Shown in pieces: positions 1-64,000 of a stretch of 64,000 nt of DNA. The notes below the pieces were generated by a model. The model ran no database searches and was not told the DNA's origin. It was given only the letters and a program-made list of their open reading frames with translations. Both the position numbers and the translations under genes were made by a program. Source of the DNA: Candidatus Lindowbacteria bacterium RIFCSPLOWO2_12_FULL_62_27 (lineage in GTDB: Bacteria; Lindowbacteria; 2-12-FULL-62-27). Numbering within the stretch: the first letter of the stretch is position 1; each line of letters opens with the position of its first letter. The stretch covers positions 228,561 to 292,560 of the forward strand of contig MFPR01000001.1 in NCBI GenBank assembly GCA_001784175.1, in the 5' to 3' direction.

Positions 1-66
1 GTATTTCCGGTTGTGTCGATCGAGTTCCTCCCGAAGCTCCAGGAGACGGTCCTTTTCGCTTTTCAT
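1..66 (-). CDS. ligA: NAD-dependent DNA ligase, N-terminal fragment (cut by window edge)
   Basis: The reverse strand from 66 reads ATG and then 21 further codons to the window edge, giving MKSEKDRLLELREELDRHNR followed by KY. The pattern ELREELxxHxxxY matches the extreme N-terminus (domain Ia) of bacterial NAD-dependent DNA ligases, which seal nicks in replication and repair. The start overlaps the stop of the upstream M23 gene in an ATGA (63-66), so the two are probably translationally coupled at the end of the pilus operon. Only 22 residues are visible, so the call rests on that motif. Another coiled-coil protein is possible. Confidence 0.55.
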   Translation of the reverse strand, partial: MKSEKDRLLELREELDRHNRKY

Positions 67-1655
67 CGTACCCTGAATGTCCATTCCTTTCGGCTCACAT
101 TTCCGATCCGGTCCGCCACCGTCACGGCCAGCCGGTGCGGCCCACGCCCGACGCGCGTCAGAATCACCCGCACCCAACCGCGGTCTGCATCATAATACCA
201 CTCCTCATGCGCCCTGCCATCCACCTCCACACCTCCGGTGTCGGCCATACCGGAGCCGCGGTCGCTCACGACCACATGAATCTCGTCGTCACGGGACCAC
301 CGCCCGGCCGCCGGAAAGGAAACCCGCGGCGCAACCGAGTCGTCGGAGAGAATGTAAAAGGCCGTTCGATCGATTTTTGCGGACACGGCGCCGGCGGCCG
401 TGTCCGCAAGAGCGCCGACGAATGACCATTTTTCGGGCTGCCCGTTCAAGGACGCCCGTCGATAAACAGCTAATTTCCCCGTTGGAATCTGCATCGTGAC
501 TGGCACGCGGAAGCGGAGAACGGCCGGCGAAGCCAGCGGAACACCTGTCGGCTCGAGCAAACACGCGGAGACAACGGGCAGAACGGATTCGTGAGGCGGC
601 GTGAAATCGTTCCCGGAAGATCCGGCCCACACGCTCACGGCTTCCGAGGAATAGAACATCGAGGGCGCAAGCAGACATTCGACGGCGCCGTCCGGAGACG
701 CCAGTTGACGCGTTTCCCCTTCGGAGGGCCGGAACATTAACCCCTCCCCCCTTGTGGGGGAGGCCGGGTGGGGGGTACCTATTCCTATCTCTGTCTCTGT
801 TGCATTCCCGCTGTTGTCCTCCGCCCGGATCCACAGAACGTGCGTGTCCCCGCGCACGCGCGAAACATCGAGCGCCGGAGACTCGGCCGCCGATGGCGCG
901 CGCGGCCGCGGCAATCCCGTGAACAGCCGGAATCGGTAACGGCCGCCGGCGCCGGAGGAACGCAAATCGTAAATCAAACCGACCCGCTTGTTCTCCTGCG
1001 ACGCGTAACTCAAACGATCAAACAGAATTGTTTTCGTGTCCTTGTGATCAAGCGCGTAAATGATTTTCCTCGGACTCAGGTGATAGGCCGGAGCATATTC
1101 CGACGTGTCGGTCGCCACAAGATCGATCCAATACCTGCCGGGAAGATCTTCGGCGCCTTCAAAGACGCGGGTAAGAATAACGGACGACACGATCGGCGCC
1201 GTCCTGTCCGTGGGCGCCGGCAAAAATTCAAACGGATGGATCGGCGTCTCTTCGTCCCGGCGCAACTCAAAATGCAGGTGCGGCAGGCCCGCGCCGCTTT
1301 CGCCGCTGTATCCGATCAGTTCGCCCTTCCTCACCGGCGCAAGTTCCCCCGGCGCTACGGCGGCGTCGAGCTTGTCGCGAAATTTCATTCCGCGACGCCG
1401 GTGCGCCACCCACGTCTGGATCGCGCCCGCGAACCGGTCCAGATGCGCGTAGACCGACCGGCGGCCCTCCGGATGCCTGAGATAAATCGCCTTGCCGAAT
1501 CCCGTCAGGCTGTCCGCCACGCGGTAGACTTCTCCGTCGGCCACCGCATACACCGGCCGGCCGACTTCGCCGTTCGTCGAAAAATCGATCCCTGTGTGAA
1601 AATGCCCCTCGCGGTATTCGCCGAACGTCCCGGTCACAGGCGCCTCTTTGCCCAA
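63..1655 (-). CDS. M23-family (LytM) endopeptidase, secreted
   Basis: The N-terminal third is a peptidase family M23 domain. Zinc-site motifs are HFHTGIDFS (His and Asp ligands, near residues 19-26) and LPHLHFELR (HxH motif, near residue 126). M23 enzymes cut peptide cross-links in peptidoglycan. The remaining ~370 residues look like beta-sandwich sensor or substrate-binding domains. The TTG at 1655 gives MGKEAPVTGTFGEYR, but the same frame stays open upstream and encodes DYAWPL directly before it, which is typical of this family. Further upstream it encodes a hydrophobic Cys/Phe/Leu-rich stretch back to about 1750. The true start is therefore probably a non-standard codon (CTG?) upstream, giving a signal peptide. 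A REP-like repeat at 741-775 is translated in frame, adding GTPHPASPTRGEG near residues 293-305. The gene ends in an ATGA overlap with ligA. Confidence 0.85.
   Translation of the reverse strand: MGKEAPVTGTFGEYREGHFHTGIDFSTNGEVGRPVYAVADGEVYRVADSLTGFGKAIYLRHPEGRRSVYAHLDRFAGAIQTWVAHRRRGMKFRDKLDAAVAPGELAPVRKGELIGYSGESGAGLPHLHFELRRDEETPIHPFEFLPAPTDRTAPIVSSVILTRVFEGAEDLPGRYWIDLVATDTSEYAPAYHLSPRKIIYALDHKDTKTILFDRLSYASQENKRVGLIYDLRSSGAGGRYRFRLFTGLPRPRAPSAAESPALDVSRVRGDTHVLWIRAEDNSGNATETEIGIGTPHPASPTRGEGLMFRPSEGETRQLASPDGAVECLLAPSMFYSSEAVSVWAGSSGNDFTPPHESVLPVVSACLLEPTGVPLASPAVLRFRVPVTMQIPTGKLAVYRRASLNGQPEKWSFVGALADTAAGAVSAKIDRTAFYILSDDSVAPRVSFPAAGRWSRDDEIHVVVSDRGSGMADTGGVEVDGRAHEEWYYDADRGWVRVILTRVGRGPHRLAVTVADRIGNVSRKEWTFRVR
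741..775 (-). repeat. REP-like hairpin, type A, inside the M23 gene
   Basis: On the minus strand it reads CCCCCCACCCGGCCTCCCCC, then ACAA, then GGGGGGAGGGG. The CCTCCCCC/GGGGGAGG arms form a hairpin. The same form occurs at 57711-57751 and 61379-61415. Here it is inserted in frame in a coding sequence. Confidence 0.75.
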
Positions 1656-1676
1656 CGGCCACGCGTAATCGCCCCG

Positions 1677-1734
1677 GACACCGGAGCAGAAGACACCGGA
1701 GCAGAAGACAGAATACAGAAGACAGAATACAGAA
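1677..1734. repeat. Short tandem repeats in the M23 leader region
   Basis: Two copies of GACACCGGAGCAGAA (1677-1706) are followed by two copies of GACAGAATACAGAA (1707-1734). Read on the minus strand in the M23 frame they encode Phe/Cys/Ser/Val-rich hydrophobic residues, so they may form the hydrophobic core of a signal peptide. Confidence 0.8.
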
Positions 1735-1759
1735 GAACCCAGCAGACGCAGACGCAGAT

Positions 1760-3100
1760 TTACGAGTCCATCCCGAATTTTTTCAGCTTCATCAGGAGCG
1801 TCGTTCGCTTCAGGCCCAACAGCGCGGCCGCCTCCGTCTGGTTGCCGCCGCTTCGGCGGAGCGCCTCGGTCAGAAGCGTTTTCTCGTACGTGTCGACCAG
1901 CGTGTCAAAATCGGCGAGACCCACGTGCGCCGGCGCGTACACGCTGTCCGGCGCGAACGCCGCCGCTTCGCCGTGCTCGACCGACTGGAGCACGCCCGCT
2001 TGCGCCAGCGCGACCGCGCGCTGGATGGCGTTTTCAAGCTCCCGGACGTTGCCCGGCCACGCATACATGAGAAGGGAGGCCTTGGCCGGTTCGGCGAGGA
2101 CGATGTCGGGCTTGCCGTACCGGGGGCCGTATTCTTTGACAAAATATTCGGCCAGAATGGGAATATCGCCGGGCCGTTCGCGTAGCGGCGGGATTTGAAT
2201 GGGGATCACGTTGAGCCGGTAAAAAAGATCCTCCCGGAAAAGATTCTGTTTCACCAGCTCCGTAAGATTCTTGTTCGTGGCGGCCACCACCCGGATGTCC
2301 GCGCGGAGGGTTCCCTGGCCGCCCACGCGCCGAAATTCGCCGCCTTCCAGAACCCTCAAAAGCTTCGGCTGAATCTGCACCGGCAGTTCCGCCACCTCAT
2401 CCAGAAACAGCGTCCCGCCGCCGGCCACCTCCACCAGGCCCAGCTTGCGCCGCTCCGCGCCCGTGAACGCGCCCTTTTCATAGCCGAACAGTTCCGCCTC
2501 CAGCAGGTTTTCCGGGATCGCCGAACAGTTGACGGCGACAAACGGACAGTCGCGGCGGCGGCTCAGGTGATGAAGGCCTCGCGCGATCAGCTCCTTGCCT
2601 GTCCCGCTTTCGCCCATGACGAGAACGCTCGCGTCGGTCGGCGCCACCCGCGCAACCAGATCCAGCAGGTCCTTCATCTTGGCGTCCTGCGTCACAAACG
2701 CGTCGGCCATGCCCGCGCCCTCCGCCGTCTCCCGGCGCGCCGGCTGATCGAGCCGCTGGAGCACGCGGTCGACGTCCGTCACGGAAAAGGGTTTCATCAG
2801 GAAATCGTCCGCGCCGAGCTTCATCGCAGAAACCGCCGTGTCGACGGTGCCGTAAGCGGTGATCACGCAGATGTGGCACCGCGGATGCCGGGCGCGCAGG
2901 TCCCCGAGGATGCTGAGACCATCGCCGTCCGGCAGCCGGATGTCGAGGAAGGCGGCGTCGTACGGCGCCGCGCCGATCTTCTCGCGCGCCGTCCGGATGC
3001 TGTCCGCGTGCGTGACGACAAACCCGATGCGCTCGCCGGCCTCGCACAGAAAATCCCCCATGATCGGCTCGTCGTCGACCACGAGGAGATGCCGGGCCAT
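1760..3100 (-). CDS. pilR: Sigma-54-dependent response regulator (PilR-like)
   Basis: This 446-aa NtrC-class activator has three parts. A receiver domain (about 1-115) has a phosphoacceptor Asp near residue 53 in FLDIRLPDGD. A central AAA+ domain has Walker A GESGTGKE, the sigma-54 contact loop GAFTGA and Walker B TLFLDEV. The C-terminus is a Fis-type helix-turn-helix (GGNQTEAAALLGLKRTTL). It would activate sigma-54 promoters when phosphorylated by the kinase encoded just upstream, whose stop lies 2 nt before this start. In other bacteria PilR controls pilin expression. That role is inferred here from its place directly behind pilB-pilT-pilC-pilS. Confidence 0.9.
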   Translation of the reverse strand: MARHLLVVDDEPIMGDFLCEAGERIGFVVTHADSIRTAREKIGAAPYDAAFLDIRLPDGDGLSILGDLRARHPRCHICVITAYGTVDTAVSAMKLGADDFLMKPFSVTDVDRVLQRLDQPARRETAEGAGMADAFVTQDAKMKDLLDLVARVAPTDASVLVMGESGTGKELIARGLHHLSRRRDCPFVAVNCSAIPENLLEAELFGYEKGAFTGAERRKLGLVEVAGGGTLFLDEVAELPVQIQPKLLRVLEGGEFRRVGGQGTLRADIRVVAATNKNLTELVKQNLFREDLFYRLNVIPIQIPPLRERPGDIPILAEYFVKEYGPRYGKPDIVLAEPAKASLLMYAWPGNVRELENAIQRAVALAQAGVLQSVEHGEAAAFAPDSVYAPAHVGLADFDTLVDTYEKTLLTEALRRSGGNQTEAAALLGLKRTTLLMKLKKFGMDS

Positions 3101-3102
3101 GA

Positions 3103-5061
3103 TCAGGCGCGCGGAACCACGATCCGGACGGTGGCGCCGCCGCCCGGCGGACTTTCAATCTGAAGCGTTCCGGAAAATTCCTCTTCCACGATTTTTTGAA
3201 CGATCGGGAGGCCCAGGCCCAGGCCCTTGTCCTTGGTGGTGTAAAAGGGATCGAAAATCCGGGACGGCTCCTCGTGGATCCCGACCCCGTTGTCCGACAC
3301 CTGCACCTCGACCTTCCCGTTTTTCTCCTCCGCCGTCAGACGCACGCGGCCGTCGCCCATCCGGCACGCCTCGACGGCGTTTTTCAGAACATTCACCAGC
3401 GCGCGCTTGAAATGGTCCGGCGAGCCGACCATCGGGATGTCCGGCGCGGAAACCCGCACGGACACGCCGCGGCTCTCGGCCAGAAACGAAATCTCCGCCG
3501 CCGCCTTCTCCGCCACCTCCCGCATCTCGAACCGGCGCTCCTGCTGCGGCTGCCGCTCCAGCGACAGCTCCAGAAACTGGTTGATGGTGCTCGAGATGCT
3601 GGCCACGCCCTCGATGACCCGCTCGGCATGCCGGGCCAGCTTGGGATCGCGCTCCAGTTCCTTTTTGAGCAGCGACGCGAATCCCTCGATGCCGCCGAGG
3701 GGGTTTTTTATTTCGTGCGCGAACTCGGCCATGAGTCGCCGGTAAATGCCCAGATGCTCCTTCCGCGCGATTTCCGCGCGCAGACGCTGGAGTTCCGCGA
3801 TGTCGAGCGCGGTGAACAGCACCCAGGTGGTGCCGTCGCCATGGACGAATCGCGTGGTGGCGTACTGGATCGGCACCTGCGTGTGATCGCCGCGGAGGAG
3901 GTTCCCCTCCGCGATCCGCACCTCCTCGGAAAGATGCAGGCACCGGAGAATGGGATCCGCCTCCTTGCTCGGAAAAAGATACACGTCCTCGCACAGGCGC
4001 TTGTCGATCAGCGCCTCCAGCGAAACCTGGCCGGTCAGAATCAGCGCGTTTCGGTTGACCAGCCGGATCCGGCCGCCCGAATCGACGGCGATGACGGCCG
4101 CCTGGCTCGCTGCCAGGACACGGTCGAGAAAATCGCGGGTCTGGCGCATGTCGTCGTGGATCAGACGGTTTTCCATGAGCAGCAGCGAATAGTCGCGCAT
4201 CGCCCGGGCAATCTCAAGGTCCTCGTCTTTGAACCAGATGTCGTTTTGCCGGTCGGCCAGCACGAAACAGGCCGTGATGTCCCGGATCCGGAACGGCACG
4301 ACCATCACCGAATGCGTGTGCGGCGGAATGTCGCGGCCGCGCTTGAGAACCCGAACGTCGCCCTCGAGGTCCGCGCTTTTCAGCCACTCCTCCAACTCGG
4401 GATTCGCCGGCGCGTTGATCGAGTGGTCGATCGTCCGGTCCCGCCCGCGAAACCGGACCATCGCGGAGGAAACCGGGCGCAAAACTTCGACGAGTTGCCG
4501 GAAATTCTCGCCCAGAAACAAATCGGGATCCATCCGGCCCTCGATGTTCGACACGTTCCGCAGCCGGCGCAGGGTCGTGACCTGCGCGATCTTTTGAAAT
4601 GTCTCGCGTTCCTGCCGGACCTTCTGCTCGACCTGAAAGCCGAGAATGATCGCGACGGTGTAGAGCGGAATCAGGAGCGTCAACGTCCCCGGGGAGAACA
4701 GCTCAAAACCGGGATCGCCGGAGGCCGACGAGAGATAATACAGGATCGTGTTGAAAAACGCCGCGCCCACGCTCCCCACAAGACCAAACGACAGCCCGCC
4801 CGAAAACACCGGCAGAAGGTACAGCCAGAACATGACCTTCTGGTACTCGTGGCTGGCCATCCAGGCGGCGTGGGAAAAGAAAATGTAGAGGAGCAGGATG
4901 GTCAGGTTGGCCTCGGTGTACGGAAACCGCTTTCGAATCGACGGCTCGATGATGAAAAACAGCACGAAGGCCGCGATGATGACGACGTTGACCTTGTTCG
5001 GAAGCTCCTGAAAATAGCTGAAGGCGATGACCAGAAAGAGCGCAAGCCCGAGGAGGCTCAA
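3103..5061 (-). CDS. pilS: Membrane sensor histidine kinase (PilS-like)
   Basis: The N-terminus has about six hydrophobic segments (first ~190 residues). A GAF-like region, a PAS domain, a HisKA domain with MAEFAHEIKNPLGG and an HATPase domain follow (ALVNVLKNAVEA; DNGVGI; DPFYTTKDKGLGLGL). It autophosphorylates and should signal to the adjacent PilR-like regulator. Order and partner match the PilSR pair of T4P loci. The TTG at 5061 would cut the first membrane helix. The same frame continues upstream through GWFLFL, RYLRTETRRETW and EIAAIEAFKQL into the pilC stop region with no stop codon, so translation probably begins upstream at a non-ATG codon between about 5090 and 5140. Confidence 0.85.
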   Translation of the reverse strand: MSLLGLALFLVIAFSYFQELPNKVNVVIIAAFVLFFIIEPSIRKRFPYTEANLTILLLYIFFSHAAWMASHEYQKVMFWLYLLPVFSGGLSFGLVGSVGAAFFNTILYYLSSASGDPGFELFSPGTLTLLIPLYTVAIILGFQVEQKVRQERETFQKIAQVTTLRRLRNVSNIEGRMDPDLFLGENFRQLVEVLRPVSSAMVRFRGRDRTIDHSINAPANPELEEWLKSADLEGDVRVLKRGRDIPPHTHSVMVVPFRIRDITACFVLADRQNDIWFKDEDLEIARAMRDYSLLLMENRLIHDDMRQTRDFLDRVLAASQAAVIAVDSGGRIRLVNRNALILTGQVSLEALIDKRLCEDVYLFPSKEADPILRCLHLSEEVRIAEGNLLRGDHTQVPIQYATTRFVHGDGTTWVLFTALDIAELQRLRAEIARKEHLGIYRRLMAEFAHEIKNPLGGIEGFASLLKKELERDPKLARHAERVIEGVASISSTINQFLELSLERQPQQERRFEMREVAEKAAAEISFLAESRGVSVRVSAPDIPMVGSPDHFKRALVNVLKNAVEACRMGDGRVRLTAEEKNGKVEVQVSDNGVGIHEEPSRIFDPFYTTKDKGLGLGLPIVQKIVEEEFSGTLQIESPPGGGATVRIVVPRA

Positions 5062-5141
5062 AAACAGAAACCAGCCCCACGTCTCCCGCCGCGTCTCCGT
5101 TCGCAGGTAGCGGTATAACTGTTTGAAAGCTTCGATCGCGG

Positions 5142-6350
5142 CTATTTCACCAGGTTGATCATTTCGAACATCGGGAAAAACATGGCCATGACGATGATGC
5201 CGATCGCGCCGCCCATCGCGACGACCATGAGAGGCTCGATCAGGGACGAGAGGGCGTTGACGGTCTCATCCACGATGAGGTCGTAGTTGTCCGCGATCTT
5301 GGTCAGCATCGAGTCCAGCGATCCCGTTTCTTCGCCAACCGCGATCATGTGCGTGACCATCAGCGGAAAGACCTTGGACTTGTGGAGGGGCTTGGAGATC
5401 GTCTCGCCCTGGCTGATCGAGGCCGAAACGTCATCCATCACGGCGGCCAATACTTCGTTGCCGATCGTGTCCTTCACGATCTTGATCGCCTGCAAAATCG
5501 GCACGCCGCTGGCCACGAGCGTGCCCAAGGTCCGCGTGAACCGCGAGATCGCGACTTTCTTGATGAGGTCCCCGAATACCGGAAGTTTCAGGCGGACCTT
5601 GTCGCACTGCAGGCGGCCCCGGCCGGGCTGGTCGTACCAGTTCAACGCAATGATGGCGCCGATAATGCCGAGGATGCACATCCACCAGTAGCCGACCAGA
5701 AAATTGCTGATGGTCATCACGACCCGGGTCGGCAGCGGCAACGCCACGCCCATCTGCAGAAACATGGTCGCGAAGGTCGGAATGATCTTGATCATCAGGA
5801 ACGTCACCACGGTCGTCGCGACCAGCGCCATCACGGCGGGATACGTCATCGCGCCCTTCACTTTCGTCCTCAGCTCCTGCTCCTTCTCGGCAAATTCGGC
5901 CAGCCGGTTCAGGACCTTCTCCAGCACACCGCCGATCTCTCCGGCCTTCACCATGTTGTAATACAGGGGCTGAAAGACCCGCTTGTGCTTGGACAGCGCA
6001 TCGGAAAAAGAACTGCCGCTCTGAATGTCCGAGCTCAGCGTCGTGATCAGCTCCTTCAGCTTCGGATTTTCGGCCTGGTCCTGCAGGATGGTCAGGGCCC
6101 TGAGCAGCGGCAGGCCCGCGTCGAGGAGCGTGGCCATCTGGCGGGTGAACATCGTGGTTTCCTCCGTCTTGACGCCCCGCTGAAGAAACGGAATGGAAAA
6201 CCCGGCCGCTTCCTTCTTCTCCTTCACCTGGTACGGCCGCAGGCCCATCTCGCGCAGCCGAGCCGACGCCAGCTTCTCGCTGGCCGCCTCGATCAGGCCG
6301 TTCATGTCCTTGCCGGCCGCGTCCATCGCCTTGTATTCGAAGACCGGCAT
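5142..6350 (-). CDS. pilC: Type IV pilus inner-membrane platform protein PilC
   Basis: This 402-aa protein has the GspF/PilC layout: a cytoplasmic N-terminal part (FEYKAMDAAGK), then two GspF domains, each followed by membrane helices (for example VMALVATTVVTFLMIKIIPT and a C-terminal MVVAMGGAIGIIVMAMFFP). The motif TRQMATLLDAGLPLLRAL is typical. PilC is the platform on which the PilB and PilT ATPases act to polymerise and depolymerise pilin. It lies 23 nt downstream of pilT and its length is normal for the family. Confidence 0.95.
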   Translation of the reverse strand: MPVFEYKAMDAAGKDMNGLIEAASEKLASARLREMGLRPYQVKEKKEAAGFSIPFLQRGVKTEETTMFTRQMATLLDAGLPLLRALTILQDQAENPKLKELITTLSSDIQSGSSFSDALSKHKRVFQPLYYNMVKAGEIGGVLEKVLNRLAEFAEKEQELRTKVKGAMTYPAVMALVATTVVTFLMIKIIPTFATMFLQMGVALPLPTRVVMTISNFLVGYWWMCILGIIGAIIALNWYDQPGRGRLQCDKVRLKLPVFGDLIKKVAISRFTRTLGTLVASGVPILQAIKIVKDTIGNEVLAAVMDDVSASISQGETISKPLHKSKVFPLMVTHMIAVGEETGSLDSMLTKIADNYDLIVDETVNALSSLIEPLMVVAMGGAIGIIVMAMFFPMFEMINLVK

Positions 6351-6373
6351 CCCTCAATCCCTCCCTGCGGCGT

Positions 6374-7423
6374 TCATATTTGTTTCTGAATCTCCTCGCG
6401 GTCCTGCGCCTTCAGCAGGACCTCCTGATGGGTGATCAGGCCGCGCTGATAGAGATAGATCAGATGCTGATCCATCGTCTGCATGCCGAGTTGCCCTCCG
6501 GTCTGGATCGCCGACACAATGTTGTGGGTTTTCATTTCGCGGATCAGGTTCCGGACCCCGGGCGTCACAAACATGATCTCGAACGCCGCCACCCGGCCGG
6601 CGCCCTGGGACTTCGGACACAGCGTCTGCGAAATCACTCCCTCCAGCGCCACCGAAAGCTGCGTCCGGATCTGCTCCTGCTGGTCCGTCGGAAACACGTC
6701 GATGATCCGGTCGACCGTCGCGGACGCGCTGTTGGTGTGGAGGGTGCCGAACACCAGGTGCCCGGTTTCGGCCGCCGTGATCGCCGCTTCGATCGTCTCC
6801 AAGTCCCGGAGTTCGCCGACCATGATGACGTCCGGGTCCTGCCGCAGGGCCCGCTTCAGCGCCTCCTTGAAGGACGGCACGTCCACGCCCAGCTCCCGGT
6901 GGGTCACCACGCTCTGCTTGTGTTGGTGGATGAATTCGATCGGATCCTCGACTGTGATGATGTGCGTCGACCGCTCGGTGTTGATCCAGTCGATCATCGC
7001 GGCCAGGGTCGTCGTCTTGCCGGAACCGGTCGGGCCGGTCACCAGGACCAAGCCCCTGGGTTTGGTCAGAAGGGTGAGGATGTGTTTCGGGAGGCCCAAC
7101 TGTTCCACGGAATAGATTTTGTTCGGAATCAGCCGGCACACCATGCCGTGGTAGCCGCGCTCCTTGAAAATCGACACGCGGAACCGGCATTTGCTCTCGT
7201 AAGAGTATCCGTAGTCGGACCCGCCGTGCTGTTCGAGCCGGGTGATATGCTCGTCCGGCGTGATGGACTTGACGATGATCTGGGTGTCGTCCGGCGTGAG
7301 GACCGCCGTTTCGATGTTCACCAGTTCCCCGTCGATCCGAAGCACCGGCGGGCGGCCCACCCGGAAGTGGATGTCCGACGCCCCCCGCTCGATGGCCAGC
7401 TCCATCACATCGTGAATGTACAT
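6374..7423 (-). CDS. pilT: Type IV pilus retraction ATPase PilT
   Basis: This 349-aa hexameric ATPase has a PAS-like N-terminal domain (SDIHFRVGRPPVLRIDGEL), Walker A GPTGSGKTT near residues 130-138, the Asp box ITVEDPIEF, Walker B DVIMVGELRDLET and the His box TGHLVFGTLHTN. The C-terminal GVRNLIREMKTHNI resembles the AIRNLIRE motif that separates PilT from PilB. PilT powers retraction, hence twitching and DNA uptake. It lies between pilB and pilC in a compact minus-strand operon. The start ATG at 7423 is 23 nt past the pilB stop. Confidence 0.95.
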   Translation of the reverse strand: MYIHDVMELAIERGASDIHFRVGRPPVLRIDGELVNIETAVLTPDDTQIIVKSITPDEHITRLEQHGGSDYGYSYESKCRFRVSIFKERGYHGMVCRLIPNKIYSVEQLGLPKHILTLLTKPRGLVLVTGPTGSGKTTTLAAMIDWINTERSTHIITVEDPIEFIHQHKQSVVTHRELGVDVPSFKEALKRALRQDPDVIMVGELRDLETIEAAITAAETGHLVFGTLHTNSASATVDRIIDVFPTDQQEQIRTQLSVALEGVISQTLCPKSQGAGRVAAFEIMFVTPGVRNLIREMKTHNIVSAIQTGGQLGMQTMDQHLIYLYQRGLITHQEVLLKAQDREEIQKQI

Positions 7424-7446
7424 AGGTCAGCACATTAACTCGATCC

Positions 7447-9126
7447 TCAAGTGTTGGCAATAACCTCCTCGATCGTCGTCATGCCCAACGACACCTTCCG
7501 GAACCCGTCCTCGCGCAGACTCCGCATCCCGTTGCGCTTCGCGGCGTCGGCGATCACATAAGAGGGCTTCACCTGAAGAATCAGCTCCTTGATCTCCTCG
7601 TTGAGAACCATCATCTCGAAAATACCGCTCCGGCCCTTGTAGCCGGTGTTGTTGCAGACTTCGCAGCCGGCCCCCTTCTGAAATTTGGTCGCCGCCGCCA
7701 TCTCGGGCGGAAACTTGACTTCCTTCAAAATCTTCTCCGACGGCGTGTAGGCATGCTTGCAGTTCTTGCAGATCGTCCGCACGAGCCGCTGGGCCATCGC
7801 GGCCTGGAGCGAGGAGGCGATCATGAAGGGGCTGACGCCCATGTCGATGAGCCGCGTCACCGAACTGGGGGCGTCGTTGGTGTGAAGGGTCGAGAAAACG
7901 AGGTGGCCGGTGAGGGCGGCGCGGATGCCGACCGACGCGGTCTCGAGGTCGCGCATCTCGCCGACCAGGATCACGTCCGGCGACTGGCGAAGAATCGACC
8001 GGAGGCCGGCGGCGAAGGTGAGGCCGATTCCGGAGTTGACCTGCATCTGGTTGATGCCGTCGAGCTGATACTCGACCGGGTCCTCCACCGTGATGATCTT
8101 GCGGTCGGGCGTGTTGATCTCGTTCAGGGCCGAATAGAGCGTCGTCGTCTTGCCGGAACCGGTCGGCCCGGTCACGAGGATGATGCCGTTGGGCTTGCGG
8201 ATGAGATCGTTGAAGATCCGCAGGTTGTCCTCGATGAAGCCGACCTGCTGAAGGCCCAGGGACACCGAGGCCTTGTCCAGAAGCCGGAGCACCACGCTCT
8301 CGCCGTAGATGGCGGGTAGGGCGGAAACGCGGAAATCGATTTCGCGGCCCATCATCTTGATCTTGATCCGGCCGTCCTGCGGCGACCGCTTTTCGGAGAT
8401 GTCCATGCCCGACATGATCTTGATCCGCGCCAGGACGGCGCCCTGGAATTTTTTCGGAATCTTCGGCTGATGCTGCAGAATGCCGTCCAGCCGGAACCGG
8501 ACGTCGAACATTTTTTCATTGGGCTCGAAATGAATGTCGCTGGCCTTGTTCTTGAGCGACTGCATGAGCAGCATGTTCACGAGCCGGATCACCGGCGCCT
8601 GCTCGGCGGCGGCGGCCTCGTCGGCCAGCGACATGTCCTCCTTCTCCTCATCGACCATCTGCAGCTCGCCGAGAACGTCGTTCAGGTTCTCCTCGGCGAC
8701 GGCGTAAAAGGAGTCGATTAGCGCGGAGAGCTTGCGCGGGTTCACCATCACAAAATCCAGGTTCGACTCCAGAACGTGCCGCAGGTCCTCCTGGGTCCGC
8801 AGGTCAATGAACTCGGCGCAGGCCATTTTCAGGAAACCGTTCTCCGCGGCGACCGGGAAAATCTGGTACTGCTGGGCGCTGATGGTGTCCAGGCGCTTGA
8901 TCAGGTCCTGGTCCGGCGTGTAGGCGTCGATGTCCTCGTAGGGAAGGCCGATGTGCTGGGCGTAGGCCTCGTAGACCTGCTCCTCGTTCATGATGCCCAT
9001 GTCCTGCAGGGCGAAGATGGCCGACTTCTCCTCGGCCTGCATCGTCGCCTCGACGGCCTCGATCTGGCCGTCCGCCAAAAGGCCCTGCTTGGCGAGAATC
9101 TTCAACAGCTCCGCGGACTCAACCAT
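7447..9126 (-). CDS. PilB/GspE-type assembly ATPase (second copy, degenerate N-domain)
   Basis: This is a 559-aa secretion ATPase with Walker A GPTGSGKTT, VEDPVEYQLDGINQMQV, DVILVGEMRDLET, GHLVFSTLHTND and a zinc-binding tetracysteine loop (CKNC ... CEVCNNTGYKGR). Its N-terminal ~150 residues are in the position of an MshEN domain but lack the RLGxxL...Q signature seen in the neighbouring copy. It may not bind c-di-GMP and could work as a partner or alternative extension motor. It starts 6 nt after the first pilB and probably arose by tandem duplication followed by divergence. Confidence 0.92.
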   Translation of the reverse strand: MVESAELLKILAKQGLLADGQIEAVEATMQAEEKSAIFALQDMGIMNEEQVYEAYAQHIGLPYEDIDAYTPDQDLIKRLDTISAQQYQIFPVAAENGFLKMACAEFIDLRTQEDLRHVLESNLDFVMVNPRKLSALIDSFYAVAEENLNDVLGELQMVDEEKEDMSLADEAAAAEQAPVIRLVNMLLMQSLKNKASDIHFEPNEKMFDVRFRLDGILQHQPKIPKKFQGAVLARIKIMSGMDISEKRSPQDGRIKIKMMGREIDFRVSALPAIYGESVVLRLLDKASVSLGLQQVGFIEDNLRIFNDLIRKPNGIILVTGPTGSGKTTTLYSALNEINTPDRKIITVEDPVEYQLDGINQMQVNSGIGLTFAAGLRSILRQSPDVILVGEMRDLETASVGIRAALTGHLVFSTLHTNDAPSSVTRLIDMGVSPFMIASSLQAAMAQRLVRTICKNCKHAYTPSEKILKEVKFPPEMAAATKFQKGAGCEVCNNTGYKGRSGIFEMMVLNEEIKELILQVKPSYVIADAAKRNGMRSLREDGFRKVSLGMTTIEEVIANT

Positions 9127-9132
9127 GGATCA

Positions 9133-10857
9133 TCAATCCTTGATCGCGACGCCGGTCTCGATCGGCGCCACCCGCAGGACTTCCTCGAGGGCGGTCTGGC
9201 CCTGCAGCACTTTCAGCCAGCCGTCCTCCCGCATGGGCCGCATGCCCATCTCCATCGCCTTCCGGTGGATCACGTTCGCCGGCTGCCGCTCCACGATCAG
9301 GTCGCTGATCTCGTTGTTCAGCTCGAGCACTTCATACAGGCCGATCCGGCCCTTGAACCCGGTCATGGCGCATTCGGAACACCCGCGCCCCCGGAAAAAT
9401 TCCTGGCCCTCGTAGTCGGAGGAACGCTTGCCTATTTTTTTGAAATCATCGGAGTTCGGCGTGTATTTCTCCCGGCACGCCGGACAGATCTTGCGCACCA
9501 GCCGCTGGCCGATGATGGCCCGGATGCTGGACGTGAGCAGAAAGGGCTCGCAGCCCATGTCGATGAGACGGGTGACGGCGCCGGCCGCCTCGTTCGTGTG
9601 GGCCGTCGCCAGCACCAGGTGGCCGGTCAGGGCGGACTGGATGGCGATCGAGGCCGTTTCGGCATCGCGGATTTCGCCGATCAGGATGATGTCCGGGTCC
9701 TGGCGGAGGATGGACCGGAGGGCGGCGGCGAAGGTCATGCCGACCTTTTCGTTCACCTGGCACTGGACGAGTCCCCGGATCTCGTACTCGACCGGATCCT
9801 CCACCGTGATCAGCTTGATGTCCGGCGTGTTCACTTCCTGCACGCCCGCGTAGAGCGTGGTGGTCTTGCCCGAGCCGGTGGGGCCTGTGACGAGAATGAT
9901 CCCGTTGGACGCCCCCAGGTTCTTTTTGAATTTCTCCGCGTCGTCCGGCTGGAAGCCGAGCTGGGCAATGTTGAGGACGGTCGCGCTGCGGTCCAGAAGA
10001 CGCATCACGACGCTCTCGCCGAACATCGTCGGCAGGCACGACACGCGGATGTCGATCTCCTTGCCGGCCAGCTTCACCCGGATCCGGCCGTCCTGCGGCA
10101 GGCGCGTCTCGGCGATGTTCAGGTCCGCCATGACCTTCACGCGAGACACGATCCCCGACTGCAGCGCGCGGGGCGGCGACGGAAGGTCCTTCAGCACGCC
10201 GTCGATGCGCTCCCGCACCTGGAACCGGTGCTCAAAGGGCTCGATGTGAATGTCGCTGGCGCGGTCCCGCAGCGATTGAAGAATGACCATGTTGACGAGC
10301 CGGATGATCGGCGTTTCGCTCCCGACCTGCTCGGCCCCGCCGCCCAACACGCCGTCGACGTCCTGGATGATCTGCACGTCGTCCTCCGTCAGCTCCTGCA
10401 GGACGCTTTCGACCGAAATCTGCTCGCCGTAGAGATGCTCGATGGAACGCATGACGTCCGACTCGGCGGCGATGACCGGCTCGATGTCCAAGCCCAGCAT
10501 GAGCTGCAAATCGTCCAGGGCCGTGATGTCGAGCGGGTCGGCCACCGCGACGATCAGCTTGCCGCTCACTTCCTCGATCGGCAGGAGCTTGTGCTGGCGG
10601 GCGACACGCTCGGGAATTTTTTGGATGAGTTCCGCCGTGATCGAGTAATCGGAGAGGCGCACGTAGGGGATGCCGAGCTGGGCCGAAAGCGCGGCGGCAA
10701 TCTGTTCCGGCGTCACCAGGCCAAGCTCCACCAGGGTCTGGCCCAGCCGGTGGCCCGTCTCTTTCTGGCGCGCGATCGCCTGCGCCACGGCCTCCTCCGA
10801 CACCAGCCCCGCCTCCATCAGAATGTCGCCGAGCCGGCGCCGCTCCGGGATCGCCAT
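9133..10857 (-). CDS. pilB: Type IV pilus extension ATPase PilB with MshEN c-di-GMP module
   Basis: The start chosen is ATG at 10857 (MAIPERRRLG), with GGAAAGG upstream, 5 nt after the HD-GYP stop. The N-terminus has two tandem MshEN motifs, RLGDILMEAG...ARQ and RLGQTLVELG...SAQ. This domain is established as a c-di-GMP binder in MshE/PilB proteins. The ATPase core has GPTGSGKTT, ITVEDPVEYEIRG, DIILIGEIRDAET and GHLVLATAHTNE, plus a tetracysteine (CPAC ... CSECAMTGFKGR). It powers pilus extension. Its position directly after an HD-GYP phosphodiesterase suggests that both act on one c-di-GMP circuit. Confidence 0.93.
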   Translation of the reverse strand: MAIPERRRLGDILMEAGLVSEEAVAQAIARQKETGHRLGQTLVELGLVTPEQIAAALSAQLGIPYVRLSDYSITAELIQKIPERVARQHKLLPIEEVSGKLIVAVADPLDITALDDLQLMLGLDIEPVIAAESDVMRSIEHLYGEQISVESVLQELTEDDVQIIQDVDGVLGGGAEQVGSETPIIRLVNMVILQSLRDRASDIHIEPFEHRFQVRERIDGVLKDLPSPPRALQSGIVSRVKVMADLNIAETRLPQDGRIRVKLAGKEIDIRVSCLPTMFGESVVMRLLDRSATVLNIAQLGFQPDDAEKFKKNLGASNGIILVTGPTGSGKTTTLYAGVQEVNTPDIKLITVEDPVEYEIRGLVQCQVNEKVGMTFAAALRSILRQDPDIILIGEIRDAETASIAIQSALTGHLVLATAHTNEAAGAVTRLIDMGCEPFLLTSSIRAIIGQRLVRKICPACREKYTPNSDDFKKIGKRSSDYEGQEFFRGRGCSECAMTGFKGRIGLYEVLELNNEISDLIVERQPANVIHRKAMEMGMRPMREDGWLKVLQGQTALEEVLRVAPIETGVAIKD

Positions 10858-10862
10858 GATCG

Positions 10863-12356
10863 CTACCTTTCCGAATTTCCGACGCCGGCCGGCGGAAGTT
10901 CGTCGCCGTCGGGGGCGACACACGCTTCCAGGAAAAGGGTGACGAGGTCCGCGTTCAGATGACCCGCCGCGGCCGTGTCCCGCAAAATCTTCTGCGCCTC
11001 CGGCTCAGGGATCCGCTTCTTGTACGGCCGGTCGGCCGCGGTCAGCGCGTCGTAGATGTCGGCGACCGCCAGAATCTGGCCTTCCAGCGGAATCTCGTCG
11101 CCTTTCAACCCCTGCGGGTAGCCGGTGCCGTTCGGCCGCTCGTGGTGCGTGGCGGCCCAGACGGGAATCTCCTTCAGATCCTTCGGCCAGTGGATCTTGG
11201 CAAGAATGTCCCACGTTTTTCGTACGTGGTCCTTCATCACTTTGAACTCCTCATCGGAAAGGTTTCCCTTGGCCAGAACCAGGTGTTGATATTCGGTCTC
11301 GGTAAGCTGCGGCGTCGGATCGTCGGCGATCCGGTACACCGACCGCCGCATCCGCTCGAACGCGCCCTTGTCCTCCGCGCTGACGGCGCCTGGCGTGATG
11401 TTCCGGCGGATCCGATCCAGGTCCGAGTCCAGCCCCGCGCAAAAAGACCGGTAGGACTCCGGATTCAGGCCGCCGTTTTCCAGAGCGCGGATCTTCTCCG
11501 CCAGCTTGATCTGCCCGAACCTCAGCCGGATCGCTTCGATCTCGTGCGGCTCCAGCTTGTCACGCTTGTTCAGGATCGCCTCCGGCACCGTGATCTTGCC
11601 GATGTCGTGCAAAAGCGCGGCGAACCGAAGCTTCCGCAGCGACTCCTCCGAGTAATGAATGCGCTTGAACGGCGCCCGGCCGCTCGCGCTGATCGCGCGC
11701 GCGATCCGGTCGGAATAGAGCGCCACCCGCACGGTGTGGCCGTAGGTGATCCGGTCGCGTTCGCCGAGGGCGTGGATGGAGGACTCGATGAAGGACTCGA
11801 AGAGATTGATCTGGCTTTCGATGAGCAGGGAATTCTCCAGCGCGACGGAGGCGATGGAGGCGATCGACATCAGCATCTTTTCGTCCTGCGGCCGGAATGC
11901 TCCGGACTTTTTGTTGAGGACCTGCATGACGCCCGTCACGCCGCCGCCGTGCGACCGCATGGGCGCGGCCAGAATGTTCCGCGTGTGATAGCCGGTCTGC
12001 TTGTCCACGTCGGGGTTGAAGTCCGGATGGCGATGGACGTCCGGGACGTTCACCAGCTTGCCCTTCCGGAGCGCCAGACCCGCGATCCCGCGGTCCGACG
12101 GCACCCGCAGCATCTTCCGGCCCGTGCCCTCCGCAACCTTCGACCAAAGCTCCTCCCGGGACTCGTCGTAAATGAAAATGCTGGTCCGCTCGGCGCCGAG
12201 CAGCACCGACGTCTCCATTGCAAGAAATTTCAGAAGCTGATCGACCCCGCGGGTCGACGAAAGAAGGGTCGACAGCTCAAGGAGCGTGTAGAGCCGGTCG
12301 TTTTCCTCCGCAAGCGCCTGCCGCGCGGGCGCACGACGCCCGCCGCCGCCTTTCAT
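10863..12356 (-). CDS. GAF-HD-GYP c-di-GMP phosphodiesterase
   Basis: A GAF domain (roughly residues 20-175) is followed by an HD-GYP domain with HDIGK and HHERPNGTGYPQGLKG, the full HD-GYP signature, so it is probably an active enzyme degrading c-di-GMP. The start chosen is ATG at 12356 (MKGGGGRRAP), with GGGAGAAGG upstream. An in-frame ATG at 12443 would add a basic 29-residue tail and make the message nearly leaderless relative to the promoter at 12452-12481. A segment of ~70 residues rich in charged residues is inserted between the HD motif and the GYP motif. It is the first gene of the pilus operon. Confidence 0.9.
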   Translation of the reverse strand: MKGGGGRRAPARQALAEENDRLYTLLELSTLLSSTRGVDQLLKFLAMETSVLLGAERTSIFIYDESREELWSKVAEGTGRKMLRVPSDRGIAGLALRKGKLVNVPDVHRHPDFNPDVDKQTGYHTRNILAAPMRSHGGGVTGVMQVLNKKSGAFRPQDEKMLMSIASIASVALENSLLIESQINLFESFIESSIHALGERDRITYGHTVRVALYSDRIARAISASGRAPFKRIHYSEESLRKLRFAALLHDIGKITVPEAILNKRDKLEPHEIEAIRLRFGQIKLAEKIRALENGGLNPESYRSFCAGLDSDLDRIRRNITPGAVSAEDKGAFERMRRSVYRIADDPTPQLTETEYQHLVLAKGNLSDEEFKVMKDHVRKTWDILAKIHWPKDLKEIPVWAATHHERPNGTGYPQGLKGDEIPLEGQILAVADIYDALTAADRPYKKRIPEPEAQKILRDTAAAGHLNADLVTLFLEACVAPDGDELPPAGVGNSER

Positions 12357-12451
12357 GCTGACACCTTCTCCCTTGGCGCTCTGGGACCGCAGAGCGCGCT
12401 TGGCCCGCACGGAACCCGGCCCCGGATGGGTATTCCTTGCCATATTCCAAA

Positions 12452-12481
12452 ATTATATGGGTGAGGAGTGCGACTTGTCAA
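12452..12481 (-). promoter_or_regulatory. Strong sigma-70-type promoter of the pilus operon
   Basis: On the minus strand TTGACA (12476-12481) and TATAAT (12452-12457) are both perfect consensus hexamers with an 18-nt spacer. Transcription should begin near 12445, just before the upstream ATG at 12443 and about 90 nt before the better Shine-Dalgarno start at 12356. Confidence 0.75.
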
Positions 12482-12488
12482 TAAATGC

Positions 12489-13481
12489 TCATTCGGTGGG
12501 AATCAACCGCCCGAAATAGACGACCTTTTCGGTTGCCGTGTCGCCTGAGTCCATCTGCGAGAGGCGCTGCCCGAGCTTTTGTTTGAACGTCACCCGCCGC
12601 ACCGCCTGGCCCGTGCCCGGGCCTTCGATCAGATATTCGCCGCCCGCGAAGATCATCACGTGAACAACGCGGTCCGGTTTCTTCGCGTTCGCGAGAAACA
12701 CGAGATCGCCGCGCCTCAAGTCCCGGCGGCGGATCGCCCGCGACACCATCCATTGCTCGTGCGAGTCCCTCGGAATCGAAAGCCCGGCCGCGCGATAGGC
12801 CACATGCGCGAGGCCGGAGCAGTCAACACCTGTCACCGCGCGGCGATAGTCCGGCCCGTACGGACTGAGACCGCCCCAGTAATATGGAGTACGGATGAAG
12901 CCCTGCGCGTTTTTCAGAATCTCCAGCCGGGTCCGCCATTCGGAAGACTTCGGCCCATCGACAAGCCGGACGTCCTTTTTTCGCATCCAGCCTGTCAGAC
13001 CCCCATGATAGGAGACTTCCATCCATCCGCCGCGCCGGCCCAGAACCGAGAGCCGGCTCCCGAAGGGAATCGTCAGCAACGGATCGCTCTTCTCTCCGAA
13101 AAGCCCCGCCGGCGCCGGGAAAATGTCCGACCACCCGCGCCGCGCCACGCCCGACGCCCCACCCGGCGCCGCCGGCACGGCACTCAGCGCCGACCGCCGA
13201 ACCCAGCCCGGATATCCCTCCCACTGCTTCTTGTGCGTGTACTCCGCCTGCCCCGGAACCTCAACCAGCGCCCAGTCGTCCCGCCATTCGCGGATGACGA
13301 CCGTTTCGCCAAACAGAAGCTGCGTTTCCTGCAAAGGATCGTGAACGTAACTGTCGATCGCGTCCTTCGGCTCCGACCGCACGTCGGCCACGGGAACAAT
13401 CACGCGCATGATCTCATCCGACGCGCCCGCCATCGACGCGCAGAGGACAACGCAGACGAGGGCGGATAAAAAATACCTCAT
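12489..13481 (-). CDS. Secreted NlpC/P60 peptidoglycan hydrolase with SH3 domains
   Basis: The 330-aa protein begins MRYFLSALVCVVLCASMAGA, a signal peptide. Two SH3-like regions follow (VADVRSEPKDA and PFGSRLSVLGRRGGWMEV), then an NlpC/P60 domain with catalytic Cys in VDCSGLAHVAYRAAG, an NxxW-like PYYWGG motif and His in RVVHVMIFAG. Such enzymes cut gamma-D-Glu-diaminopimelate bonds in peptidoglycan. The start overlaps the dsbD stop in an ATGA (13478-13481). The same reading frame is open far upstream, but that part is antisense to nothing real and only shadows dsbD. Confidence 0.9.
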   Translation of the reverse strand: MRYFLSALVCVVLCASMAGASDEIMRVIVPVADVRSEPKDAIDSYVHDPLQETQLLFGETVVIREWRDDWALVEVPGQAEYTHKKQWEGYPGWVRRSALSAVPAAPGGASGVARRGWSDIFPAPAGLFGEKSDPLLTIPFGSRLSVLGRRGGWMEVSYHGGLTGWMRKKDVRLVDGPKSSEWRTRLEILKNAQGFIRTPYYWGGLSPYGPDYRRAVTGVDCSGLAHVAYRAAGLSIPRDSHEQWMVSRAIRRRDLRRGDLVFLANAKKPDRVVHVMIFAGGEYLIEGPGTGQAVRRVTFKQKLGQRLSQMDSGDTATEKVVYFGRLIPTE

Positions 13482-15301
13482 GAGCCGTGCCCGCCCAGCT
13501 CCGACAACAACGCTTCTGCCGAAAACTCGCCGACCCAACGGATCCGCTCCACGCCGGCGGTGTCGAAGTAGATCAGCGTCGGCACGCCGGAAATGCCGAA
13601 TCTCTCCCGCGCCTCCTGCGCCTCCGGCGCGTCGTACAGGGTGAGGTCCACCTTGAGCCGGACGGCCTGCTCCAGCGCCGCGCGCACGCGCGGGTCCGCG
13701 TACGTTGTCCGGTCCATCAGCTTGCAGGGCAGACACCACTCGGCGGAAAAATCGAGGGCGACGGGCCGGCCGGCGGCGCGGGCCGCGTCGAAACTCGCAG
13801 CATCGTACGGAAGCCAGAATTCCCCGGCGGCGTCCTCGCGCGGCGCGGTCAGAAAAAAGCTCGCGCCGACAACCGCCAAGCCGATGGCGGAAAGACCGGC
13901 CCACAGGCGCGGCCACCGGCGCGCGCGTTTCACACAAACCCACGCCGCCGTCCCGCACGCCGCCAGTAATGTAAGGCCGAACAACGCCCGCTCGGCCGCG
14001 TCCGGAATCAGGGGCGCGCAGAAATAGACGGCCAGCCCCAGAAGCACAAATCCGAAACACCATTTCACCACATCCATCCACGCGCCCAGTTTCGGGAGCG
14101 CTGGAATACGCTCCGAAAAAAGGCCCAGGAGCAAATACGGCAAGCCCAGTCCCGCCGACAGCACCGAAAACAGCAGAAACCCCAGCGCCGGAGACTGGCG
14201 CGAACCGACATACGCCAGAAGCGCCACCACGAAGGGCCCGATGCATGGCGCGGCCACCACGCCCATCGTCGCGCCCATCCCGAACGCTCCCAGCGGCGCG
14301 CTCCCGCCGCTCACGCGCTGCGCCCACGAGGCCGGCAGGCCAAAGCCGACCCAGCCGAACATGCCGGCCGACAGATACAGCATGAGAAGCGACAGCGCGA
14401 TCAGGACCGGCGGATTCTGAAGCGCCGCGCCGAAGAATCCGCCCGTGAGGCCCGCCACGGTCCCGAGCGCGCTGAAGACGAGGACGAGACCGAGAAAATA
14501 GGCCACCGCGTCGGTCACCGGGCGGCGGCTCGGCCCGCGGCCGCCGAAAAAGGCGACGGTGATCGGAATCATCGGATACACGCACGGCGTGAGGTTCAGG
14601 GCCACGCCGCCCCAGAAAATCAACAGGAGCGCAAGAAACACGCCCTTCTCTTGCATGAGATGTGCGATCGCGTTCCCGCCGACCGATTCCTCCGGCGGGT
14701 TCGGGATGCGCAGGCCGCGCGCCAGACCATAATCCAACTGGGGACTCGGGTGAGCTTGGGGAAGCGGCGCGACCGTGAGCGGAATGTCAAGCCGCGCCTC
14801 GGCCGGCGGCAGGCACTTCTCGTCATCGCAGGCCTGATACCGGAGCGCCGCCGTCATGCGATGAACGCCTGCGCCAACGTCCGCGATGTGTACTTTCCAT
14901 TTGAAAACGGTCCGCCCTTCATACAAATCCAGCGGTGACTCGTCAAAGGACAAAACCTTGCGGACGCCCGCCGGATAGGCGACCTCCGAAACCGTGAACC
15001 CCTCCGGCGCCGTCACCCGCACGTCGGTCGGAATCAGATACTCCATGGCAGGCCGATGAGAATTGATGTGCCAGCCGCCCGCAACATCCGCGGTCAGCCA
15101 GACCTCCACCGTTTGCATGGCCGTGACCGTTTCGGCGCGCACGTCCGCCGAAAGCCGCACCGGCTGCTCCGCATCCGCGGGCCCGGCCGCGAAGGCCGGA
15201 CACACCCCGATTAGAAACACAGACAAGAGGAAAAACGTCGATCGACGGACAGCGCCCAACCGCATGCTATGTGAGATACCGGACATCCCCGCAAATGTCA
15301 A
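13478..15301 (-). CDS. dsbD: Thiol:disulfide interchange protein DsbD
   Basis: The protein has an N-terminal signal peptide (RRSTFFLLSVFLIGVCPAFA), a periplasmic alpha domain with a Cys pair (YQACDDEKCLPP), a CcdA-like membrane domain of about eight helices with the conserved cysteines in NLTPCVYPMIP and VAAPCIGPF, and a C-terminal thioredoxin domain with WCLPCK. DsbD carries electrons from cytoplasmic thioredoxin to periplasmic thiols. Starts are possible at TTG 15301, ATG 15286 or ATG 15265 (MRLGAVRRS), and the last gives the most usual signal peptide. It is translationally coupled to the NlpC/P60 gene. Confidence 0.93.
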   Translation of the reverse strand: MTFAGMSGISHSMRLGAVRRSTFFLLSVFLIGVCPAFAAGPADAEQPVRLSADVRAETVTAMQTVEVWLTADVAGGWHINSHRPAMEYLIPTDVRVTAPEGFTVSEVAYPAGVRKVLSFDESPLDLYEGRTVFKWKVHIADVGAGVHRMTAALRYQACDDEKCLPPAEARLDIPLTVAPLPQAHPSPQLDYGLARGLRIPNPPEESVGGNAIAHLMQEKGVFLALLLIFWGGVALNLTPCVYPMIPITVAFFGGRGPSRRPVTDAVAYFLGLVLVFSALGTVAGLTGGFFGAALQNPPVLIALSLLMLYLSAGMFGWVGFGLPASWAQRVSGGSAPLGAFGMGATMGVVAAPCIGPFVVALLAYVGSRQSPALGFLLFSVLSAGLGLPYLLLGLFSERIPALPKLGAWMDVVKWCFGFVLLGLAVYFCAPLIPDAAERALFGLTLLAACGTAAWVCVKRARRWPRLWAGLSAIGLAVVGASFFLTAPREDAAGEFWLPYDAASFDAARAAGRPVALDFSAEWCLPCKLMDRTTYADPRVRAALEQAVRLKVDLTLYDAPEAQEARERFGISGVPTLIYFDTAGVERIRWVGEFSAEALLSELGGHGS

Positions 15302-15371
15302 TTCCCAGCGACGACCCCGTCCCTTTTATTTTCAGGATTTTTCTTGTATTGAGATAGATGGACGTTCAAAT

Positions 15372-15442
15372 TGGGGCGTCGTCTAACGGTAGGACTGCAG
15401 GCTCTGGACCTGCCTGTCCAGGTTCGAATCCTGGCGCCCCAG
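15372..15442 (+). tRNA. tRNA-Gln, anticodon CTG
   Basis: Acceptor arms TGGGGCG (15372-15378) and CGCCCCA (15435-15441) pair, with discriminator G at 15442. The anticodon stem GCAGG/CCTGC flanks the loop CTCTGGA, giving anticodon CTG, and GGTTCGAATCC forms the T loop. CCA is not encoded. The sequence closely resembles bacterial glutamine tRNAs. Confidence 0.95.
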
Positions 15443-15516
15443 TATCACAGTCTCTGACAGCCATCCACGGCTCCCTCCGCTTGCGTGTCCGCCGTGTCGC
15501 ATCCTATGCTCCGAGC

Positions 15517-16287
15517 ATGCGCATCGTGATCACCGGCTTGAACGGTACGGTCGGGCCCAAGGTCGCGCGGGTGTTTCGGGGGCAGGGGGCCGACGTCGTC
15601 GGGTGGGACAGGAGCGAGGTTCCTCCGGACGACAGGAACGCCGTGGCGAAGTACATCGAGCGGACGCGGCCGGACGCGATCTGCCATCTGGCCATGGGGA
15701 GCGAGGCATGGGCGGGAGTTCTGGCCAGGTATGCGGCGGCGAATGACATCCCGTTCCTGTTTGCCAGCACGGCGATGGTCTTTGACGCAAGCCCCGACGG
15801 CCCGCACCGCCCGGGCGACCGGCGGACGGCGAAAGACGACTATGGACGATACAAGATACGCTGTGAAGACGCCGTGCTGGAGAATCATCCCGGCGCCATC
15901 GTCGCGCGATTTGGATGGCAGATCGATTCTGATGCAGTCGGAAACAACATGCTCGCGCATCTGGATCAACAACAGTCGCGGGACGGAAACGTACAGGCCA
16001 GTCGCCGGTGGATTCCGGCGTGTTCGTTCATGGACGACACGGCAGTGTCGCTTTGGGCGCTGATCGCCGGGCGCGAGCGCGGCGTGTTTCACCTCGACAG
16101 CAACGCCCGGGACGCTTGGACGTTTGACCGCATCGCCCTCGCCGTCCGGCGCCGGTTCGGCCGGGAGAGGTGGGCCATCGAAGTCACCGAATCCTACACG
16201 CACGATCAGCGACTGGGCGGCCACGAAAACCGCATCACAAGCCTCTCCGACCGCCTGCCTTTACAAGGGCTGGGGGATAGGTCATGA
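15517..16287 (+). CDS. NAD(P)-dependent sugar reductase/epimerase (RmlD-like extended SDR)
   Basis: The 256-aa protein begins MRIVITGLNGTVGPKV, a glycine-rich Rossmann motif (TGxxGxxG). An active-site-like arrangement follows: ASTAMVFD (Ser/Thr) and YGRYKIRCED (YxxxK). This resembles dTDP-4-dehydrorhamnose reductase (RmlD) and related extended short-chain dehydrogenases acting on nucleotide sugars. It starts 74 nt after the tRNA. The frame is open upstream across the tRNA, but the ATG at 15517 fits the family. Its substrate cannot be read from sequence, and no other sugar nucleotide gene is adjacent. Confidence 0.75.
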   Translation: MRIVITGLNGTVGPKVARVFRGQGADVVGWDRSEVPPDDRNAVAKYIERTRPDAICHLAMGSEAWAGVLARYAAANDIPFLFASTAMVFDASPDGPHRPGDRRTAKDDYGRYKIRCEDAVLENHPGAIVARFGWQIDSDAVGNNMLAHLDQQQSRDGNVQASRRWIPACSFMDDTAVSLWALIAGRERGVFHLDSNARDAWTFDRIALAVRRRFGRERWAIEVTESYTHDQRLGGHENRITSLSDRLPLQGLGDRS

Positions 16288-16340
16288 TGCCGGGCCTAGG
16301 ATGCGGGCTACAAATTATGGAGTCGCGAAAGGAGTTTCAC

Positions 16341-16541
16341 ATGGGAGAAATCAGTTTTGACGAGTACAAGGGGCGCGCCATGATGGTCATCTCGAACGGT
16401 CCGAACGACCGGTTTCCGTTCAAGTTCGGGCTCAAGAAGGCGAAGATGGTGGTGGAACACATCGAGGACATCAAAAAATGGGTGGCCGAGCAGGAGGCCA
16501 TGCAGGCGAGCTTGAAGGCCGACGGCGAGCCGGAGGAATAG
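16341..16541 (+). CDS. Small conserved-looking protein, 66 aa, unknown function
   Basis: ATG at 16341 is preceded by AAAGGAG at ideal distance. The product (MGEISFDEYKGRAMMV...) is an acidic alpha/beta protein with a repeated Lys pattern in FKFGLKKAKMVVEHIEDI and no membrane segment or Cys. I do not recognise a characterised family. The stop is directly followed (0 nt) by the GTG of the HNH-like gene, so the two are an operon. Confidence 0.7.
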   Translation: MGEISFDEYKGRAMMVISNGPNDRFPFKFGLKKAKMVVEHIEDIKKWVAEQEAMQASLKADGEPEE

Positions 16542-16817
16542 GTGGCGCCCGGCGGCGCCTGCGATCTGTGTGATCGCCAAGTCGGGGAGGAAAATCTTCA
16601 CGAACACCACCTCATCCCGAAACTTCAGTTGCGCCGCATGAAACGCAGAGGGAAAAAAGTCGCGTCCGCCACGGTCCGGTTTTGCAAGCCCTGCCACAAC
16701 GAAGTCCACGGGCTCTTTGAGCCCCCCGTTCTGGCGCGGGAATATTCGACGCTCGAACTCCTGCGCTCCGCCGGGGCGATTCAGCCGTACCTGGAGTGGA
16801 TCAGGAAGAAGAAATAG
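16542..16817 (+). CDS. HNH-type nuclease-like zinc protein, 91 aa
   Basis: The GTG start abuts the previous stop. The sequence has CDLC, then EHHLIPK, then CKPCHNEVH. This is the arrangement of HNH domains, with two CxxC zinc pairs and the HH...H...H catalytic-like residues. HNH proteins are nickases or nucleases in many systems, but short ones like this are often of unknown role. Pairing with the 66-aa gene is the only context. Confidence 0.7.
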   Translation: MAPGGACDLCDRQVGEENLHEHHLIPKLQLRRMKRRGKKVASATVRFCKPCHNEVHGLFEPPVLAREYSTLELLRSAGAIQPYLEWIRKKK

Positions 16818-16829
16818 GCGCCGGACGCG

Positions 16830-18800
16830 TCATTCGTACCGCAGCGCGTCGATCGGCTTGAGGGACGCCGCTTTTCTCGCGGGCCACAGGCCGAAGAGGA
16901 CGCCGACGGCGACGGAGAATCCGAAGGCGAGGGCCACGGCCGACGGGGCAACGGCGGCGGTCCAGCCGGCCCAGTGGGATAGGCCGAGCGTGATGAGCCA
17001 GCCAAGCACAATACCGGAACAGCCGCCGACGATGCTGACCGCGACCGCTTCGATGAGGAATTGCCACAAAATATCTTTCGGGCGCGCGCCGATGGCCTTC
17101 CGGAGGCCGATTTCGCGCGTTCGTTCCGTGACCGAGACCAGCATGATGTTCATGATGCCGATGCCGCCGACGAGGAGCGAGATGGCGGCGATGGAGGCGA
17201 GGAGCGCGGACAACGTGCGGCTGGTTTCGGTAAGCGTTTCCTGGAACTGGACCAGATTGCGTATCTGGAAACTGTCGTACCGGGCGGGCGGCAGGCGGTG
17301 GCGGCGGATGACGGTTTGCCGCACCGATTCCTCCACGCCCGCCATGTGCTCCGGCCCCTCGACTTCAATGTCGATCTGGTCGACATATTCTTTTCCGAAG
17401 AGCCGCTTCATCGCGGTGCCGAGCGGCACCACGACCAGGTCGTCCTCATCGCGCCAGGTCGTGGCGCCTTTTTCGGGCAGGATCCCGATCACCTGAAAAT
17501 TCACGCGGTTGATTTTGATCATCTCCCCGATCGGATTGACCGGGCCGAAAATTTCCCGGACGATCGTCATGCCGACGACGGCGACCCTCATCCGTGACTG
17601 TTCCTCGGCCGACGTGAAGAACCGGCCGACAACCGGCCGGGACGCGCGCATGTCGGCGTAGTCGGGGAGCGTTCCCGACACCGTCGTATTCCAGTTCGCG
17701 GCGCCGTACACAAGCTGGCCCCGGCCGGACGCGGTCGGCGACACCCGGCGGACGCGCGCAAGTGTGCGGACGGCCTCCGCGTCCTCCAGCGTGAAACGGG
17801 TCACCGTGCCGGCCTCGAGCATCACGCCATGCGTGCGGAGCGACCCGGGCCGAAGGACGAGGAGGTTCGACCCCATCGAGGCCAGACGCTCTTCGATCGA
17901 TTTCTTCGCGCCGTGCCCCAGCGCCAGCATGGCGATCACCGCCGCGACGCCAATCAGAATGCCCAGAACCGAAAGACCCGTTCGGACCTTGTTGGCCGAC
18001 AGCGCGCGCACGGCCTGCCGCAGGTACTCGCGGGCGTCGCGCCAAAAAAGTTTCCATCGACTGCCGGCCACCGCCGGCGGCTCGGCCGCCTCGGCCGGGA
18101 TGGGCGCAACGGATGCCCGGGCGCCGGGATGCGCCGCGTCGTCCACGATCCGGCCGTCGCGCATGCGGATGATCCGCCGGGCCTGTTTCGCCACGTCCTC
18201 TTCGTGCGTTACCAGAACCACTGTGATGCCGCGGTCATTCAATTTCCGGAAGATGTCCAAGATTTCGACCTGGCTCCGGGAATCCAGGTTGCCAGTCGGC
18301 TCATCCGCGAGAATCATGCGCGGGCGGTTCATCAACGCCCGCGCGATCGCCACCCGCTGCTGCTGCCCGCCGGACATCTGGTTGGGCATGTGACCCGACC
18401 GCTCGGCAAGCCCGACATCGGCGAGCAATTCGCGCGGGCGGGAGGCAGGATCGACGCCGTTGGCGCAATAGATCAGCGGGAGAGCCGCGTTTTCGAGGGC
18501 GCTCATTCTCGGCAGGAGATTGAATTGCTGAAACACGAATCCAAGCCAGCGCGACCGCAGCGTGGCCAGGTCCTGCTCCGCGAGCCGCGAAACCCGGCGG
18601 CCCATGAGTTCATACACGCCGTCGTCCGGCGTATCGAGAAGCCCCAGCACATGCAGAAGCGTTGACTTGCCGGACCCCGACGGCCCCATGATGGCCACCC
18701 ACTCGCCCGGCTCGATCGCCAGGCTGACCCCGTCCAGCGCGCGGACGACCGTGTCGCCCATGACATAGGATTTGCGGAGATCAACGCAGCGGACGATCAT
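16830..18800 (-). CDS. macB: MacB-type ABC transporter, ATPase-permease fusion
   Basis: The N-terminal ABC ATPase has Walker A GPSGSGKST, Q-loop FVFQQFNLLP, signature MSGGQQQRVAIARAL and Walker B ILADEPTGNLDS. It is followed by a MacB_PCD/FtsX permease with one membrane helix (VRTGLSVLGILIGVAAVIAML), a large periplasmic domain and three C-terminal helices. MacB acts with MacA and TolC as a mechanotransmission efflux machine for peptides, siderophores or antibiotics. ATG 18800 (MIVRCVDLRK) is preferred. TTG at 18824 would add 8 residues and lies inside the palindrome. tolC and macA lie upstream in the same operon. Confidence 0.93.
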   Translation of the reverse strand: MIVRCVDLRKSYVMGDTVVRALDGVSLAIEPGEWVAIMGPSGSGKSTLLHVLGLLDTPDDGVYELMGRRVSRLAEQDLATLRSRWLGFVFQQFNLLPRMSALENAALPLIYCANGVDPASRPRELLADVGLAERSGHMPNQMSGGQQQRVAIARALMNRPRMILADEPTGNLDSRSQVEILDIFRKLNDRGITVVLVTHEEDVAKQARRIIRMRDGRIVDDAAHPGARASVAPIPAEAAEPPAVAGSRWKLFWRDAREYLRQAVRALSANKVRTGLSVLGILIGVAAVIAMLALGHGAKKSIEERLASMGSNLLVLRPGSLRTHGVMLEAGTVTRFTLEDAEAVRTLARVRRVSPTASGRGQLVYGAANWNTTVSGTLPDYADMRASRPVVGRFFTSAEEQSRMRVAVVGMTIVREIFGPVNPIGEMIKINRVNFQVIGILPEKGATTWRDEDDLVVVPLGTAMKRLFGKEYVDQIDIEVEGPEHMAGVEESVRQTVIRRHRLPPARYDSFQIRNLVQFQETLTETSRTLSALLASIAAISLLVGGIGIMNIMLVSVTERTREIGLRKAIGARPKDILWQFLIEAVAVSIVGGCSGIVLGWLITLGLSHWAGWTAAVAPSAVALAFGFSVAVGVLFGLWPARKAASLKPIDALRYE

Positions 18801-18822
18801 TCTGCTTCGCGGTCCCAAAGCC

Positions 18823-18874
18823 AAAGTGATATCATGATATCATGATAGCTATCATGATATCATGATATCACTTT
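18823..18874. repeat. Perfect 52-bp palindrome between macA and macB
   Basis: The two 26-nt arms are exact reverse complements with no loop (centre AGCT at 18847-18850). Each arm contains two copies of the self-complementary octamer ATCATGAT. It covers the macA stop codon (18873-18875) and the upstream TTG candidate of macB, and it fills the whole 72-nt gap except the last 22 nt. In RNA it would form a 26-bp AU-rich hairpin. In DNA it offers several overlapping operator-like dyads. Confidence 0.95.
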
Positions 18875-19841
18875 ACTCCCGGCGGGAACTGCGGCGCTGG
18901 CCGAAGGGCGAGAACGGATTGGTCGGCGCCTGCGATGCGCGGTCCGGCAGGCGGGACCGTGCGACCAGGATTTCCTGGCCCTCCGCCAGACCCGAAACGA
19001 TCTCGGTGCGCTTGCCGTCCGTCAATCCCGTGCTCACCGGCCGGCGGTCCGGGTCTCGGCCGCCCGGGGCCGGCAAAAGCACCCAGCGGTCGCCGTCGCG
19101 GTCGCGCACCGATTCGGCCGGCACGAGGAGGACGCCCGATTTTGCCGCGACCTTGAACGTGACGTTGGCCGTCATGCCGCTGCGCATGAAGGGCGGGACG
19201 TCGCCGGGCAGGACGTCGACGGCGTAGACGGTGACGTTGTTGACCGTTTGGGCCTCGTACGCGATGTGATCGACCACGGCGGCGATGGAATGTTGGGGAT
19301 AGGCGTCGAGGACGACCGATGCGGCCTGCCCGACCTGAACGGCGCCGATGTCCGTTTCATCCACCTGCGCCTTGACGATCAGCCGGTCCGATAGAACCAC
19401 GACGGGATCGGCCGACGTGACCGACTGGCCGGGTTCGACGCTGCGCGCGATGACGGCGCCGTCGATGGGCGAAACCAGCGGCGCCGGCTTGTACAGCTCG
19501 CTCCAGCGCGCGACCTCCTCCGGGCCCTTCATGCGGGCCGCGTCGAGCAGGGCGGCGCGCTCGGTCGAACTCATCCACGCGACGATCTGGCCCCTTCGGA
19601 CGGACGCGCCCTCGCGCACGAGGATGTCCTCGATCCGGCCGCCGATCGGCGGTTTGACCTCCACCCGGTTCTGCGGCTCCACCCCGCCCGTCGTCAGCAC
19701 GACCGTTTCGATGTCCCCGCGCCGCACGCGCACCGTGTCCCATTCGATTCCATCGGCCCGACGCCCGCCGCCGCGCCACCAGCCCCAGGCGCCGATGGCC
19801 AGCGCCACCACGACCAGCGCGATCATCCATTTGACCCTCAC
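18873..19841 (-). CDS. macA: MacA-type periplasmic adaptor (HlyD/RND family)
   Basis: The GTG start at 19841 has AAAGGAG 9 nt upstream and overlaps the TolC stop as GTGA (19838-19841). One N-terminal membrane helix (MIALVVVALAIGAWGWW) anchors the protein. Lipoyl-like and beta-barrel regions follow (VEVKPPIGGRIEDILVREG; SPIDGAVIARSVEPGQSV). The coiled-coil hairpin is short, about 25 residues (TERAALLDAARMKGPEEVARW), much shorter than in E. coli MacA. It links MacB to the outer-membrane channel. Confidence 0.9.
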   Translation of the reverse strand: MRVKWMIALVVVALAIGAWGWWRGGGRRADGIEWDTVRVRRGDIETVVLTTGGVEPQNRVEVKPPIGGRIEDILVREGASVRRGQIVAWMSSTERAALLDAARMKGPEEVARWSELYKPAPLVSPIDGAVIARSVEPGQSVTSADPVVVLSDRLIVKAQVDETDIGAVQVGQAASVVLDAYPQHSIAAVVDHIAYEAQTVNNVTVYAVDVLPGDVPPFMRSGMTANVTFKVAAKSGVLLVPAESVRDRDGDRWVLLPAPGGRDPDRRPVSTGLTDGKRTEIVSGLAEGQEILVARSRLPDRASQAPTNPFSPFGQRRSSRRE

Positions 19842-21088
19842 GGCTCCAGCTCCTTTCCTGTCGCGTTCAGCCACTCGGCCTCGGCTAGGACGGCGTCCCG
19901 GCGGGCCGCGAGCGCGGCCCGTTCCTGTGAAATGAGATCATTTTCGATGATATCCCAATCCTGATACGTGAGCAAACCGCTCGCATACTGCGCCTGCGCG
20001 ATTTCGGCCCGGACCCGCGCGGCTTCCAGAAACTCCTCGCGAACGGCGACGAACTCCGCCGCGTCGACGAAGCCGGCGTGCCGGTCCCGCAGATCCAGCG
20101 ACGCGAAGTTCCGCGCCGACTCCTCCACAAACGCGAGCCGCTCCGCATCCGCGCGCGCCGACTCGACGTCGCGCCATTCCTTGCCGCCGGAAAAGAGCGG
20201 GAGCGACAGCGCCAGGCCGCCGGACCAGTCACCCGTGGTTCGTCGCGGCGGCCAGCGGCCGTCCGAGCGTTTGGCGGACCCGGACAGCGACAGGGTCGGA
20301 TAGAAATTCCGGCGCTCGATGGTGACGCCCAGTTCCCCGGCCCGCCGGTCCGCAACTGATTTTCGCACGGCGGGCGTACGATCGGCGAGCGCCGCAAAGT
20401 CCGGTTCCTCCGGCGGCACGCCGGCTTCAAGCCCGCCCACCGCGCGAACCTCGCCGTCGTCCCGCCCGCCCAGCGCGCGGCGCAGTTCCTGCTGCGCGAC
20501 CCGCACGGCGCGCCGCGCCTGCCGGACATCGAAATCGGCCTCGTGGGCCTGAGCCTTTGCGCGCAAAAATGACCCCTTATGCTCGCGGCCGGCGTCAAAC
20601 CTCGCGCGGACCAGATCGACGTTCTGCTTGCGGCGGTCCGCGATTTTTTCCGCCAGCGTCAAAAATTCCTGCGCGTGCAAAAGGCGGGCGAAGGCCGACC
20701 GAAGATCGATCTGCACATCGGCCGACGTTGACGCGAGGTCCGCCCGCGCCGCGTCGAGCGCGGCCTTCGCCTTCGCTACTTCCGGCTGGTCGGTCAGGCC
20801 GGGGAACAGGCGCTGGCTGGCGGAAAGGCTGTAGGCATACTGATCGCCGGAGGCGGACGAATGAGACCGCGAGTAATCGACGCCTCCATCCAGATCCGGC
20901 CAGTACTCGGCCCGCCCGGACCCGACCGCCGCCGCGGCCGATCGAACCGACGCTTCGGCCGCCCGAAGGTCCGGATGCCGCGCGCGGGCTTCGCGCGCGC
21001 ATTGCTCCCAACTCACATCGCCGGCCCAAGCCACCATCGCCCCGAATGCGACGGCAGCGCCGACCGCAAACGTCCTTGCGATCTTCAT
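19838..21088 (-). CDS. TolC-family outer-membrane channel
   Basis: A signal peptide (MKIARTFAVGAAVAFGAMVAWA) precedes two outer-membrane efflux (OEP) repeats rich in Ala, Arg and Glu, with coiled-coil segments and the usual strand motifs (YSLSASQRLFPG; GGLALSLPLFSGG). TolC proteins form trimeric ducts across periplasm and outer membrane. It is the first gene of the tolC-macA-macB operon and presumably the dedicated exit duct. ATG at 21088 is preferred over 21106 as it gives a clean signal peptide. Confidence 0.9.
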   Translation of the reverse strand: MKIARTFAVGAAVAFGAMVAWAGDVSWEQCAREARARHPDLRAAEASVRSAAAAVGSGRAEYWPDLDGGVDYSRSHSSASGDQYAYSLSASQRLFPGLTDQPEVAKAKAALDAARADLASTSADVQIDLRSAFARLLHAQEFLTLAEKIADRRKQNVDLVRARFDAGREHKGSFLRAKAQAHEADFDVRQARRAVRVAQQELRRALGGRDDGEVRAVGGLEAGVPPEEPDFAALADRTPAVRKSVADRRAGELGVTIERRNFYPTLSLSGSAKRSDGRWPPRRTTGDWSGGLALSLPLFSGGKEWRDVESARADAERLAFVEESARNFASLDLRDRHAGFVDAAEFVAVREEFLEAARVRAEIAQAQYASGLLTYQDWDIIENDLISQERAALAARRDAVLAEAEWLNATGKELEP

Positions 21089-21156
21089 CGACAATGGTAA
21101 TATCACAAACTTTCAAATCTGGCGATTCAAAACCGCCCAAAGGGGAGACGCATCCT

Positions 21157-21501
21157 ATGAATACCATCTTGCTCTTGGTTTTCTCAAATGTGTTCATGAC
21201 CATCGCATGGTACGGGCACCTGAAATACAAATCGCACGCGCTCGGGGCCGTGATCCTGATCAGTTGGCTGATCGCGCTGCCTGAGTACATGCTCCAGGTG
21301 CCCGCGAACCGGTTCGGCCACGGGGCGTTCACGGCGCCTCAGTTGAAGATCATCCAGGAGATCATCTCGATTTCGGTGTTTGTTCTCTTCTGCATGACGT
21401 ACCTCAGGGAACCGATCCGGTGGAACTACGTGGTCTCGTTCCTCCTGATCGTCGCCGCCGCCTTCTTCGCCTTCGCCGATCTGCCCCGAATGCCGGCCTA
21501 A
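21157..21501 (+). CDS. DUF486 small membrane protein
   Basis: The 114-aa protein has four hydrophobic helices (MNTILLLVFSNVFMTIAWYG; AVILISWLIALPEY; ISISVFVLFCMTYL; VVSFLLIVAAAFFAF) and the GHLKYK and LPEYxxQVPANR motifs of the DUF486 family, which resembles half-size drug/metabolite transporters. The function is unknown. AAAGGGGAGA precedes the ATG by about 8 nt. It is transcribed divergently from tolC. Its 3' end overlaps the convergent kinase stop by 3 nt. Confidence 0.88.
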   Translation: MNTILLLVFSNVFMTIAWYGHLKYKSHALGAVILISWLIALPEYMLQVPANRFGHGAFTAPQLKIIQEIISISVFVLFCMTYLREPIRWNYVVSFLLIVAAAFFAFADLPRMPA

Positions 21502-23117
21502 CTTTTTTTGCCTGACATCTCCTCCTGAAGCTGGTCGGACCAGGGGTCGGAGGCGGCGGGGCCGGCCGGGGCGCCTTTGAGGACTCGGTCGATCTTGGTC
21601 GAGAGTTCCGCGAGCGTGTAGGGTTTGAGGAGGAAGGATTTCAGGCCGAGCCGGAACATGGCGTCGGTGTCGCCGCGGATCGAGTAGCCGGTCGTCAGGA
21701 TGGCCTTGACGTCCGGGCGGATCTTGCGCATCTCCGCGAAGGTTTCAAGCCCGTTTTTTCCCGGCATCTTCATGTCCACGATGACAAGATCGATCTCGGC
21801 CCGGCGCTCCTGAAAGATGCGGATCGCCTCGTCCCCGTCCTTTGCGGAGTGAACCATGTATCCGATTTCGCTCAGGAGTCGTGCCGTCGTTTGCAGCACG
21901 GACGGCTCGTCATCGACGACGAGGACGGTCGCCGTGCCGGGCGCCACCTTTTCTTCGGCCGACATTTTGACGAGCGCGGCGTCGGACTCGAACGCGGGAA
22001 AATAAAGATGGACCGCCGTCCCCTTGCCCTCTTCGCTGTCCAGCTCCAGGTACCCGCCGTGGGCCTTGACGGTCTTGTAGGCCATCGTGAGCCCCAGCCC
22101 GCTTTTGCCCTGCGCCTCCTTGGTGGTGAAAAATGGTTCGTAGGCGCGGCGCAGAACCTCCGGCTTCATCCCGCCGCCCGTGTCGCGGATGGTCAGTTTC
22201 ACGAGCCGGCCCGGCGGCAGGCCCGGCCGCATCTCCCGAAACGCATCGTTGGGCGAGAAGGCCGAGGTTTCGACGGACAGCACGCCGCCCTGCGGCATCG
22301 CGTCCATGGCGTTCAGGCTGACCGCCATCAGCGCCTCCTCGAGATGTTCCTGCGACCCCACGATCGGCGGCACGGCATCGGCCACGGCAAGCTGGATCTT
22401 GATCTTCGCGGGAACGGTCCGCTTCAGTGTCTGGAAAAATGCGCGCGCGAATTCATTGACGTCCATCTGGACCCGCGAGGCCGGCGCGTCGGCCGATCCG
22501 CCGGCGCGCGCGAACGCGCGGAGTTCCTTGATGACCGCCGATCCTTTCTGGACCAGCGCCTCGATCTGGGAAGCCGATTCGACGAGCTTTCCGTCCTGGG
22601 CGACCATCCGGATCAGGGTCGCGTAGCCTTGAATCCCGAGCAGCAGGTTGTTGATCTCGTGGGCCACGTCGCTGGAGAATTTGTCCAGAATCTCCATCTT
22701 CTGCGCTTCGTATAATTTCTGCGCCGCCTTCTTGCGCTCGGTCACGTCCCGGAAGAAGGCGCAGGCAAAGAGTTTGTCCCCGAGGGTCAGGCCGGTCAGC
22801 AGCGCCTCGCAGCGGATGTTCGACGCGCCGGCGCGCATCGCGGTGACTTCGATGGCCGTGCGCTCGAGCCTCTGCGCGGGATCCTTTTCGAAAAACCGGG
22901 TCAGAATTTTCCGGAACGCCTCGCGCTGCGGCTCGATCAGCACCTCCTCCAGCGGCATGTCCATCGCCTGCTCCTCGCCGATCCGAAAGAGCCGGGCGGC
23001 GGCCGGATTGAAATGCGTGATCCGGCCCTTCTGGTCCGCGCCGACGACGGCCTCGCGGGTCGACGCGTAGATGTGAGTCAAAAATCCCGCCGGGTCGGCG
23101 GTCGTCACGTTTGCCAT
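21498..23117 (-). CDS. Hybrid histidine kinase: PAS, HisKA, HATPase, receiver
   Basis: A PAS domain (GADQKGRITHFNPAAARLF) is followed by a HisKA domain (SSDVAHEINNLLLGIQGYATLI), an HATPase domain (DTGGGMKPEVL; KSGLGLTMAY) and a C-terminal receiver with Asp in LVIVDMKMPGKNG. It has no membrane segment, so it senses a cytoplasmic signal or relies on the membrane kinase next door. The HATPase N-box reads MAVSLNAMDAMPQGG, in which the usual N(A)xxA pattern is kept. Starts are possible at ATG 23117 (4 nt after the upstream stop) or 23135. It is the last gene of the signalling operon. Confidence 0.9.
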   Translation of the reverse strand: MANVTTADPAGFLTHIYASTREAVVGADQKGRITHFNPAAARLFRIGEEQAMDMPLEEVLIEPQREAFRKILTRFFEKDPAQRLERTAIEVTAMRAGASNIRCEALLTGLTLGDKLFACAFFRDVTERKKAAQKLYEAQKMEILDKFSSDVAHEINNLLLGIQGYATLIRMVAQDGKLVESASQIEALVQKGSAVIKELRAFARAGGSADAPASRVQMDVNEFARAFFQTLKRTVPAKIKIQLAVADAVPPIVGSQEHLEEALMAVSLNAMDAMPQGGVLSVETSAFSPNDAFREMRPGLPPGRLVKLTIRDTGGGMKPEVLRRAYEPFFTTKEAQGKSGLGLTMAYKTVKAHGGYLELDSEEGKGTAVHLYFPAFESDAALVKMSAEEKVAPGTATVLVVDDEPSVLQTTARLLSEIGYMVHSAKDGDEAIRIFQERRAEIDLVIVDMKMPGKNGLETFAEMRKIRPDVKAILTTGYSIRGDTDAMFRLGLKSFLLKPYTLAELSTKIDRVLKGAPAGPAASDPWSDQLQEEMSGKKS

Positions 23118-23121
23118 GATC

Positions 23122-25686
23122 TTAAACGCCATCATTCTTGACACGCGATATTTTGTAAAGGGTTTCTCTGACCAGCGCATTCAGCCGCGCGAGGTTGTAG
23201 GGCTTTTCGAGCGTCGGAATGTTGTTTGACTCGACGAATTTCCGCGGCTCCGGGCTCATCACGTCGCCCGTGCTCAGGATGAACGCCGGCAGAAGTTCCG
23301 GCCGATGATTTTCGACGTATTCGTAGAGCGCCTTCCCGTCCTTCTCCGGCATTTTCAAATCGACGATCAGAAGGTCATAGCGCCGCTCCCGCAGGCGTTC
23401 GACCGCCTCATCCACCGAGGAGGCGGCCGTCACGCCGTAGCCCTGCCCGGTCAGATGACGTTTCAATACATTGCGAATCGACTCTTCATCGTCCACCACC
23501 AGAATCCTCGCATGGCCACGGCCGGCCGGCGTCCCTCCCTGCGCATCGACCCTCTCCGGCGGCGGGACGAGGCCGGCGGGCGCCACCGGCAACTCGACGA
23601 TGAAGCGGGTGCCCCGGCCGGCCTCGCTGTCCACCGAGAGCACGCCTCCGTGCTCGGCGACGATGCCGTGGCTGATGCTGAGGCCCAATCCCGTGCCCCG
23701 GCCCACATCCTTCGTGGTGTAGAAGGGATCGAAAATCCTGGAAAGCTGTTCTGCCGGGATCCCGGAACCGGAATCTTCAATGATCATCCAGATGTGAGAG
23801 CCGGTGTGCCGGCTGCGTACCGCCACGCGGCGCGTTCCGGAGACCGGTTTCACCGCATCCAGCGCGTTGTTCAAGATATTGAAGAACACCTGCTGAATCT
23901 GGTTCGGATCGGCCATCGCCGGGGGAAGGCCCGGATCCAGCCCGGTTTCGATTGACACATTTTCTATTTTGAACTGATGCTTCATCAGCTCCAGCGTGTC
24001 GTTCATCACCCCGTTCAAATCGCAGTTCAGCCGGGCCGGCTCCCATTTCCGGGCGAAGGTCAGAAGGTTCTGGACGACGCGGGCGCACCGCGCCGCCTCT
24101 TTTTCGATCATGTCAATGTCGCTTCGGACGCCGGACATGCTCCTTGAGTGCCGGATGAGCTCGGCGTAGCCGAGGATGCCGGTCAGGGGATTGTTGATCT
24201 CATGGGCGATCCCGGCGACGAATTGCCCCACCGCCGCCATTTTGTCGGCCTGCCGAAGTCTCTGTTGCAGCCGTTGCTCCCGGTCGGCGGCGGCCCTGCC
24301 TTCGGTCATGTCTCTCGAAATGGTGGAGTAGTATTCAATGTCCCCGGTACCGTTCCGATGCGCGACCAGGACCATCAGCGTGGGAATGGAGCGACCGCCC
24401 AGGCTCCTGAATTCTATTTCCCCGCGCCAGAATCCCCGCCGGCTGACCGCCGGGAGGATCTCGCCGACGAATTGCGCATCGAGTTCCGGCGGGTGGAACT
24501 GCCTCATGTGGTACTTCCTGACATTCTCATCCCAGCCGACGCCGAGAAGTTCCCGCCCTGCGGCGTTCATGTAGAGCGCGTTGCCCTTCGGGTCGGCGAT
24601 CGCCACAATGTCCGGCGTCGACTCAAGGATCGCGGTCAGGCGCTCGAACCGCGCCGCCTGACGGCCTTCGTGGACCAGATGCGCTCCGAGGATCAGTGTG
24701 ATGGCGAGCCCCACGAACAGAACCATGAGCGACTGCGTGCGGTCCAAGGTCGCGTCGAAGGCGGGAAGCGACGCGTAGTGGACCGACCACTCCCTGCCGT
24801 AGGCGTTGATATGGACCGTGGAGACAAACAGCGGGGGGCGGCCGGTATCCTGCCGGCCGAAGCAATGGTCGGCGTCATACAGAAGCGTGGTCCCGTTCAT
24901 CTCGCGTCCGTCGAATATCTCAAGGTCGATGTCCCGGATGCTGTCGCCGAGAATGCCCCGCATGAGATCGTTCATCCGGTACGGGCTGTAGACAAATCCC
25001 TCCAGCGCCGCCCAGCGTTCCTCCGTCGTTTCTGCCGGCGCGTTCCTTCGATAGAACGGCACGTACATGAGAATGCCGTGCTGAATGTCCGTTTCGGTCT
25101 CCTGAACGAGACGGACCTTCCCGGAAATGGTCGGTGCGCCGGAATCGACGGCCATCGACATGGCCCGGCGCCGGACGGTCTCCGATAACATGTCGTATCC
25201 GAAAGCGCGAAGATTACGTTGGACGAAAGGCTCCAGGTAAATAATGGAAGTGTAGACGGAACGTTCGCCGGCGGGCCAAATATGAAAGTTCGGGTACCCC
25301 TCGGCCCGGATTTTCGCGACAAACGAATCTTTTTCCTCCGGCCGAATCCATTTGGCATATCCGACACCCTGGATTCCCGGAAAATTCTCCTCGAGCTTCA
25401 GGGTGGTGACGTAGTCCCGCCACTCGTCCCGGTCGACCGTATGAGATCCCCTGAAATGCCCCACGCCGCCGCGCAGGACGAGTTCGTGGTCGAGGAGCCG
25501 CTTCCTGATGGCGAGATTGGTCCGCTCGACATGGGCGTCGAACCGGTCCCGGGCGAGTTGGAGTTCCTGCTCCTGCGTGAAGTTCCACGCCACGATCGTT
25601 CCGATGACATCGAGCAGCAGGATGACCACAGCCGCCATCCGGCCGACCCGCAGTCGGCGGGGCCGGCGTTTGCCCATGGACTTCAT
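23122..25686 (-). CDS. CHASE-domain hybrid histidine kinase (copy 1)
   Basis: The 854-aa protein has a first membrane helix (MAAVVILLLDVIGTIVAW), a periplasmic CHASE sensor domain (about 60-270, with [13 protein letters not shown] and YTSIIYLEP), a second helix ([19 protein letters not shown]), PAS, HisKA ([20 protein letters not shown]), HATPase (DSGSGIPAEQLSRIFDPFYTTK) and a C-terminal receiver (LLIVDLKMPEKDG). CHASE domains bind small extracellular ligands such as cytokinin-like or lipid signals. The start is in an ATGA overlap with the DUF342 gene. It is a close paralogue of the kinase at 27814-30393. Confidence 0.92.
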   Translation of the reverse strand: MKSMGKRRPRRLRVGRMAAVVILLLDVIGTIVAWNFTQEQELQLARDRFDAHVERTNLAIRKRLLDHELVLRGGVGHFRGSHTVDRDEWRDYVTTLKLEENFPGIQGVGYAKWIRPEEKDSFVAKIRAEGYPNFHIWPAGERSVYTSIIYLEPFVQRNLRAFGYDMLSETVRRRAMSMAVDSGAPTISGKVRLVQETETDIQHGILMYVPFYRRNAPAETTEERWAALEGFVYSPYRMNDLMRGILGDSIRDIDLEIFDGREMNGTTLLYDADHCFGRQDTGRPPLFVSTVHINAYGREWSVHYASLPAFDATLDRTQSLMVLFVGLAITLILGAHLVHEGRQAARFERLTAILESTPDIVAIADPKGNALYMNAAGRELLGVGWDENVRKYHMRQFHPPELDAQFVGEILPAVSRRGFWRGEIEFRSLGGRSIPTLMVLVAHRNGTGDIEYYSTISRDMTEGRAAADREQRLQQRLRQADKMAAVGQFVAGIAHEINNPLTGILGYAELIRHSRSMSGVRSDIDMIEKEAARCARVVQNLLTFARKWEPARLNCDLNGVMNDTLELMKHQFKIENVSIETGLDPGLPPAMADPNQIQQVFFNILNNALDAVKPVSGTRRVAVRSRHTGSHIWMIIEDSGSGIPAEQLSRIFDPFYTTKDVGRGTGLGLSISHGIVAEHGGVLSVDSEAGRGTRFIVELPVAPAGLVPPPERVDAQGGTPAGRGHARILVVDDEESIRNVLKRHLTGQGYGVTAASSVDEAVERLRERRYDLLIVDLKMPEKDGKALYEYVENHRPELLPAFILSTGDVMSPEPRKFVESNNIPTLEKPYNLARLNALVRETLYKISRVKNDGV

Positions 25687-27302
25687 ACCAGCGGGATGGG
25701 TTTAATGCCGCGTCGAGTGGCGTCGTACTTGAACCGGACCCACGAGAGGGCCTCGGAGACGTAATAGGTGGCCGGCCCGATGAGAATGCGGACGCCGCGA
25801 TGGACGCGGCCGCGCACATCGAGTTCGCCGTCGGTCCGGTTTTTCATCGAGTCGATGAAGCCCTCCTCCTCCTGCTGGATTTTTTTCAGGCGCGTGCAGA
25901 GCACGATGACGGTCTTGGCCAGCTTCAACATCTGCCGGCCCTCGTCGGTCATCGCCTGCTCCTGGAGCGCCTCCGAGGAGAGGCCGAACCGGTTCAGGGC
26001 GGCCTCCGCGTCGTCCAGCGCCTTCTGCGCCGCCTGACGGCGCGCCTTGAGTTTGGTCAGCGCCATCAGGTTCTGGCCGGTGACGCCCAACTGGACCACG
26101 GTCGATTCGCCCGACCCCGCGCCCAGATCCCGGACCTCCACGCGCGCGCCCGCGTAGATTCGGCCGCCGATCACAACCCCGCGGCCTTCCGTCACCACCA
26201 CGGCGTCCCCGCCGGCCAGCTCGCTGTTCACGGCGCTCTGCGTTTTCAAAATCCCGCCCGCGATCACCGTCGCCTGCTCCACGAACTTCGCCGTCACGTC
26301 CCACGCCGCCTGCACCATGCCGCGGCCCGAACCCTGCACGCCCTTACTGATGTAGATGCTCCCGTCGACGGCCCGCACCGTCGCGGCCTCCACGCCACCC
26401 TCGATCACGATGTCCTTGTCCGCCTGGATCGACAGCCCGCTCCGGACCCAGCCGCGGATGGCCAGCTCGCCCGGAAAGAGGATATGGCCGACCGAGATGT
26501 CGGCGTCCCCGGGAACGACCATCAGATTCTCGACGTCGATCCGGTTCCCGTCGATCACCACGCGGCCCGGGCATTTCGCGTAGAAGCATCCCTCATGCGC
26601 GTCCAACGACACGTTCTTGCCGACCGCCGGCGCGATCGGTTTGCCTGCACCGGCCGCAATGTCTCGTCCGTGGACGTCCCGGCCGGGCGTACCGGGGACC
26701 GGCGGCAGAAGCCGTGCGATTTTCTGACCGTTGGCAACCGTTGCCAGCTCGGAAAACGGAATGGCGACGGCGGACGCCGGCACGGCCACGGGCGGCGGCG
26801 CGGACGGCTGCTGAGGGACGACCGCCAGGCGGCCGTCTTTGCCCGGCTGCATGGGAATGCCTTTGGCGACCTGATATCCGGTGACGCCGGTGACGCGCCC
26901 GGATTCAACGGCCTTTTCGACGGCCGCGTCATCCAAGCCGAAGACGACGCTCTGCTCCTGCAGAATTTTCCGGACCTGTTCGACCGTCACCGGCAGCCCA
27001 TCGCCTGTCGCCGGCTCGATGTCGACAACCGCCCGCATGCCCTGGTCCAGCACCCGGACCTTGCACGTGCCGGGCGCGGGCGGAAACCCCAACAGATGCA
27101 CGAGCCGGGGGCCGAATCGGCGGGACATTTCGCGGATTTCGGTGAAGGCCTCCTCCGAGGGCCCGGACTTGTTGAACATGATTTCCTTAAATTCCGAATC
27201 GACGTCGAGGTTGCCCTCCGTCGCGGACAGGCCCGCAAGGACATTGCACAGCTTGTCCTCGAGTTCGAGGATTTCCTCGGGCCGGAGCGCGCGGCCGGTC
27301 AC
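25683..27302 (-). CDS. DUF342/FapA-like polymer-forming protein
   Basis: The start is GTG 27302, overlapping the receiver stop as GTGA. The 539-aa product has an N-terminal module with Gly-rich YQVAKGIPMQPGKDG. The core is a DUF342 right-handed beta-helix with repeated short V/I/G strands (VEAATVRAVDGSIYISKGVQGSG; VTEGRGVVIGGRIYAGARVEV), and the C-terminus is a coiled coil (KLKARRQAAQKALDDAEAAL). FapA (flagellar assembly protein A) and its relatives have unclear roles. Here there are no flagellar genes, and the gene sits between two CHASE kinases and a receiver, so a signalling or envelope-scaffold role is more likely. Confidence 0.85.
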   Translation of the reverse strand: MTGRALRPEEILELEDKLCNVLAGLSATEGNLDVDSEFKEIMFNKSGPSEEAFTEIREMSRRFGPRLVHLLGFPPAPGTCKVRVLDQGMRAVVDIEPATGDGLPVTVEQVRKILQEQSVVFGLDDAAVEKAVESGRVTGVTGYQVAKGIPMQPGKDGRLAVVPQQPSAPPPVAVPASAVAIPFSELATVANGQKIARLLPPVPGTPGRDVHGRDIAAGAGKPIAPAVGKNVSLDAHEGCFYAKCPGRVVIDGNRIDVENLMVVPGDADISVGHILFPGELAIRGWVRSGLSIQADKDIVIEGGVEAATVRAVDGSIYISKGVQGSGRGMVQAAWDVTAKFVEQATVIAGGILKTQSAVNSELAGGDAVVVTEGRGVVIGGRIYAGARVEVRDLGAGSGESTVVQLGVTGQNLMALTKLKARRQAAQKALDDAEAALNRFGLSSEALQEQAMTDEGRQMLKLAKTVIVLCTRLKKIQQEEEGFIDSMKNRTDGELDVRGRVHRGVRILIGPATYYVSEALSWVRFKYDATRRGIKPIPLV

Positions 27303-27817
27303 AAGTCCGACCCGCCTTCGGGTTCGCGCCGGTCTTCCTGCGCCATCCGCGCCGCCAGGCCGCTGCCGCGCGGGCGGCGATGGCCGTCGCCGTCGGCGAA
27401 TTCGGAAGCGTCGTCGATCGGCGCCTGCGGGGACGGTTTTTTCGGATCCAGCACCGCCCGTATTTTTCTGACGAGGGTGTTCGAATTGAACGGCTTGGCC
27501 AGGTAATCCGCCGCGCCCGCCCGGACCGCGGCCATGACGGTGTCGCGGTCGGCGACGGCCGTCATCATCACGACGGGGATGTGGCGGGTGGTCGGATTGG
27601 CATGGAGGCGCCGGCAAACTTCCAACCCGTCCAGGCCGGGCATTTTGACGTCCATCAGCACCAGCGCCGGATTGAACTCGGCGACGTGTTCAAACGCCTG
27701 CTGCCCGTCATCGGCGGAGTCGGCCTCGAACCCGGCCTGGCTGAGCAACAGCACTGTCGTGATCCGCACCGACATCTCGTCGTCCACCACCAAAATCCGG
27801 CAGGGATCGGCCGTCAT
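27299..27817 (-). CDS. Single-domain response regulator
   Basis: A receiver domain fills residues 1-125 (acidic pair DDE near 12-14, phosphoacceptor in LVLMDVKMPGLDG, Thr in MMTAV and Lys in YLAKPFN). The ~45-residue tail is basic and acidic and disordered. There is no output domain, so it probably works by protein contact, for example in a phosphorelay with the flanking hybrid kinases. It overlaps both neighbours by 4 nt (GTGA downstream, ATGA upstream), showing tight co-expression with the DUF342 gene and the CHASE kinase. Confidence 0.9.
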   Translation of the reverse strand: MTADPCRILVVDDEMSVRITTVLLLSQAGFEADSADDGQQAFEHVAEFNPALVLMDVKMPGLDGLEVCRRLHANPTTRHIPVVMMTAVADRDTVMAAVRAGAADYLAKPFNSNTLVRKIRAVLDPKKPSPQAPIDDASEFADGDGHRRPRGSGLAARMAQEDRREPEGGSDL

Positions 27818-30393
27818 GCGCGCCTCACCATTACATCCCGAATCACTTGCGCCAGATGGCCCATGCTGTACGGCTTTTCCACGATCCGCACGCCCGTTTC
27901 CTCAACGAATTTCCGCGGCTCGTCACTCAGCACGTCCCCCGTGCTGAGAAGAAACGACTCCAGAAGTTCCGGATGATGCCGGGCGATGTGCCGGTAGAGA
28001 ACCGTTCCGTCCTTGTCTGGCATTTTGAAATCCACGATGAGGGCGTCGAACACCTGCGTTTTCAGGGCGTCGATGGCCTCATCCACCGATCCGGCGGCGA
28101 TGACACGGAAGTCGCGGCCGCCAAGGTACCTTGACACCGTCTTTCGAATCGACGCCTCGTCGTCCACCAGAAGAACCGACGCTTTGTTTTCCCCGTCCCG
28201 GACGCGACGTTCCGGACGATGTTCAACGTCAGATGGAGGAAGACCGTCGGGCAATTCGACCGTAATCGTGGCGCCACGCCCCTCCTCGCTCTCCGCCCGG
28301 ATGGTTCCCCCATGCTCGGCGACGATGGCGTAACTGACGCTGAGCCCCAGGCCCGTGCCCTGCCCGACCTCCTTGGTCGTGAAAAACGGATCGAATATTT
28401 TCTTGAGGTTCTCCCTGGCGATTCCCGGCCCCGAGTCCTGAAAGACAATCCGGACGCGCCCGTCGGTTTTGCACGTCTGGACCCTCAGGCGCCGCGGGCC
28501 TTCCGTTTTCTTCAACGCGTGGTGTGCGTTTTGCGCCAGATTCAGGAAAACCTGCTGGATCATGTCGCAGTCCACCCGGATCGGAGGCAAGTCGGAACAC
28601 ATCAGGGTTTGAACTTCGATGCTGTCCAACCGCATCTGGGCCGAACAGAGTTCCAGAACATTTTCGAGGTGATTGTGAATGTCACAGAGACTCCTCTGCG
28701 GGTCTCCTTTCCGGGCGAACGTCAGCAGGTTCTTCACGATCCTGGCGCACCGCTCGGCCTCTTTGGCTATGGCCGCAACGTCGGCCTTGCACTCCCCCAG
28801 ATTCTGGGAATTTTGGACGAGTTCCGCGTAGCCCAGGATGCCCGTCAGTGGATTGTTCAGCTCGTGGGCGATCCCGGCGATGGTCGTCCCGAGGGCCGAC
28901 ATTTTTTCGGCCTGGTGAAGATGTTGTTGAAGCGCCCGTTCCCTCGTTTCGGCGGCCCGGCGATCGGTCAGGTCTCTCGAGATGGTCGAGAAGTAATCAA
29001 CGCCTCCACTCGGGTTGCGATGCGCGATCAGAATCATGGAGGTGGGAATGACCCGCCCGGCCCGGCTCTGAAACTCCATGTCCCCGGCCCATATCCCCTC
29101 CTGGAAAATCGCCGGGAGCGCCGTCCGCGTCAACTGCCGGTAGCCCTCGCGGCTGTGGAATTCTTTGATGCGCAGTTTGGAAACATCCTCATTCTCTCCG
29201 ATTCCCAAGAGCACCCTCCCGGCCCGATTGACGTAAAGAATGCGTTCTTCCGGAGTGGCAATAGCCACAATGTCCGGCGTCGCGTCGAGGATGGCGATCA
29301 GGCGCTCAAATCTCTCCGTCTGGCGGCCTTCATGGGCCAGATGCGCGCCCAAGATCAGTGTAATGAGCAGTCCCACGGCCAGCACCATGATCGATTGCCG
29401 GCGGTCCAACGTCGCGTCGAACGCCGGAAGAGAGTAGTAATGAAGCGTCCAATCGCGTCCATAGGCGTTGATATGGGACGTGGACCGAAACAGCGGCCGG
29501 GCGCCGGTGTCCGCCAGGCTGAGCGGTGGCGCGGCGTCGAAGAGAATCGCCTCCTCCTGAATCTCCCGGCCGGCGTCGGAGACGCCGGCACTTGGGGCGC
29601 CGGAGGCGCTGACCCGGCCGTCGTAGATTTCGAGACAAATGTCCTTGATGCTGTCGCCGAGGATGCCGCGCATGAGGTCTTTCATCCGGTACGGGCTGTA
29701 GACAAACCCGACCAGCGCCGCCCGGCGATCCTCCACGGTTTCGGTGGGCGCGTCCTTTCGATAGAACGGCACATACATCAGGATGCCGTGCTGGATGTCC
29801 GTCTCGGTTTCCTGAACCAATTTGACCTTCCCGGAAATGGTCACCATGCCGGAGTCTCTTGACAGGGACATGGCCTGGTTCCGGACAGGTTCCGCCCACA
29901 TGTCATACCCAAAGGCGCGAAGATTTCGTTTGACGAACGGCTCGAGATAAATAATGGAAGTGTAGGCGGGACGATCGCCCTCCGGCCAGATCCGGTACTT
30001 CGGAAACCCTTTGGCGCGGAAGCTCGCCTCATGGGCCGCCTTTTCCTCCGGGCGAACCCATTCGGCAAATCCAACGCCCTGAATCCCGGGAAAATTTTCC
30101 TCCAGCCTCATGTTGGCGATGAAGTCGCGCCATTCCGTCCTCTCCACCCGGGCGGAGCTTCTGAACAATCCAACCCCAGACCGGAGGACCAGTTCATGAT
30201 CAAGAAGCCTTTTTCTGATCGCCAAGTTCGCGCGTTCCACATGGGCGTCAAATCTGTCCCGGGCGATTTCGAGTTCCTGCTCCTGTGTGAAATGCCAGGC
30301 CACGATGGTTCCGACGACGTCGAGAATCAAAATAGCGATGGCGATGAGCCGTCCGATCCGTATACGCGCTTGGCAGACTCTATTGATCTTCAT
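27814..30393 (-). CDS. CHASE-domain hybrid histidine kinase (copy 2)
   Basis: It has the same layout as the copy at 23122-25686: helix ([18 protein letters not shown]), CHASE ([22 protein letters not shown]), second helix, PAS, HisKA ([20 protein letters not shown]), HATPase ([18 protein letters not shown]) and receiver ([13 protein letters not shown]). An insertion of about 30 residues ([19 protein letters not shown]) lies near the end of the CHASE domain. The start chosen is ATG 30393 (MKINRVC). The frame is open to 30480 but that part looks non-coding. It is the first gene of the signalling operon. Confidence 0.92.
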
Positions 30394-30508
30394 CACCGCC
30401 CCCCCCCACCCCTCAACTACTTGGAGATCAGAAGGTTGGGATTTCATGATCATAAATCCAAAATGTGCCAGGGGCGACATATATATATGGAGAGGAGGCT
30501 TCCGATTT

Positions 30509-31105
30509 TCATTTCGTGGCCTCCGCAGAGTGTCGCAGGGCCGGCAGATACTGCGGCAGAACGTCCAGCAACTCCTTCATATCCGTTCCCTTCTGAAAAA
30601 ACGCGTCGGCGCCGGCCTTGAGAACCGCCTTCTCGTCCTTGACGTAGCCGGACATGGCGAGAATCTTGATGCCGGAATAGTCCGGCACCGACTTCAGGCG
30701 GTAAATGACCTCAATGCCGTCCATTTTCGGCATCAGAAGATCGAGGATCAGGACGTCCGGGAGGGCATGTCCGATGTGGAGGAGCGCCTCGACGCCGTTG
30801 TCGGCGGTCTGGATCGTCACGTTCGGAAACCGGGCGAGAATCCGGCGGGGGAGCGTCTTCAGGATGGATATCTCGTCATCGACGATCAGGATGCGGGGGA
30901 CGCGGGATTGGAGTTCCGGCGGCACGGGAAAATGCTGGTTCCGGAGCATCCGGGCGACTTCCTCCCGGCGGAACCGCGCATGCCCGCCGAGGGTCTTGAT
31001 GGCCGGAATCTTCCCGGTATGGACCCAGTCCGCCACCGTCACCCGGTTGACTTTGAACATCCGGCAGATGTCACGCGTGGACAAAAGCTCCGCCTCTTCA
31101 GCCAT
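30509..31105 (-). CDS. HTH (MerR/excisionase-type)-receiver regulator (copy 1)
   Basis: ATG 31105 follows GGGGAGG at good distance. Residues 8-60 form an excisionase-like helix-turn-helix (LLSTRDICRMFKVNRVTVADW ... GHARFRREEV). A receiver domain (ILIVDDEISILK; LDLLMPKMDG) and a short tail follow. This is the inverse of the usual order, with the DNA-binding part first. It may control the kinase operon that begins 115 nt downstream. A paralogue lies at 61513-62100. Confidence 0.88.
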   Translation of the reverse strand: MAEEAELLSTRDICRMFKVNRVTVADWVHTGKIPAIKTLGGHARFRREEVARMLRNQHFPVPPELQSRVPRILIVDDEISILKTLPRRILARFPNVTIQTADNGVEALLHIGHALPDVLILDLLMPKMDGIEVIYRLKSVPDYSGIKILAMSGYVKDEKAVLKAGADAFFQKGTDMKELLDVLPQYLPALRHSAEATK

Positions 31106-31198
31106 CGTACCGCCTCCCCGCCACCCTCCAGCGCCGGGGTTACTATTCTCTAATATCAAACATTTCTAACAATGTCAACTAAAATTTCAATATTGGGG

Positions 31199-32746
31199 TC
31201 AGGGCGGCAGGGGCGGGCGGCGGGCGTTGACGAGGGCGTCGTTGATCGTGGAGGTGGCGGCCGAGGTTGACGATTGAAGCTGGTCCGATTGGAGCTGTTC
31301 CTGCGAAAGCCGGGCGGGGGGTGCGTCCAGAATGTCCGCGGACGTTTGCGCAGCCTCCCGCTCCGCCTCGGTCGCTCCGGCCGGCAGGAAATCTCCGAGC
31401 GCGGCGTCCCGGAGCAGGTCCAGCGGCCGCCGGACCGCCCCGAGTACCGACGGCTCAGACACAACCGCTGACATCCCCTCGCCCACCGGCATCGACCGGT
31501 CCGCACGGACCGTCTCCGGCCCGCCCGTGTTGAAGGCGGCTTCCAGGAACGCGCCCAAGTCGGAGGGCTGTTGCGGCGCGAGACCAAAAAAACCCCGCAA
31601 CGCAGCCGGCAGTTGACCCGGATCCACCGGCGCGACGTACCCCGCGCCTTCGTCCGTCCTCACCGCCGCGCCCGGGCCCTTCAGGTACGAAACCTCCTGG
31701 ACCGTCCCCGTCACGCCGGCCACCGCGGTCGGCATGATCACGCGCGCGCGGATTTCCCGGCCGGGCGACTTGGAGGAGACGGTGCGGACGCGGCCGAAGT
31801 CGAGGAGAACCTCGACCGAATGTTCGTAGCCCTCCTGAACGCACAGGCCGACGGCGAGGTGGGTGAGGGGCGAGATTTCGAAATACACTTTTTCAAATTT
31901 CAATACGGCGCGCCCTTCGATCCCCGTGGCGATTTCGTCCCCGCGTTCGATCTCGATTCTGCCGGCGCCAGCCGCCGTCCAGCGGGTCTCGCCGCTTTTC
32001 CGGATCTCCACTTCTCCTGTCACTTCCGTGAGCTCCGCCGTCATTGGGAACCGCAACATCGACACGGGGCCGGAGCTTCCCGCCCGGAAGGCGCGCAGAC
32101 GGCGCATGAGCGGCATCCGGGCCGGATGGCGGGATTCGGCTGCGCCGAATCGCTGTTCCATGCGGGTGAGGAACGCCAGAAGTTCCGGGCCGCTCATCCA
32201 CTCGTCCGGATGGGTTTCGGGCGGAACGAGTCCGATATTCGCGGCGACCCGGAAGGCGTATCGCCGGCTGTTCGGAAACCAGCGCCGGAGCCAGCTTCCT
32301 TTGTATTCCAATCCCGACAGCATCACGGCCGCCGCCGCGCCATGCGTCACCGGCCGGCCGGCCTCACGCCAAAGATCCGGATCCAGCGGAACGCCCGCCT
32401 CCCTCAGATGCTCGATCTCGTGGTCCGTTCGGTCCGGACCCGCGTACCGGCGAAACCGGGCGGCGGCCCGAACCACATCGGCGACGGTGGCGGACGGCCT
32501 GACGGCCAGCGCCCGATAGAACTCCGTCGCGGCGCGGTCTTCGGCGTGGGACGCGAACGGCAGACAGAAAATCTGGACAACCCACAAAAACGCTCGGAGT
32601 AACCGGGCTGTCCCCCTCTCCCGCCATAGGCGGGAGAGGGTTGGGGTGAGGGTGGCAGGCTTCGCGCGGCGCCAATCCACCCCCCTCACCTCAATCCTCT
32701 CCCCCCTGCGGGGGGAGAGGAGGTGAATAACCACTGCGTGCTTCAC
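31199..32746 (-). CDS. FecR-domain protein with REP-derived N-terminus
   Basis: The GTG start at 32746 overlaps the stop of the barrel gene as GTGA. The first ~45 residues (IHLLSPRRGERIEVRG, TLTPTLSRLWRERG) are encoded by a REP element. A signal-peptide-like stretch (LLRAFLWVVQIFCLPFASHA) follows. The middle contains a FecR-like beta domain (GEVEIRKSGETRWTAAGAG, GDEIATGIEGRAVLKF, VAGVTGTVQEV), the type found in periplasmic sensors and polysaccharide- or surface-associated proteins. The C-terminus is Ala/Gln/Ser-rich and disordered. No sigma/anti-sigma pair is adjacent, so a signalling role is doubtful. Confidence 0.8.
   Translation of the reverse strand: MKHAVVIHLLSPRRGERIEVRGVDWRRAKPATLTPTLSRLWRERGTARLLRAFLWVVQIFCLPFASHAEDRAATEFYRALAVRPSATVADVVRAAARFRRYAGPDRTDHEIEHLREAGVPLDPDLWREAGRPVTHGAAAAVMLSGLEYKGSWLRRWFPNSRRYAFRVAANIGLVPPETHPDEWMSGPELLAFLTRMEQRFGAAESRHPARMPLMRRLRAFRAGSSGPVSMLRFPMTAELTEVTGEVEIRKSGETRWTAAGAGRIEIERGDEIATGIEGRAVLKFEKVYFEISPLTHLAVGLCVQEGYEHSVEVLLDFGRVRTVSSKSPGREIRARVIMPTAVAGVTGTVQEVSYLKGPGAAVRTDEGAGYVAPVDPGQLPAALRGFFGLAPQQPSDLGAFLEAAFNTGGPETVRADRSMPVGEGMSAVVSEPSVLGAVRRPLDLLRDAALGDFLPAGATEAEREAAQTSADILDAPPARLSQEQLQSDQLQSSTSAATSTINDALVNARRPPLPP
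32612..32730. repeat. Composite REP element (two hairpins), type B
   Basis: Hairpin CCCTCTCCCGCC-ATA-GGCGGGAGAGGG (32614-32640) and hairpin CCTCTCCCCCC-TGC-GGGGGGAGAGG are joined by about 55 nt. It is nearly identical, over ~125 nt, to the element at 43631-43757. It encodes the N-terminus of the FecR-domain protein. Confidence 0.85.
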
Positions 32747-34290
32747 AAATCCACCGACATTTTAAACCGCAGGAATTCCTCGTGGCTGCGGTTCAGGCCG
32801 TAGGCCGGGCCCGGGACGAACATGCCGAGCTGCAGGAGATAGCGGAGGTCGGCGAGAGGTTTCCAGGAAAGTTGCGCATCGTATTCGTGGCCGATGTTGT
32901 CTCCGAGTCCGCCGGGCGACACGTTGTACACCGGGTCGGACGTCGGGCCGGCTTCGTCTTCGGCGAGGAAATAATAGTAGGTCAATTGCAGGGTGCAGTC
33001 GTTGAGCGCCATGTGCGAGCTTCGGGCAAACGGCCGGACGCTGAATCCCGATTTGAAGGCGTGCAGGTTCGCCAGGGCCGGCGCCAGCGCCACGCCGAGA
33101 TTGAGTCCGCCGAATCCCCGGAACACCGTGTCCCGCCCCGCCGTCGATCCGCCGCTCGAGGAGAACACGTTGCCGATCCGGTCCCGGTCACCCGACGCGC
33201 CGGCAACTTCGGCGAAAATCGAGGGCGCAAGATCCGTGCCGCCCACAAAAAACTGCATCCCGAGATCGTAGGCCGTCGCGTAGACGCCGATCCGCTGCGT
33301 CGTGCCGAGGTGCCCGTAGGTCAGGCCCCGCTCGAGGACAAACTCGCCCCAGATCGACAGGCGCGAAAGGGGGCTGGCCTCCATCGTGAAGCCGTAGTAG
33401 CGCGAGTCGAGCTGGTGGCGCTGGCCGTTCACGGCGAAATCGAAGTTATGATCGAGGTTGAACAAGAGGTAGGCCCCGAAGGACTGGCCGCGGCGAATCT
33501 GATAGCGCGTTTCGAATCCGTAGAATTGCCGTTTCGTGCGGCCGGGGCCCGGCGCGAGGAAATCGAGGTTGTCATCGCCGGGATTCTGCCGGAGCGCCAT
33601 CGCCCGGAGCGACCACCGGCCCCGGTCGGCCTGCCACGACAGGCCGTCCGCCGTGAGGCCGAACGCGAGGCCGCGCCCGACCGACACAAAGTGCCGGCCG
33701 AGCCGCAGGCGGTGGCGGAAATGCGCGGAGAAGGCGCGTTCCCAGTAGAGCATTTCGATTTTGGGCTGGATAAAATCGCTGCCGCGGATCGCCGGAGAAT
33801 TTTTTTTCGTCTCGGTGTATCGCGCGGCCGACCGGAAGTAGAATTTGCTGGTCCGCGGCGCGTTCTGGACCAATGCGTACACCCGGCCGTCATACACCCA
33901 CGCGTGGTCTTCCGCGTCGGCCACGGTGTCCTGCCGGTCGTTGTCGTCCGAGGTCGTATAGGTCGTCGAAATCGTCGAGCCGATGTCGAGGAGCCATCCG
34001 CGCCGCCGGCTCGCCCCGAGCCCATCCTCGGTCCGCCGCAACTCGTCCACGGATTCGACCCGCTCGCGCCGCCGGTCCTCGCCCGACATCTGGGCGGCCG
34101 CCGGGGCGGGCAATAGGCAGAAGACAAGAAGCAACAGGTAAGCGGGGAACGGTACCCCCCCTCTCCCGCCGTAGGCGGGAGAGGGTCGGGGTGAGGGTGG
34201 CAGTCTCCGGTCGTCGTCATCTGCCCCCCTCACCTCAATCCTCTCCCCCCTTCGGGGGGAGAGGAGGTGAATAGACAGATCAATTCTCAT
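32743..34290 (-). CDS. Outer-membrane beta-barrel protein (AlgE/alginate-export-like)
   Basis: A REP-encoded N-terminal extension (IHLLSPRRGER ... SPRPSPAYGGRGG) precedes a signal peptide (AYLLLLVFCLLPAPAAA). The rest is rich in alternating aromatic and polar residues of barrel strands and ends in FLRFKMSVDL, a typical C-terminal strand. Spacing and motifs (LRLGRHFVSVGRGLAFGL, RLSIWGEFVLERG) resemble the alginate-export porin family. It probably passes a polymer or small molecules through the outer membrane. ATG 34290 overlaps the M6 protease end by 11 nt, and its 3' end overlaps the FecR gene. Confidence 0.75.
   Translation of the reverse strand: MRIDLSIHLLSPRRGERIEVRGADDDDRRLPPSPRPSPAYGGRGGVPFPAYLLLLVFCLLPAPAAAQMSGEDRRRERVESVDELRRTEDGLGASRRRGWLLDIGSTISTTYTTSDDNDRQDTVADAEDHAWVYDGRVYALVQNAPRTSKFYFRSAARYTETKKNSPAIRGSDFIQPKIEMLYWERAFSAHFRHRLRLGRHFVSVGRGLAFGLTADGLSWQADRGRWSLRAMALRQNPGDDNLDFLAPGPGRTKRQFYGFETRYQIRRGQSFGAYLLFNLDHNFDFAVNGQRHQLDSRYYGFTMEASPLSRLSIWGEFVLERGLTYGHLGTTQRIGVYATAYDLGMQFFVGGTDLAPSIFAEVAGASGDRDRIGNVFSSSGGSTAGRDTVFRGFGGLNLGVALAPALANLHAFKSGFSVRPFARSSHMALNDCTLQLTYYYFLAEDEAGPTSDPVYNVSPGGLGDNIGHEYDAQLSWKPLADLRYLLQLGMFVPGPAYGLNRSHEEFLRFKMSVDL
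34154..34272. repeat. Composite REP element, type B
   Basis: Hairpin CTCTCCCGCC-GTA-GGCGGGAGAG and hairpin CCTCTCCCCCC-TTC-GGGGGGAGAGG flank a less conserved core. The element sits exactly at the junction between the M6 protease stop and the barrel gene signal peptide, and it is translated as the barrel protein N-terminus. Confidence 0.85.
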
Positions 34291-36799
34291 AATACGCGTA
34301 GACAACCTTTCGGCCTGATGAAGACGAGATCAGCCAGTCTCGCAGGTCTCGGAGGAAACCAAACGGCGGCCGATTCGCGCCGGGCCACCAGCGTCGTATC
34401 AAGCACGCCGCCGGATACGCCGCCAAGCCGCCGCTTCCGCCGCTCGCCGTGAAGAGAAACGCCCGGAACTCGCCCGGCGCCGGCGTGTACACGTACTCGG
34501 GCGACGCACGAAGATCCACGACCGCGCCCGAGACGAGATCCTGCAGCGTCAGCGGAATGTCCGGCGGGATGGATTCGATCCCCTGCGCGCGGATCGTGAC
34601 CTCGCCCTCGGCGTCGGTGCCGACCTTCAGGCGCCACGATCGCGCGTCTGTCGGCGCGCGGTACACGGCGCTGTAATGCTCGCCGGCCTCCTCCCATCCG
34701 ACCCAGATGCCTGTGGGGGCTGAGGGCGCTTTGGGCGCGCGCGAGGACCGGCTCCGGACGCCGGCCTCCGTCTGCCGGTTGGCGTCGCCCCGTTGATTGA
34801 CGACTTCGAACCGCACAGACCAGTCATACGCTCCGGTAGCCAAAGAGGGCGCGGAAAATCCGGCGCCCGGCGGCGCGAGCGACGCATACGGCGGGACCAG
34901 CATGGTGCAATTCTGCGCGGCGTACAGCCACAGGCCCTTGAACGGCTCCAGTGCGGGGTTCGTCACCGTGGCGCCGGCGAGGCTGGGGCCGTGGATATAT
35001 CCGGTTTCGGGTTTGTAGTAGTAAACCTCGCCGTCCCGAAGCAGGCCGTTGGTGATCGCGGCCGAATAGGTGTAGGTCGATCCGGCGGTCGAGACGAATT
35101 TCAAATCTTTCACGAGAATTTTAAATTTAAACGGATTGCCGATCTGGTTCCATCCGGAAAACAGCGCGACCGGCACCGTGTCGTAGCGTGTCGTATCGCT
35201 GAGGGCCGAGGTCTGCGCGGTTTCCTGAATGTCCTTCGACGTCGAATCGGTCAGTCTGGCCCAGTAGCCGTATCCGGCCGAGAAGGCGGAGGTCAGGGAC
35301 AGCGCGGAATATTTTTGCAGGATCGGATCCTCCTCGCCCGAGGAAACCTCGGGGTTCCAGCGAAAGAGCTGGGAGGCGGAGAAGGTGACGCCGAATTCGT
35401 TCAAATCGCGGACAAGGCTGTCCGCCGTGTATGTGATTTTGTGCAGGGGAAACGGGAGAGAAAACAGGGCCCACTGATCGGGCGCCGTCAGAAAGGAGTC
35501 GACCGGCGCCTTCACATCCGCAAAATCGACCAGCAGCGTGAGTTTGCTGTTCTGCAGCGTGATGTACTTGATCGAAAATCTCGCCGCTGCGTCGCTGTTG
35601 GGCCGGGAATTCGGCGTCGTATTGTCGGCAAAGGCCGTCTTGCCTTTCGCGCCGGGCCACGGATGGGACGAGGTGGCGACATAGGACCCGCTGAGCTTGC
35701 CGATGTCGGTCCCGTCGGCCTCCTCAAGGTCGAGCCGCCGGAACTTGACGACCGTCGTGTTGTTGACGTCGTTGTTCGTGATCGTTCCCGTATCCTGGTC
35801 AATGTGCCAGATGAGCAGCCCCACGCCCGCGGCCGTGTCGGGATCGCCGGCGCCCGGGTAGCGGAACTCGAGCAGAAAATATTCGGACGTGTCGCCGGCC
35901 GCGGCGAGGATTTTATAGATGCGGGAGTCAGATTCGACCGGGTTCATCGTGACGTAGGTTGTCGTGTCGATCTGCACGGTATCGCCCCAGTTCAAGTACT
36001 CCCGGCTCCACGGGTCCATCCACGTCGGGCTGTCGCCGAGAATGGGCGCGGCGGCGCCCTGAAAATTTCCGTTGCCGAGGAGTGTCCAGTCGCCATTGCC
36101 GCCGTCGGCCGACGTCGTGTTGTAGAGGTCGGGCAGGCCCAGCTCGTGGCCGAATTCGTGGCAGAACGTGCCGAAAAAGCTGATCGAAAGCGACGAGGTG
36201 AGCTTGTAGGTTTCGAGCGGCGTGATGATCGCGTAGCCCACGGTCTCGTTGGTCTGCGTGTCCGTGAACGGCATGGACGAAATGTTCTGCACCTTGGTCT
36301 GAAGGTCTCCGGTCTTGCTCGTAATGGATTTGCCGGGCCCAGCATGAAAGAGCGTCACGCTGTGGTACTGGGAAAAGTCGACGTAGGTGTCGACGCGCGC
36401 CAGGACTTCCCGCACAAGCAGGATCAGGCCGTTCGTATCGGTGCGCATCGTGTAACCGGCCTTCGTGTCCGACACGGTCACCATGAGCGTATCGAAGACG
36501 GTGTAGGCCAACTGCATTTTTCCGTACGAGATCCGCCGGTAAAACGTGTCGGCGCGGTCGAGCAGGACGCGCGCGTAGTTGCCGAGCGTGGTCGTATCGG
36601 CATGAAACACGCCGGTGTCGGCCGTCAGAGACGTCGACGCCTGCTGGAACTGCACGAGGAACGCGGCGATCCTGGCGGTCCCGGCGGGCGTGACATTGGC
36701 AAACCCGGGCGCGGCCTGAGCGGCGCAGACCGGCCACAGGCAACAGGCGATCGGCCAGAGCAAGATCGTGCGGAACCCCGTCCTGAAATGCTTCGACAT
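34280..36799 (-). CDS. Secreted M6-family metalloprotease
   Basis: A signal peptide (FRTILLWPIACCLWPVCAAQA) starts at ATG 36799. The zinc motif HEFGHELGLPDLYN is the HExxHxxGxxD form of family M6 (immune inhibitor A-like) peptidases. C-terminal parts are beta-sandwich-like. The tail PAACLIRRWW ... FLRDLRDWLISSSSGRKVVYAYYEN resembles a C-terminal sorting-type motif (Cys-Phe/Leu-Ile, then LRxxRDxxL and GRxxVxxYY). It ends right at the REP element, which may have truncated it. The gene starts downstream of the repeat protein terminator and heads the M6-barrel-FecR group. Confidence 0.87.
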   Translation of the reverse strand: MSKHFRTGFRTILLWPIACCLWPVCAAQAAPGFANVTPAGTARIAAFLVQFQQASTSLTADTGVFHADTTTLGNYARVLLDRADTFYRRISYGKMQLAYTVFDTLMVTVSDTKAGYTMRTDTNGLILLVREVLARVDTYVDFSQYHSVTLFHAGPGKSITSKTGDLQTKVQNISSMPFTDTQTNETVGYAIITPLETYKLTSSLSISFFGTFCHEFGHELGLPDLYNTTSADGGNGDWTLLGNGNFQGAAAPILGDSPTWMDPWSREYLNWGDTVQIDTTTYVTMNPVESDSRIYKILAAAGDTSEYFLLEFRYPGAGDPDTAAGVGLLIWHIDQDTGTITNNDVNNTTVVKFRRLDLEEADGTDIGKLSGSYVATSSHPWPGAKGKTAFADNTTPNSRPNSDAAARFSIKYITLQNSKLTLLVDFADVKAPVDSFLTAPDQWALFSLPFPLHKITYTADSLVRDLNEFGVTFSASQLFRWNPEVSSGEEDPILQKYSALSLTSAFSAGYGYWARLTDSTSKDIQETAQTSALSDTTRYDTVPVALFSGWNQIGNPFKFKILVKDLKFVSTAGSTYTYSAAITNGLLRDGEVYYYKPETGYIHGPSLAGATVTNPALEPFKGLWLYAAQNCTMLVPPYASLAPPGAGFSAPSLATGAYDWSVRFEVVNQRGDANRQTEAGVRSRSSRAPKAPSAPTGIWVGWEEAGEHYSAVYRAPTDARSWRLKVGTDAEGEVTIRAQGIESIPPDIPLTLQDLVSGAVVDLRASPEYVYTPAPGEFRAFLFTASGGSGGLAAYPAACLIRRWWPGANRPPFGFLRDLRDWLISSSSGRKVVYAYYEN

Positions 36800-36835
36800 T
36801 TGCTTATTGTATATATCGGAAAAAAGCCTCAAAAA

Positions 36836-36874
36836 AACAAAAAAACCGGAGGCCCGCTTCTTCGCGGACCCCCG
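36836..36874 (-). terminator. Rho-independent terminator of the repeat protein gene
   Basis: On the minus strand CCGGGGGTCCGC-GAAGAA-GCGGGCCTCCGG (36845-36874) is followed by TTTTTTTG and a second T run. This is a strong hairpin with U-tract, 34 nt after the stop of the long repeat gene and before the M6 protease gene. Confidence 0.9.
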
Positions 36875-36907
36875 GTCGATGTATCTTGAAGGTACCCTAG
36901 TTCAGCC

Positions 36908-39900
36908 TCAAACCGCTTCCATCGGAATCGGATACGGCGGCGGCGGCGCCAGCGGCGCCACGTAACCGCACCCGTCCGGCTCACAGCCGGCTACAAACGT
37001 GTTGGTGCCTTCCGGCGGAATCGTACACTGACTCGTCGCCGGATCGTAGGTCGTGCCCGGCGGGCAATCGATCATCACGCTGCCCGGAGGCGGCGGCTCG
37101 GGAGATCCCGGCGGAGGCGGCGGCGCGTCCGGTGGAGGTGGCGGCGCCACTTCCATGCCCGGCGGCATCACCGCGTACTGCGACTCGTTCGGAATCGTCA
37201 CCGTTCCCGAGGTGGCATCGACTTCCGATCCCGGCGGGCAGGTCCATGCGACGGTTCCGTCCGGATTCGCCTGGACATCCGGCGGCAGGACCGCCGACTG
37301 GTACTCGTTCGGAACCGTCATCGAGCCCTCGCCAAACTCCGTGCCCGGCGGCGCCACAAACGTCACGGCGCCGTCCGGTCCCACCGCCACGTTCGGCGGC
37401 AGAACTTGGTACGTCTGGTCCGGCGGGATGACGCAGGTGCCTGTGGCCGGATCGTACGTCGCGCCCGGAGGGGGCGTAACGGTTACCGATCCGTCCGGAT
37501 TGCATGAAGCTCCGTCCGGCATCACCATCGCCGAGTACTCCTGCGGGATCGTGAACGTGTTGGAATTGGCGTCAAACGTGGTGCCTTCCGGCATCGCGCA
37601 CGTCACCGTGCCGTCCACGGGACTGACCGTGATGTTCGGCGGCAGTACCGCGCCGGCCTCGGCCGGCGGCAGAACGACCATGGGCGGCGGAGGCGGCGCC
37701 CCCGGCGGAACATCCGGCGGAGGCGGAAACTCCGTTCCCGGCGGCATCGTGCAGGTACACGTGCCGGCGTTCGGATCGAAAGACATCGGCACCGTCGCGT
37801 ACGTCTCGCCGAAGGTTTCGGGCGGCATGACGCACATGGGCGGCGGCGGGGGAGGCGGCTCCGCGCCTGGCTCGAGCGGAGGCATGGGCGGCAGAGGCGC
37901 CATCTGGACGCCGTCGGCCGGTGTTCCCACATCCACCGCGATCGCATACGCGGGCGGCGGCGGGGGCGCTTCTCCCGGAGGCATATCCAGGGGCGGCGGC
38001 GGCGGAGGCGGCGCGTAACCCTCGACGTCTCCGGCCGGCACCAGTTCCCCGGTCCCGGTGTTCTCGCAAATCATCGCCGTGCCTTCCGGCGGCATCGTGA
38101 ATTCGCCGGAATTGGCTTCATAGGTACAGCCCGGCGGAACTTCGCAGGTGCAGGACCCGTCCGGATTCACCGTGACTTCCGGCGGCATCACCATCGGCGT
38201 GTACTCGTTGGGAATGGTGCAGGTCCCGGCGTTCGGATCCACCGTCCATGCGGCGTCCCCGGCCGTCGGATAGGCCATCGTGCAGGTACCGGCGTTCGGG
38301 TCGAACTGCATGACCGGCGCGATATCGCCCGGCGGGGGCAACGGAGCTCCCGGCGGAATCGTCTCGCATCCGGTGATGGCGGCCTGAACTTCCGATGTCG
38401 GCGGGATCGCAAACGTCCCGGCGTTCGGATCGATGTTCGTACACTGGATCGTCAGCGCGCCGTCCGGCTGAACCGTACAGCCTTCCGGCATCACAGCGGG
38501 CGCGCCTTCGGGCGGAACCATGAACGTTCCCGCATTGGGATCCATGGTGGTTCCCTCGGGACACGTCATGGTCATCGTCCCATCGGGATTGGCCACCACG
38601 CCCGGCGCGGGTTCGGCCATGTAGGGCGGGCAGTCCGGAGCGGGGCAGGTGATCGTTCCGTCCGGGGGATTCATCGTCGCTTCCGGGGGACACTCGCACG
38701 TGACGCTCCCGTTGGCGTTGATGTCCACGTAAGGCGGCACATAATCCGCAGTGGCATCGGGCGGAATCGTCACGGTGCCGGCGGCCGGATCATACTGGGT
38801 GCCCTCGGGGGCCACGCAGTTGATCGCGCCGTCCGGCGCATAGGTCATATCCGGCGAGGGCAAGAACATCCCGCCGGCGCCGTCGGTCGGCATGGTCATC
38901 TGACCGGCGTCCGGATTGTACGTCGTCTCGGGCGGCATCTCGCAGGTGCAACTGCCGTCCGGATTGACGGTCGCATAATCCGGGCAGACCATCTCGGAGC
39001 CTTCCGGCGGCAGCGTGAACTCGCCGGAGTTGGCGTCGAAGGTGGTTCCTTCCGGACATGCAAGGGTACACGATCCGTCCGGCGCGATGTCGACGCCCGG
39101 CGGAACGGTGGGACAATCCTGAGGCGGATAGTTCAACGATCCCGCGTTGGGATCATAGACGGTGCCCGGAGGACACTCCACACCGATGTTGCCGTCCGGC
39201 ATGACGGTCGCGTCGACCGCGGGCGCGAACGTATCGATCGCGTCCTGCGGCGGCATCGTCACCGTGCCGGCTTCTGGATTGACTTCACACGTCGGCGGCA
39301 GCGCGCAGGTCACCGCTCCGTCCGGAGCGACCGCCACGTTGTCGGGACAAACCATGCTCGCCTCGGCGGGCGGCAGCGTGACGGTCCCGGCATCGGGATT
39401 CATCTCGCCGCCCGGAGGCAGGCTACACATGCAGTCGCCGGTCGGCATCACCTGAACGTCCGGCGGCGTCACTGCGTACGCGCCATCCGGCGGCAGCGTG
39501 AACTCGCCGGAGTTGGCCTCGAACGTCGTGCCTTCCGGCATCGCAACCGCAACCGACCCGTCCGGCATCGGAGCGCATCCGTCCGGCATACAGGGTGGGG
39601 GCGGCGGGGGCGGAACGCCTGCGTCGGCCGGAGGCGGGGGCGGATATTCCACCGTGCCTCCGTACGGAGCGTCCGGCGGCGCGGGCGCGACTACCGCGTC
39701 CGGCGGCAGGGGCGCCACGACGTCACCTGTCGGCGTCACCGTCGTCTCAGGCGGCAACACCATCGCCGCTTCGCCGGCCGGGAACGTCACCACGGGCGGC
39801 GGGGGCGGAACATCGGGCGGCAGATACGGCGGCGGGGGCGGGGGTTCCTGGAAGGTACACCCGTCCGGGCAGCTCATGACCACCGAGCCGTCCGGCATCG

Positions 39901-40312
39901 GGGCGAGGCCTTCCGGCATCACCGCGTCCGCCGATTCGTATGGAACCGCCAGCGCTCCCGCGTTGGGGTCATACGTGCAGTCCGGCGGGCATGTCATCAC
40001 AGCCGCGCCGTCCGCGTTGTACATGCAGTCCATCGGGTAGGCATCCACCGGCGGCGGGGGCAGTGCGCCCTCCACCATGGTGGCGTCACCGGTCGCGGGA
40101 ATAAACGTGTCCGCGCCGGCGGTCGCGCCGCTGTCGTACTGCGTCATGTCGTACGACGTCGACGTGTCGGCCGTCGATTCGGCATCGGCGGTCGTGTCGG
40201 TCGGCGCGTCCATCGGGATTGCCCCTCCGAGCGCACCGGGCGCTACAATCTCGTCCAGCTTCTCGACTCTGACTCCCTTCTTCTTACCTTTACCGGGATC
40301 CTTTGGAGCCAA
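36908..40312 (-). CDS. Long Pro/Gly/Asp/Cys repeat protein with leader-like N-terminus
   Basis: The 1134-aa protein starts with TTG at 40312, supported by AGGAGG 7 nt upstream. The first 30 residues are basic (PKDPGKGKKKG), then VRVEKLDEIVAPGALGG, resembling a peptide leader that ends in Gly-Gly. There is no ordinary signal peptide or membrane helix. From about residue 80 it is made of some 20 units of ~40 aa with consensus PDGxxxCxxPPGTTYDPNAGTxTIPPExxxxVxPP. Units are interrupted by polyproline blocks (PPPPPPYLPPDVPPPPP). Cysteines recur at one position of the unit. I know no characterised family. It diverges from the PqqD-M50-HlyD operon and is the likely exported substrate. A surface or fibre role is inference. 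Confidence 0.85.
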   Translation of the reverse strand: MAPKDPGKGKKKGVRVEKLDEIVAPGALGGAIPMDAPTDTTADAESTADTSTSYDMTQYDSGATAGADTFIPATGDATMVEGALPPPPVDAYPMDCMYNADGAAVMTCPPDCTYDPNAGALAVPYESADAVMPEGLAPMPDGSVVMSCPDGCTFQEPPPPPPYLPPDVPPPPPVVTFPAGEAAMVLPPETTVTPTGDVVAPLPPDAVVAPAPPDAPYGGTVEYPPPPPADAGVPPPPPPPCMPDGCAPMPDGSVAVAMPEGTTFEANSGEFTLPPDGAYAVTPPDVQVMPTGDCMCSLPPGGEMNPDAGTVTLPPAEASMVCPDNVAVAPDGAVTCALPPTCEVNPEAGTVTMPPQDAIDTFAPAVDATVMPDGNIGVECPPGTVYDPNAGSLNYPPQDCPTVPPGVDIAPDGSCTLACPEGTTFDANSGEFTLPPEGSEMVCPDYATVNPDGSCTCEMPPETTYNPDAGQMTMPTDGAGGMFLPSPDMTYAPDGAINCVAPEGTQYDPAAGTVTIPPDATADYVPPYVDINANGSVTCECPPEATMNPPDGTITCPAPDCPPYMAEPAPGVVANPDGTMTMTCPEGTTMDPNAGTFMVPPEGAPAVMPEGCTVQPDGALTIQCTNIDPNAGTFAIPPTSEVQAAITGCETIPPGAPLPPPGDIAPVMQFDPNAGTCTMAYPTAGDAAWTVDPNAGTCTIPNEYTPMVMPPEVTVNPDGSCTCEVPPGCTYEANSGEFTMPPEGTAMICENTGTGELVPAGDVEGYAPPPPPPPLDMPPGEAPPPPPAYAIAVDVGTPADGVQMAPLPPMPPLEPGAEPPPPPPPMCVMPPETFGETYATVPMSFDPNAGTCTCTMPPGTEFPPPPDVPPGAPPPPPMVVLPPAEAGAVLPPNITVSPVDGTVTCAMPEGTTFDANSNTFTIPQEYSAMVMPDGASCNPDGSVTVTPPPGATYDPATGTCVIPPDQTYQVLPPNVAVGPDGAVTFVAPPGTEFGEGSMTVPNEYQSAVLPPDVQANPDGTVAWTCPPGSEVDATSGTVTIPNESQYAVMPPGMEVAPPPPPDAPPPPPGSPEPPPPGSVMIDCPPGTTYDPATSQCTIPPEGTNTFVAGCEPDGCGYVAPLAPPPPYPIPMEAV

Positions 40313-40501
40313 TCTTCCACCTCCTCAAATGTGATTGTTGAAGGACATCGAAACCTCGATCGTCCCCTCCCAATCCCCCTTGTTGCCACTCGTATTTTTA
40401 TCCGCAGTCACGCGGAATATCAATGAATTCGTTGTCAATATTGGCACTTCCGGAAAGTAGAGTCTGACACAGAATGCGTGTGTCCAAAGACACAGGCAAA
40501 A

Positions 40502-40517
40502 TGTGAATAAATTCACT
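40502..40517. promoter_or_regulatory. CRP/FNR-type operator
   Basis: TGTGAATAAATTCACT matches the CRP consensus TGTGA-N6-TCACA in 9 of 10 core bases. The divergent operon encodes a Crp/Fnr regulator (42825-43556), so autoregulation is plausible. Confidence 0.6.
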
Positions 40518-40626
40518 TTTGATTATCCACACATTGTGGATTCTGTTGCAACACAAATGTTATCAATTGGTTACAAATCAAGCACGCGCGCCCCGCAACG
40601 CCGCCCAGGACACTTGTTGTTTTGTC

Positions 40627-40655
40627 TTGACACATCCCCTTTAAAATTGGATTAT
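40627..40655 (+). promoter_or_regulatory. Promoter of the PqqD-M50-HlyD operon
   Basis: TTGACA (40627-40632, perfect) is followed by a 17-nt spacer and GATTAT (40650-40655, 4 of 6). The predicted start of transcription (~40662) lies 2 nt before the ATG at 40664, so the message would be nearly leaderless. Confidence 0.5.
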
Positions 40656-40663
40656 ATAGGGTC

Positions 40664-42823
40664 ATGCCCGAAGCAGCCCAGAAACGGCTTGGACCCAAAC
40701 TTCGAGACGACCTGATCCTGGTCGAGAAGATTCGCCAAGGCAAGCGGCTCCTTGTCATCAAGGACCCGCTGAAAGTTCAGTACTACCAGTTCGGCGAGCT
40801 GGAGATCACGCTCTTTCGCCTGCTGGACGGAAAGACGCCCCCGCCGAAGATCGTCGAGGAATTCAACAAGACGCACCCGGACGCCGAGATGGCGATGGAC
40901 GAATTGAAGGAATTTCTCGGGGAGATCGAGAAGATGCACCTTCTGGAAAAATCGGCCGCCGAACGCAACGCCCTCCTGATTGAACGCCTCAAAGAAGAAC
41001 GCAAGAACAAATTGATGAGCAAAAAGGGATCGATCCTCTTCAAGCGCTTCCCCCTGGTCGACCCGAACGACTTTTTCGACCGGATCCATCCGTACATCGC
41101 GTGGCTGTGGAGCGTGCCGAGCGTGATTTTCCAGTGTCTGGTGATTGTGGCGGCGGGGGTGGCCCTGGCGTACAACTGGGACCGGTTCATCGACGGCATC
41201 GAGGCGGTGTTTTCGTTCGGCGAGCAGACAGCGTCCAGCTTTCTGTGGCTGTGGCTGACGATCATCTGCATCATCATTTTTCACGAGCTGGGGCACGGCC
41301 TGACGTGCAAGCATTACGGGGGCGAGGTGCATGAGATGGGGTTTCTCCTGCTGTTTTTCCAGCCGTGTTTTTACGCGAACGTGACGGACGCCTACATGTT
41401 TTCGAACAAGAACCACAAGATGTACGTGACGTTCGCGGGCATCATCGCGGAATTTTTCGCCGGCGCCATCTTCTGCTTCCTGTGGCTCCTGACCGATCCC
41501 TCGACGGGCTTCAACGCCATCTGCTACCAGGCGATGACGGTCTGCAGCGTCTCGTCGGTCGTGTTCAACCTCAATCCCCTTCTCAAGTACGACGGTTACT
41601 ACGCCTTTTCCGAATGGGTGGACCTGCCGAACCTCAAGCAGAACTCGGGGGACGTGCTGGAGAAGTGGCTGCAGAGGATCTACAAGCGGAAGGAGGACAT
41701 CGAAGAGGACGAATTGACGATGCGGGAGCGGCGGATTTACATCTGGTACGCGATCATCTCCAACCTTTTCATGATCTCGATGCTGACGGGGCTTTTTTTC
41801 ATGATCAAGGACATCTTCTTCGAGGCGGCGCCGGAACTCGGGTGCCTCGCGTTTCTCTTTGTCGTCGGGAAACTCCTGAACAGCCAGATTTCCGCGACCG
41901 TGAAATTTGTCAAGGATTTCTACCAGTACGAAAGCGCGGCCTTCGGCGCGATCAAAACGCGGTTCGTGGCGCTGGCCCTCGTCGCGTTTCTGGTGGGGCT
42001 CTGTTTTACGGTGCCGTATCCGATCGTGGTGGAGAAACAGGTGACGATCGAGGCGAGGGACCGGTGGGTGGTGCGCGCGCCGGTGGAGGGATTTCTGGAG
42101 GAGATGTACGTGAAGAGCGGAGACGAGGTGAAAAGCGAGCAGCCCCTGTTTCTGATCGCGAATCCCGAAAAGAGCCGCAAACTGGCGGACCTCGCGGCCG
42201 AGGGGCCGAAATACCAGATGCAGCGCGACCAGGCGCTCGCCACGGACGAAGTCGGCAAGCTGGCCGACATTCAGCTTCGCGAATCCCAGACGGCGGCCGA
42301 GCGCAGGGCGATTTTGCGGGACCTTGAAAAAATGAAGACCTACGCGCCGGCCACCGGCCTCTTGCTGACGACCGGCGTGGAGGAGCTGAAAGGCAAGTAC
42401 TACAAGGCCGGCGACAAGATTCTGGAAATCGTGTGTCTCCGCAATCTCTATTCGGTGGTGGAACTCGAAGAGCGCGAGGCGGGGGAGGTGCGGGACCAGA
42501 AATCGGCGGCGCGGATGGGCGGCGGGGTGGAGCCGACGACGGCGCGAGTGAAAGTGAACGCGATGCCGGGCCGGCTGTTTGAGGCGCGGGTGGGCGAGGT
42601 CGATTCGTTTGCGGACACCGGCGGCGTCACGCGGAAGTTCCGCGCCAAGATCGTCATCCCCAACCCCGACTTCGACTACGGCGTCAACATCCTCGCCTCC
42701 GGCCAGATGCTGCGGCCCGGCATGACCGGCATGGCCAAGCTCGACATCGCGACCGCCACACCCGCCGGCGCCATCGGCCGGTGGCTTGCGGGATTTTTCA
42801 GAATGGATTTGTTCATGTACTGA
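40664..42823 (+). CDS. PqqD-M50 metalloprotease-HlyD fusion exporter protein
   Basis: Residues 10-95 form a PqqD-like winged-helix peptide-recognition domain (LRDDLILVEK ... FRLLDGKTPPPKIVEEF). Residues 145-450 are a polytopic membrane part of site-2 protease (M50) type, with HELGH at 207-211 and NPLLKYDGYY at 304-313 (Asp310 the likely third zinc ligand). A last helix (FVALALVAFLVGLCFTV) leads into a C-terminal HlyD/biotinyl-lipoyl adaptor (RWVVRAPVEGFLEEMYVKSGD). PqqD domains bind RiPP leaders, M50 proteases cut within the membrane, and HlyD spans the periplasm. Together this suggests leader recognition, cleavage and hand-over. It is the first gene of the export operon. No ABC ATPase is fused or adjacent. 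Confidence 0.88.
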   Translation: MPEAAQKRLGPKLRDDLILVEKIRQGKRLLVIKDPLKVQYYQFGELEITLFRLLDGKTPPPKIVEEFNKTHPDAEMAMDELKEFLGEIEKMHLLEKSAAERNALLIERLKEERKNKLMSKKGSILFKRFPLVDPNDFFDRIHPYIAWLWSVPSVIFQCLVIVAAGVALAYNWDRFIDGIEAVFSFGEQTASSFLWLWLTIICIIIFHELGHGLTCKHYGGEVHEMGFLLLFFQPCFYANVTDAYMFSNKNHKMYVTFAGIIAEFFAGAIFCFLWLLTDPSTGFNAICYQAMTVCSVSSVVFNLNPLLKYDGYYAFSEWVDLPNLKQNSGDVLEKWLQRIYKRKEDIEEDELTMRERRIYIWYAIISNLFMISMLTGLFFMIKDIFFEAAPELGCLAFLFVVGKLLNSQISATVKFVKDFYQYESAAFGAIKTRFVALALVAFLVGLCFTVPYPIVVEKQVTIEARDRWVVRAPVEGFLEEMYVKSGDEVKSEQPLFLIANPEKSRKLADLAAEGPKYQMQRDQALATDEVGKLADIQLRESQTAAERRAILRDLEKMKTYAPATGLLLTTGVEELKGKYYKAGDKILEIVCLRNLYSVVELEEREAGEVRDQKSAARMGGGVEPTTARVKVNAMPGRLFEARVGEVDSFADTGGVTRKFRAKIVIPNPDFDYGVNILASGQMLRPGMTGMAKLDIATATPAGAIGRWLAGFFRMDLFMY

Positions 42824-42824
42824 G

Positions 42825-43556
42825 ATGCCGCCCCAGAAAATCGCGCACCGGTTCGGCCAGAGAAAAACGATGGCGGCCCCGGTTTCCTCCTTTGCGCTCC
42901 TCTCCCAGCACCCCATCTTCTCCAAGATCCCGGAAGGGGTCCGCCGGGAGCTGGTGGCCAGCGGGAGCCTCGTGCGTATACCGCAGTATTCGCTGCTGTT
43001 TCACCAGGGCGATGAGGTCACGGCCGCCTATCTCGTCATGGAGGGCCTCGTCAAAATTTACAGGAACATGGGCGAAGCCGACCGCACACTCGGATTTATC
43101 TACAAGTCGGGCATGGTCGGCTTGGACGCGCTCCACGCCACGGACGGCCATCCCTACAGCGCCCAGGCGCTGGGCTCGGTCGTCGTCTGCGCCTTTCCCA
43201 AGGAGGCGATCCAGTCGATTCTGGCGCGCACGCCCGAGTTGGGGCCGCTGCTTCTGGCTGAAGTCACGCGCCAGTGGGAGGAGGCGCTGCACGAGCAGGA
43301 CATCCTGACGCGCCGGAGCACGAACGGCCGGATCGCCGACAAGATTTTGCGGCTGGCCGAAAAGTTCGGCCGGGTCGAGGCCGCGGGGACGGTGCTCCTG
43401 CTGAAGATCACCCAGCGCGAGCTGGCCTCCATGGCCGGCACCAACCGCGAATCGGTCTGCAAGGCGCTCGTGACCTTCAAGCGGGAGGGCTCGATCGACA
43501 TTCAGAACAAGCTGATCGTGGTCAAGAACAAAACCAAACTCGCCGCTTGGCCATAA
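42825..43556 (+). CDS. Crp/Fnr-family transcription regulator
   Basis: The ATG at 42825 is 1 nt after the exporter stop. The 243-aa protein has a cyclic-nucleotide-binding-type beta-barrel (FHQGDEVTAAYLVMEGLVKIYR), a dimerisation helix and a Crp-type helix-turn-helix (ITQRELASMAGTNRESVCKAL). The Cys residues typical of FNR iron-sulphur binding are absent, and the phosphate-binding cassette is not clear, so the ligand is unknown. It probably binds the CRP-like site at 40502-40517 and controls this locus. Confidence 0.9.
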   Translation: MPPQKIAHRFGQRKTMAAPVSSFALLSQHPIFSKIPEGVRRELVASGSLVRIPQYSLLFHQGDEVTAAYLVMEGLVKIYRNMGEADRTLGFIYKSGMVGLDALHATDGHPYSAQALGSVVVCAFPKEAIQSILARTPELGPLLLAEVTRQWEEALHEQDILTRRSTNGRIADKILRLAEKFGRVEAAGTVLLLKITQRELASMAGTNRESVCKALVTFKREGSIDIQNKLIVVKNKTKLAAWP

Positions 43557-43581
43557 GCCCGATTCTGCCGATATTATTCAT

Positions 43582-45222
43582 ATGCGGACTGCCTTTTTTC
43601 GGACAGCCTGTTTCCTGATCTGTCTGATAACTATTCACCTCCTCTCCCCCCGCAGGGGGGAGAGGACGAGCGAAGCTCGGGTGAGGGGGGTTGATTGGCG
43701 CCGAGCTAAACCGGCCACCCTCACCCCAACCCTCTCCCGCCTATGGCGGGAGAGGGGAGGGTTCCAAACGCCTCCCGCCCACGCCGAGGGGACGAGGAGA
43801 CTCTCCATCACCGACGCGCTGAAGCTGGCGCAGGAGCGGAACCCCACGTTTTCAAAGGCCAGCCTAACCTACGAATCGTCGCGGCTGACGTACCTCAAGA
43901 CCCTCCACGGGCTGGGCTGGGTCGAGTCGTTCACGGCGTCCAGCGACTACAAGCGGGACGAGTCGTTCAGCTATTCGAAATATTTCAACACGACCGGCGA
44001 ACGCGTCAGCGCGACCCGGAGCCGGACCCTGAGCAACACGACGTCCTGGAACCTCAAACGCACGTTCGGGTCGGGCATGGCCACCGACTTTTATTCCAAG
44101 CTCACGACCAGCGACGGATCCAGCCGGTACAACGCGTTCAAGGGCGCGCTCGCGGACGACGCCAGCAGCAGATACAAATACATCACGCAGAAGTTCAATC
44201 CCGAAGTCGGCGTGAATCTCACGCTGCCGATCATCGGCAAGGACAAAAACAGCACCGACTACAGCCGGAAACAGGCGGACGCCTCGTGGGCGCAGGCCGA
44301 GATCGATTTTGAGGAGGCCAAAAAAAGCCTCGTGCTGTCCGTCCGGCAGGGATACTTTGATCTCCTCAAGTACCGGCGGATGGCCGCGCTTCGGAAAGAG
44401 GTGCTGGCCGAGGCCGAGGAACGGCTGGAGGTGACCAAGAAGCGGCTGAGTGTCGGGATGACGACCGAGATGGACGTGTCGCAGGCGGAGCTGACGGTTC
44501 TGAGAAACAGGGCGGACCTCGCCGACGCCGTTTTTTCGGAACAGCAGGCCCAGAGCCGTTTCAACAGCCTGATCGGCCTGCCGCTGGACGACTACTACGA
44601 CCTGACCGACGGATTTCCCCCGGAGCCGGTCCGCGAAGTGACGATGAAGATGGTGCAAAGCCGTGTGATTTCCGCGAGCGGGGATTTGCGGCGGATGAAC
44701 AAGGACATCGAAGTTTCGACGATCTCCGTCGAGCAGGCCAAGTCGAAGATGCGGCCGGCCTTCGCGTTCAAATCGAATCTTGCGCTCGAGGGCGAGCGGC
44801 GGGACCTGCCGAGGGTCCTGCGCAATCCCGAGGAGAAATATTCCTTCACGCTGACCTACGATTTTCCGTTCGGCGAAAAGGTGACGCAGAAGGCGGACTT
44901 GGAGCTGGCTGAGGCGGGCCTGAGCACGAAGGTCCTGGAGCGGGACGAACTGAATCAGAGCCTGATCCTCGACGCGACCGAGACGTACCAGGAGCTGTTG
45001 AAGGTCCAGCGGCGCCTGGCGATCGCGCGGCAGTCGCGGGAGGTGTCGGAACGGAGTCTTCGGATCGCGCAGGCGAAGTTTGACGAGGGCCGGGGCGAGA
45101 TCACCGACGTCATCTCCGCCAAAACGTCCCTCGTGAACGCGCAAGTCGAAGAGCTGAACAACCTCTACAGTCTGGCCGTGGCGACGGCCGAACTCGAGAT
45201 GCTCACCGGAGAGTCGATCTAG
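43582..45222 (+). CDS. TolC-family outer-membrane channel with REP-interrupted signal peptide
   Basis: The 546-aa protein has the OEP-type alternation of strands and long helices (QARQGY... SVRQGYFDLLKYRRMAAL; SLVNAQVEELNNLYSLAVATAELEMLTGE). The signal peptide core MRTAFFRTACFLICLIT is separated from PPAHAEG by a REP element translated as IHLLSPRRGERTSEARVRG ... LSRLWRERGG, about 43 residues. Without it the signal peptide would be normal. It is presumably the exit duct of the export system. It lies between the Crp gene and the GAF-HlyD gene. Confidence 0.88.
   Translation: MRTAFFRTACFLICLITIHLLSPRRGERTSEARVRGVDWRRAKPATLTPTLSRLWRERGGFQTPPAHAEGTRRLSITDALKLAQERNPTFSKASLTYESSRLTYLKTLHGLGWVESFTASSDYKRDESFSYSKYFNTTGERVSATRSRTLSNTTSWNLKRTFGSGMATDFYSKLTTSDGSSRYNAFKGALADDASSRYKYITQKFNPEVGVNLTLPIIGKDKNSTDYSRKQADASWAQAEIDFEEAKKSLVLSVRQGYFDLLKYRRMAALRKEVLAEAEERLEVTKKRLSVGMTTEMDVSQAELTVLRNRADLADAVFSEQQAQSRFNSLIGLPLDDYYDLTDGFPPEPVREVTMKMVQSRVISASGDLRRMNKDIEVSTISVEQAKSKMRPAFAFKSNLALEGERRDLPRVLRNPEEKYSFTLTYDFPFGEKVTQKADLELAEAGLSTKVLERDELNQSLILDATETYQELLKVQRRLAIARQSREVSERSLRIAQAKFDEGRGEITDVISAKTSLVNAQVEELNNLYSLAVATAELEMLTGESI
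43631..43757. repeat. Composite REP element, type B, inside the TolC signal peptide
   Basis: Hairpin CCTCTCCCCCC-GCA-GGGGGGAGAGG and hairpin CCCTCTCCCGCC-TAT-GGCGGGAGAGG flank a core with GGTTGATTGGCGCCG. It is nearly identical to 32612-32730 in the opposite orientation and read in the same frame, giving the same peptide (RGVDWRRAKPATLTPTLSRLWRERG in part). Confidence 0.88.
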
Positions 45223-45223
45223 G

Positions 45224-47629
45224 ATGGCGGCCGACACGCAGACGGCGAACCTAGATGAGCTGCAGGCCAAGCTCGAGCGGCTGACGCTCCTTTACGAAAT
45301 CAACCGCGATTTCCACTCCACGCAGGACCTCGCGGAACTCATGCCGAAAGTCTTCGAGGACGTCCTCAAGGCGATGAACTGCGAGGGCGGGTCGCTGTGG
45401 ATGTGGGATGACGATGCGAAGATGATCACCTGCGAAAACGCGTTCGGGCCGGGCAGCGAAAACGTCAAGGGCTTGAAGCTTCCGAAGGGCACCGGGATTG
45501 TGGGCTGGGTGATCAACATGAAGAAGCCGACGATCGTGAAGGACGCGACGGCCGACAAGCGATTTGCGGGCACGACGGACCAGAAGACGGGCTTTGTCAC
45601 GAAATCGATGATCTGCGTGCCGCTCCTGACGCAGGCCGGGGTCCTGGGCGCGATCCAGGTCCTCAACAAGAAGGGCGACACCGGCCAGTTCAACGACGAG
45701 GACCTCGAGCTTTGCAAGGTCATGGCCGAAAACGCGGCCGGCGCCATCGTCAACGCGCGGGCCTACGAGTCGGAAAAGACGGCGCGGGAGCGCATCCAGG
45801 TGTTCAACGAGTTCAACAAGGCCCAGAGCACCACGCTCGATTTGGACAAGCTGCTCGACATCATCCTCAAGCGCGTCGTCACCATCCTCGACGCCGTCGC
45901 CGGCAGCATCTGGCTCCGGCAGGGCGGAGACCTCCTCGCCAAGGTCGCGGTCGGGCCGACCGCCGGGAAGCTGGTCGGCGCCAAAGTTGGGGTCGGCACG
46001 GGGATCGTCGGGAGCGTCGTCCAGAAAAAAGCGCCGGTGATCGTGGAAGACACCTCGAAATCGGAATTGTTTTCCGGCAAGGTCGACGATGCCACCGGAT
46101 TCAAGACCAAGTCCCTCATTACCGTGCCCCTCATCCACCAGGACGAGGCGATCGGCGCCATCCAGATCATCAACAAGAAAAAGGACGACGACTGGTTCAC
46201 CAAGGACGACATGGACCTTCTGTCGAGTCTCGCGGGCCTGTCGACCAGCGCCATCAAGAACGCGACGCTGTACGAGGTCGAGCGCAAGGCGAAGGACCTG
46301 TCGATTTTGCTGGACATCTCGAAAGAGGTCTCGTCGAACCTCGACATGGACAGCGTCCTTGTGACGGTCGTGAACCTCACCAACCAGGTGGTGCCCTACG
46401 AGCGGGCGGCGATGTTCGTGAAGAACGAAAACAAATACGATTTGCGCGCGGTGTCGGGCGCCGCCAAGATCGACAAGGCCGACCCGGCGATCATGGCGCT
46501 CGACAACGCGGCCGACGCGATCGACAAGGACCTGTACATCGCCGACGCGGAGAAGTATCTGGCGGAGGGCGGGGGGATTGCGGCGGTCAAGGACTATCTG
46601 AAACAGGCCGGCATCGCGTCGTTTTACGCGCGGGTCCTGGCCGACGACCAGGGACCGCTGGGCATGATGACGATGGAGAGCAAGAACAAGGATTTCGTCC
46701 AGCCAGCGCAGATGGAGATGCTGACGATCCTGGCCAACCAGATCACCGTGTCGATCCGCAACGCCGAGCTGTACAAATCGGTCCCGATGTTTTCGGGCTT
46801 TGGCAAGGGCGCGACCCTCAAGAAGGTGCTGGTGGGCGGCGCGATCGCGCTGGGGGTTCTGGCGGGGCTCGGGGCGCTTTTGTGGTTTCCGAAAGTCGAG
46901 CACCGGCTCGGCGGGCAGGTCGACATCGAGCCGATCGTGCGCAACAAAATTTACGCGAAGGAAAGCGGGATTCTTGACAAGGTCCACTTCCGGGAGGGCG
47001 ACACCATCAAGGTCGGAGACCTTTTTGCCGAACTTTCCCAACAGGACATGGAGCAGGAGAAACTGAAGATCCAGACGAAACGCGAGATCGCCCGCCAGTC
47101 GTATCTGCGGTCGGTGGGCCTGTCGAACATGGCGGAGGCACGGATGAAGGAGGCCGAGATCGCGCAGGCCGACCGCGAGATGTCGAACCTGTCGAACAAG
47201 ATGGAGAACACGCGGATCATCTCGCCGCACGAGGGCCAGGTCCTGACGGCCGACCTGCCGCAGAAGGTCGGGGAAAACATCAGCCGGGGCGCGGTCGTCG
47301 GCGATGTCGTCGATCTGTCGAAACTTCAGGTCAAGTTCGGCGTGCCGCAGGAGCAGATCCGGTACGTCGCGGCGGGGCAGGAGATCCGGTTCAAGGTCTC
47401 CTCCTACCCGACGCGGACCTACACGGTCAAGATCGAGCGCATCGGCATGGAAGGCTCGACCCAGGAGGACAAGACGATCTACAACGTCTACGCGACCATT
47501 GAGAACGCCGACCGGACGCTCAAGGCGGGCATGTCGGGCCGCGGGAAGATTCTGGCGGGCAAACAGCGCCCGTTCCAACTCCTGATGGAGGAACCGGTCC
47601 ATTGGATGCGGATGAACTGGCAGTGGTGA
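45224..47629 (+). CDS. Triple-GAF-HlyD fusion adaptor
   Basis: The 801-aa protein has three GAF domains in the first ~525 residues (each starting with L-x-x-L-x-x-[IL] helices such as LLYEINRDF and LLDISKEV). One membrane helix (LVGGAIALGVLAGLGALLWF) and a HlyD adaptor follow (IYAKESGILDKVHFREGD, coiled coil, ISPHEGQVLTADLPQKVGENI). The GAF part is cytoplasmic and could sense a small molecule or redox state. Its fusion to an adaptor suggests that export is gated by a cytoplasmic signal. ATG lies 1 nt after the TolC stop. There is no recognisable pump domain. Confidence 0.9.
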   Translation: MAADTQTANLDELQAKLERLTLLYEINRDFHSTQDLAELMPKVFEDVLKAMNCEGGSLWMWDDDAKMITCENAFGPGSENVKGLKLPKGTGIVGWVINMKKPTIVKDATADKRFAGTTDQKTGFVTKSMICVPLLTQAGVLGAIQVLNKKGDTGQFNDEDLELCKVMAENAAGAIVNARAYESEKTARERIQVFNEFNKAQSTTLDLDKLLDIILKRVVTILDAVAGSIWLRQGGDLLAKVAVGPTAGKLVGAKVGVGTGIVGSVVQKKAPVIVEDTSKSELFSGKVDDATGFKTKSLITVPLIHQDEAIGAIQIINKKKDDDWFTKDDMDLLSSLAGLSTSAIKNATLYEVERKAKDLSILLDISKEVSSNLDMDSVLVTVVNLTNQVVPYERAAMFVKNENKYDLRAVSGAAKIDKADPAIMALDNAADAIDKDLYIADAEKYLAEGGGIAAVKDYLKQAGIASFYARVLADDQGPLGMMTMESKNKDFVQPAQMEMLTILANQITVSIRNAELYKSVPMFSGFGKGATLKKVLVGGAIALGVLAGLGALLWFPKVEHRLGGQVDIEPIVRNKIYAKESGILDKVHFREGDTIKVGDLFAELSQQDMEQEKLKIQTKREIARQSYLRSVGLSNMAEARMKEAEIAQADREMSNLSNKMENTRIISPHEGQVLTADLPQKVGENISRGAVVGDVVDLSKLQVKFGVPQEQIRYVAAGQEIRFKVSSYPTRTYTVKIERIGMEGSTQEDKTIYNVYATIENADRTLKAGMSGRGKILAGKQRPFQLLMEEPVHWMRMNWQW

Positions 47630-47640
47630 CCAACTACCTG

Positions 47641-47687
47641 CCACCCTCACCCCGACCCTCTCCCGCCGGAGGCGGGAGAGGGGGGAG
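47641..47687. repeat. Half REP element, type B
   Basis: CCACCCTCACCCCGACCCTC then CCGCCGGAGGCGGGAGAGG forms a single hairpin between the GAF-HlyD gene end and the next adaptor. Its 3' end GGGGGGAGAG acts as a Shine-Dalgarno sequence for the GTG at 47695. Confidence 0.8.
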
Positions 47688-47694
47688 AGCCGGC

Positions 47695-48621
47695 GTGTTT
47701 CGCACGGTCGTGCCCGGACTCTTGTTCGCTGCCCTTTACCCATCATTACCCGTTACCCGGTGCCAGGCGGAGGTCTACACGAACGGTCTGACGATGATCT
47801 ACCGGGAGGTTTCGGTGAGCCCGAGGTCCTCGGGCGTGATCGAGAAGCTCTACGTGCAGGAGGGCCAGTGGGTGTCGGAAGGCGACGCGCTGGGGGAATT
47901 GGACGCGACGAAGGAAAAAATGGATTTGCTGTTGACGGACATGGAGCTTGAGGAGCTGCAGCTTTCTCTGGAAAAAATGAAGCTGCCCCTGCGGCCGAAA
48001 GAGATCGAGAAAATGGAGATTGACCTGAAAAAGACCCAGCTCGCCGAGGACAAGACCAAAACGGAGCTTGAGCGCACCAAGCGCCTGTATGATCAGAAGG
48101 CGGTATCGGACAAGGATGTCGCGGACGCCAAAAACGCGGCCGAGGCCGCCGCGCTCGCCACCAAGGCGCAGAAACTCTCGCTGGAACTCGCCAAGGAGGG
48201 GCCCCGCAAGGAGGAGATCATGCTTCACGAAATGAAAATCGCGCAGAAACTCCACGCGCAGGACCAGAAAAAGCTCGCGCTCGAAAAAATGACCGTCCTC
48301 TCCTCCGCCGCCGGCGTGATCTCGAAACTCTACTACGCCGCCGGCGAAAACGCGGCCGCCGGCCAGCCCTTCTGCGACGTCCTCAACACCGACTCGCTCT
48401 ACGTCGAACTCAATCTGCCCGTGTCGGAGATCAACCGGATCACGGTCGACCAAAAGGCGACCGTGACGGTTCCGTCGGTCACCTCAAAATCCCATCCGGG
48501 CCGCGTCGTGTTCATCAGCCCCACCGTCGATCCGGCCAGCCGGACGTTCAAAATCCGCATCGAAATCGCCAACCCGCAGCGCGCCCTCAAACCGGGGCTC
48601 TTCGCCACCGTTTCGATTTAG
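47695..48621 (+). CDS. HlyD/RND-type periplasmic adaptor
   Basis: The GTG at 47695 (VFRTVVPGLLFAALYPSLP) is chosen because of GGGGGGAGAG upstream and the signal-peptide-like start. An ATG at 47602, inside the previous gene, would add 31 REP-encoded residues. The protein has a lipoyl-like part (SPRSSGVIEKLYVQEGQWV), a coiled-coil hairpin rich in Glu and Lys of about 120 residues, and a beta-barrel domain (LYVELNLPVSEINRI; IEIANPQRALKPGLFATV). It is the last gene of the export operon. Confidence 0.9.
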   Translation: MFRTVVPGLLFAALYPSLPVTRCQAEVYTNGLTMIYREVSVSPRSSGVIEKLYVQEGQWVSEGDALGELDATKEKMDLLLTDMELEELQLSLEKMKLPLRPKEIEKMEIDLKKTQLAEDKTKTELERTKRLYDQKAVSDKDVADAKNAAEAAALATKAQKLSLELAKEGPRKEEIMLHEMKIAQKLHAQDQKKLALEKMTVLSSAAGVISKLYYAAGENAAAGQPFCDVLNTDSLYVELNLPVSEINRITVDQKATVTVPSVTSKSHPGRVVFISPTVDPASRTFKIRIEIANPQRALKPGLFATVSI

Positions 48622-48720
48622 ACCTCCTGAGAATCCCTGTTGCCGGTTCGGAGAGATTCACCATCCATGGCGAATCCGGAGCCGGAGGCAACAGGGATAG
48701 TCCATCCATGGACAAAAACA

Positions 48721-48743
48721 GGGGGACGCTTGGAGCGTCCCCC
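48721..48743 (-). terminator. Rho-independent terminator of the porin gene (may act both ways)
   Basis: GGGGGACGCT-TGG-AGCGTCCCCC is a perfect 10-bp stem. On the minus strand it is followed by TGTTTTTG. On the plus strand only a weak T tract follows. It lies between the convergent adaptor and porin genes. Confidence 0.88.
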
Positions 48744-48792
48744 CTTGGTTCTCGATTCTGAACCTTACCGGTAAAAGGGCGAAACTACCTGC

Positions 48793-50034
48793 TTAAAAAT
48801 TCACCCCGAGCGAGAGGGTCAGCGCGTCGGCGTCCTGAGAAGCCCGGTCGTTCGTATTCGCGGCGAGCTGGTTGCCGAACCCGTCCCCGTCTTCATCAAA
48901 CGTCGTCCACTCCGCCTTGACCATGGCGCTGTCCGCGAGCTTGTAGCCGGCCGCGACGCTCCAGAGGCTGGGCTCGCCCAGTGTATTGGAATTCACGTAA
49001 TCGGGATCGAGCTGGTTCCACCGGACTGCGAGATACGAATTCTCGTCGAAGGTGTAACGGCCCTGCAGTCCCATGTAATTCCATTCACGGCTTGCGCCGG
49101 TCGTGCCCGTGTCCGCGTCGATGTTGCCCCAAAAGCCGATGAGATATCCGTCCCCGTAGTCGTACTTCGCGGACACTTCCCACATCTGCCGGTCGTAGCC
49201 GTTCATGAAGACCAGACCCTGGAGGTTGGAGTTGACCCCCGCGCCAAGCGTGGAGTTGACATTCTGAACGAGGAACGAGCTTCCAACGTTCAGGGGATCC
49301 TGATCGCCGTCCTTCGTCTGGTCGCTGTTGTAGAAACTGGCCTGGACCGTCAGGTTGTCCTGAACCTGCGTTTCGACCCGCAAGGCCCATGCCAGATCGT
49401 CGTTCGACCTCACCTGATTGCCTGTTCCCGCCGGATTTCCGTCGACCACGCCGCCGCCGTTCATGAGGGCGATCTCCCACGTCGACGGGGTTTTGATGTG
49501 TCCCTCAAAGGACCCGGACAGCGAGATGCCGTTTTCCGTGCCGTTGATGTCCAGCAGGCCATTGGTGATGAACTCGTTGTTGCGGTCATCGCCATGGTTG
49601 GTCCGCTTCGCGTACTCCCAGCCGTACGGAATGTCAATCAGGCCGGGTTTGAGGTTGAGCCCGCTGCCGAGAAAATCCTTGATGACGATGCACGCGTTGA
49701 GAAGCTCGAGAGATTCGGCGATGCCGGGGTTGTTGCCGGTCACCGGGGTGCCGCCGTCCGCCACCGTTCGGGTATTCTCGTGGCTGTAGTCATTGCCGGC
49801 CCAGATGCCAAGCGCGATGGAAATCTTGTCGGAGATGTCGGCGTTGACATACAGATTGATCCGCGGGTCGTTGAAATTCAAATCCTCATCGACGCCGCCC
49901 GTCGTCGAGTCGAAATCGATGTCCTGCACGCTTACGAGCGCCGCTCCCGACAGTTCGATTTTCGCGTCCGAACCCTGCGGGAACGCGAAAAGGAGCGCCG
50001 CAAAAAGTGCGGCCGTCCACAGATTCTGCTTCAC
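48793..50034 (-). CDS. Outer-membrane porin-like protein
   Basis: The GTG at 50034 (VKQNLWTAALFAALLFAFP) has AAAGGGGGA upstream and gives a signal peptide. The mature 390-aa part has beta strands with alternating residues (INLYVNADISDKISIALG; YLAVRWNQLDPDYV) and ends in LTLSLGVNF, a terminal-Phe barrel signature. Negatively charged loops (DEDGDGFG) suggest a cation-selective or phosphate-free channel. It lies 41 nt after the PII gene, so it may belong to the ammonium operon. Confidence 0.82.
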   Translation of the reverse strand: MKQNLWTAALFAALLFAFPQGSDAKIELSGAALVSVQDIDFDSTTGGVDEDLNFNDPRINLYVNADISDKISIALGIWAGNDYSHENTRTVADGGTPVTGNNPGIAESLELLNACIVIKDFLGSGLNLKPGLIDIPYGWEYAKRTNHGDDRNNEFITNGLLDINGTENGISLSGSFEGHIKTPSTWEIALMNGGGVVDGNPAGTGNQVRSNDDLAWALRVETQVQDNLTVQASFYNSDQTKDGDQDPLNVGSSFLVQNVNSTLGAGVNSNLQGLVFMNGYDRQMWEVSAKYDYGDGYLIGFWGNIDADTGTTGASREWNYMGLQGRYTFDENSYLAVRWNQLDPDYVNSNTLGEPSLWSVAAGYKLADSAMVKAEWTTFDEDGDGFGNQLAANTNDRASQDADALTLSLGVNF

Positions 50035-50075
50035 TGAAATCAGTCCCCCTTTGCCTTTGTGATGTGGGTCGCGAA

Positions 50076-50417
50076 CTAACCGATCGCGACGTTCCCTGTC
50101 TCGCTGGTCCTGATCCGAATGCACTCCGGCAGGTCCAGCACGAAAATCTTGCCGTCGCCGATGTTGCCCGTCCTCGCGCCCTTGATGATCGCATCGACCG
50201 TCGGCTTGACGAAATTCTCGTTCACCGCGATCTCGAGCTGAACCTTGTTCAGCAGGTTCACCTCCTCGATCGCGCCGCGGTACGTTTCCGAAAACCCCTT
50301 CTGCTGGCCGCAGCCGACGACCGGCATGACCGTCATTTTGAAGACCTCGGCCTCATAGAGCGCCTTTTTCACGTCCGGCAGTTTCTCCGGCTGGATAATC
50401 GCAATGATCAATTTCAT
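50076..50417 (-). CDS. glnK: PII nitrogen-regulatory protein lacking Tyr51
   Basis: The 113-aa protein has the PII fold: [21 protein letters not shown]-loop [17 protein letters not shown]-loop [12 protein letters not shown]. Alignment by length with E. coli GlnB places Glu at position 51, where the uridylylated Tyr normally sits. The gene follows amtB by 30 nt, with AAGGGAGAA before the ATG, and should regulate ammonium uptake by blocking AmtB. Control must be by ligand binding alone. Confidence 0.92.
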
Positions 50418-50447
50418 CGTCGTTTCTCCCTTCTCAGGCGCGCCGGC

Positions 50448-51887
50448 CTATTTGGTGACGAAAATGTTGAAGCCCGCGTAGGCTTCCATGCCGTGTTCGC
50501 CGATGTCGAGGCCTCGAAGCTCCTCGTCCCGGCCGACCCGGATACCGCCGACGGCTTTGAGAAGGCCAAACCCGGCCAGCGCCACGATGAAGGTGAACGC
50601 GCCGACCCCGACGACGCCGATGAGCTGCGTCATCAACTGGTCCGTCCCGCCGCCGTACAATAAACCCACTTTCGGCTGCGCGGCGCCTCCCGCGAAGGGG
50701 GCGCTTGCAAACAGCCCCACGCACAGGGTGCCCCAGACGCCGTTCACGAGATGCACGGCCAGCGCTCCGACCGGATCGTCGATGTGAAGCTTGTCGAAGA
50801 GGATGACACCGAAAACCACGAGGACGCCCGCGACGGCGCCGATGAGCACCGATGCGCCGACGCTCACGAACGCGCACGGCGCCGTGATCGCCACCAGCCC
50901 CGCCAAACATCCGTTCAGAATCATCGACAGGTCCGGCTTGCCGAGCAGGACCCACGCCGTGAGCATCGCCGTCACGACGCCGGCGGCGGCGGCGGAATTG
51001 GTCGTGATGCAGATTCGCGCCATGGACTCGGGGTCGGCCGCCATGGTGGAACCGGGATTGAATCCGAACCAGCCCAGCCACAGGATAAACGTGCCGAGCG
51101 TTGCGGCGAGCATGTTGTGTCCCATGATGGGATTCACGGAGCCGTCAGGCCGGAACTTGCCGATCCGCGGCCCCAGGAGCATCGCGCCGGCCAGCGCCGC
51201 CCAGCCGCCGACCGAGTGGACCACCGTGGATCCCGCGAAATCAAAAAATCCCTTCTGGGCCAGCCAGCCGCCGCCCCAGATCCAGTGGCCGGTGATCGGA
51301 TACATGACGCCGACGAGGAGAAACGAGAAAAGGACAAACACGTGAAACTTGATCCGCCCGCCGACGGCGCCCGATACGATGGTGGCCGCCGTGCCGGCGA
51401 AAACCAGTTGGAAGAAAAATTTCGCCCAAATCGGAACACCGGTCCAGTTCATCGAGGAATAGACGCCCTGGTAGGCGGCGCCGGTGGCGGGGCTGTTGTC
51501 CGCGCCGCCGACCATCCAGAGACCCTGCAACCCGGAGAATCCGTTGCCGTCTCCGAACATGATTCCCCAGCCGACGAACCAGAACGCCAGGGACGAAATG
51601 GCGAACACGACGAAATTCTTGGCGCAGATGTTCACGCAGTTTTTCGCCTGCTGAAGCCCCGCCTCCAGCATGCCGAAGCCCGCGTTCATCCAGAAGACCA
51701 GCATGGCCGTCACCAGGACCCAGAGGGTGTCGGCCATGACCTTGCCGTTCGCAATCGCCGCGGCGTGTTCCTGCGTAAATGCGGGCGACGACGCCGCCGC
51801 GTCTTCCGCGGCCACCGCGCCCGCGCCCGCCAGCGTCACCAAGCCGGCCAGGAGCAGTGTCCCCATCCAATTCACCCTGTTGTTCAT
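50448..51887 (-). CDS. amtB: Ammonium transporter AmtB
   Basis: The 479-aa protein has a signal-like N-terminus followed by about 11 helices. Amt signature stretches are present: [34 protein letters not shown] (the conserved Asp and the first pore His) and [16 protein letters not shown] (the second pore His). It carries ammonium or ammonia across the inner membrane. It is directly followed by the PII gene, the universal amtB-glnK pairing. AGGTGA is placed before the ATG. Confidence 0.95.
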
Positions 51888-51946
51888 CCGCTGTTCACCT
51901 GCTTTCGAATATTATTCCGGCGCTTGGCCGTTTGTCATGGACGCGG

Positions 51947-51975
51947 ACGGTACCAACCCGTTTTTCATTTGTCAA
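51947..51975 (-). promoter_or_regulatory. Possible amtB promoter
   Basis: On the minus strand TTGACA (51970-51975, perfect) is followed by a 17-nt spacer and TACCGT (51947-51952, 3 of 6). The region is AT-rich. No sigma-54 site was seen, which is unusual for amtB-glnK. Confidence 0.4.
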
Positions 51976-52086
51976 GATTATTTCAAAAAAAATTTTCAAA
52001 CGTTTAGATTATTGTCAGCCAACTGAATAGATGCATCGAAAGCATGGGGCGGCACGGCCATTTGGCGGACGGCGCCGGAGACGCCG

Positions 52087-53046
52087 TCAGCTCCGCCAGT
52101 CACCCTTTTTCCGGAACGTCCATTTGAGTTTTGAACGCAGGCCCAGGAGGGCGTTGATCCAGGAGCCCGGGAGGGGCCAGAGGGCGAGGAGGGACCAGGA
52201 ACGGAGGTTGGCCGGGTCGTGGCGGAGGCTGTCGAGGAGGTTGCCGAGGGCCGGAAGTTTTTTGCCGAGGAGCAGCTCGTAGTAGGCGGCCCATTGCAGG
52301 AAATATCCCAAACGCTTGGGTGCGCGCTTGAGGACGTGGCGATAGCGTTCGGCGAGGTAGGTGTTGTACTCGTCCGTCATGGCCCAGAGCCTGCGGCCGC
52401 CGCTCAAGACCGTCACGTTGTCGGTGCCGCTCCAGCCGGCGACGCCCAGCGGCCGGCGGAAAATCCGGAGCTTGCCGTCGGGCAGGAGCGCCTCCCAGAG
52501 GCCGGTGAACCAGTTGAAGGGGTGCTGGTAGAATTGGAAAAAGTTATCCCAGAATACGCGTTTCCCGATGAAGAGCACGTCGGCGAAGCCTTTCGTGCCG
52601 AGCAGGAAATCCTCAAACGTCAGCGCGAGCCGGTCGTTCTGCCAGCCGGTGAAATAGTCGATCGGCGCATGGGTCCGCTCGTCGATCCAGAGGTATCCGT
52701 GGATGAACTCGTCGTCGGGCGACGAGGTGAGGTTGCGGGCGATGATGTCGAGCGCGTCGGTCGAGAGGAACCGGTCATCGCTGTCGAGCCGCAGGAGGTA
52801 ATCGCCCGAACACTCCCGGAAATGCTGCGGATACCGGACGGCGTGGGTCTCGCTGGAGTTAAACCGGATATAGCGCAGGCGCGGGTCCTTGAAGGATTCC
52901 ATGAGTTCGGGCGTCGCATCGGTCGAGCCGTCGTCGATGACCCAGTACTCGAAGTTCGCGTGTGTCTGCGCCAGCACGCTGTCGATCGTCTGCTTGAGGC
53001 GATAGGCGCGGTTGTAGGTGGCGGTGAGGATGCTGAATTTTTTCAT
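52087..53046 (-). CDS. Family 2 glycosyltransferase
   Basis: The protein begins MKKFSILTATYNRAYRLKQT, a GT-A fold with the nucleotide-binding VIDDGSTD and the metal site RLDSDDR (DxD). The 319-aa length and the C-terminal KLPALGNLLDSL region are typical of GT2 enzymes transferring sugar from a nucleotide sugar to a lipid or glycan. The substrate is unknown. The start overlaps the DUF559 stop as ATGA (53043-53046). Confidence 0.88.
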   Translation of the reverse strand: MKKFSILTATYNRAYRLKQTIDSVLAQTHANFEYWVIDDGSTDATPELMESFKDPRLRYIRFNSSETHAVRYPQHFRECSGDYLLRLDSDDRFLSTDALDIIARNLTSSPDDEFIHGYLWIDERTHAPIDYFTGWQNDRLALTFEDFLLGTKGFADVLFIGKRVFWDNFFQFYQHPFNWFTGLWEALLPDGKLRIFRRPLGVAGWSGTDNVTVLSGGRRLWAMTDEYNTYLAERYRHVLKRAPKRLGYFLQWAAYYELLLGKKLPALGNLLDSLRHDPANLRSWSLLALWPLPGSWINALLGLRSKLKWTFRKKGDWRS

Positions 53047-53438
53047 GGATTTTTCACCCCCTCTCCCTCTTTAGAGGGAGAGGGTCGGGGTGAGGGTGTT
53101 CTCTCAATCCGGTCAATTATTCGTCCGAGGACTACATCCATCTTGTTCAATACATCATTGTCCCAGAACCTCAGGACGTGAAAGCCCTCCTGCAATAGAA
53201 AGGCCGTCCGCTCGCAATCCTTCTGGAGGTTGACATCTTCGGCATGTTGGCCGCCATCCACTTCGATGACCAATCCCCGCTCCACACAACAGAAATCGGC
53301 GATGAACCTGCCGATGGGATGTTGCCTCCTGAATTTATATCCTTCGAACCGGCGCGACCGAAGATGCTTCCAAAGTTTCCGTTCGGCGTCGGTCATTTCT
53401 TTGCGCAACCTTCGCGCAAATGCGATGTTCTTCTTCAT
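53043..53438 (-). CDS. DUF559 (Vsr-like) endonuclease-domain protein
   Basis: This 131-aa protein has the DUF559 pattern: AERKLWKHLRSRRFEGYKFRRQ, then VIEVDGGQH, then HVLRFW. DUF559 resembles very-short-patch repair endonucleases (PD-(D/E)xK fold). The last ~18 residues (TPSPRPSPSKEGEG) come from a REP element, as often seen in this family. Function is unknown, and an association with REP elements is suggested by two flanking copies (53057-53098 and 53442-53485). Confidence 0.85.
   Translation of the reverse strand: MKKNIAFARRLRKEMTDAERKLWKHLRSRRFEGYKFRRQHPIGRFIADFCCVERGLVIEVDGGQHAEDVNLQKDCERTAFLLQEGFHVLRFWDNDVLNKMDVVLGRIIDRIERTPSPRPSPSKEGEGVKNP
53057..53098. repeat. REP-like hairpin, type B, end of DUF559 gene
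   Basis: CACCCCCTCTCCCTCTTTAG/AGGGAGAGGGTCGGGGTGAGGG forms a hairpin and is translated as the C-terminus of the DUF559 protein. Confidence 0.78.
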
Positions 53439-53441
53439 GCT

Positions 53442-53485
53442 CCCCTCACCCCAACCCTCTCCCCTCTTCGAGGGAAGAGGGGGGA
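53442..53485. repeat. REP-like hairpin, type B, end of membrane-protein gene
   Basis: CCCCTCACCCCAACCCTCTC then CCCTCTTCGAGGGAAGAGGGGGG forms a hairpin and is translated as the C-terminus (NIPPSSLEEGRGLG) of the AT-rich membrane protein. Confidence 0.75.
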
Positions 53486-54216
53486 ATGTTCAATCCGCCC
53501 CCCATACGCTGGGCCATGCTTATAGAAAACATGATTATACAGAGACAAAGGACAATCCCTATAGGGGTGAATTCTTCGAGGCGCGAATGCGAATTCGAAA
53601 ATGTGGGAACTTTAAAATCACCGAAAATTAACCCTTCAAGATACGCCCTGAAATATGTGAATAGAACAATCAACAAATATGTGAATGGAATACTCAACGA
53701 TTCAAGCATCGAGCTTTTAATCGTAGATAATTGACGAATACTTCTTACAATCCCAACTACAAATAAAGTCAGGATAAATCCATAGGTCCCTAGAATCTTT
53801 TCGGTGAGCCATACAGTGCCCCCAGATAAATCGAACGGGATGTTTTTGAGTGTAAAAAAAACGATACATCCCAATGCAGGATACATCAGATAGCGGCGCT
53901 TCCTCTGTAGTGGTATTTTACATGTGATTATTTCTATAAAACCCAACGTGGCACCCCAAGAGCAACCCAATAAAGCAGCAATAATACACACGGGAAATAT
54001 GTATTTTGTACATTTTAACGCAAAATCCAATATGTCACCTGCCAGAAGCAATTTACTATACACTACTACGACGCAAACAAACGCCCCAAACCAACCTCCT
54101 AAAAACCCACCCCATATTCCACTTACGATTGGATTGAATAAAAATCCGTGTCGAACCGCTTTAGACTTTGTCGTTGGCGGAGGCACACTCTCTTTCGCAG
54201 AATTTGATTCCATCAT
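53446..54216 (-). CDS. AT-rich multi-pass membrane protein of unknown function
   Basis: This 256-aa protein has about six hydrophobic segments (WGGFLGGWFGAFVCVVVVYS; YIFPVCIIAALLGCSWGATL; GCIVFFTLKNI; FILTLFVVGIV; PFTYLLIVLFTYF; GIVLCLCIIMFSISM). Its base composition is far more AT-rich than neighbours and its codons are different, so it is likely acquired. Its C-terminus is REP-derived and REP elements lie on both sides (53442-53485 and 54261-54300). I do not recognise the family. Confidence 0.72.
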   Translation of the reverse strand: MMESNSAKESVPPPTTKSKAVRHGFLFNPIVSGIWGGFLGGWFGAFVCVVVVYSKLLLAGDILDFALKCTKYIFPVCIIAALLGCSWGATLGFIEIITCKIPLQRKRRYLMYPALGCIVFFTLKNIPFDLSGGTVWLTEKILGTYGFILTLFVVGIVRSIRQLSTIKSSMLESLSIPFTYLLIVLFTYFRAYLEGLIFGDFKVPTFSNSHSRLEEFTPIGIVLCLCIIMFSISMAQRMGGGLNIPPSSLEEGRGLG

Positions 54217-54260
54217 AGAATCCGTTCAACTTTAATATACATATTAGAAGTCAAAAGAAC

Positions 54261-54300
54261 CCCCTCACCCTGACCCTCTCCCCCTGCGGGGGAGAGGGGA
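54261..54300. repeat. REP-like hairpin, type B
   Basis: CCCCCTCACCCTGACCCTCT then CCCCCTGCGGGGGAGAGGGG forms a hairpin in the gap between the AT-rich membrane protein and glyS. Confidence 0.78.
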
Positions 54301-54374
54301 TCATCCAATCTTCTTCCGATTCTTCGTCCCAACATGACGCTATCATGCTGAAGCCTTCGCCTAAGCCGCGCATG

Positions 54375-56442
54375 TCACTCCGATACGGCGATCCTGTCGA
54401 ATTCGGCGTAGGACCGGAAGGCGTCGCTGATGGCGCCAATGAGGGACAGGCGGTTGGCCCGGAGCGACGCGTCGTCAACCATGACGAACACTTTATCGAA
54501 GAACGTGTGGAGCGGCGCCGCCATCTCCAGGATGGCGCGGAGCCGGTCGGTGTACTTGCGTTCGGGCATCCTCCGGACGGCGGCCTCCCAGTCCAGAAAG
54601 GCCTTGTGGAGCGCACGCTCCTCCTCCTGCTGGAATGCGCCGGGGTTGAGCGGCGGGAGATTTTTTTCGTTTTTGACGATGTTGTGCGCGCGTTTGGCGG
54701 TGCGAAGCAGCGTCACCCAGCGGTCCTTGCCTTCGCGCGCTATTTTCGAGAACGCCTCGACCTTGCCCGCGATCTCACACGGGTCGTCCGACACGTTGAG
54801 GCACGCCAAGACGAACTCGGCCGGATGGGTTTCGCGCAGGAGCGCTTCGAGCCGGGCGCGGAAAAACGCGAGCACCTCCGGGGCGGCCTTGCGGACGGCG
54901 CCGGGGTCCGGGAAAATCGGGGCGGCGCTTTCGGCCATCTGGCCGATGCGCAGGTGCCAGGCGCGCGCGAGGAGGATCCGGGCGATGCCGATGGCCGCGC
55001 GGCGCAGGCCGTAGGGATCGCCGGACGCGGTAGGCCGAAGGCCGACCGAGTAGGCGCCGAAGAGCAGTTCGAATTTATCGGCCAGAGCAAGGAGCGCGCC
55101 GAGCGGCGTTTCCGGCAGAGGGTCGGCCGGTCCGCGAGGCTGGTAGTGTTCGGCGATCGCAGCGGGAATTTCCGCCGGCAGGCCCTCCTTTTCGGCGTAG
55201 ATGCGGCCCATGACGCCCTGAAGTTCCGGGAATTCCCGGACCACCTCCGTGAGCAGGTCCGCCTTGCAGAGATAGGCCACATCGGCGTACCGGTCGAGAT
55301 CGAGGTCGATGCCGATGCGCGGCGGCAGAATCACGAGGAGGTCCCGGAGGCGCCGCGCGCGGTCGTGCAACGTCCCGAGACCCTCGAGGTAGACCACGCC
55401 CTTGAGGCCGTCGATCCGGTCGGCCAGTTTCTTTTTGCGGTCGGTTTCAAAAAAATATTTCGTATCCGAAAACCGCGCCGTCAGCACCCGCGCGTTGCCC
55501 TTCGCGACGATGCCCTTCGGGTCCGGCGGCCCGTTGCGGACGACCAGAAAATGCGGCGCGAGTTTCCCGCCGGCGGCCGTCACCGGGAAATACCGCTGAT
55601 GGTGGCTCATGGCGCTTTTGAGAATCACGGCGGGAATGTCCAGAAAGGACCGGTCGAACCCGCCCAGAAGGACGGTCGGGAATTCCGTCAGATGAACCAC
55701 CTCGGTCACCAGGTCCTCCGGCAGGTCCGCCGAAAGGCCGCGCCGCGCCAGAATCATTTTCGCGCCCCGCAGGATTTTTTCCCGGCGTTTCGCCGGCGAG
55801 ACCATGACCATTTTTTGTTCGAGCTTGCGGAAATACCCGGCGGCGGACGCCGGGCGGAACGGTTGCGGATGAAAAAACTTGTTGCCGAACGTCACCGCGC
55901 CCGACTCCAACCCGTGGGCCGCGAACCGGAGCGGGCGGCCGTGCAGGAGGCACAGGATCCAGCGGACGGGCCGGGCGAAGGCGGCCGCGTCGCCGGCGCG
56001 CCAGCGCATGGCTTTGGGGAAGGAGATCGACGCGATCAGCGCGGGTAGAATCTCCGGCAGGATCTTCGCCGTGGGACGGCCTTTTTCCTTGAGCCGGACG
56101 CCGACGAAGGCGCGGTCCTTTTTCTGAACCTTCACGATGCTGTTCGCGTCGCCGCCCACCGATTTCAGGAATCCCTCGAGCGCGGCCGTGGGCCGGCCGT
56201 CGGCGCCGTAGGCCGCGTCCCACGGCGGTCCCGTCCGCTCCACCACGCGCGTGTCGGCGGCCCGGCCGATGTCGCGGGCCCAGACGACGAGCCGGCAGGG
56301 CGTGGCGTACGCATGGACGGCAGCCACCGGGATGCGGTGTTCGGCGAGGATGCGCCGAAGACCCGTCTCAAGCTGTTCGGTCGCGGGCGGGAGGAATCGC
56401 GCGGGAATTTCTTCGCACCCGATCTCGAGCAGAAAATCGCGG

Positions 56443-56450
<8 letters not shown>
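54375..56450 (-). CDS. glyS: Glycine--tRNA ligase beta subunit
   Basis: This 691-aa protein starts [20 protein letters not shown], the hallmark GlyS N-terminus, and has [11 protein letters not shown]-like, FPKAMRW and HHQRYFPV motifs and the C-terminal DALR-type anticodon-binding domain. With the alpha subunit it forms the bacterial alpha2beta2 glycyl-tRNA synthetase. The ATG overlaps the glyQ stop by 8 nt. Confidence 0.95.
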
Positions 56451-57318
<868 letters not shown>

Positions 57319-57326
57319 GTGTTCAG

Positions 57327-57659
57327 TTACTGCGCGGAGGTTTCGTCGGCCAGCCACCGCAGGTAATCGGGGTTGCCGCCCTCGATCCGGAACGCGATGA
57401 CTTCCGGGACCGAGTAGGAATGGAGGCGTTTGACCTCGGCGATGAGTGCGCCGAGATTGGCCTCCTGCGTTTTGATGACAAGCACGCACTCGGCCGACTC
57501 GTCGATTTTGCCCTCCCACCAGTAGAGGGACCGGGCGCCGGGGAGGATGTTGACGCACGCGGCCAGGCGCTTTTCGAGAAGCCCCCGGGCAATCTTCTCC
57601 CCCTGGTCCGGCGACTCGCAGGTGACGAGGCACATCAGAAATTCCGGCAAGGATTCCAT
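57327..57659 (-). CDS. cutA: CutA1-like divalent cation tolerance protein
   Basis: This 110-aa trimeric ferredoxin-like protein has [38 protein letters not shown] and VLVIKT, then [24 protein letters not shown], the conserved CutA signature. In E. coli it was linked to copper tolerance, though the molecular role remains debated. ATG 57659 is preferred over TTG 57671. It ends 8 nt before glyQ. Confidence 0.93.
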
Positions 57660-57710
57660 GTCGATGACCAAGCTCTACTTCGAGGGCGATGTCCCGTCAA
57701 CCCCGGCGAG

Positions 57711-57751
57711 ACCCCCCCACCCAGCCTCCCCCACAAGGGGGGAGGGGGGAG
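57711..57751. repeat. REP-like hairpin, type A
   Basis: CCCCCCCACCCAGCCTCCCC then CACAAGGGGGGAGGGGGGA forms a hairpin in the divergent gap between cutA and the DUF47 gene. It has the same sequence family as 741-775 and 61379-61415. Confidence 0.8.
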
Positions 57752-57818
57752 AAAAGAGAGTGAGTTTCAACAGAGGTACTGCTTGTTTTTTGCGCCGGAC
57801 TCTGGCAAGAGGGAGCGC

Positions 57819-58457
57819 ATGAGCTGGTTTCGGAAGGTCATCGACGCTGTGGCGCCGCCGGCGTCCGGGAAATTTTTTCAGAGTCTCAAGGAGATCAGCC
57901 GGATGGCCCAGGAAGCCGCCAAGATGCTCGAAGGGGCGGCGCGGGACGGGCGGCTGGGGACGGCGGGGTTTGCGGCCGAGATTCATGCGCTGGAAAACCG
58001 GGCCGACGCCGCGACCGAGCGGTTTCTTCTCTCCGTGCGGCACACCATGATCCATCCGATCGATCCGGACGACCTGCGCGAAATCGCCGACCGGCTGGAT
58101 TCGTGCATCGACACCATGGACCACTACTCGTGGCGCATGGAGGCCTTCCGGCTGAAGCCGACGGCCGTGATGATCGGTTTCATCGCGCTGATCCGCCAGA
58201 TGGCCGACACGATGACCGAGATGTTCGACCTGCTCCTTCATGCCGACCTCACGGGCCTCGACGCGGGGTATCGGCGGCTCAACGAGCTTGAACGGCAGGC
58301 CGACGGCCTCTTCCATTCCGCCGTGCACGAGATGCACGCCTCGGGGGGCCTGTGCTACACGGTCGAAGACGAAGTGATCTCGACGCTGGAGAAATGTTCC
58401 GACCGATGCCGCGACGTGGGGCACCTACTGGTCGTCATGACGGAGCGGAACCGGTAG
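57819..58457 (+). CDS. DUF47/PhoU-like phosphate transport regulator
   Basis: This 212-aa all-helical protein is related to PhoU (DUF47): LENRADAATERFLLSVRHT, PIDPDDLREIADRLDSCIDTMD, EKCSDRCRDVGHLLVV. Such proteins are coded next to PiT transporters and probably gate or regulate them. GAGGGAG precedes the ATG, and the stop is immediately followed by the transporter ATG. Confidence 0.92.
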   Translation: MSWFRKVIDAVAPPASGKFFQSLKEISRMAQEAAKMLEGAARDGRLGTAGFAAEIHALENRADAATERFLLSVRHTMIHPIDPDDLREIADRLDSCIDTMDHYSWRMEAFRLKPTAVMIGFIALIRQMADTMTEMFDLLLHADLTGLDAGYRRLNELERQADGLFHSAVHEMHASGGLCYTVEDEVISTLEKCSDRCRDVGHLLVVMTERNR

Positions 58458-59462
58458 ATGGAAGGTGTGGTGCTGCTGATCGCGGTCGCGCTCGTGTTTG
58501 ATTTCGTCAACGGCTGGCACGACAGCGCCAACAGCATCGCCACCGTCGTGGGCACCAAAACCCTCACGCCCCTGCAGGCGGTGCTGCTGGCGGGCTTCGG
58601 CAATTTCATCGCCATCCTTTTTTTTGAACTTCACGTCGCAAAAACCATCGGCAAGGGCCTGGTGGTTCCGGCCGTCGTAGACCAGCATGTGATTTTTGGC
58701 GCGCTGGCCGGCGCGATCGTTTGGGACGTCATCACGTGGTATTTCGGCATTCCCTCGTCGTCGAGCCACGCGCTGATGGGGGGACTGGCGGGCGCGGCGC
58801 TGGTCAAGGCCGGCTGGGGAGCGATCCTGGTCGAAGGCTGGGTGCGGCCGGTTCTCTTCATAGTGCTGGCGCCGCTTTTGGGTCTTGCCATGGGCATGAT
58901 CCTGATGACGCTGGTGGCGTGGCTGATCTTTCTGATCGAGCCGCATGCGCCCCATGGCGCCGTCCGGTCGGGCGGCCGGATTCTCCAAGTGTTCAGTTCG
59001 CTGTCCTATTCGGTCGGTCATGGCGGCAATGACGCGCAAAAGACCATGGGCATCATCACCGCCCTCCTAGTCGCGGTGGGCTGGCAGGCCACCTATGACC
59101 CCCCGTTGTGGGTGATCTTCTCCTGTCAAGCCGCGATGGCCCTGGGAACCGTCGCGGGCGGATGGCGGATCGTGCGGACGCTGGGCACGAAATTATGCGA
59201 CCTCAAAGTCCCGGCGGGGATATCGGCGGAAGCCGGGGGCGCCGCCACGCTGTTTGGCGCGTCGATGCTGGGGATACCGGTGAGCACGACCCACACGATC
59301 ACCGGCGCCATCGCCGGCGCGGGCTCGGTGTGGTACCGGCGGCTGTCGGCGGTTCAGTGGGGCATCGTGCCGAGGATCGTATGCGCGTGGGTGCTGACGA
59401 TTCCGGCCTCGGCGGCCGTCGCGGCGGCAGTCTACCGGCTGAGCCGGGGCATTTCTTTTTAG
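58458..59462 (+). CDS. pit: PiT-family inorganic phosphate transporter
   Basis: This 334-aa protein has about ten helices and both PiT signature repeats (DFVNGWHDSANSIATVVGTK and YSVGHGGNDAQKTMGIITALL), plus the GIPVSTTHTITGAI motif. It carries metal-phosphate or phosphate with protons or sodium. It lies 0 nt after the DUF47 gene, a standard pairing. Confidence 0.94.
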   Translation: MEGVVLLIAVALVFDFVNGWHDSANSIATVVGTKTLTPLQAVLLAGFGNFIAILFFELHVAKTIGKGLVVPAVVDQHVIFGALAGAIVWDVITWYFGIPSSSSHALMGGLAGAALVKAGWGAILVEGWVRPVLFIVLAPLLGLAMGMILMTLVAWLIFLIEPHAPHGAVRSGGRILQVFSSLSYSVGHGGNDAQKTMGIITALLVAVGWQATYDPPLWVIFSCQAAMALGTVAGGWRIVRTLGTKLCDLKVPAGISAEAGGAATLFGASMLGIPVSTTHTITGAIAGAGSVWYRRLSAVQWGIVPRIVCAWVLTIPASAAVAAAVYRLSRGISF

Positions 59463-59466
59463 CCAA

Positions 59467-60489
59467 GTGCGTTGGCCGGCGGAGTGGGAACGGCAGGACG
59501 GAGTCCTTCTTGCGTGGCCGCACGAGGGGACCGACTGGGCGCCGCGGCTTGGGGAGGTCGAAGGTGTGTACGCGCAGATCGCGGCGGCGATCAGCCGGCG
59601 GGAGCGCGTGCTGATTGTGAGGCCCGGGGACGCAGGGCCGGTCCTAGAGGGCCTGCGGGCCGGCGGCGCGGACCTTTCGCACATCCAATTTTACGATATC
59701 CCAACAAACGACACATGGACGCGCGATTTCGGGCCGATCGGTGTTTTAGAAAAGGGCCAGCCCGTGCTTCTGGATTTCATGTTCAACGGCTGGGGCCTGA
59801 AATTTGCGGCGGATCTCGACAATCTCGTGACTTGGAAACTGGCCGAGCAGAGAGCGTTCGGGAAGATGCCCTTGAGAGCGCCGGGGATGGTGCTGGAAGG
59901 CGGCAGCGTGGACGGCGACGGCGCGGGAACCGTCCTGACGACCGAGGCGTGTCTGCTTTCCCGGAACCGAAACCCGCATTTGACCCGTGCGAAGATCGAG
60001 CGGAAGCTGGGACGGTGGCTGGGCGCGGACCGGATTTTGTGGCTGCGTCATGGCGCGCTGGCCGGAGATGACACCGACTCGCACGTCGACACGCTCGCGC
60101 GGTTCTGCCCCAGCGACACGATCGTCCATGTCGCGTGCGCCGACCGGCGGGACGAGCAGTATGAGGAACTGGACCTCATGCGGCGGGAACTTGCGGCGCT
60201 GCGAACGCGCCGTGGCCGGAAGTACCGGCTGCTGCCGCTGCCGCTGCCGGGGGCGATCCGGGACGAGGAAGGGCGGCGGTTGCCTGCGACGTACGCGAAT
60301 TTCCTGGTGATCAACGGCGCGGTCATGGCGCCGCAGTACGGGGACGCGGCGGACAAAGTAGCGCGCGCGACGCTCAAGGCGGCCTTTCCTGGCCGGGAGA
60401 TCATTGGTATGGACTGCACGCCGTTGCTTTTCGAACATGGATCGCTTCATTGCGTGACGATGCAGATTCCGGAGGGAACACTGTCATGA
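59467..60489 (+). CDS. aguA: Agmatine deiminase
   Basis: The GTG start (VRWPAEWERQDGVLLAWPHE) follows the transporter by 4 nt. The protein has peptidyl-arginine-deiminase-family motifs: NDTWTRDFGPIGV, LEGGSVDGDG, GDDTDSHVDTLARF and the catalytic Cys in EHGSLHCVTMQIP. It turns agmatine into N-carbamoylputrescine and ammonia. It overlaps the next gene by 4 nt (ATGA), which encodes the following step. The usual GGGNIHC motif reads HGSLHC here. Confidence 0.92.
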   Translation: MRWPAEWERQDGVLLAWPHEGTDWAPRLGEVEGVYAQIAAAISRRERVLIVRPGDAGPVLEGLRAGGADLSHIQFYDIPTNDTWTRDFGPIGVLEKGQPVLLDFMFNGWGLKFAADLDNLVTWKLAEQRAFGKMPLRAPGMVLEGGSVDGDGAGTVLTTEACLLSRNRNPHLTRAKIERKLGRWLGADRILWLRHGALAGDDTDSHVDTLARFCPSDTIVHVACADRRDEQYEELDLMRRELAALRTRRGRKYRLLPLPLPGAIRDEEGRRLPATYANFLVINGAVMAPQYGDAADKVARATLKAAFPGREIIGMDCTPLLFEHGSLHCVTMQIPEGTLS

Positions 60490-61373
60490 AGAAGCTGGTG
60501 GTTGGGCTTGTTCAGCACAAGGCCGGGGAATCGATGGAGGCCAACACGGACAAGAATATGGAGGGCATCCGGGAGGCGGCGCGGCGCGGCGCGGGGCTCG
60601 TGGTGATGCCGGAACTTCACCGGAGCCGGTATTTCTGCCAGAGCGAGGACGCCCGATTCTTCGACTGGGCGGAGGCCGTGCCGGGTCCGTCGACGGAGCG
60701 ATTCGGGCGGCTGGCAAAGGACATGGGCGCCGTGCTGGTGATCTCGCTGTTCGAGAAGCGGGCGACCGGCCTGTATCACAACACGGCCGTCGTGCTCGAC
60801 CGAACGGGCGAGGTGGCCGGGACCTACCGCAAGATGCACATCCCGGACGATCCGCAGTATTACGAGAAATACTATTTTGCGCCGGGCGATTCGCAGTTCC
60901 GGCCGATCGCAACGTCGGTCGGAAAGCTGGGCGTGATGGTGTGCTGGGACCAGTGGTATCCGGAACCGGCGCGGCTCTCGGCGCTGCACGGCGCGGACGT
61001 TTTGGTCTACCCATCGGCCATCGGATGGGAGCCGGCGGACGAGGCGGGCGAAAAGGAGCGGCAGATCGACTCCTGGGTGACCGTGCAGCGGGGCCATGCG
61101 ATCGCCAACGGGATTCCGGTCATGGCGGCGAACCGGGTGGGATTTGAGCCAAACCCTTTGGGAGGCAGTGAAGGGATCGACTTTTGGGGGTCGAGTTTTG
61201 TCGCCGGATGCCAGGGCGAAATCATTTCGCGGGCGGCGAGCGACCGGGAGGAAATCGTGATGGCGGAGCTGGACCTCGGCGCGAGTGAGAGAGTACGGCG
61301 GGTGTGGCCTTTTCTTAGAGACCGCAGGATAGATGCGTATACGGATTTGGTGAGGAGATACGGAGGGCAGTAA
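60486..61373 (+). CDS. aguB: N-carbamoylputrescine amidohydrolase
   Basis: This 295-aa nitrilase-superfamily enzyme has the catalytic triad Glu in VVMPELHRSRYFCQ, Lys in YRKMHIPDDP and Cys in VMVCWDQWYPEPARL. The motifs PDDPQYYEKYYFAPGD and DFWGSSFV are typical of AguB. It hydrolyses N-carbamoylputrescine to putrescine, CO2 and ammonia. Together with aguA it completes putrescine synthesis from agmatine, but no arginine decarboxylase gene is in the window. Confidence 0.94.
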   Translation: MKKLVVGLVQHKAGESMEANTDKNMEGIREAARRGAGLVVMPELHRSRYFCQSEDARFFDWAEAVPGPSTERFGRLAKDMGAVLVISLFEKRATGLYHNTAVVLDRTGEVAGTYRKMHIPDDPQYYEKYYFAPGDSQFRPIATSVGKLGVMVCWDQWYPEPARLSALHGADVLVYPSAIGWEPADEAGEKERQIDSWVTVQRGHAIANGIPVMAANRVGFEPNPLGGSEGIDFWGSSFVAGCQGEIISRAASDREEIVMAELDLGASERVRRVWPFLRDRRIDAYTDLVRRYGGQ

Positions 61374-61378
61374 ACAGA

Positions 61379-61415
61379 CACCCCCACCCATCCTCCCCCA
61401 TAAAGGGGGAGGGGT
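61379..61415. repeat. REP-like hairpin, type A
   Basis: CACCCCCACCCATCCTCCCC then CATAAAGGGGGAGGGGTA forms a hairpin just after the aguB stop and may act as a transcript end. Confidence 0.78.
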
Positions 61416-61454
61416 AAGTAATTCATAGAGATAAGAGAAAACAGAAAAAATAAC

Positions 61455-61483
61455 TTGATTAAAACCAGCAAATCCGGTATAAA
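61455..61483 (+). promoter_or_regulatory. Promoter of the second HTH-receiver gene
   Basis: TTGATT (61455-61460), 17-nt spacer and TATAAA (61478-61483) match the sigma-70 consensus in 4/6 and 5/6 bases. The region is AT-rich. Confidence 0.65.
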
Positions 61484-61512
61484 TAGTAAAAGCACGAAAA
61501 GGGGAGGAAAGA

Positions 61513-62100
61513 ATGCCCAAGCCATACTACACTACCGCAGAAATTGCTCGGATGACGCATGTGAGCGCCACGACGGTGGCGGATTGGATTGATTCTGGGA
61601 AGCTGAAGGCCTACCGGACGGGAGGGGGACACCGGCGGGTGGGGCCGGAGGATTTGCGGGTATTTTTCAGAAATCAAAATATTCCCCTGCCCGACACACT
61701 TTTTTCGGGCCATCCCTCCATATTAATAATAGACGACGACGAGGACTTCGCGGTGCTTTTGAAGGAGCGCCTGGAGCCTCGCAACATGCGGGTCACCATC
61801 GCGACGAGCGGGTTTGAAGGGATTTACAAGCTGGGGCAGTTGCATCCGGACGTTGTGATATTGGACATGATGATGCCGGGCATGAACGGGGACGAGGTGT
61901 GCGAGGAGATCAAGACGACGGAGGAGTTGAAAGACACCTACGTGATCGCGATCACGGCCTACGAAGGGGAGGACCTGAAGCACCGCGTGATGACGAAAGG
62001 CGCGGACGCGTTTATGAAAAAGCCGGCCAAATCCGGTGATTTTGAGGACCTGATGGAATTGATCGTGAAGCACACAGGCTCACCGGCCGCCGCCCGCTGA
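61513..62100 (+). CDS. HTH (MerR/excisionase-type)-receiver regulator (copy 2)
   Basis: GGGGAGG precedes the ATG. Residues 5-55 form the excisionase-like HTH (YTTAEIARMTHVSATTVADW ... GGGHRRVGPEDL). A receiver follows (ILIIDDDEDFAVLLK; VVILDMMMPGMNG; KKPAKSGD). It has the same architecture as 30509-31105. It is followed after 36 nt by another receiver gene, suggesting a phosphorelay. Confidence 0.88.
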   Translation: MPKPYYTTAEIARMTHVSATTVADWIDSGKLKAYRTGGGHRRVGPEDLRVFFRNQNIPLPDTLFSGHPSILIIDDDEDFAVLLKERLEPRNMRVTIATSGFEGIYKLGQLHPDVVILDMMMPGMNGDEVCEEIKTTEELKDTYVIAITAYEGEDLKHRVMTKGADAFMKKPAKSGDFEDLMELIVKHTGSPAAAR

Positions 62101-62136
62101 CGGGCGCGGCCACAGGACGGGGGGTGAATTTGTTGT

Positions 62137-62886
62137 ATGAACGCGACGCTCGTGGAGAGGAAGACGGCTGAGGTATTGTATGTAGAGGACAACGACGACG
62201 ACATTCTGCTGGTACAGAATCTTCTTGGGTCCCGGGGCATTCAGGTGACGGGCGCCCAGAATCTGACGACCGCCCGGGAGCTTTTGTCGGGGCGCAAGTT
62301 TGATCTCGTGCTGTTGGATCACGTTCTTCCGGACGGCAACGGCCTGTCGTTCATCGAGGAGCTGTGGTGGTGTTATCCGGACGTTCCGGTGATTCTGATC
62401 ACGGGCCGGAAAGACGAGTCGCTGGCGCTGGCGGCGATCCGCAAAGGCGCGACGAATTTTGTCCTGAAAGACGAAATCAAAGAAGATCTATACCCGACCC
62501 TTGTGGAAAGCCTGGGCTGGCGGCAATCCGAGGAGGCGGCGGCGATCGGCGTGAGCGACTGGCACATTCCTCCGGACGCGACGGACAAGCTGACGCCGTG
62601 GCTGGAGCCGTATCATGCGCCAAAGAAGGAACCCGGGAGCCGGTTTCTGCACCGCGCCAGCGAATTCTACCAGACGATGCGGAGGAGCAAGCGGAGCGGA
62701 TCTTCGAGCTGTTCCAGCGGGCCGTGGGGCGGGAGGTGGAGGGGACGGGCGCGGGCCTGGCGATTGTGCGGCAGATCGCGGAGCAGCACGGAGGCCGCGC
62801 CTGGATGCGGCCCCGATCGGGGGGCGGGTCGGAATTCATCGTCACGTTCACGCCGCCGGCGCGGGCGGCCCGGGAGGGCGGGTTGA
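62137..62886 (+). CDS. Response regulator receiver, C-terminus out of frame
   Basis: Residues 10-125 form a receiver (VLYVEDNDDDILLVQNLL; LVLLDHVLPDGNG; LITGRKDESLAL). After about residue 180 (FLHRASEFYQTM) the sequence becomes Arg/Ser/Gly-rich and non-protein-like. The other frame from there encodes an HATPase fragment. A deletion or frameshift probably removed the rest of a hybrid kinase and left a receiver with an artificial tail. The stop at 62886 overlaps the pilin gene. Confidence 0.6.
   Translation: MNATLVERKTAEVLYVEDNDDDILLVQNLLGSRGIQVTGAQNLTTARELLSGRKFDLVLLDHVLPDGNGLSFIEELWWCYPDVPVILITGRKDESLALAAIRKGATNFVLKDEIKEDLYPTLVESLGWRQSEEAAAIGVSDWHIPPDATDKLTPWLEPYHAPKKEPGSRFLHRASEFYQTMRRSKRSGSSSCSSGPWGGRWRGRARAWRLCGRSRSSTEAAPGCGPDRGAGRNSSSRSRRRRGRPGRAG
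62670..62866 (+). pseudogene. HATPase remnant (G2 box onward) of a histidine kinase
   Basis: The plus-strand frame that later encodes the pilin reads DDAEEQAERIFELFQRAVGR, VEGTGAGLAIVRQIAEQHGG and SGGGSEFIVTFTP. This is the end of a kinase ATPase domain (GTGLGLAIV-type box), with the HisKA, N-box and G1 region missing. It lies directly after the receiver gene and runs into the pilin. Confidence 0.65.
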
Positions 62887-63335
62887 CCCTCATAGAGTTT
62901 CTGGTCGTGACGGTGATCGTCGGCATCCTGGCGGTTTCGGTGGTCGCGAAGATCAAGACGAGCCTCAACAAGTCGAGGAAGGCGTCGCTGGTGTCCTACA
63001 TGGCGGAGGAGGTCCGGCCGGGCATGACGCAGTATTACGTGGACGAGGGGAAGTATCCGTCGAGCGGCCTTGGGGGGCTGGGCCTCGGCGTCACCGATCC
63101 GACGGTGACGCTGAAGGCGGGCGACTACGTGACGAGGACAATCACGGAGAAGACCGTCGACATCGACGTGACCGTCGTGTGGGTCTACGCGTCGGGCACG
63201 CCGACGCTGGGATCGAATTCGTACTGGTTCGCGTGGTGCCTGATGGGCGCGAGTGCGGACGGGATTGACCTGCCGTGCTACAAGATGACGGACTCGATGC
63301 TGGAGGAGTCGTTGAATTTGTTGCCACCGCCGTAG
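62805..63335 (+). CDS. Type IV pilin-like protein with leader from HATPase sequence
   Basis: ATG 62805 follows GGAGG by 10 nt. The leader ends EGG, followed by LTLIEFLVVTVIVGILAVSVV, a prepilin (class III) motif with Glu at position +5. The ~150-residue mature part has SRKASLVSYMAEEVRPGMTQYYVDEGKYPSSG, like GspG/PilA, and a C-terminal Cys pair (AWCLMGAS ... LPCYK). It would be cut by a prepilin peptidase and built into pili by the machine at 5142-10857. The leader is formed from the C-terminus of the ATPase remnant. Confidence 0.8.
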   Translation: MRPRSGGGSEFIVTFTPPARAAREGGLTLIEFLVVTVIVGILAVSVVAKIKTSLNKSRKASLVSYMAEEVRPGMTQYYVDEGKYPSSGLGGLGLGVTDPTVTLKAGDYVTRTITEKTVDIDVTVVWVYASGTPTLGSNSYWFAWCLMGASADGIDLPCYKMTDSMLEESLNLLPPP

Positions 63336-63406
63336 CCAACACTGCCGCCATGAGCACTTGTCTTTCATGTATCGTTGGAGGACAATGGCAAGGTGGAGGT
63401 GAGGCG

Positions 63407-63553
63407 ATGAGCAAGCCGGTTCTGGATATCAAGATTGGGAAGAAGGATGGCAAAAAGCGGCGGGCGGCGGCGCTCATCGATCCGGAACCATGCAAAAATG
63501 GGACATCACGATCAAAAATGGCCATACTCAAATCTTGGTCGGCCACGACATGA
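63407..63553 (+). CDS. Small ORF, 48 aa, unknown (possible frameshift)
   Basis: GGTGGAGGTGAGG precedes ATG 63407. The first 28 residues (MSKPVLDIKIGKKDGKKRRA, then AALIDPEP) look protein-like; the last 20 do not. A frameshift near 63488 into the next frame would continue with KWDITIKNGHTQILVGHDMN. The true product may be a 59-aa protein. Confidence 0.4.
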   Translation: MSKPVLDIKIGKKDGKKRRAAALIDPEPCKNGTSRSKMAILKSWSATT

Positions 63554-63585
63554 ACGACCCCGACGCATCGGCGGCGTTGGAATGA
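63490..63585 (+). CDS. Small ORF, 31 aa, coupled to the beta-helix gene
   Basis: MQKWDITIKNGHTQILVGHD, then MNDPDASAALE. The stop overlaps the start of the next gene in ATGA (63582-63585), which supports translation of this frame. It may be the shifted continuation of the 48-aa ORF. Confidence 0.35.
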   Translation: MQKWDITIKNGHTQILVGHDMNDPDASAALE

Positions 63586-64000
63586 ATAAACCTATAAACC
63601 TACGCCTGACCCCCGATGCACGCACACGACTTTCTTTCTGCCTCCTCATTTCCTTGTTTTGCATTGTCCGGGACCAGCCCGCTTACGCCGCATGGTTTGT
63701 CAATGACACATCCGCAACCGGCGATTCTTACACGTTCGCCCCTGGCTACGACACGCAGCCCGGGTCCGCCAACTCACCCTTCAGGACTGTTTCCCAAGCT
63801 CTTAAATCAGCCAAATCCGGAGATACCATCTACATTGATGCGGGCCTCTATACGGAGACTGTTGTCATCGACACGGATTACATCAGTCTCATCGGCAAGG
63901 ACTCGAACACGACGGTGATCGACCCGCCGGGGGCGAACTGGGTCAGCGGTCTCTACGGCATCTACGCGGCGAACCGGACAGGGCTGGCGATCAAGGATCT
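63582..64000 (+). CDS. Secreted right-handed beta-helix protein, N-terminal part (cut by window edge)
   Basis: The protein begins MNKPINLRLTPDARTRLSFC, then LLISLFCIVRDQPAYA, a signal peptide. The mature start AWFVNDTSATGDSYTFAPGYDTQPGSANSPFRTVSQAL, GDTIYIDAGLYTETVVID and ISLIGKDSNTTVID follow the DUF1565/pectate-lyase-like beta-helix pattern. Such proteins are large secreted or surface-anchored polysaccharide-binding or adhesin-like proteins. No stop is found up to position 64000. Confidence 0.82.
   Translation, partial: MNKPINLRLTPDARTRLSFCLLISLFCIVRDQPAYAAWFVNDTSATGDSYTFAPGYDTQPGSANSPFRTVSQALKSAKSGDTIYIDAGLYTETVVIDTDYISLIGKDSNTTVIDPPGANWVSGLYGIYAANRTGLAIKD

Follow-up and report, generated by a model that had tools for sequence, protein, structure and literature searches.

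A divergent locus of six genes was found in the window, which is the whole stretch of 64,000 nucleotides that was analysed. One gene encodes a long acidic repeat protein. It faces, across 351 bases, an operon (40664-48621) with the order M50-HlyD fusion, Crp/Fnr regulator, TolC, triple-GAF-HlyD and HlyD. As shown in Table 1, all six genes were located. Pfam matched M50 and HlyD in the first operon gene, Crp in the second, OEP/TolC in the third, three GAF domains and HlyD in the fourth, and HlyD in the fifth. Coordinates and Pfam agree with the arrangement described in an earlier, sequence-only reading, in which a divergent repeat protein faced an operon of this composition. That reading had also reported no ABC or RND pump gene and no ATPase in the operon, and we likewise found no ABC, RND or other ATPase gene in the locus and no ABC-like gene within 8 kb. 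PADLOC gave no match. The Crp/Fnr gene was also found at the sister locus L016 and at a planctomycete locus (L108). OEP genes are also present at L109-L112 by Pfam, and L110 has the identical triple-GAF-HlyD architecture. In the Bdellovibrionota loci, OEP, HlyD and triple-GAF-HlyD genes were confirmed with Pfam.

Table 1. Features of the proposed export locus and its divergent repeat gene, in window coordinates.
Feature	Position	Strand	Basis or remark
Terminator-like hairpin with T run	36844..36877	-	directly 3' of the repeat-protein stop codon
Acidic repeat protein, presumed cargo	36908..40312	-	1134 aa; repeats of ~40 residues; net charge -135; colinear homologues at L016, L108-L111
N-terminal leader motif VEKLDEIVAPGALGG, LEERIAP class	40223..40267	-	motif scan, alignment, profile
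Divergent intergenic region, common to repeat gene and operon	40313..40663	.	holds three palindromes
Palindrome TGTGTCCAAAGACACA	40479-40494		divergent intergenic region
Palindrome GTGAATAAATTCAC	40503-40516		divergent intergenic region
Palindrome ATCCACACATTGTGGAT	40525-40541		divergent intergenic region
Promoter-like TTGACA-17-GATTAT	40627..40655	+	just before the operon start codon at 40664; consensus match only
RRE(PqqD-like)-M50 S2P protease-HlyD adaptor fusion	40664..42823	+	719 aa; Pfam, predicted fold, alignments
RRE part of fusion	about 40688-40951	+	predicted fold
RseP-like core of fusion	about 41219-41809	+	predicted fold
MacA/MexA-like adaptor part of fusion	about 41945-42787	+	predicted fold
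Crp/Fnr-type regulator	42825..43556	+	Pfam; frame open from 42786, with 42825 the likelier start
TolC-family outer membrane channel	43582..45222	+	OEP, E 1e-38
Triple-GAF, one transmembrane helix, HlyD adaptor fusion	45224..47629	+	Pfam
Second, free-standing HlyD-type adaptor	47602..48621	+	Pfam; true start uncertain

Two palindromes of the shared intergenic region, ATGTGAATAAATTCACTT and ATCCACACATTGTGGAT, match ATGTGAAAAAATCACAT and TCCACAATATGTGGA in the sister genome (G002), and their order is kept. In G002, the first of the two is a Crp-type palindrome, TGTGA-N6-TCACA-like. The Crp/Fnr protein of the operon may be the natural candidate to bind these conserved palindromes, serving both transcripts. 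An interspersed palindromic repeat of the CTCACC..CCTCTCCCCCC..GGGGGGAGAGG type was seen at 43640-43764, 47636-47690, 32675-32729 and 34219-34273. In TolC, HlyD and two further open frames it lies in frame close to the 5' end, so that start positions annotated at these places would mislead, and the true starts of TolC and of the last HlyD are uncertain. Terminator-like sites in the region overall were no more frequent than in shuffles, and the hairpin behind the repeat gene is well placed. Just past this hairpin lies an M6-type peptidase gene (34280-36832), and behind it a gene at 32743-34305 with a match to the alginate-export outer membrane family. Because of the hairpin, the M6-type peptidase gene is probably a transcription unit apart from the repeat gene. 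Unrelated to this locus, the region 21498-30480 encodes a FapA-like protein and three large histidine kinases, all with receiver domains and two with CHASE domains.

The structure of the fusion protein was modelled by AlphaFold2 with 37 relatives (mean pLDDT 86.9), and the model was compared with solved structures. For residues 9-96 the match was the RRE protein TbiB1, solved together with its leader peptide, over 84 of 88 residues (Z 11.1, rmsd 2.3 A). Residues 186-382 matched RseP (Z 10.5), and residues 428-708 matched MacA, MexA and AcrA (Z up to 15.9). The N-terminus is thus predicted to fold like a leader-binding RRE, a winged-helix, PqqD-like domain. PqqD itself (PF05402) gave a Pfam match in 6 of 20 homologues and none in the fusion protein of the window. 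In the HExxH and NxxPxxxxDG motifs, H207, E208, H211, N302, P305, D310 and G311 are invariant in 38 sequences. H207, E208, H211, D310 and G311 are invariant also in a second alignment of 14 sequences. Both motifs lie within the transmembrane core, as in a site-2 protease (M50). These fold matches and intact motifs bear out the PqqD-M50-HlyD domain assignment made from the sequence earlier. The HExxH motif has been lost from a distant fusion protein (L019), and proteolysis is therefore not a universal trait. The best NCBIfam matches for the RRE-M50 part were the daptide metalloprotease and YydH/LiaK models (NF041824, NF058609), both below cut-off.

The repeat protein starts with MAPKDPGKGKKKGVRVEKLDEIVAPGALGG at a TTG start codon that is preceded by a good ribosome-binding site. 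Its repeat unit is 40 residues long, with the pattern xMPxxVTVNPDGSVTxxCPEGTTYDPxAGTxTxPPEGAD, and proline makes up 22% of the protein. A Sec-type hydrophobic N-terminus is absent, the maximal 19-residue mean within the first 80 residues being 0.71. The relative in G002 is 52% identical, colinear and adjoins the same genes. Colinear relatives were also found in Planctomycetota (L108; 30% identity, E 1e-93 with composition adjustment) and Bdellovibrionota (L109-L111; 25-29% identity, E about 1e-50). The repeat proteins are all strongly acidic, with a net charge of -135 to -296, and are without Sec-type signals. The product, at 1134-2079 residues, is kept over its whole length. No Pfam or NCBIfam family, including RTX and other named repeat families, matched the repeat protein above cut-off. 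Foldseek with a repeat fragment found no match among solved folds at E<=0.001, the query being a low-confidence model (pLDDT 67).

The leader-like N-terminus noted in the sequence-only reading proved to be real, since VEKLDEIVAPGALGG follows from the well-supported TTG start and is kept in G002 together with the same divergent locus. The window motif KLDEIVAPGALGG aligns with KKLEERIAPGMLGGG, KKLEDRIAPGMVGGG and KKLEERIAPGMVGGG of Bdellovibrionota (L109-L111) and with KKLEDRIAPAMMGGM of Planctomycetota (L108). Further leaders are EELEERIAPS in Phycisphaerae (L163), EELEERIAPA (G344, from a phylum with 3 genomes only), ETLEERIAPT (G086), QSLEDRIAPS (L137) and VLEPRIAPA or QLEPRIAPA in Verrucomicrobiota (L133). 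In an acidobacterial locus (L138, 3933-5184) the leader EELEQRIAPG occurs in four small consecutive genes, and the planctomycete G572 (C14:7152-8212) has five small genes in tandem. Both tandem sets lie directly before the fusion gene, and each gene encodes an LE(E/Q/P/A)RIAP leader with a short Gly/Asn/Pro-rich tail. In G008 and G295, a divergent small gene repeats EELQEKEAPRRAP. At three loci (L017 13186-13551, L050 from 11551, L113 9929-10504), small proteins carry the leader-like motif itself in tandem (GEELQEKEAPRRAP; ARKAPF).

LEERIAP-type N-termini lie beside the fusion gene in several phyla, among them Planctomycetota, Bdellovibrionota, Acidobacteriota and Verrucomicrobiota. A scan of the first 60 residues of open frames with a strict motif gave 17 matches in 13 loci, within 5 kb of the fusion gene. 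No match fell in the remaining 560 kb farther from that gene or in 215 kb of unrelated loci, and shuffled flanks averaged 0.3 matches. The motif had first been noticed on six loci; the other 12 matches, in eight loci, came from records fetched later. Three related loci (L018, L054, L058) have no nearby leader gene. Two observations had been named as speaking against the sequence-only reading, namely fusion genes routinely beside ABC exporters and an N-terminus that varies among such loci. Neither was borne out. Within 8 kb, an ABC-like gene was present at none of the 15 leader loci and at 3 of the 84 remaining loci, and one RND gene was found among these 84. The leader motif is conserved among loci of this kind.

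We examined the co-occurrence of leader and fusion protein in genomes held out from the motif. With a profile built from 16 leaders, 16 of 343 Planctomycetota genomes were leader-positive at E<=0.01, with the motif at the true N-terminus in most. A few of the weakest, namely G418, G435, G605 and G515, probably arose by chance. A genome-contig search with the single window protein had given no match, and the family alignment was used as query instead. At E<=1e-30, the fusion protein of the leader branch was present in 13 of the 16 positive and 8 of 54 negative genomes (p 1.6e-6). At E<=1e-140, the protease of this branch was present in 10/16 positive and 1/54 negative genomes (Fisher p 2e-7, or p = 8e-7 without G408, which is the L108 genome and not independent). 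Many of the leader genomes are incomplete assemblies. Leader and fusion genes lie close together in G474, G572, G640 and G545, and G415 and G477 have dispersed leader proteins of about 700-1500 residues. In the window genome, the leader profile matched the repeat protein only, which fits a one-cargo system. These results suggest that the leader tag likely identifies the presumed cargo of the fusion loci.

A previous report described loci that combine M50-HlyD, GAF-HlyD and HlyD genes, and in some cases an OEP gene, with a short secondary SecA_DEAD; no cargo was known for these loci (Kamneva, Poudel and Ward 2015; PMC4452313). SecA was proposed as the ATPase and the M50 protein as the inner membrane pore, and the broader biological role was stated as unknown. 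The main text of that report does not mention PqqD, a leader or LEPR. A search of the open-access literature gave nothing else relevant on the leader motif or RRE-M50-HlyD fusions. The window locus shares the M50-HlyD, GAF-HlyD, HlyD and OEP genes and, like the 2015 loci, has no ABC transporter. Since the module as such was published in 2015, the earlier description of a candidate undescribed system was too strong; what is new is the cargo signal. In contrast to the 2015 loci, the window has no secondary SecA, in locus or genome, and has an identifiable presumed cargo with a conserved leader.

SecA-type loci were recovered in G230, G261, G266 and G358. The window genome (G000, 94% complete) and G002 each encode a single SecA, which is canonical, and lack a short one. 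The same holds for G008, G295, G011, G344, G298, G086 and G159 and for the leader-bearing planctomycetes G408, G550, G572, G415 and G459. The exceptions are G441 and G457, with several M50-family matches each, in which short SecA is also present. In a tree of 99 fusion proteins, of a quick kind without bootstrap and with some unsafe long branches, leader-bearing and SecA-neighbouring rows clustered separately (2 changes each versus 9.5 in shuffles). The window groups with G002, one planctomycete and four Bdellovibrionota in a clade of seven rows (support 97), six of which have the leader. The window belongs to a separate, SecA-less branch of the machinery described in 2015.

The SecA-bearing sister branch includes giant proteins with a similar N-terminal motif, LEPR-x-LL (LEPR-XLL, NF012209) as compared with LE(E/P)RIAP. 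Beside SecA-type fusions, the giants of G230 carry RIEALEPRLMMS (5974 aa) and ESLEPRLMMD (about 7260 aa), and that of G261 carries QLESLEPRVLLS (about 8200 aa). Giants of 6,000-8,000 aa were seen beside SecA-type M50-HlyD genes at L059 (from 13521), in G230 (C4 and C5) and at L101 (from 6291). In G027, a LEPR-XLL gene comes after a SecA gene. The repeat protein of the window has no NF012209 match at its N-terminus. A genome-wide search with NF012209 at E<=1 gave mostly noise (145/386 genomes, with matches in controls too), and use was restricted to matches at E<=0.003, mainly those in giant frames. The form LEPRIAP of L133 bridges the two motifs. From this intermediate we infer that LEERIAP and LEPR-XLL may be two versions of one tag, with fewer cases behind this than behind the leader itself. 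G245 and G027 have LEPR proteins without the fused protease, which shows that LEPR-XLL also occurs outside this system.

Taken together, the locus is probably a dedicated, leader-directed, TolC-linked secretion system for the acidic repeat protein. The repeat protein would be made with the N-terminal leader KLDEIVAPGALGG of the LEERIAP class. The cytoplasmic RRE of the fusion would bind this leader, as the predicted fold and the conserved leader suggest. The S2P core in the inner membrane would receive the protein and probably cut off the leader close to the conserved glycines that follow AP. Judging from the adaptor fold and the gene content, three adaptors (the fused one, the free-standing HlyD and GAF-HlyD) may connect to TolC, and the protein would exit or be displayed on the cell without a Sec signal. 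The cytoplasmic GAF domains and Crp/Fnr may tune activity and expression. Type I secretion (HlyB-HlyD-TolC) likewise combines an HlyD-type adaptor with a TolC-type channel, and we propose that acidic repeat proteins are here, too, exported in one step and without a Sec signal. However, the window locus has no ABC transporter, and its signal is N-terminal and leader-like, not C-terminal. Double-glycine/PCAT bacteriocin exporters also couple leader recognition and cutting to export, whereas the protease of the window is S2P-type and adaptor-fused, there is no ABC ATPase and the leader is of the LEERIAP class.

A 1134-residue chain would have to cross the inner membrane at an S2P protease, either through it or alongside it, and no ATPase is encoded, which counts against export. 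As a guess, the membrane potential may pull the very acidic chain outward, or canonical SecA may help. In the sister loci, short SecA lies beside the same fusion, so SecA is part of, or recruited to, the machine in that branch and is its candidate ATPase; the window locus encodes none. It is thus possible, although we consider it the less likely course, that canonical SecA/SecYEG or an ATPase elsewhere in the genome carries out inner membrane transport while the operon recognises and trims the protein and hands it to TolC. The single canonical SecA of the window genome would be available for this. However, the cargo has no Sec-type hydrophobic segment, and no locus link to Sec was found.

The RRE fold and the NCBIfam matches below cut-off are also compatible with a RiPP-like pathway. 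The leader genes would then be precursors of modified peptides, and the RRE-M50 part would act in maturation as a protease that releases the product, a peptide, from the repeat protein. At 54-87 aa, the tandem leader peptides of L138 and G572 would fit such precursors, as would the tandem 15-residue repeat peptide of L017. However, the window locus has no modifying enzyme gene and the long product is conserved from end to end, and we regard this pathway as unlikely. The daptide and YydH/LiaK metalloproteases belong to modified-peptide pathways, and their NCBIfam models have no HlyD fusion. Site-2 proteases in general have regulatory roles, and the GAF domains and the Crp/Fnr gene could point the same way: GAF would sense a signal, the leader protein would be an anchor or signal that M50 cuts, and TolC would work with the adaptors in small-molecule efflux. 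This is very improbable, as the adaptors are fused to protease and GAF, the locus has no RND or ABC small-molecule pump and a repetitive acidic protein would be odd as a regulator. That the divergent repeat gene is a chance neighbour and not cargo is strongly disfavoured, because gene adjacency, the sole initial observation, is now joined by a leader and repeat protein accompanying the operon in the window lineage, Planctomycetota and Bdellovibrionota and by promoter palindromes conserved in the sister genome.

The secretion reading has consequences beyond the window. The leader is the first evidence found for a cargo signal of the 2015-type machinery. A conserved tag that co-occurs with the fused protease gives a testable cargo to loci left without cargo or purpose in 2015, suggests a function for the LEPR-XLL giants of the sister branch and allows further cargo to be found from sequence alone. 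The SecA-less version raises the question of what powers export. We tentatively propose an ATPase-free type of secretion in which the leader-binding S2P-adaptor would be the inner membrane component and LEERIAP/LEPR-XLL an unrecognised N-terminal secretion signal across several phyla. In relatives of G008, genes read from the sequence as those of a STAS-like protein, an RsbW-like kinase and a GAF-SpoIIE-type phosphatase flank the system (L017 12486-15333 and 4622-5971, L117 4221-5946), which suggests that these flanking genes may provide another mode of control.

Follow-up and report, generated by a model that had tools for sequence, protein, structure and literature searches.

Introduction

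Known prepilin leaders are 6-26 residues long, or about 15-30 residues in type IVb (PMC4471445), and these lengths, together with a mostly hydrophilic or neutral composition, were used here as the leader criterion for type IV pilins. The closest counterparts of the locus described below are found in G002, a genome of another genus of the same family. One of its contigs (G002:C142, L060) carries in a row an HTH-REC gene, a REC-PAS-kinase gene, the gene of a 479-aa sensor kinase of the HisKA-HATPase kind (4069-5508), a receiver gene (5505-6038) and a pilin gene (6040-6531). An intact 292-aa REC-PAS protein (L014:671-1549), with its PAS domain at residues 171-286, is encoded by a separate gene on a different contig (G002:C45).

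In the genome under study (G000), the corresponding genes are run together at one site, where the receiver gene is shortened, the sensor kinase is reduced to its C-terminal end and the pilin gene is complete in other respects. In our reading, to which we give a probability of about 0.7, a cluster of two-component and pilin genes has undergone several deletions in succession, and this site is the scar. Here we present the features of the locus, its likely history and the evidence for a start site of the pilin, together with the alternatives.

Source sequence and gene order

The window, i.e. the whole stretch of DNA that was analysed, comprises 64,000 nucleotides (G000:C1:228561-292560). Its right end (window position 64000) is also the end of the contig, at a distance of 0.7-1.9 kb from the site. 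The window does not contain a single N, and all joints were read from one draft assembly of G000, the sole representative of its genus in the comparison.

Upstream of the site lies an intact HTH-receiver gene (61513-62100, + strand; HTH_17/MerR-like and Response_reg), a kind of gene that is also part of the G002 cluster. Intergenic DNA at about 61383-61415 contains a short repeat with palindromic structure (CCTCCCCC...GGGGGAGG type), and similar strings occur in G002 (e.g., L060:6565-6645). The receiver ORF (62137-62886, + strand) then overlies the out-of-frame ATPase end of a kinase (62682-62849), which continues in frame into the pilin up to 63335. This arrangement, first proposed in a sequence-only reading, was borne out by frame reading and Pfam matches. 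The open frames alone would not be far above chance, because about 41% of arbitrary 68-codon frames on the + strand of the window are free of stops; the domain matches at the locus are far above chance.

Features of the genes

The receiver ORF encodes a complete REC domain (about 62173-62490; Response_reg with 70.3 bits, profile positions 1-106 of 111, residues 13-118), followed by a linker up to about 62676 and an out-of-frame tail of about 68 residues. The identity to the REC-PAS protein of G002 is 53% through receiver and linker, extending as far as RFLGRARMFYRT, shortly ahead of the PAS domain, and the similarity ends at about 62676 in the window. A receiver domain as in REC-PAS proteins is present, and the C-terminal PAS domain was lost at the first joint.

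The kinase remnant (62682-62849, + strand) consists of the last 56 conserved codons of HATPase_c (EEQAERIF...EFIVTF). The Pfam match (44 bits) covers only positions 51-108 of the 111 in the profile, and no HisKA was found. Histidine kinases were recognized by HisKA plus a complete HATPase_c with N box, and the remnant falls outside this class; lacking both N box and HisKA, it is unable to act as a kinase. It shares 77% amino acid identity over 56 aa with the C-terminal end of the 479-aa kinase of G002, and the differences are distributed over codon positions 1/2/3 as 10/7/34, an excess at the third position that fits a sequence long kept as protein in the kinase frame. The sequence-only reading had named a complete kinase as evidence that would speak against it, and no complete copy of the related kinase was found elsewhere in G000, where the best match in the kinase search was a kinase of another type, MASE1 (53% across the catalytic part). 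A search of plasmids returned generic kinase matches only. A second kinase remnant was observed in L146 (G000:C4:44200-46200) at 883-1272 on the + strand, with HATPase_c positions 35-109 and without the 5' part of the kinase. It is located well inside the 508-kb contig C4, so kinase remnants in this draft are not confined to contig ends.

The mature part of the pilin (62883-63335, + strand) begins with LTLIEFLVV, is full-length in comparison with the G002 orthologue (46-47% identity over its length) and ends with a stop codon; the pilin body is complete. The cleavage site REGG/LTLIEFLVVTVIVGILAV has the properties of a class III signal peptide, namely Gly at -1, a hydrophobic stretch and Glu at +5, and both Cys are retained. 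The profile scores exceed the cut-offs for N_methyl (PF07963; 21.3 vs 21.2 bits) and TIGR02532 (18.9 vs 16.3). Assignment to the GspG major pseudopilins (TIGR01710) was rejected, with 36.4 bits against a curated cut-off of 88.85. Wider searches yielded a close pilin orthologue in the G002 genome only. Structure prediction with an alignment of two rows gave a model of low quality (mean pLDDT 41). The genome also encodes a prepilin peptidase (Peptidase_A24 at G000:C43:191352-191705, 59.8 bits).

The pilin gene is followed by the remnant of a retropepsin-like gene (RVP, PF00077; 63407-63585, + strand), of which the first 25 and about the last 32 codons are left, out of frame with each other. Intact homologues are L114 in G000 itself and L115 in G001. 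A 28-bp repeat, AATAAACCTATAAACCTACGCCTGACCC, occupies positions 63585-63612 and overlaps the apparent start (ATG 63582) of a beta-helix ORF; copies of this REP-element-like sequence occur singly or in inverted pairs in G000:C12, G001:C300 and several contigs of G002. The ORF running off the contig end (63814-64000) resembles some 35 stretches of G000 with 70-85% DNA identity (on C6, C14, C15, C18, C24, C30, C34 and others), representing a large family of secreted beta-helix-like proteins.

Joints and history of the locus

At the first joint (62677-62682, + strand) the start of the PAS region of the REC-PAS gene is connected, with a frame shift of -1, to the ERIF box of the sensor kinase, the similarity to which begins at 62682. 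Judged by the lengths in G002, this joint has cost the REC-PAS protein about 118 residues and the kinase 413. At the second joint (62850-62877, + strand) the kinase end is in frame with the pilin, and in comparison with L060 the kinase stop and the original pilin start are missing; the receiver gene between kinase and pilin was, by the G002 gene order, probably lost as well. The third joint, at about 63482-63487, breaks the frame of the retropepsin-like gene.

The case for a deletion scar is built on the intact REC-PAS protein and the kinase-receiver-pilin row of G002, the 77% identity of the kinase remnant, the pilin orthologue, the lack of a complete copy of the kinase in G000, the third deletion next door, the remnant on C4 and the Peptidase_A24 gene. 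Judged by G002, the ancestral set may have comprised genes for a REC-PAS protein, for a sensor kinase of the HisKA-HATPase kind and for a pilin whose short leader was its own, perhaps together with a CheY-like receiver. A first deletion would have fused the start of the PAS region out of frame to the ERIF box, and a second would have removed the kinase stop and the pilin start, so that the kinase frame runs on into the pilin. A separate protein made up of the receiver domain and a junk tail could still be produced. Because the REC-PAS and kinase genes sit on different contigs in G002, we infer, rather than observe, their former adjacency.

The sequence-only reading had ascribed the junction to a deletion inside a hybrid kinase that captured a pilin gene. 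A deletion does best explain how the receiver came to adjoin the kinase end. A single hybrid kinase and a newly captured pilin were both rejected, because G002 has two separate genes for REC-PAS protein and kinase, and because its orthologous pilin already lies downstream of the related kinase with one gene between them.

An assembly artefact near the contig end, with sequence from more than one locus or strain wrongly combined, is quite unlikely. The contig does break off in a member of a large family of similar genes, and the three joints are close together. However, the window is free of N, the pieces on either side of the joints are relatives of one kind of cluster, and no copy in G000 is close enough to the kinase piece to have misled the assembler (best DNA identity 78%), all of which speaks against misassembly.

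Translation start of the pilin

Between 62805 and 62882, the pilin frame offers a single start codon, the ATG at 62805-62807; a further in-frame start codon, GTG, lies upstream at 62766. The string GGAGG (62790-62794, + strand), a possible Shine-Dalgarno site, is located 10 nt upstream of this ATG, inside the HGG codons of the kinase. The sequence-only reading was correct in listing this ATG, the upstream GGAGG and the motif EGG/LTLIEF. The likeliest start of the pilin would be ATG 62805, within kinase-derived sequence. The putative leader (MRPRSGGGSEFIVTFTPPARAAREGG; 62805-62882, + strand), largely kinase-derived and ending in REGG, has 26 residues provided that this ATG is the start, which is inside the known range. 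A new prepilin leader is plausible, whereas the 'new control' of the pilin that had also been suggested is not supported, its sole basis being the position of the start.

In other kinases, the column of ATG 62805 is occupied by Val, Ala, Ile, Leu or Phe. Of the 38 kinase C-termini compared, all taken from the loci analysed, the remnant at this site alone has Met there, and it alone has an in-frame ATG accompanied by a Shine-Dalgarno match that extends over at least 5 bases. Because three of the 38 kinase ends have an in-frame ATG plus a Shine-Dalgarno-like match under looser criteria, and because the test was chosen after the sequence had been seen, this rarity is a hint, not proof, that a start may have been acquired after the deletion. 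Translation of the pilin from ATG 62805 has, in our estimate, about an even chance. If it occurs, the genome's prepilin peptidase would cut the leader between REGG and LTLIEF. Translation of the receiver frame, which crosses ATG 62805 and ends at 62886, about 80 nt into the pilin ORF, might hinder rather than help initiation. A more specific proposal is possible but doubtful: substitutions after the deletion (a Val-type codon to ATG, a synonymous change to GGAGG) would have made a new ribosome-binding site and start, and a functional pilin would now use the kinase-derived residues as its leader.

With odds somewhat short of even, the deletions are real but the whole of 62137-63585 is dead, the receiver tail, kinase piece and pilin being pseudogene debris in which ATG and GGAGG occur by chance. 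Three joints within 0.9 kb and a broken gene on either side of the pilin are consistent with such decay, as are the three of 38 kinase ends found under looser criteria. The complete pilin frame with Gly-1, Glu5 and both Cys argues against it, and so does the finding that none of the other kinase ends compared has Met at the column or an ATG with a match of at least 5 bases.

A designed fusion, in which a -1 frameshift or an upstream start yields a receiver-ATPase-pilin or ATPase-pilin protein, is highly improbable. The ATPase and pilin frames are indeed continuous (62364-63335), with the in-frame GTG at 62766, but the ATPase piece is devoid of N box and HisKA, and slippery heptamers rich in A/T are absent; the strings present are CCCGGGN and GGGGGGC, and they do not occur at the first joint. 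Programmed frameshifting was rejected for this lack of a suitable slippery site. We know of no precedent for a long domain ahead of a prepilin cleavage site.

Comparison with known systems

A literature search on kinase/pilin fusions or pseudogenes retrieved nothing related. If the pilin is still made, the deletion scar would be a compact case, in a little-sampled phylum, in which the coding sequence of an unrelated gene came to supply start site and signal peptide after a deletion; otherwise it represents local gene erosion and a warning against reading such joints as designed fusions. The locus illustrates gene decay in a modest way, with a start site that may have been rescued, and does not amount to a system of a new kind.

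Each part has an intact counterpart. The receiver ORF resembles the REC-PAS protein L014:671-1549 up to the start of the PAS domain, but ends in an out-of-frame tail instead. The kinase remnant matches the last 56 conserved residues of the sensor kinase L060:4069-5508, but only the C-terminal half of HATPase_c is kept, the sensor, HisKA, N box and own stop being absent. Both ends of the retropepsin-like proteins L114 and L115 are recognizable at 63407-63585, whereas about 80 codons of the middle are missing and the frame is broken. The pilin agrees with type IV pilins and pseudopilins (PF07963, TIGR02532) in Gly-1, hydrophobic stretch and Glu5, and with its orthologue L060:6040-6531 in Leu at +1; it differs from the latter, whose leader (MFWTKQAQTG) starts at an ATG of its own and is 10 residues long, in the putative 26-residue leader derived largely from the kinase.
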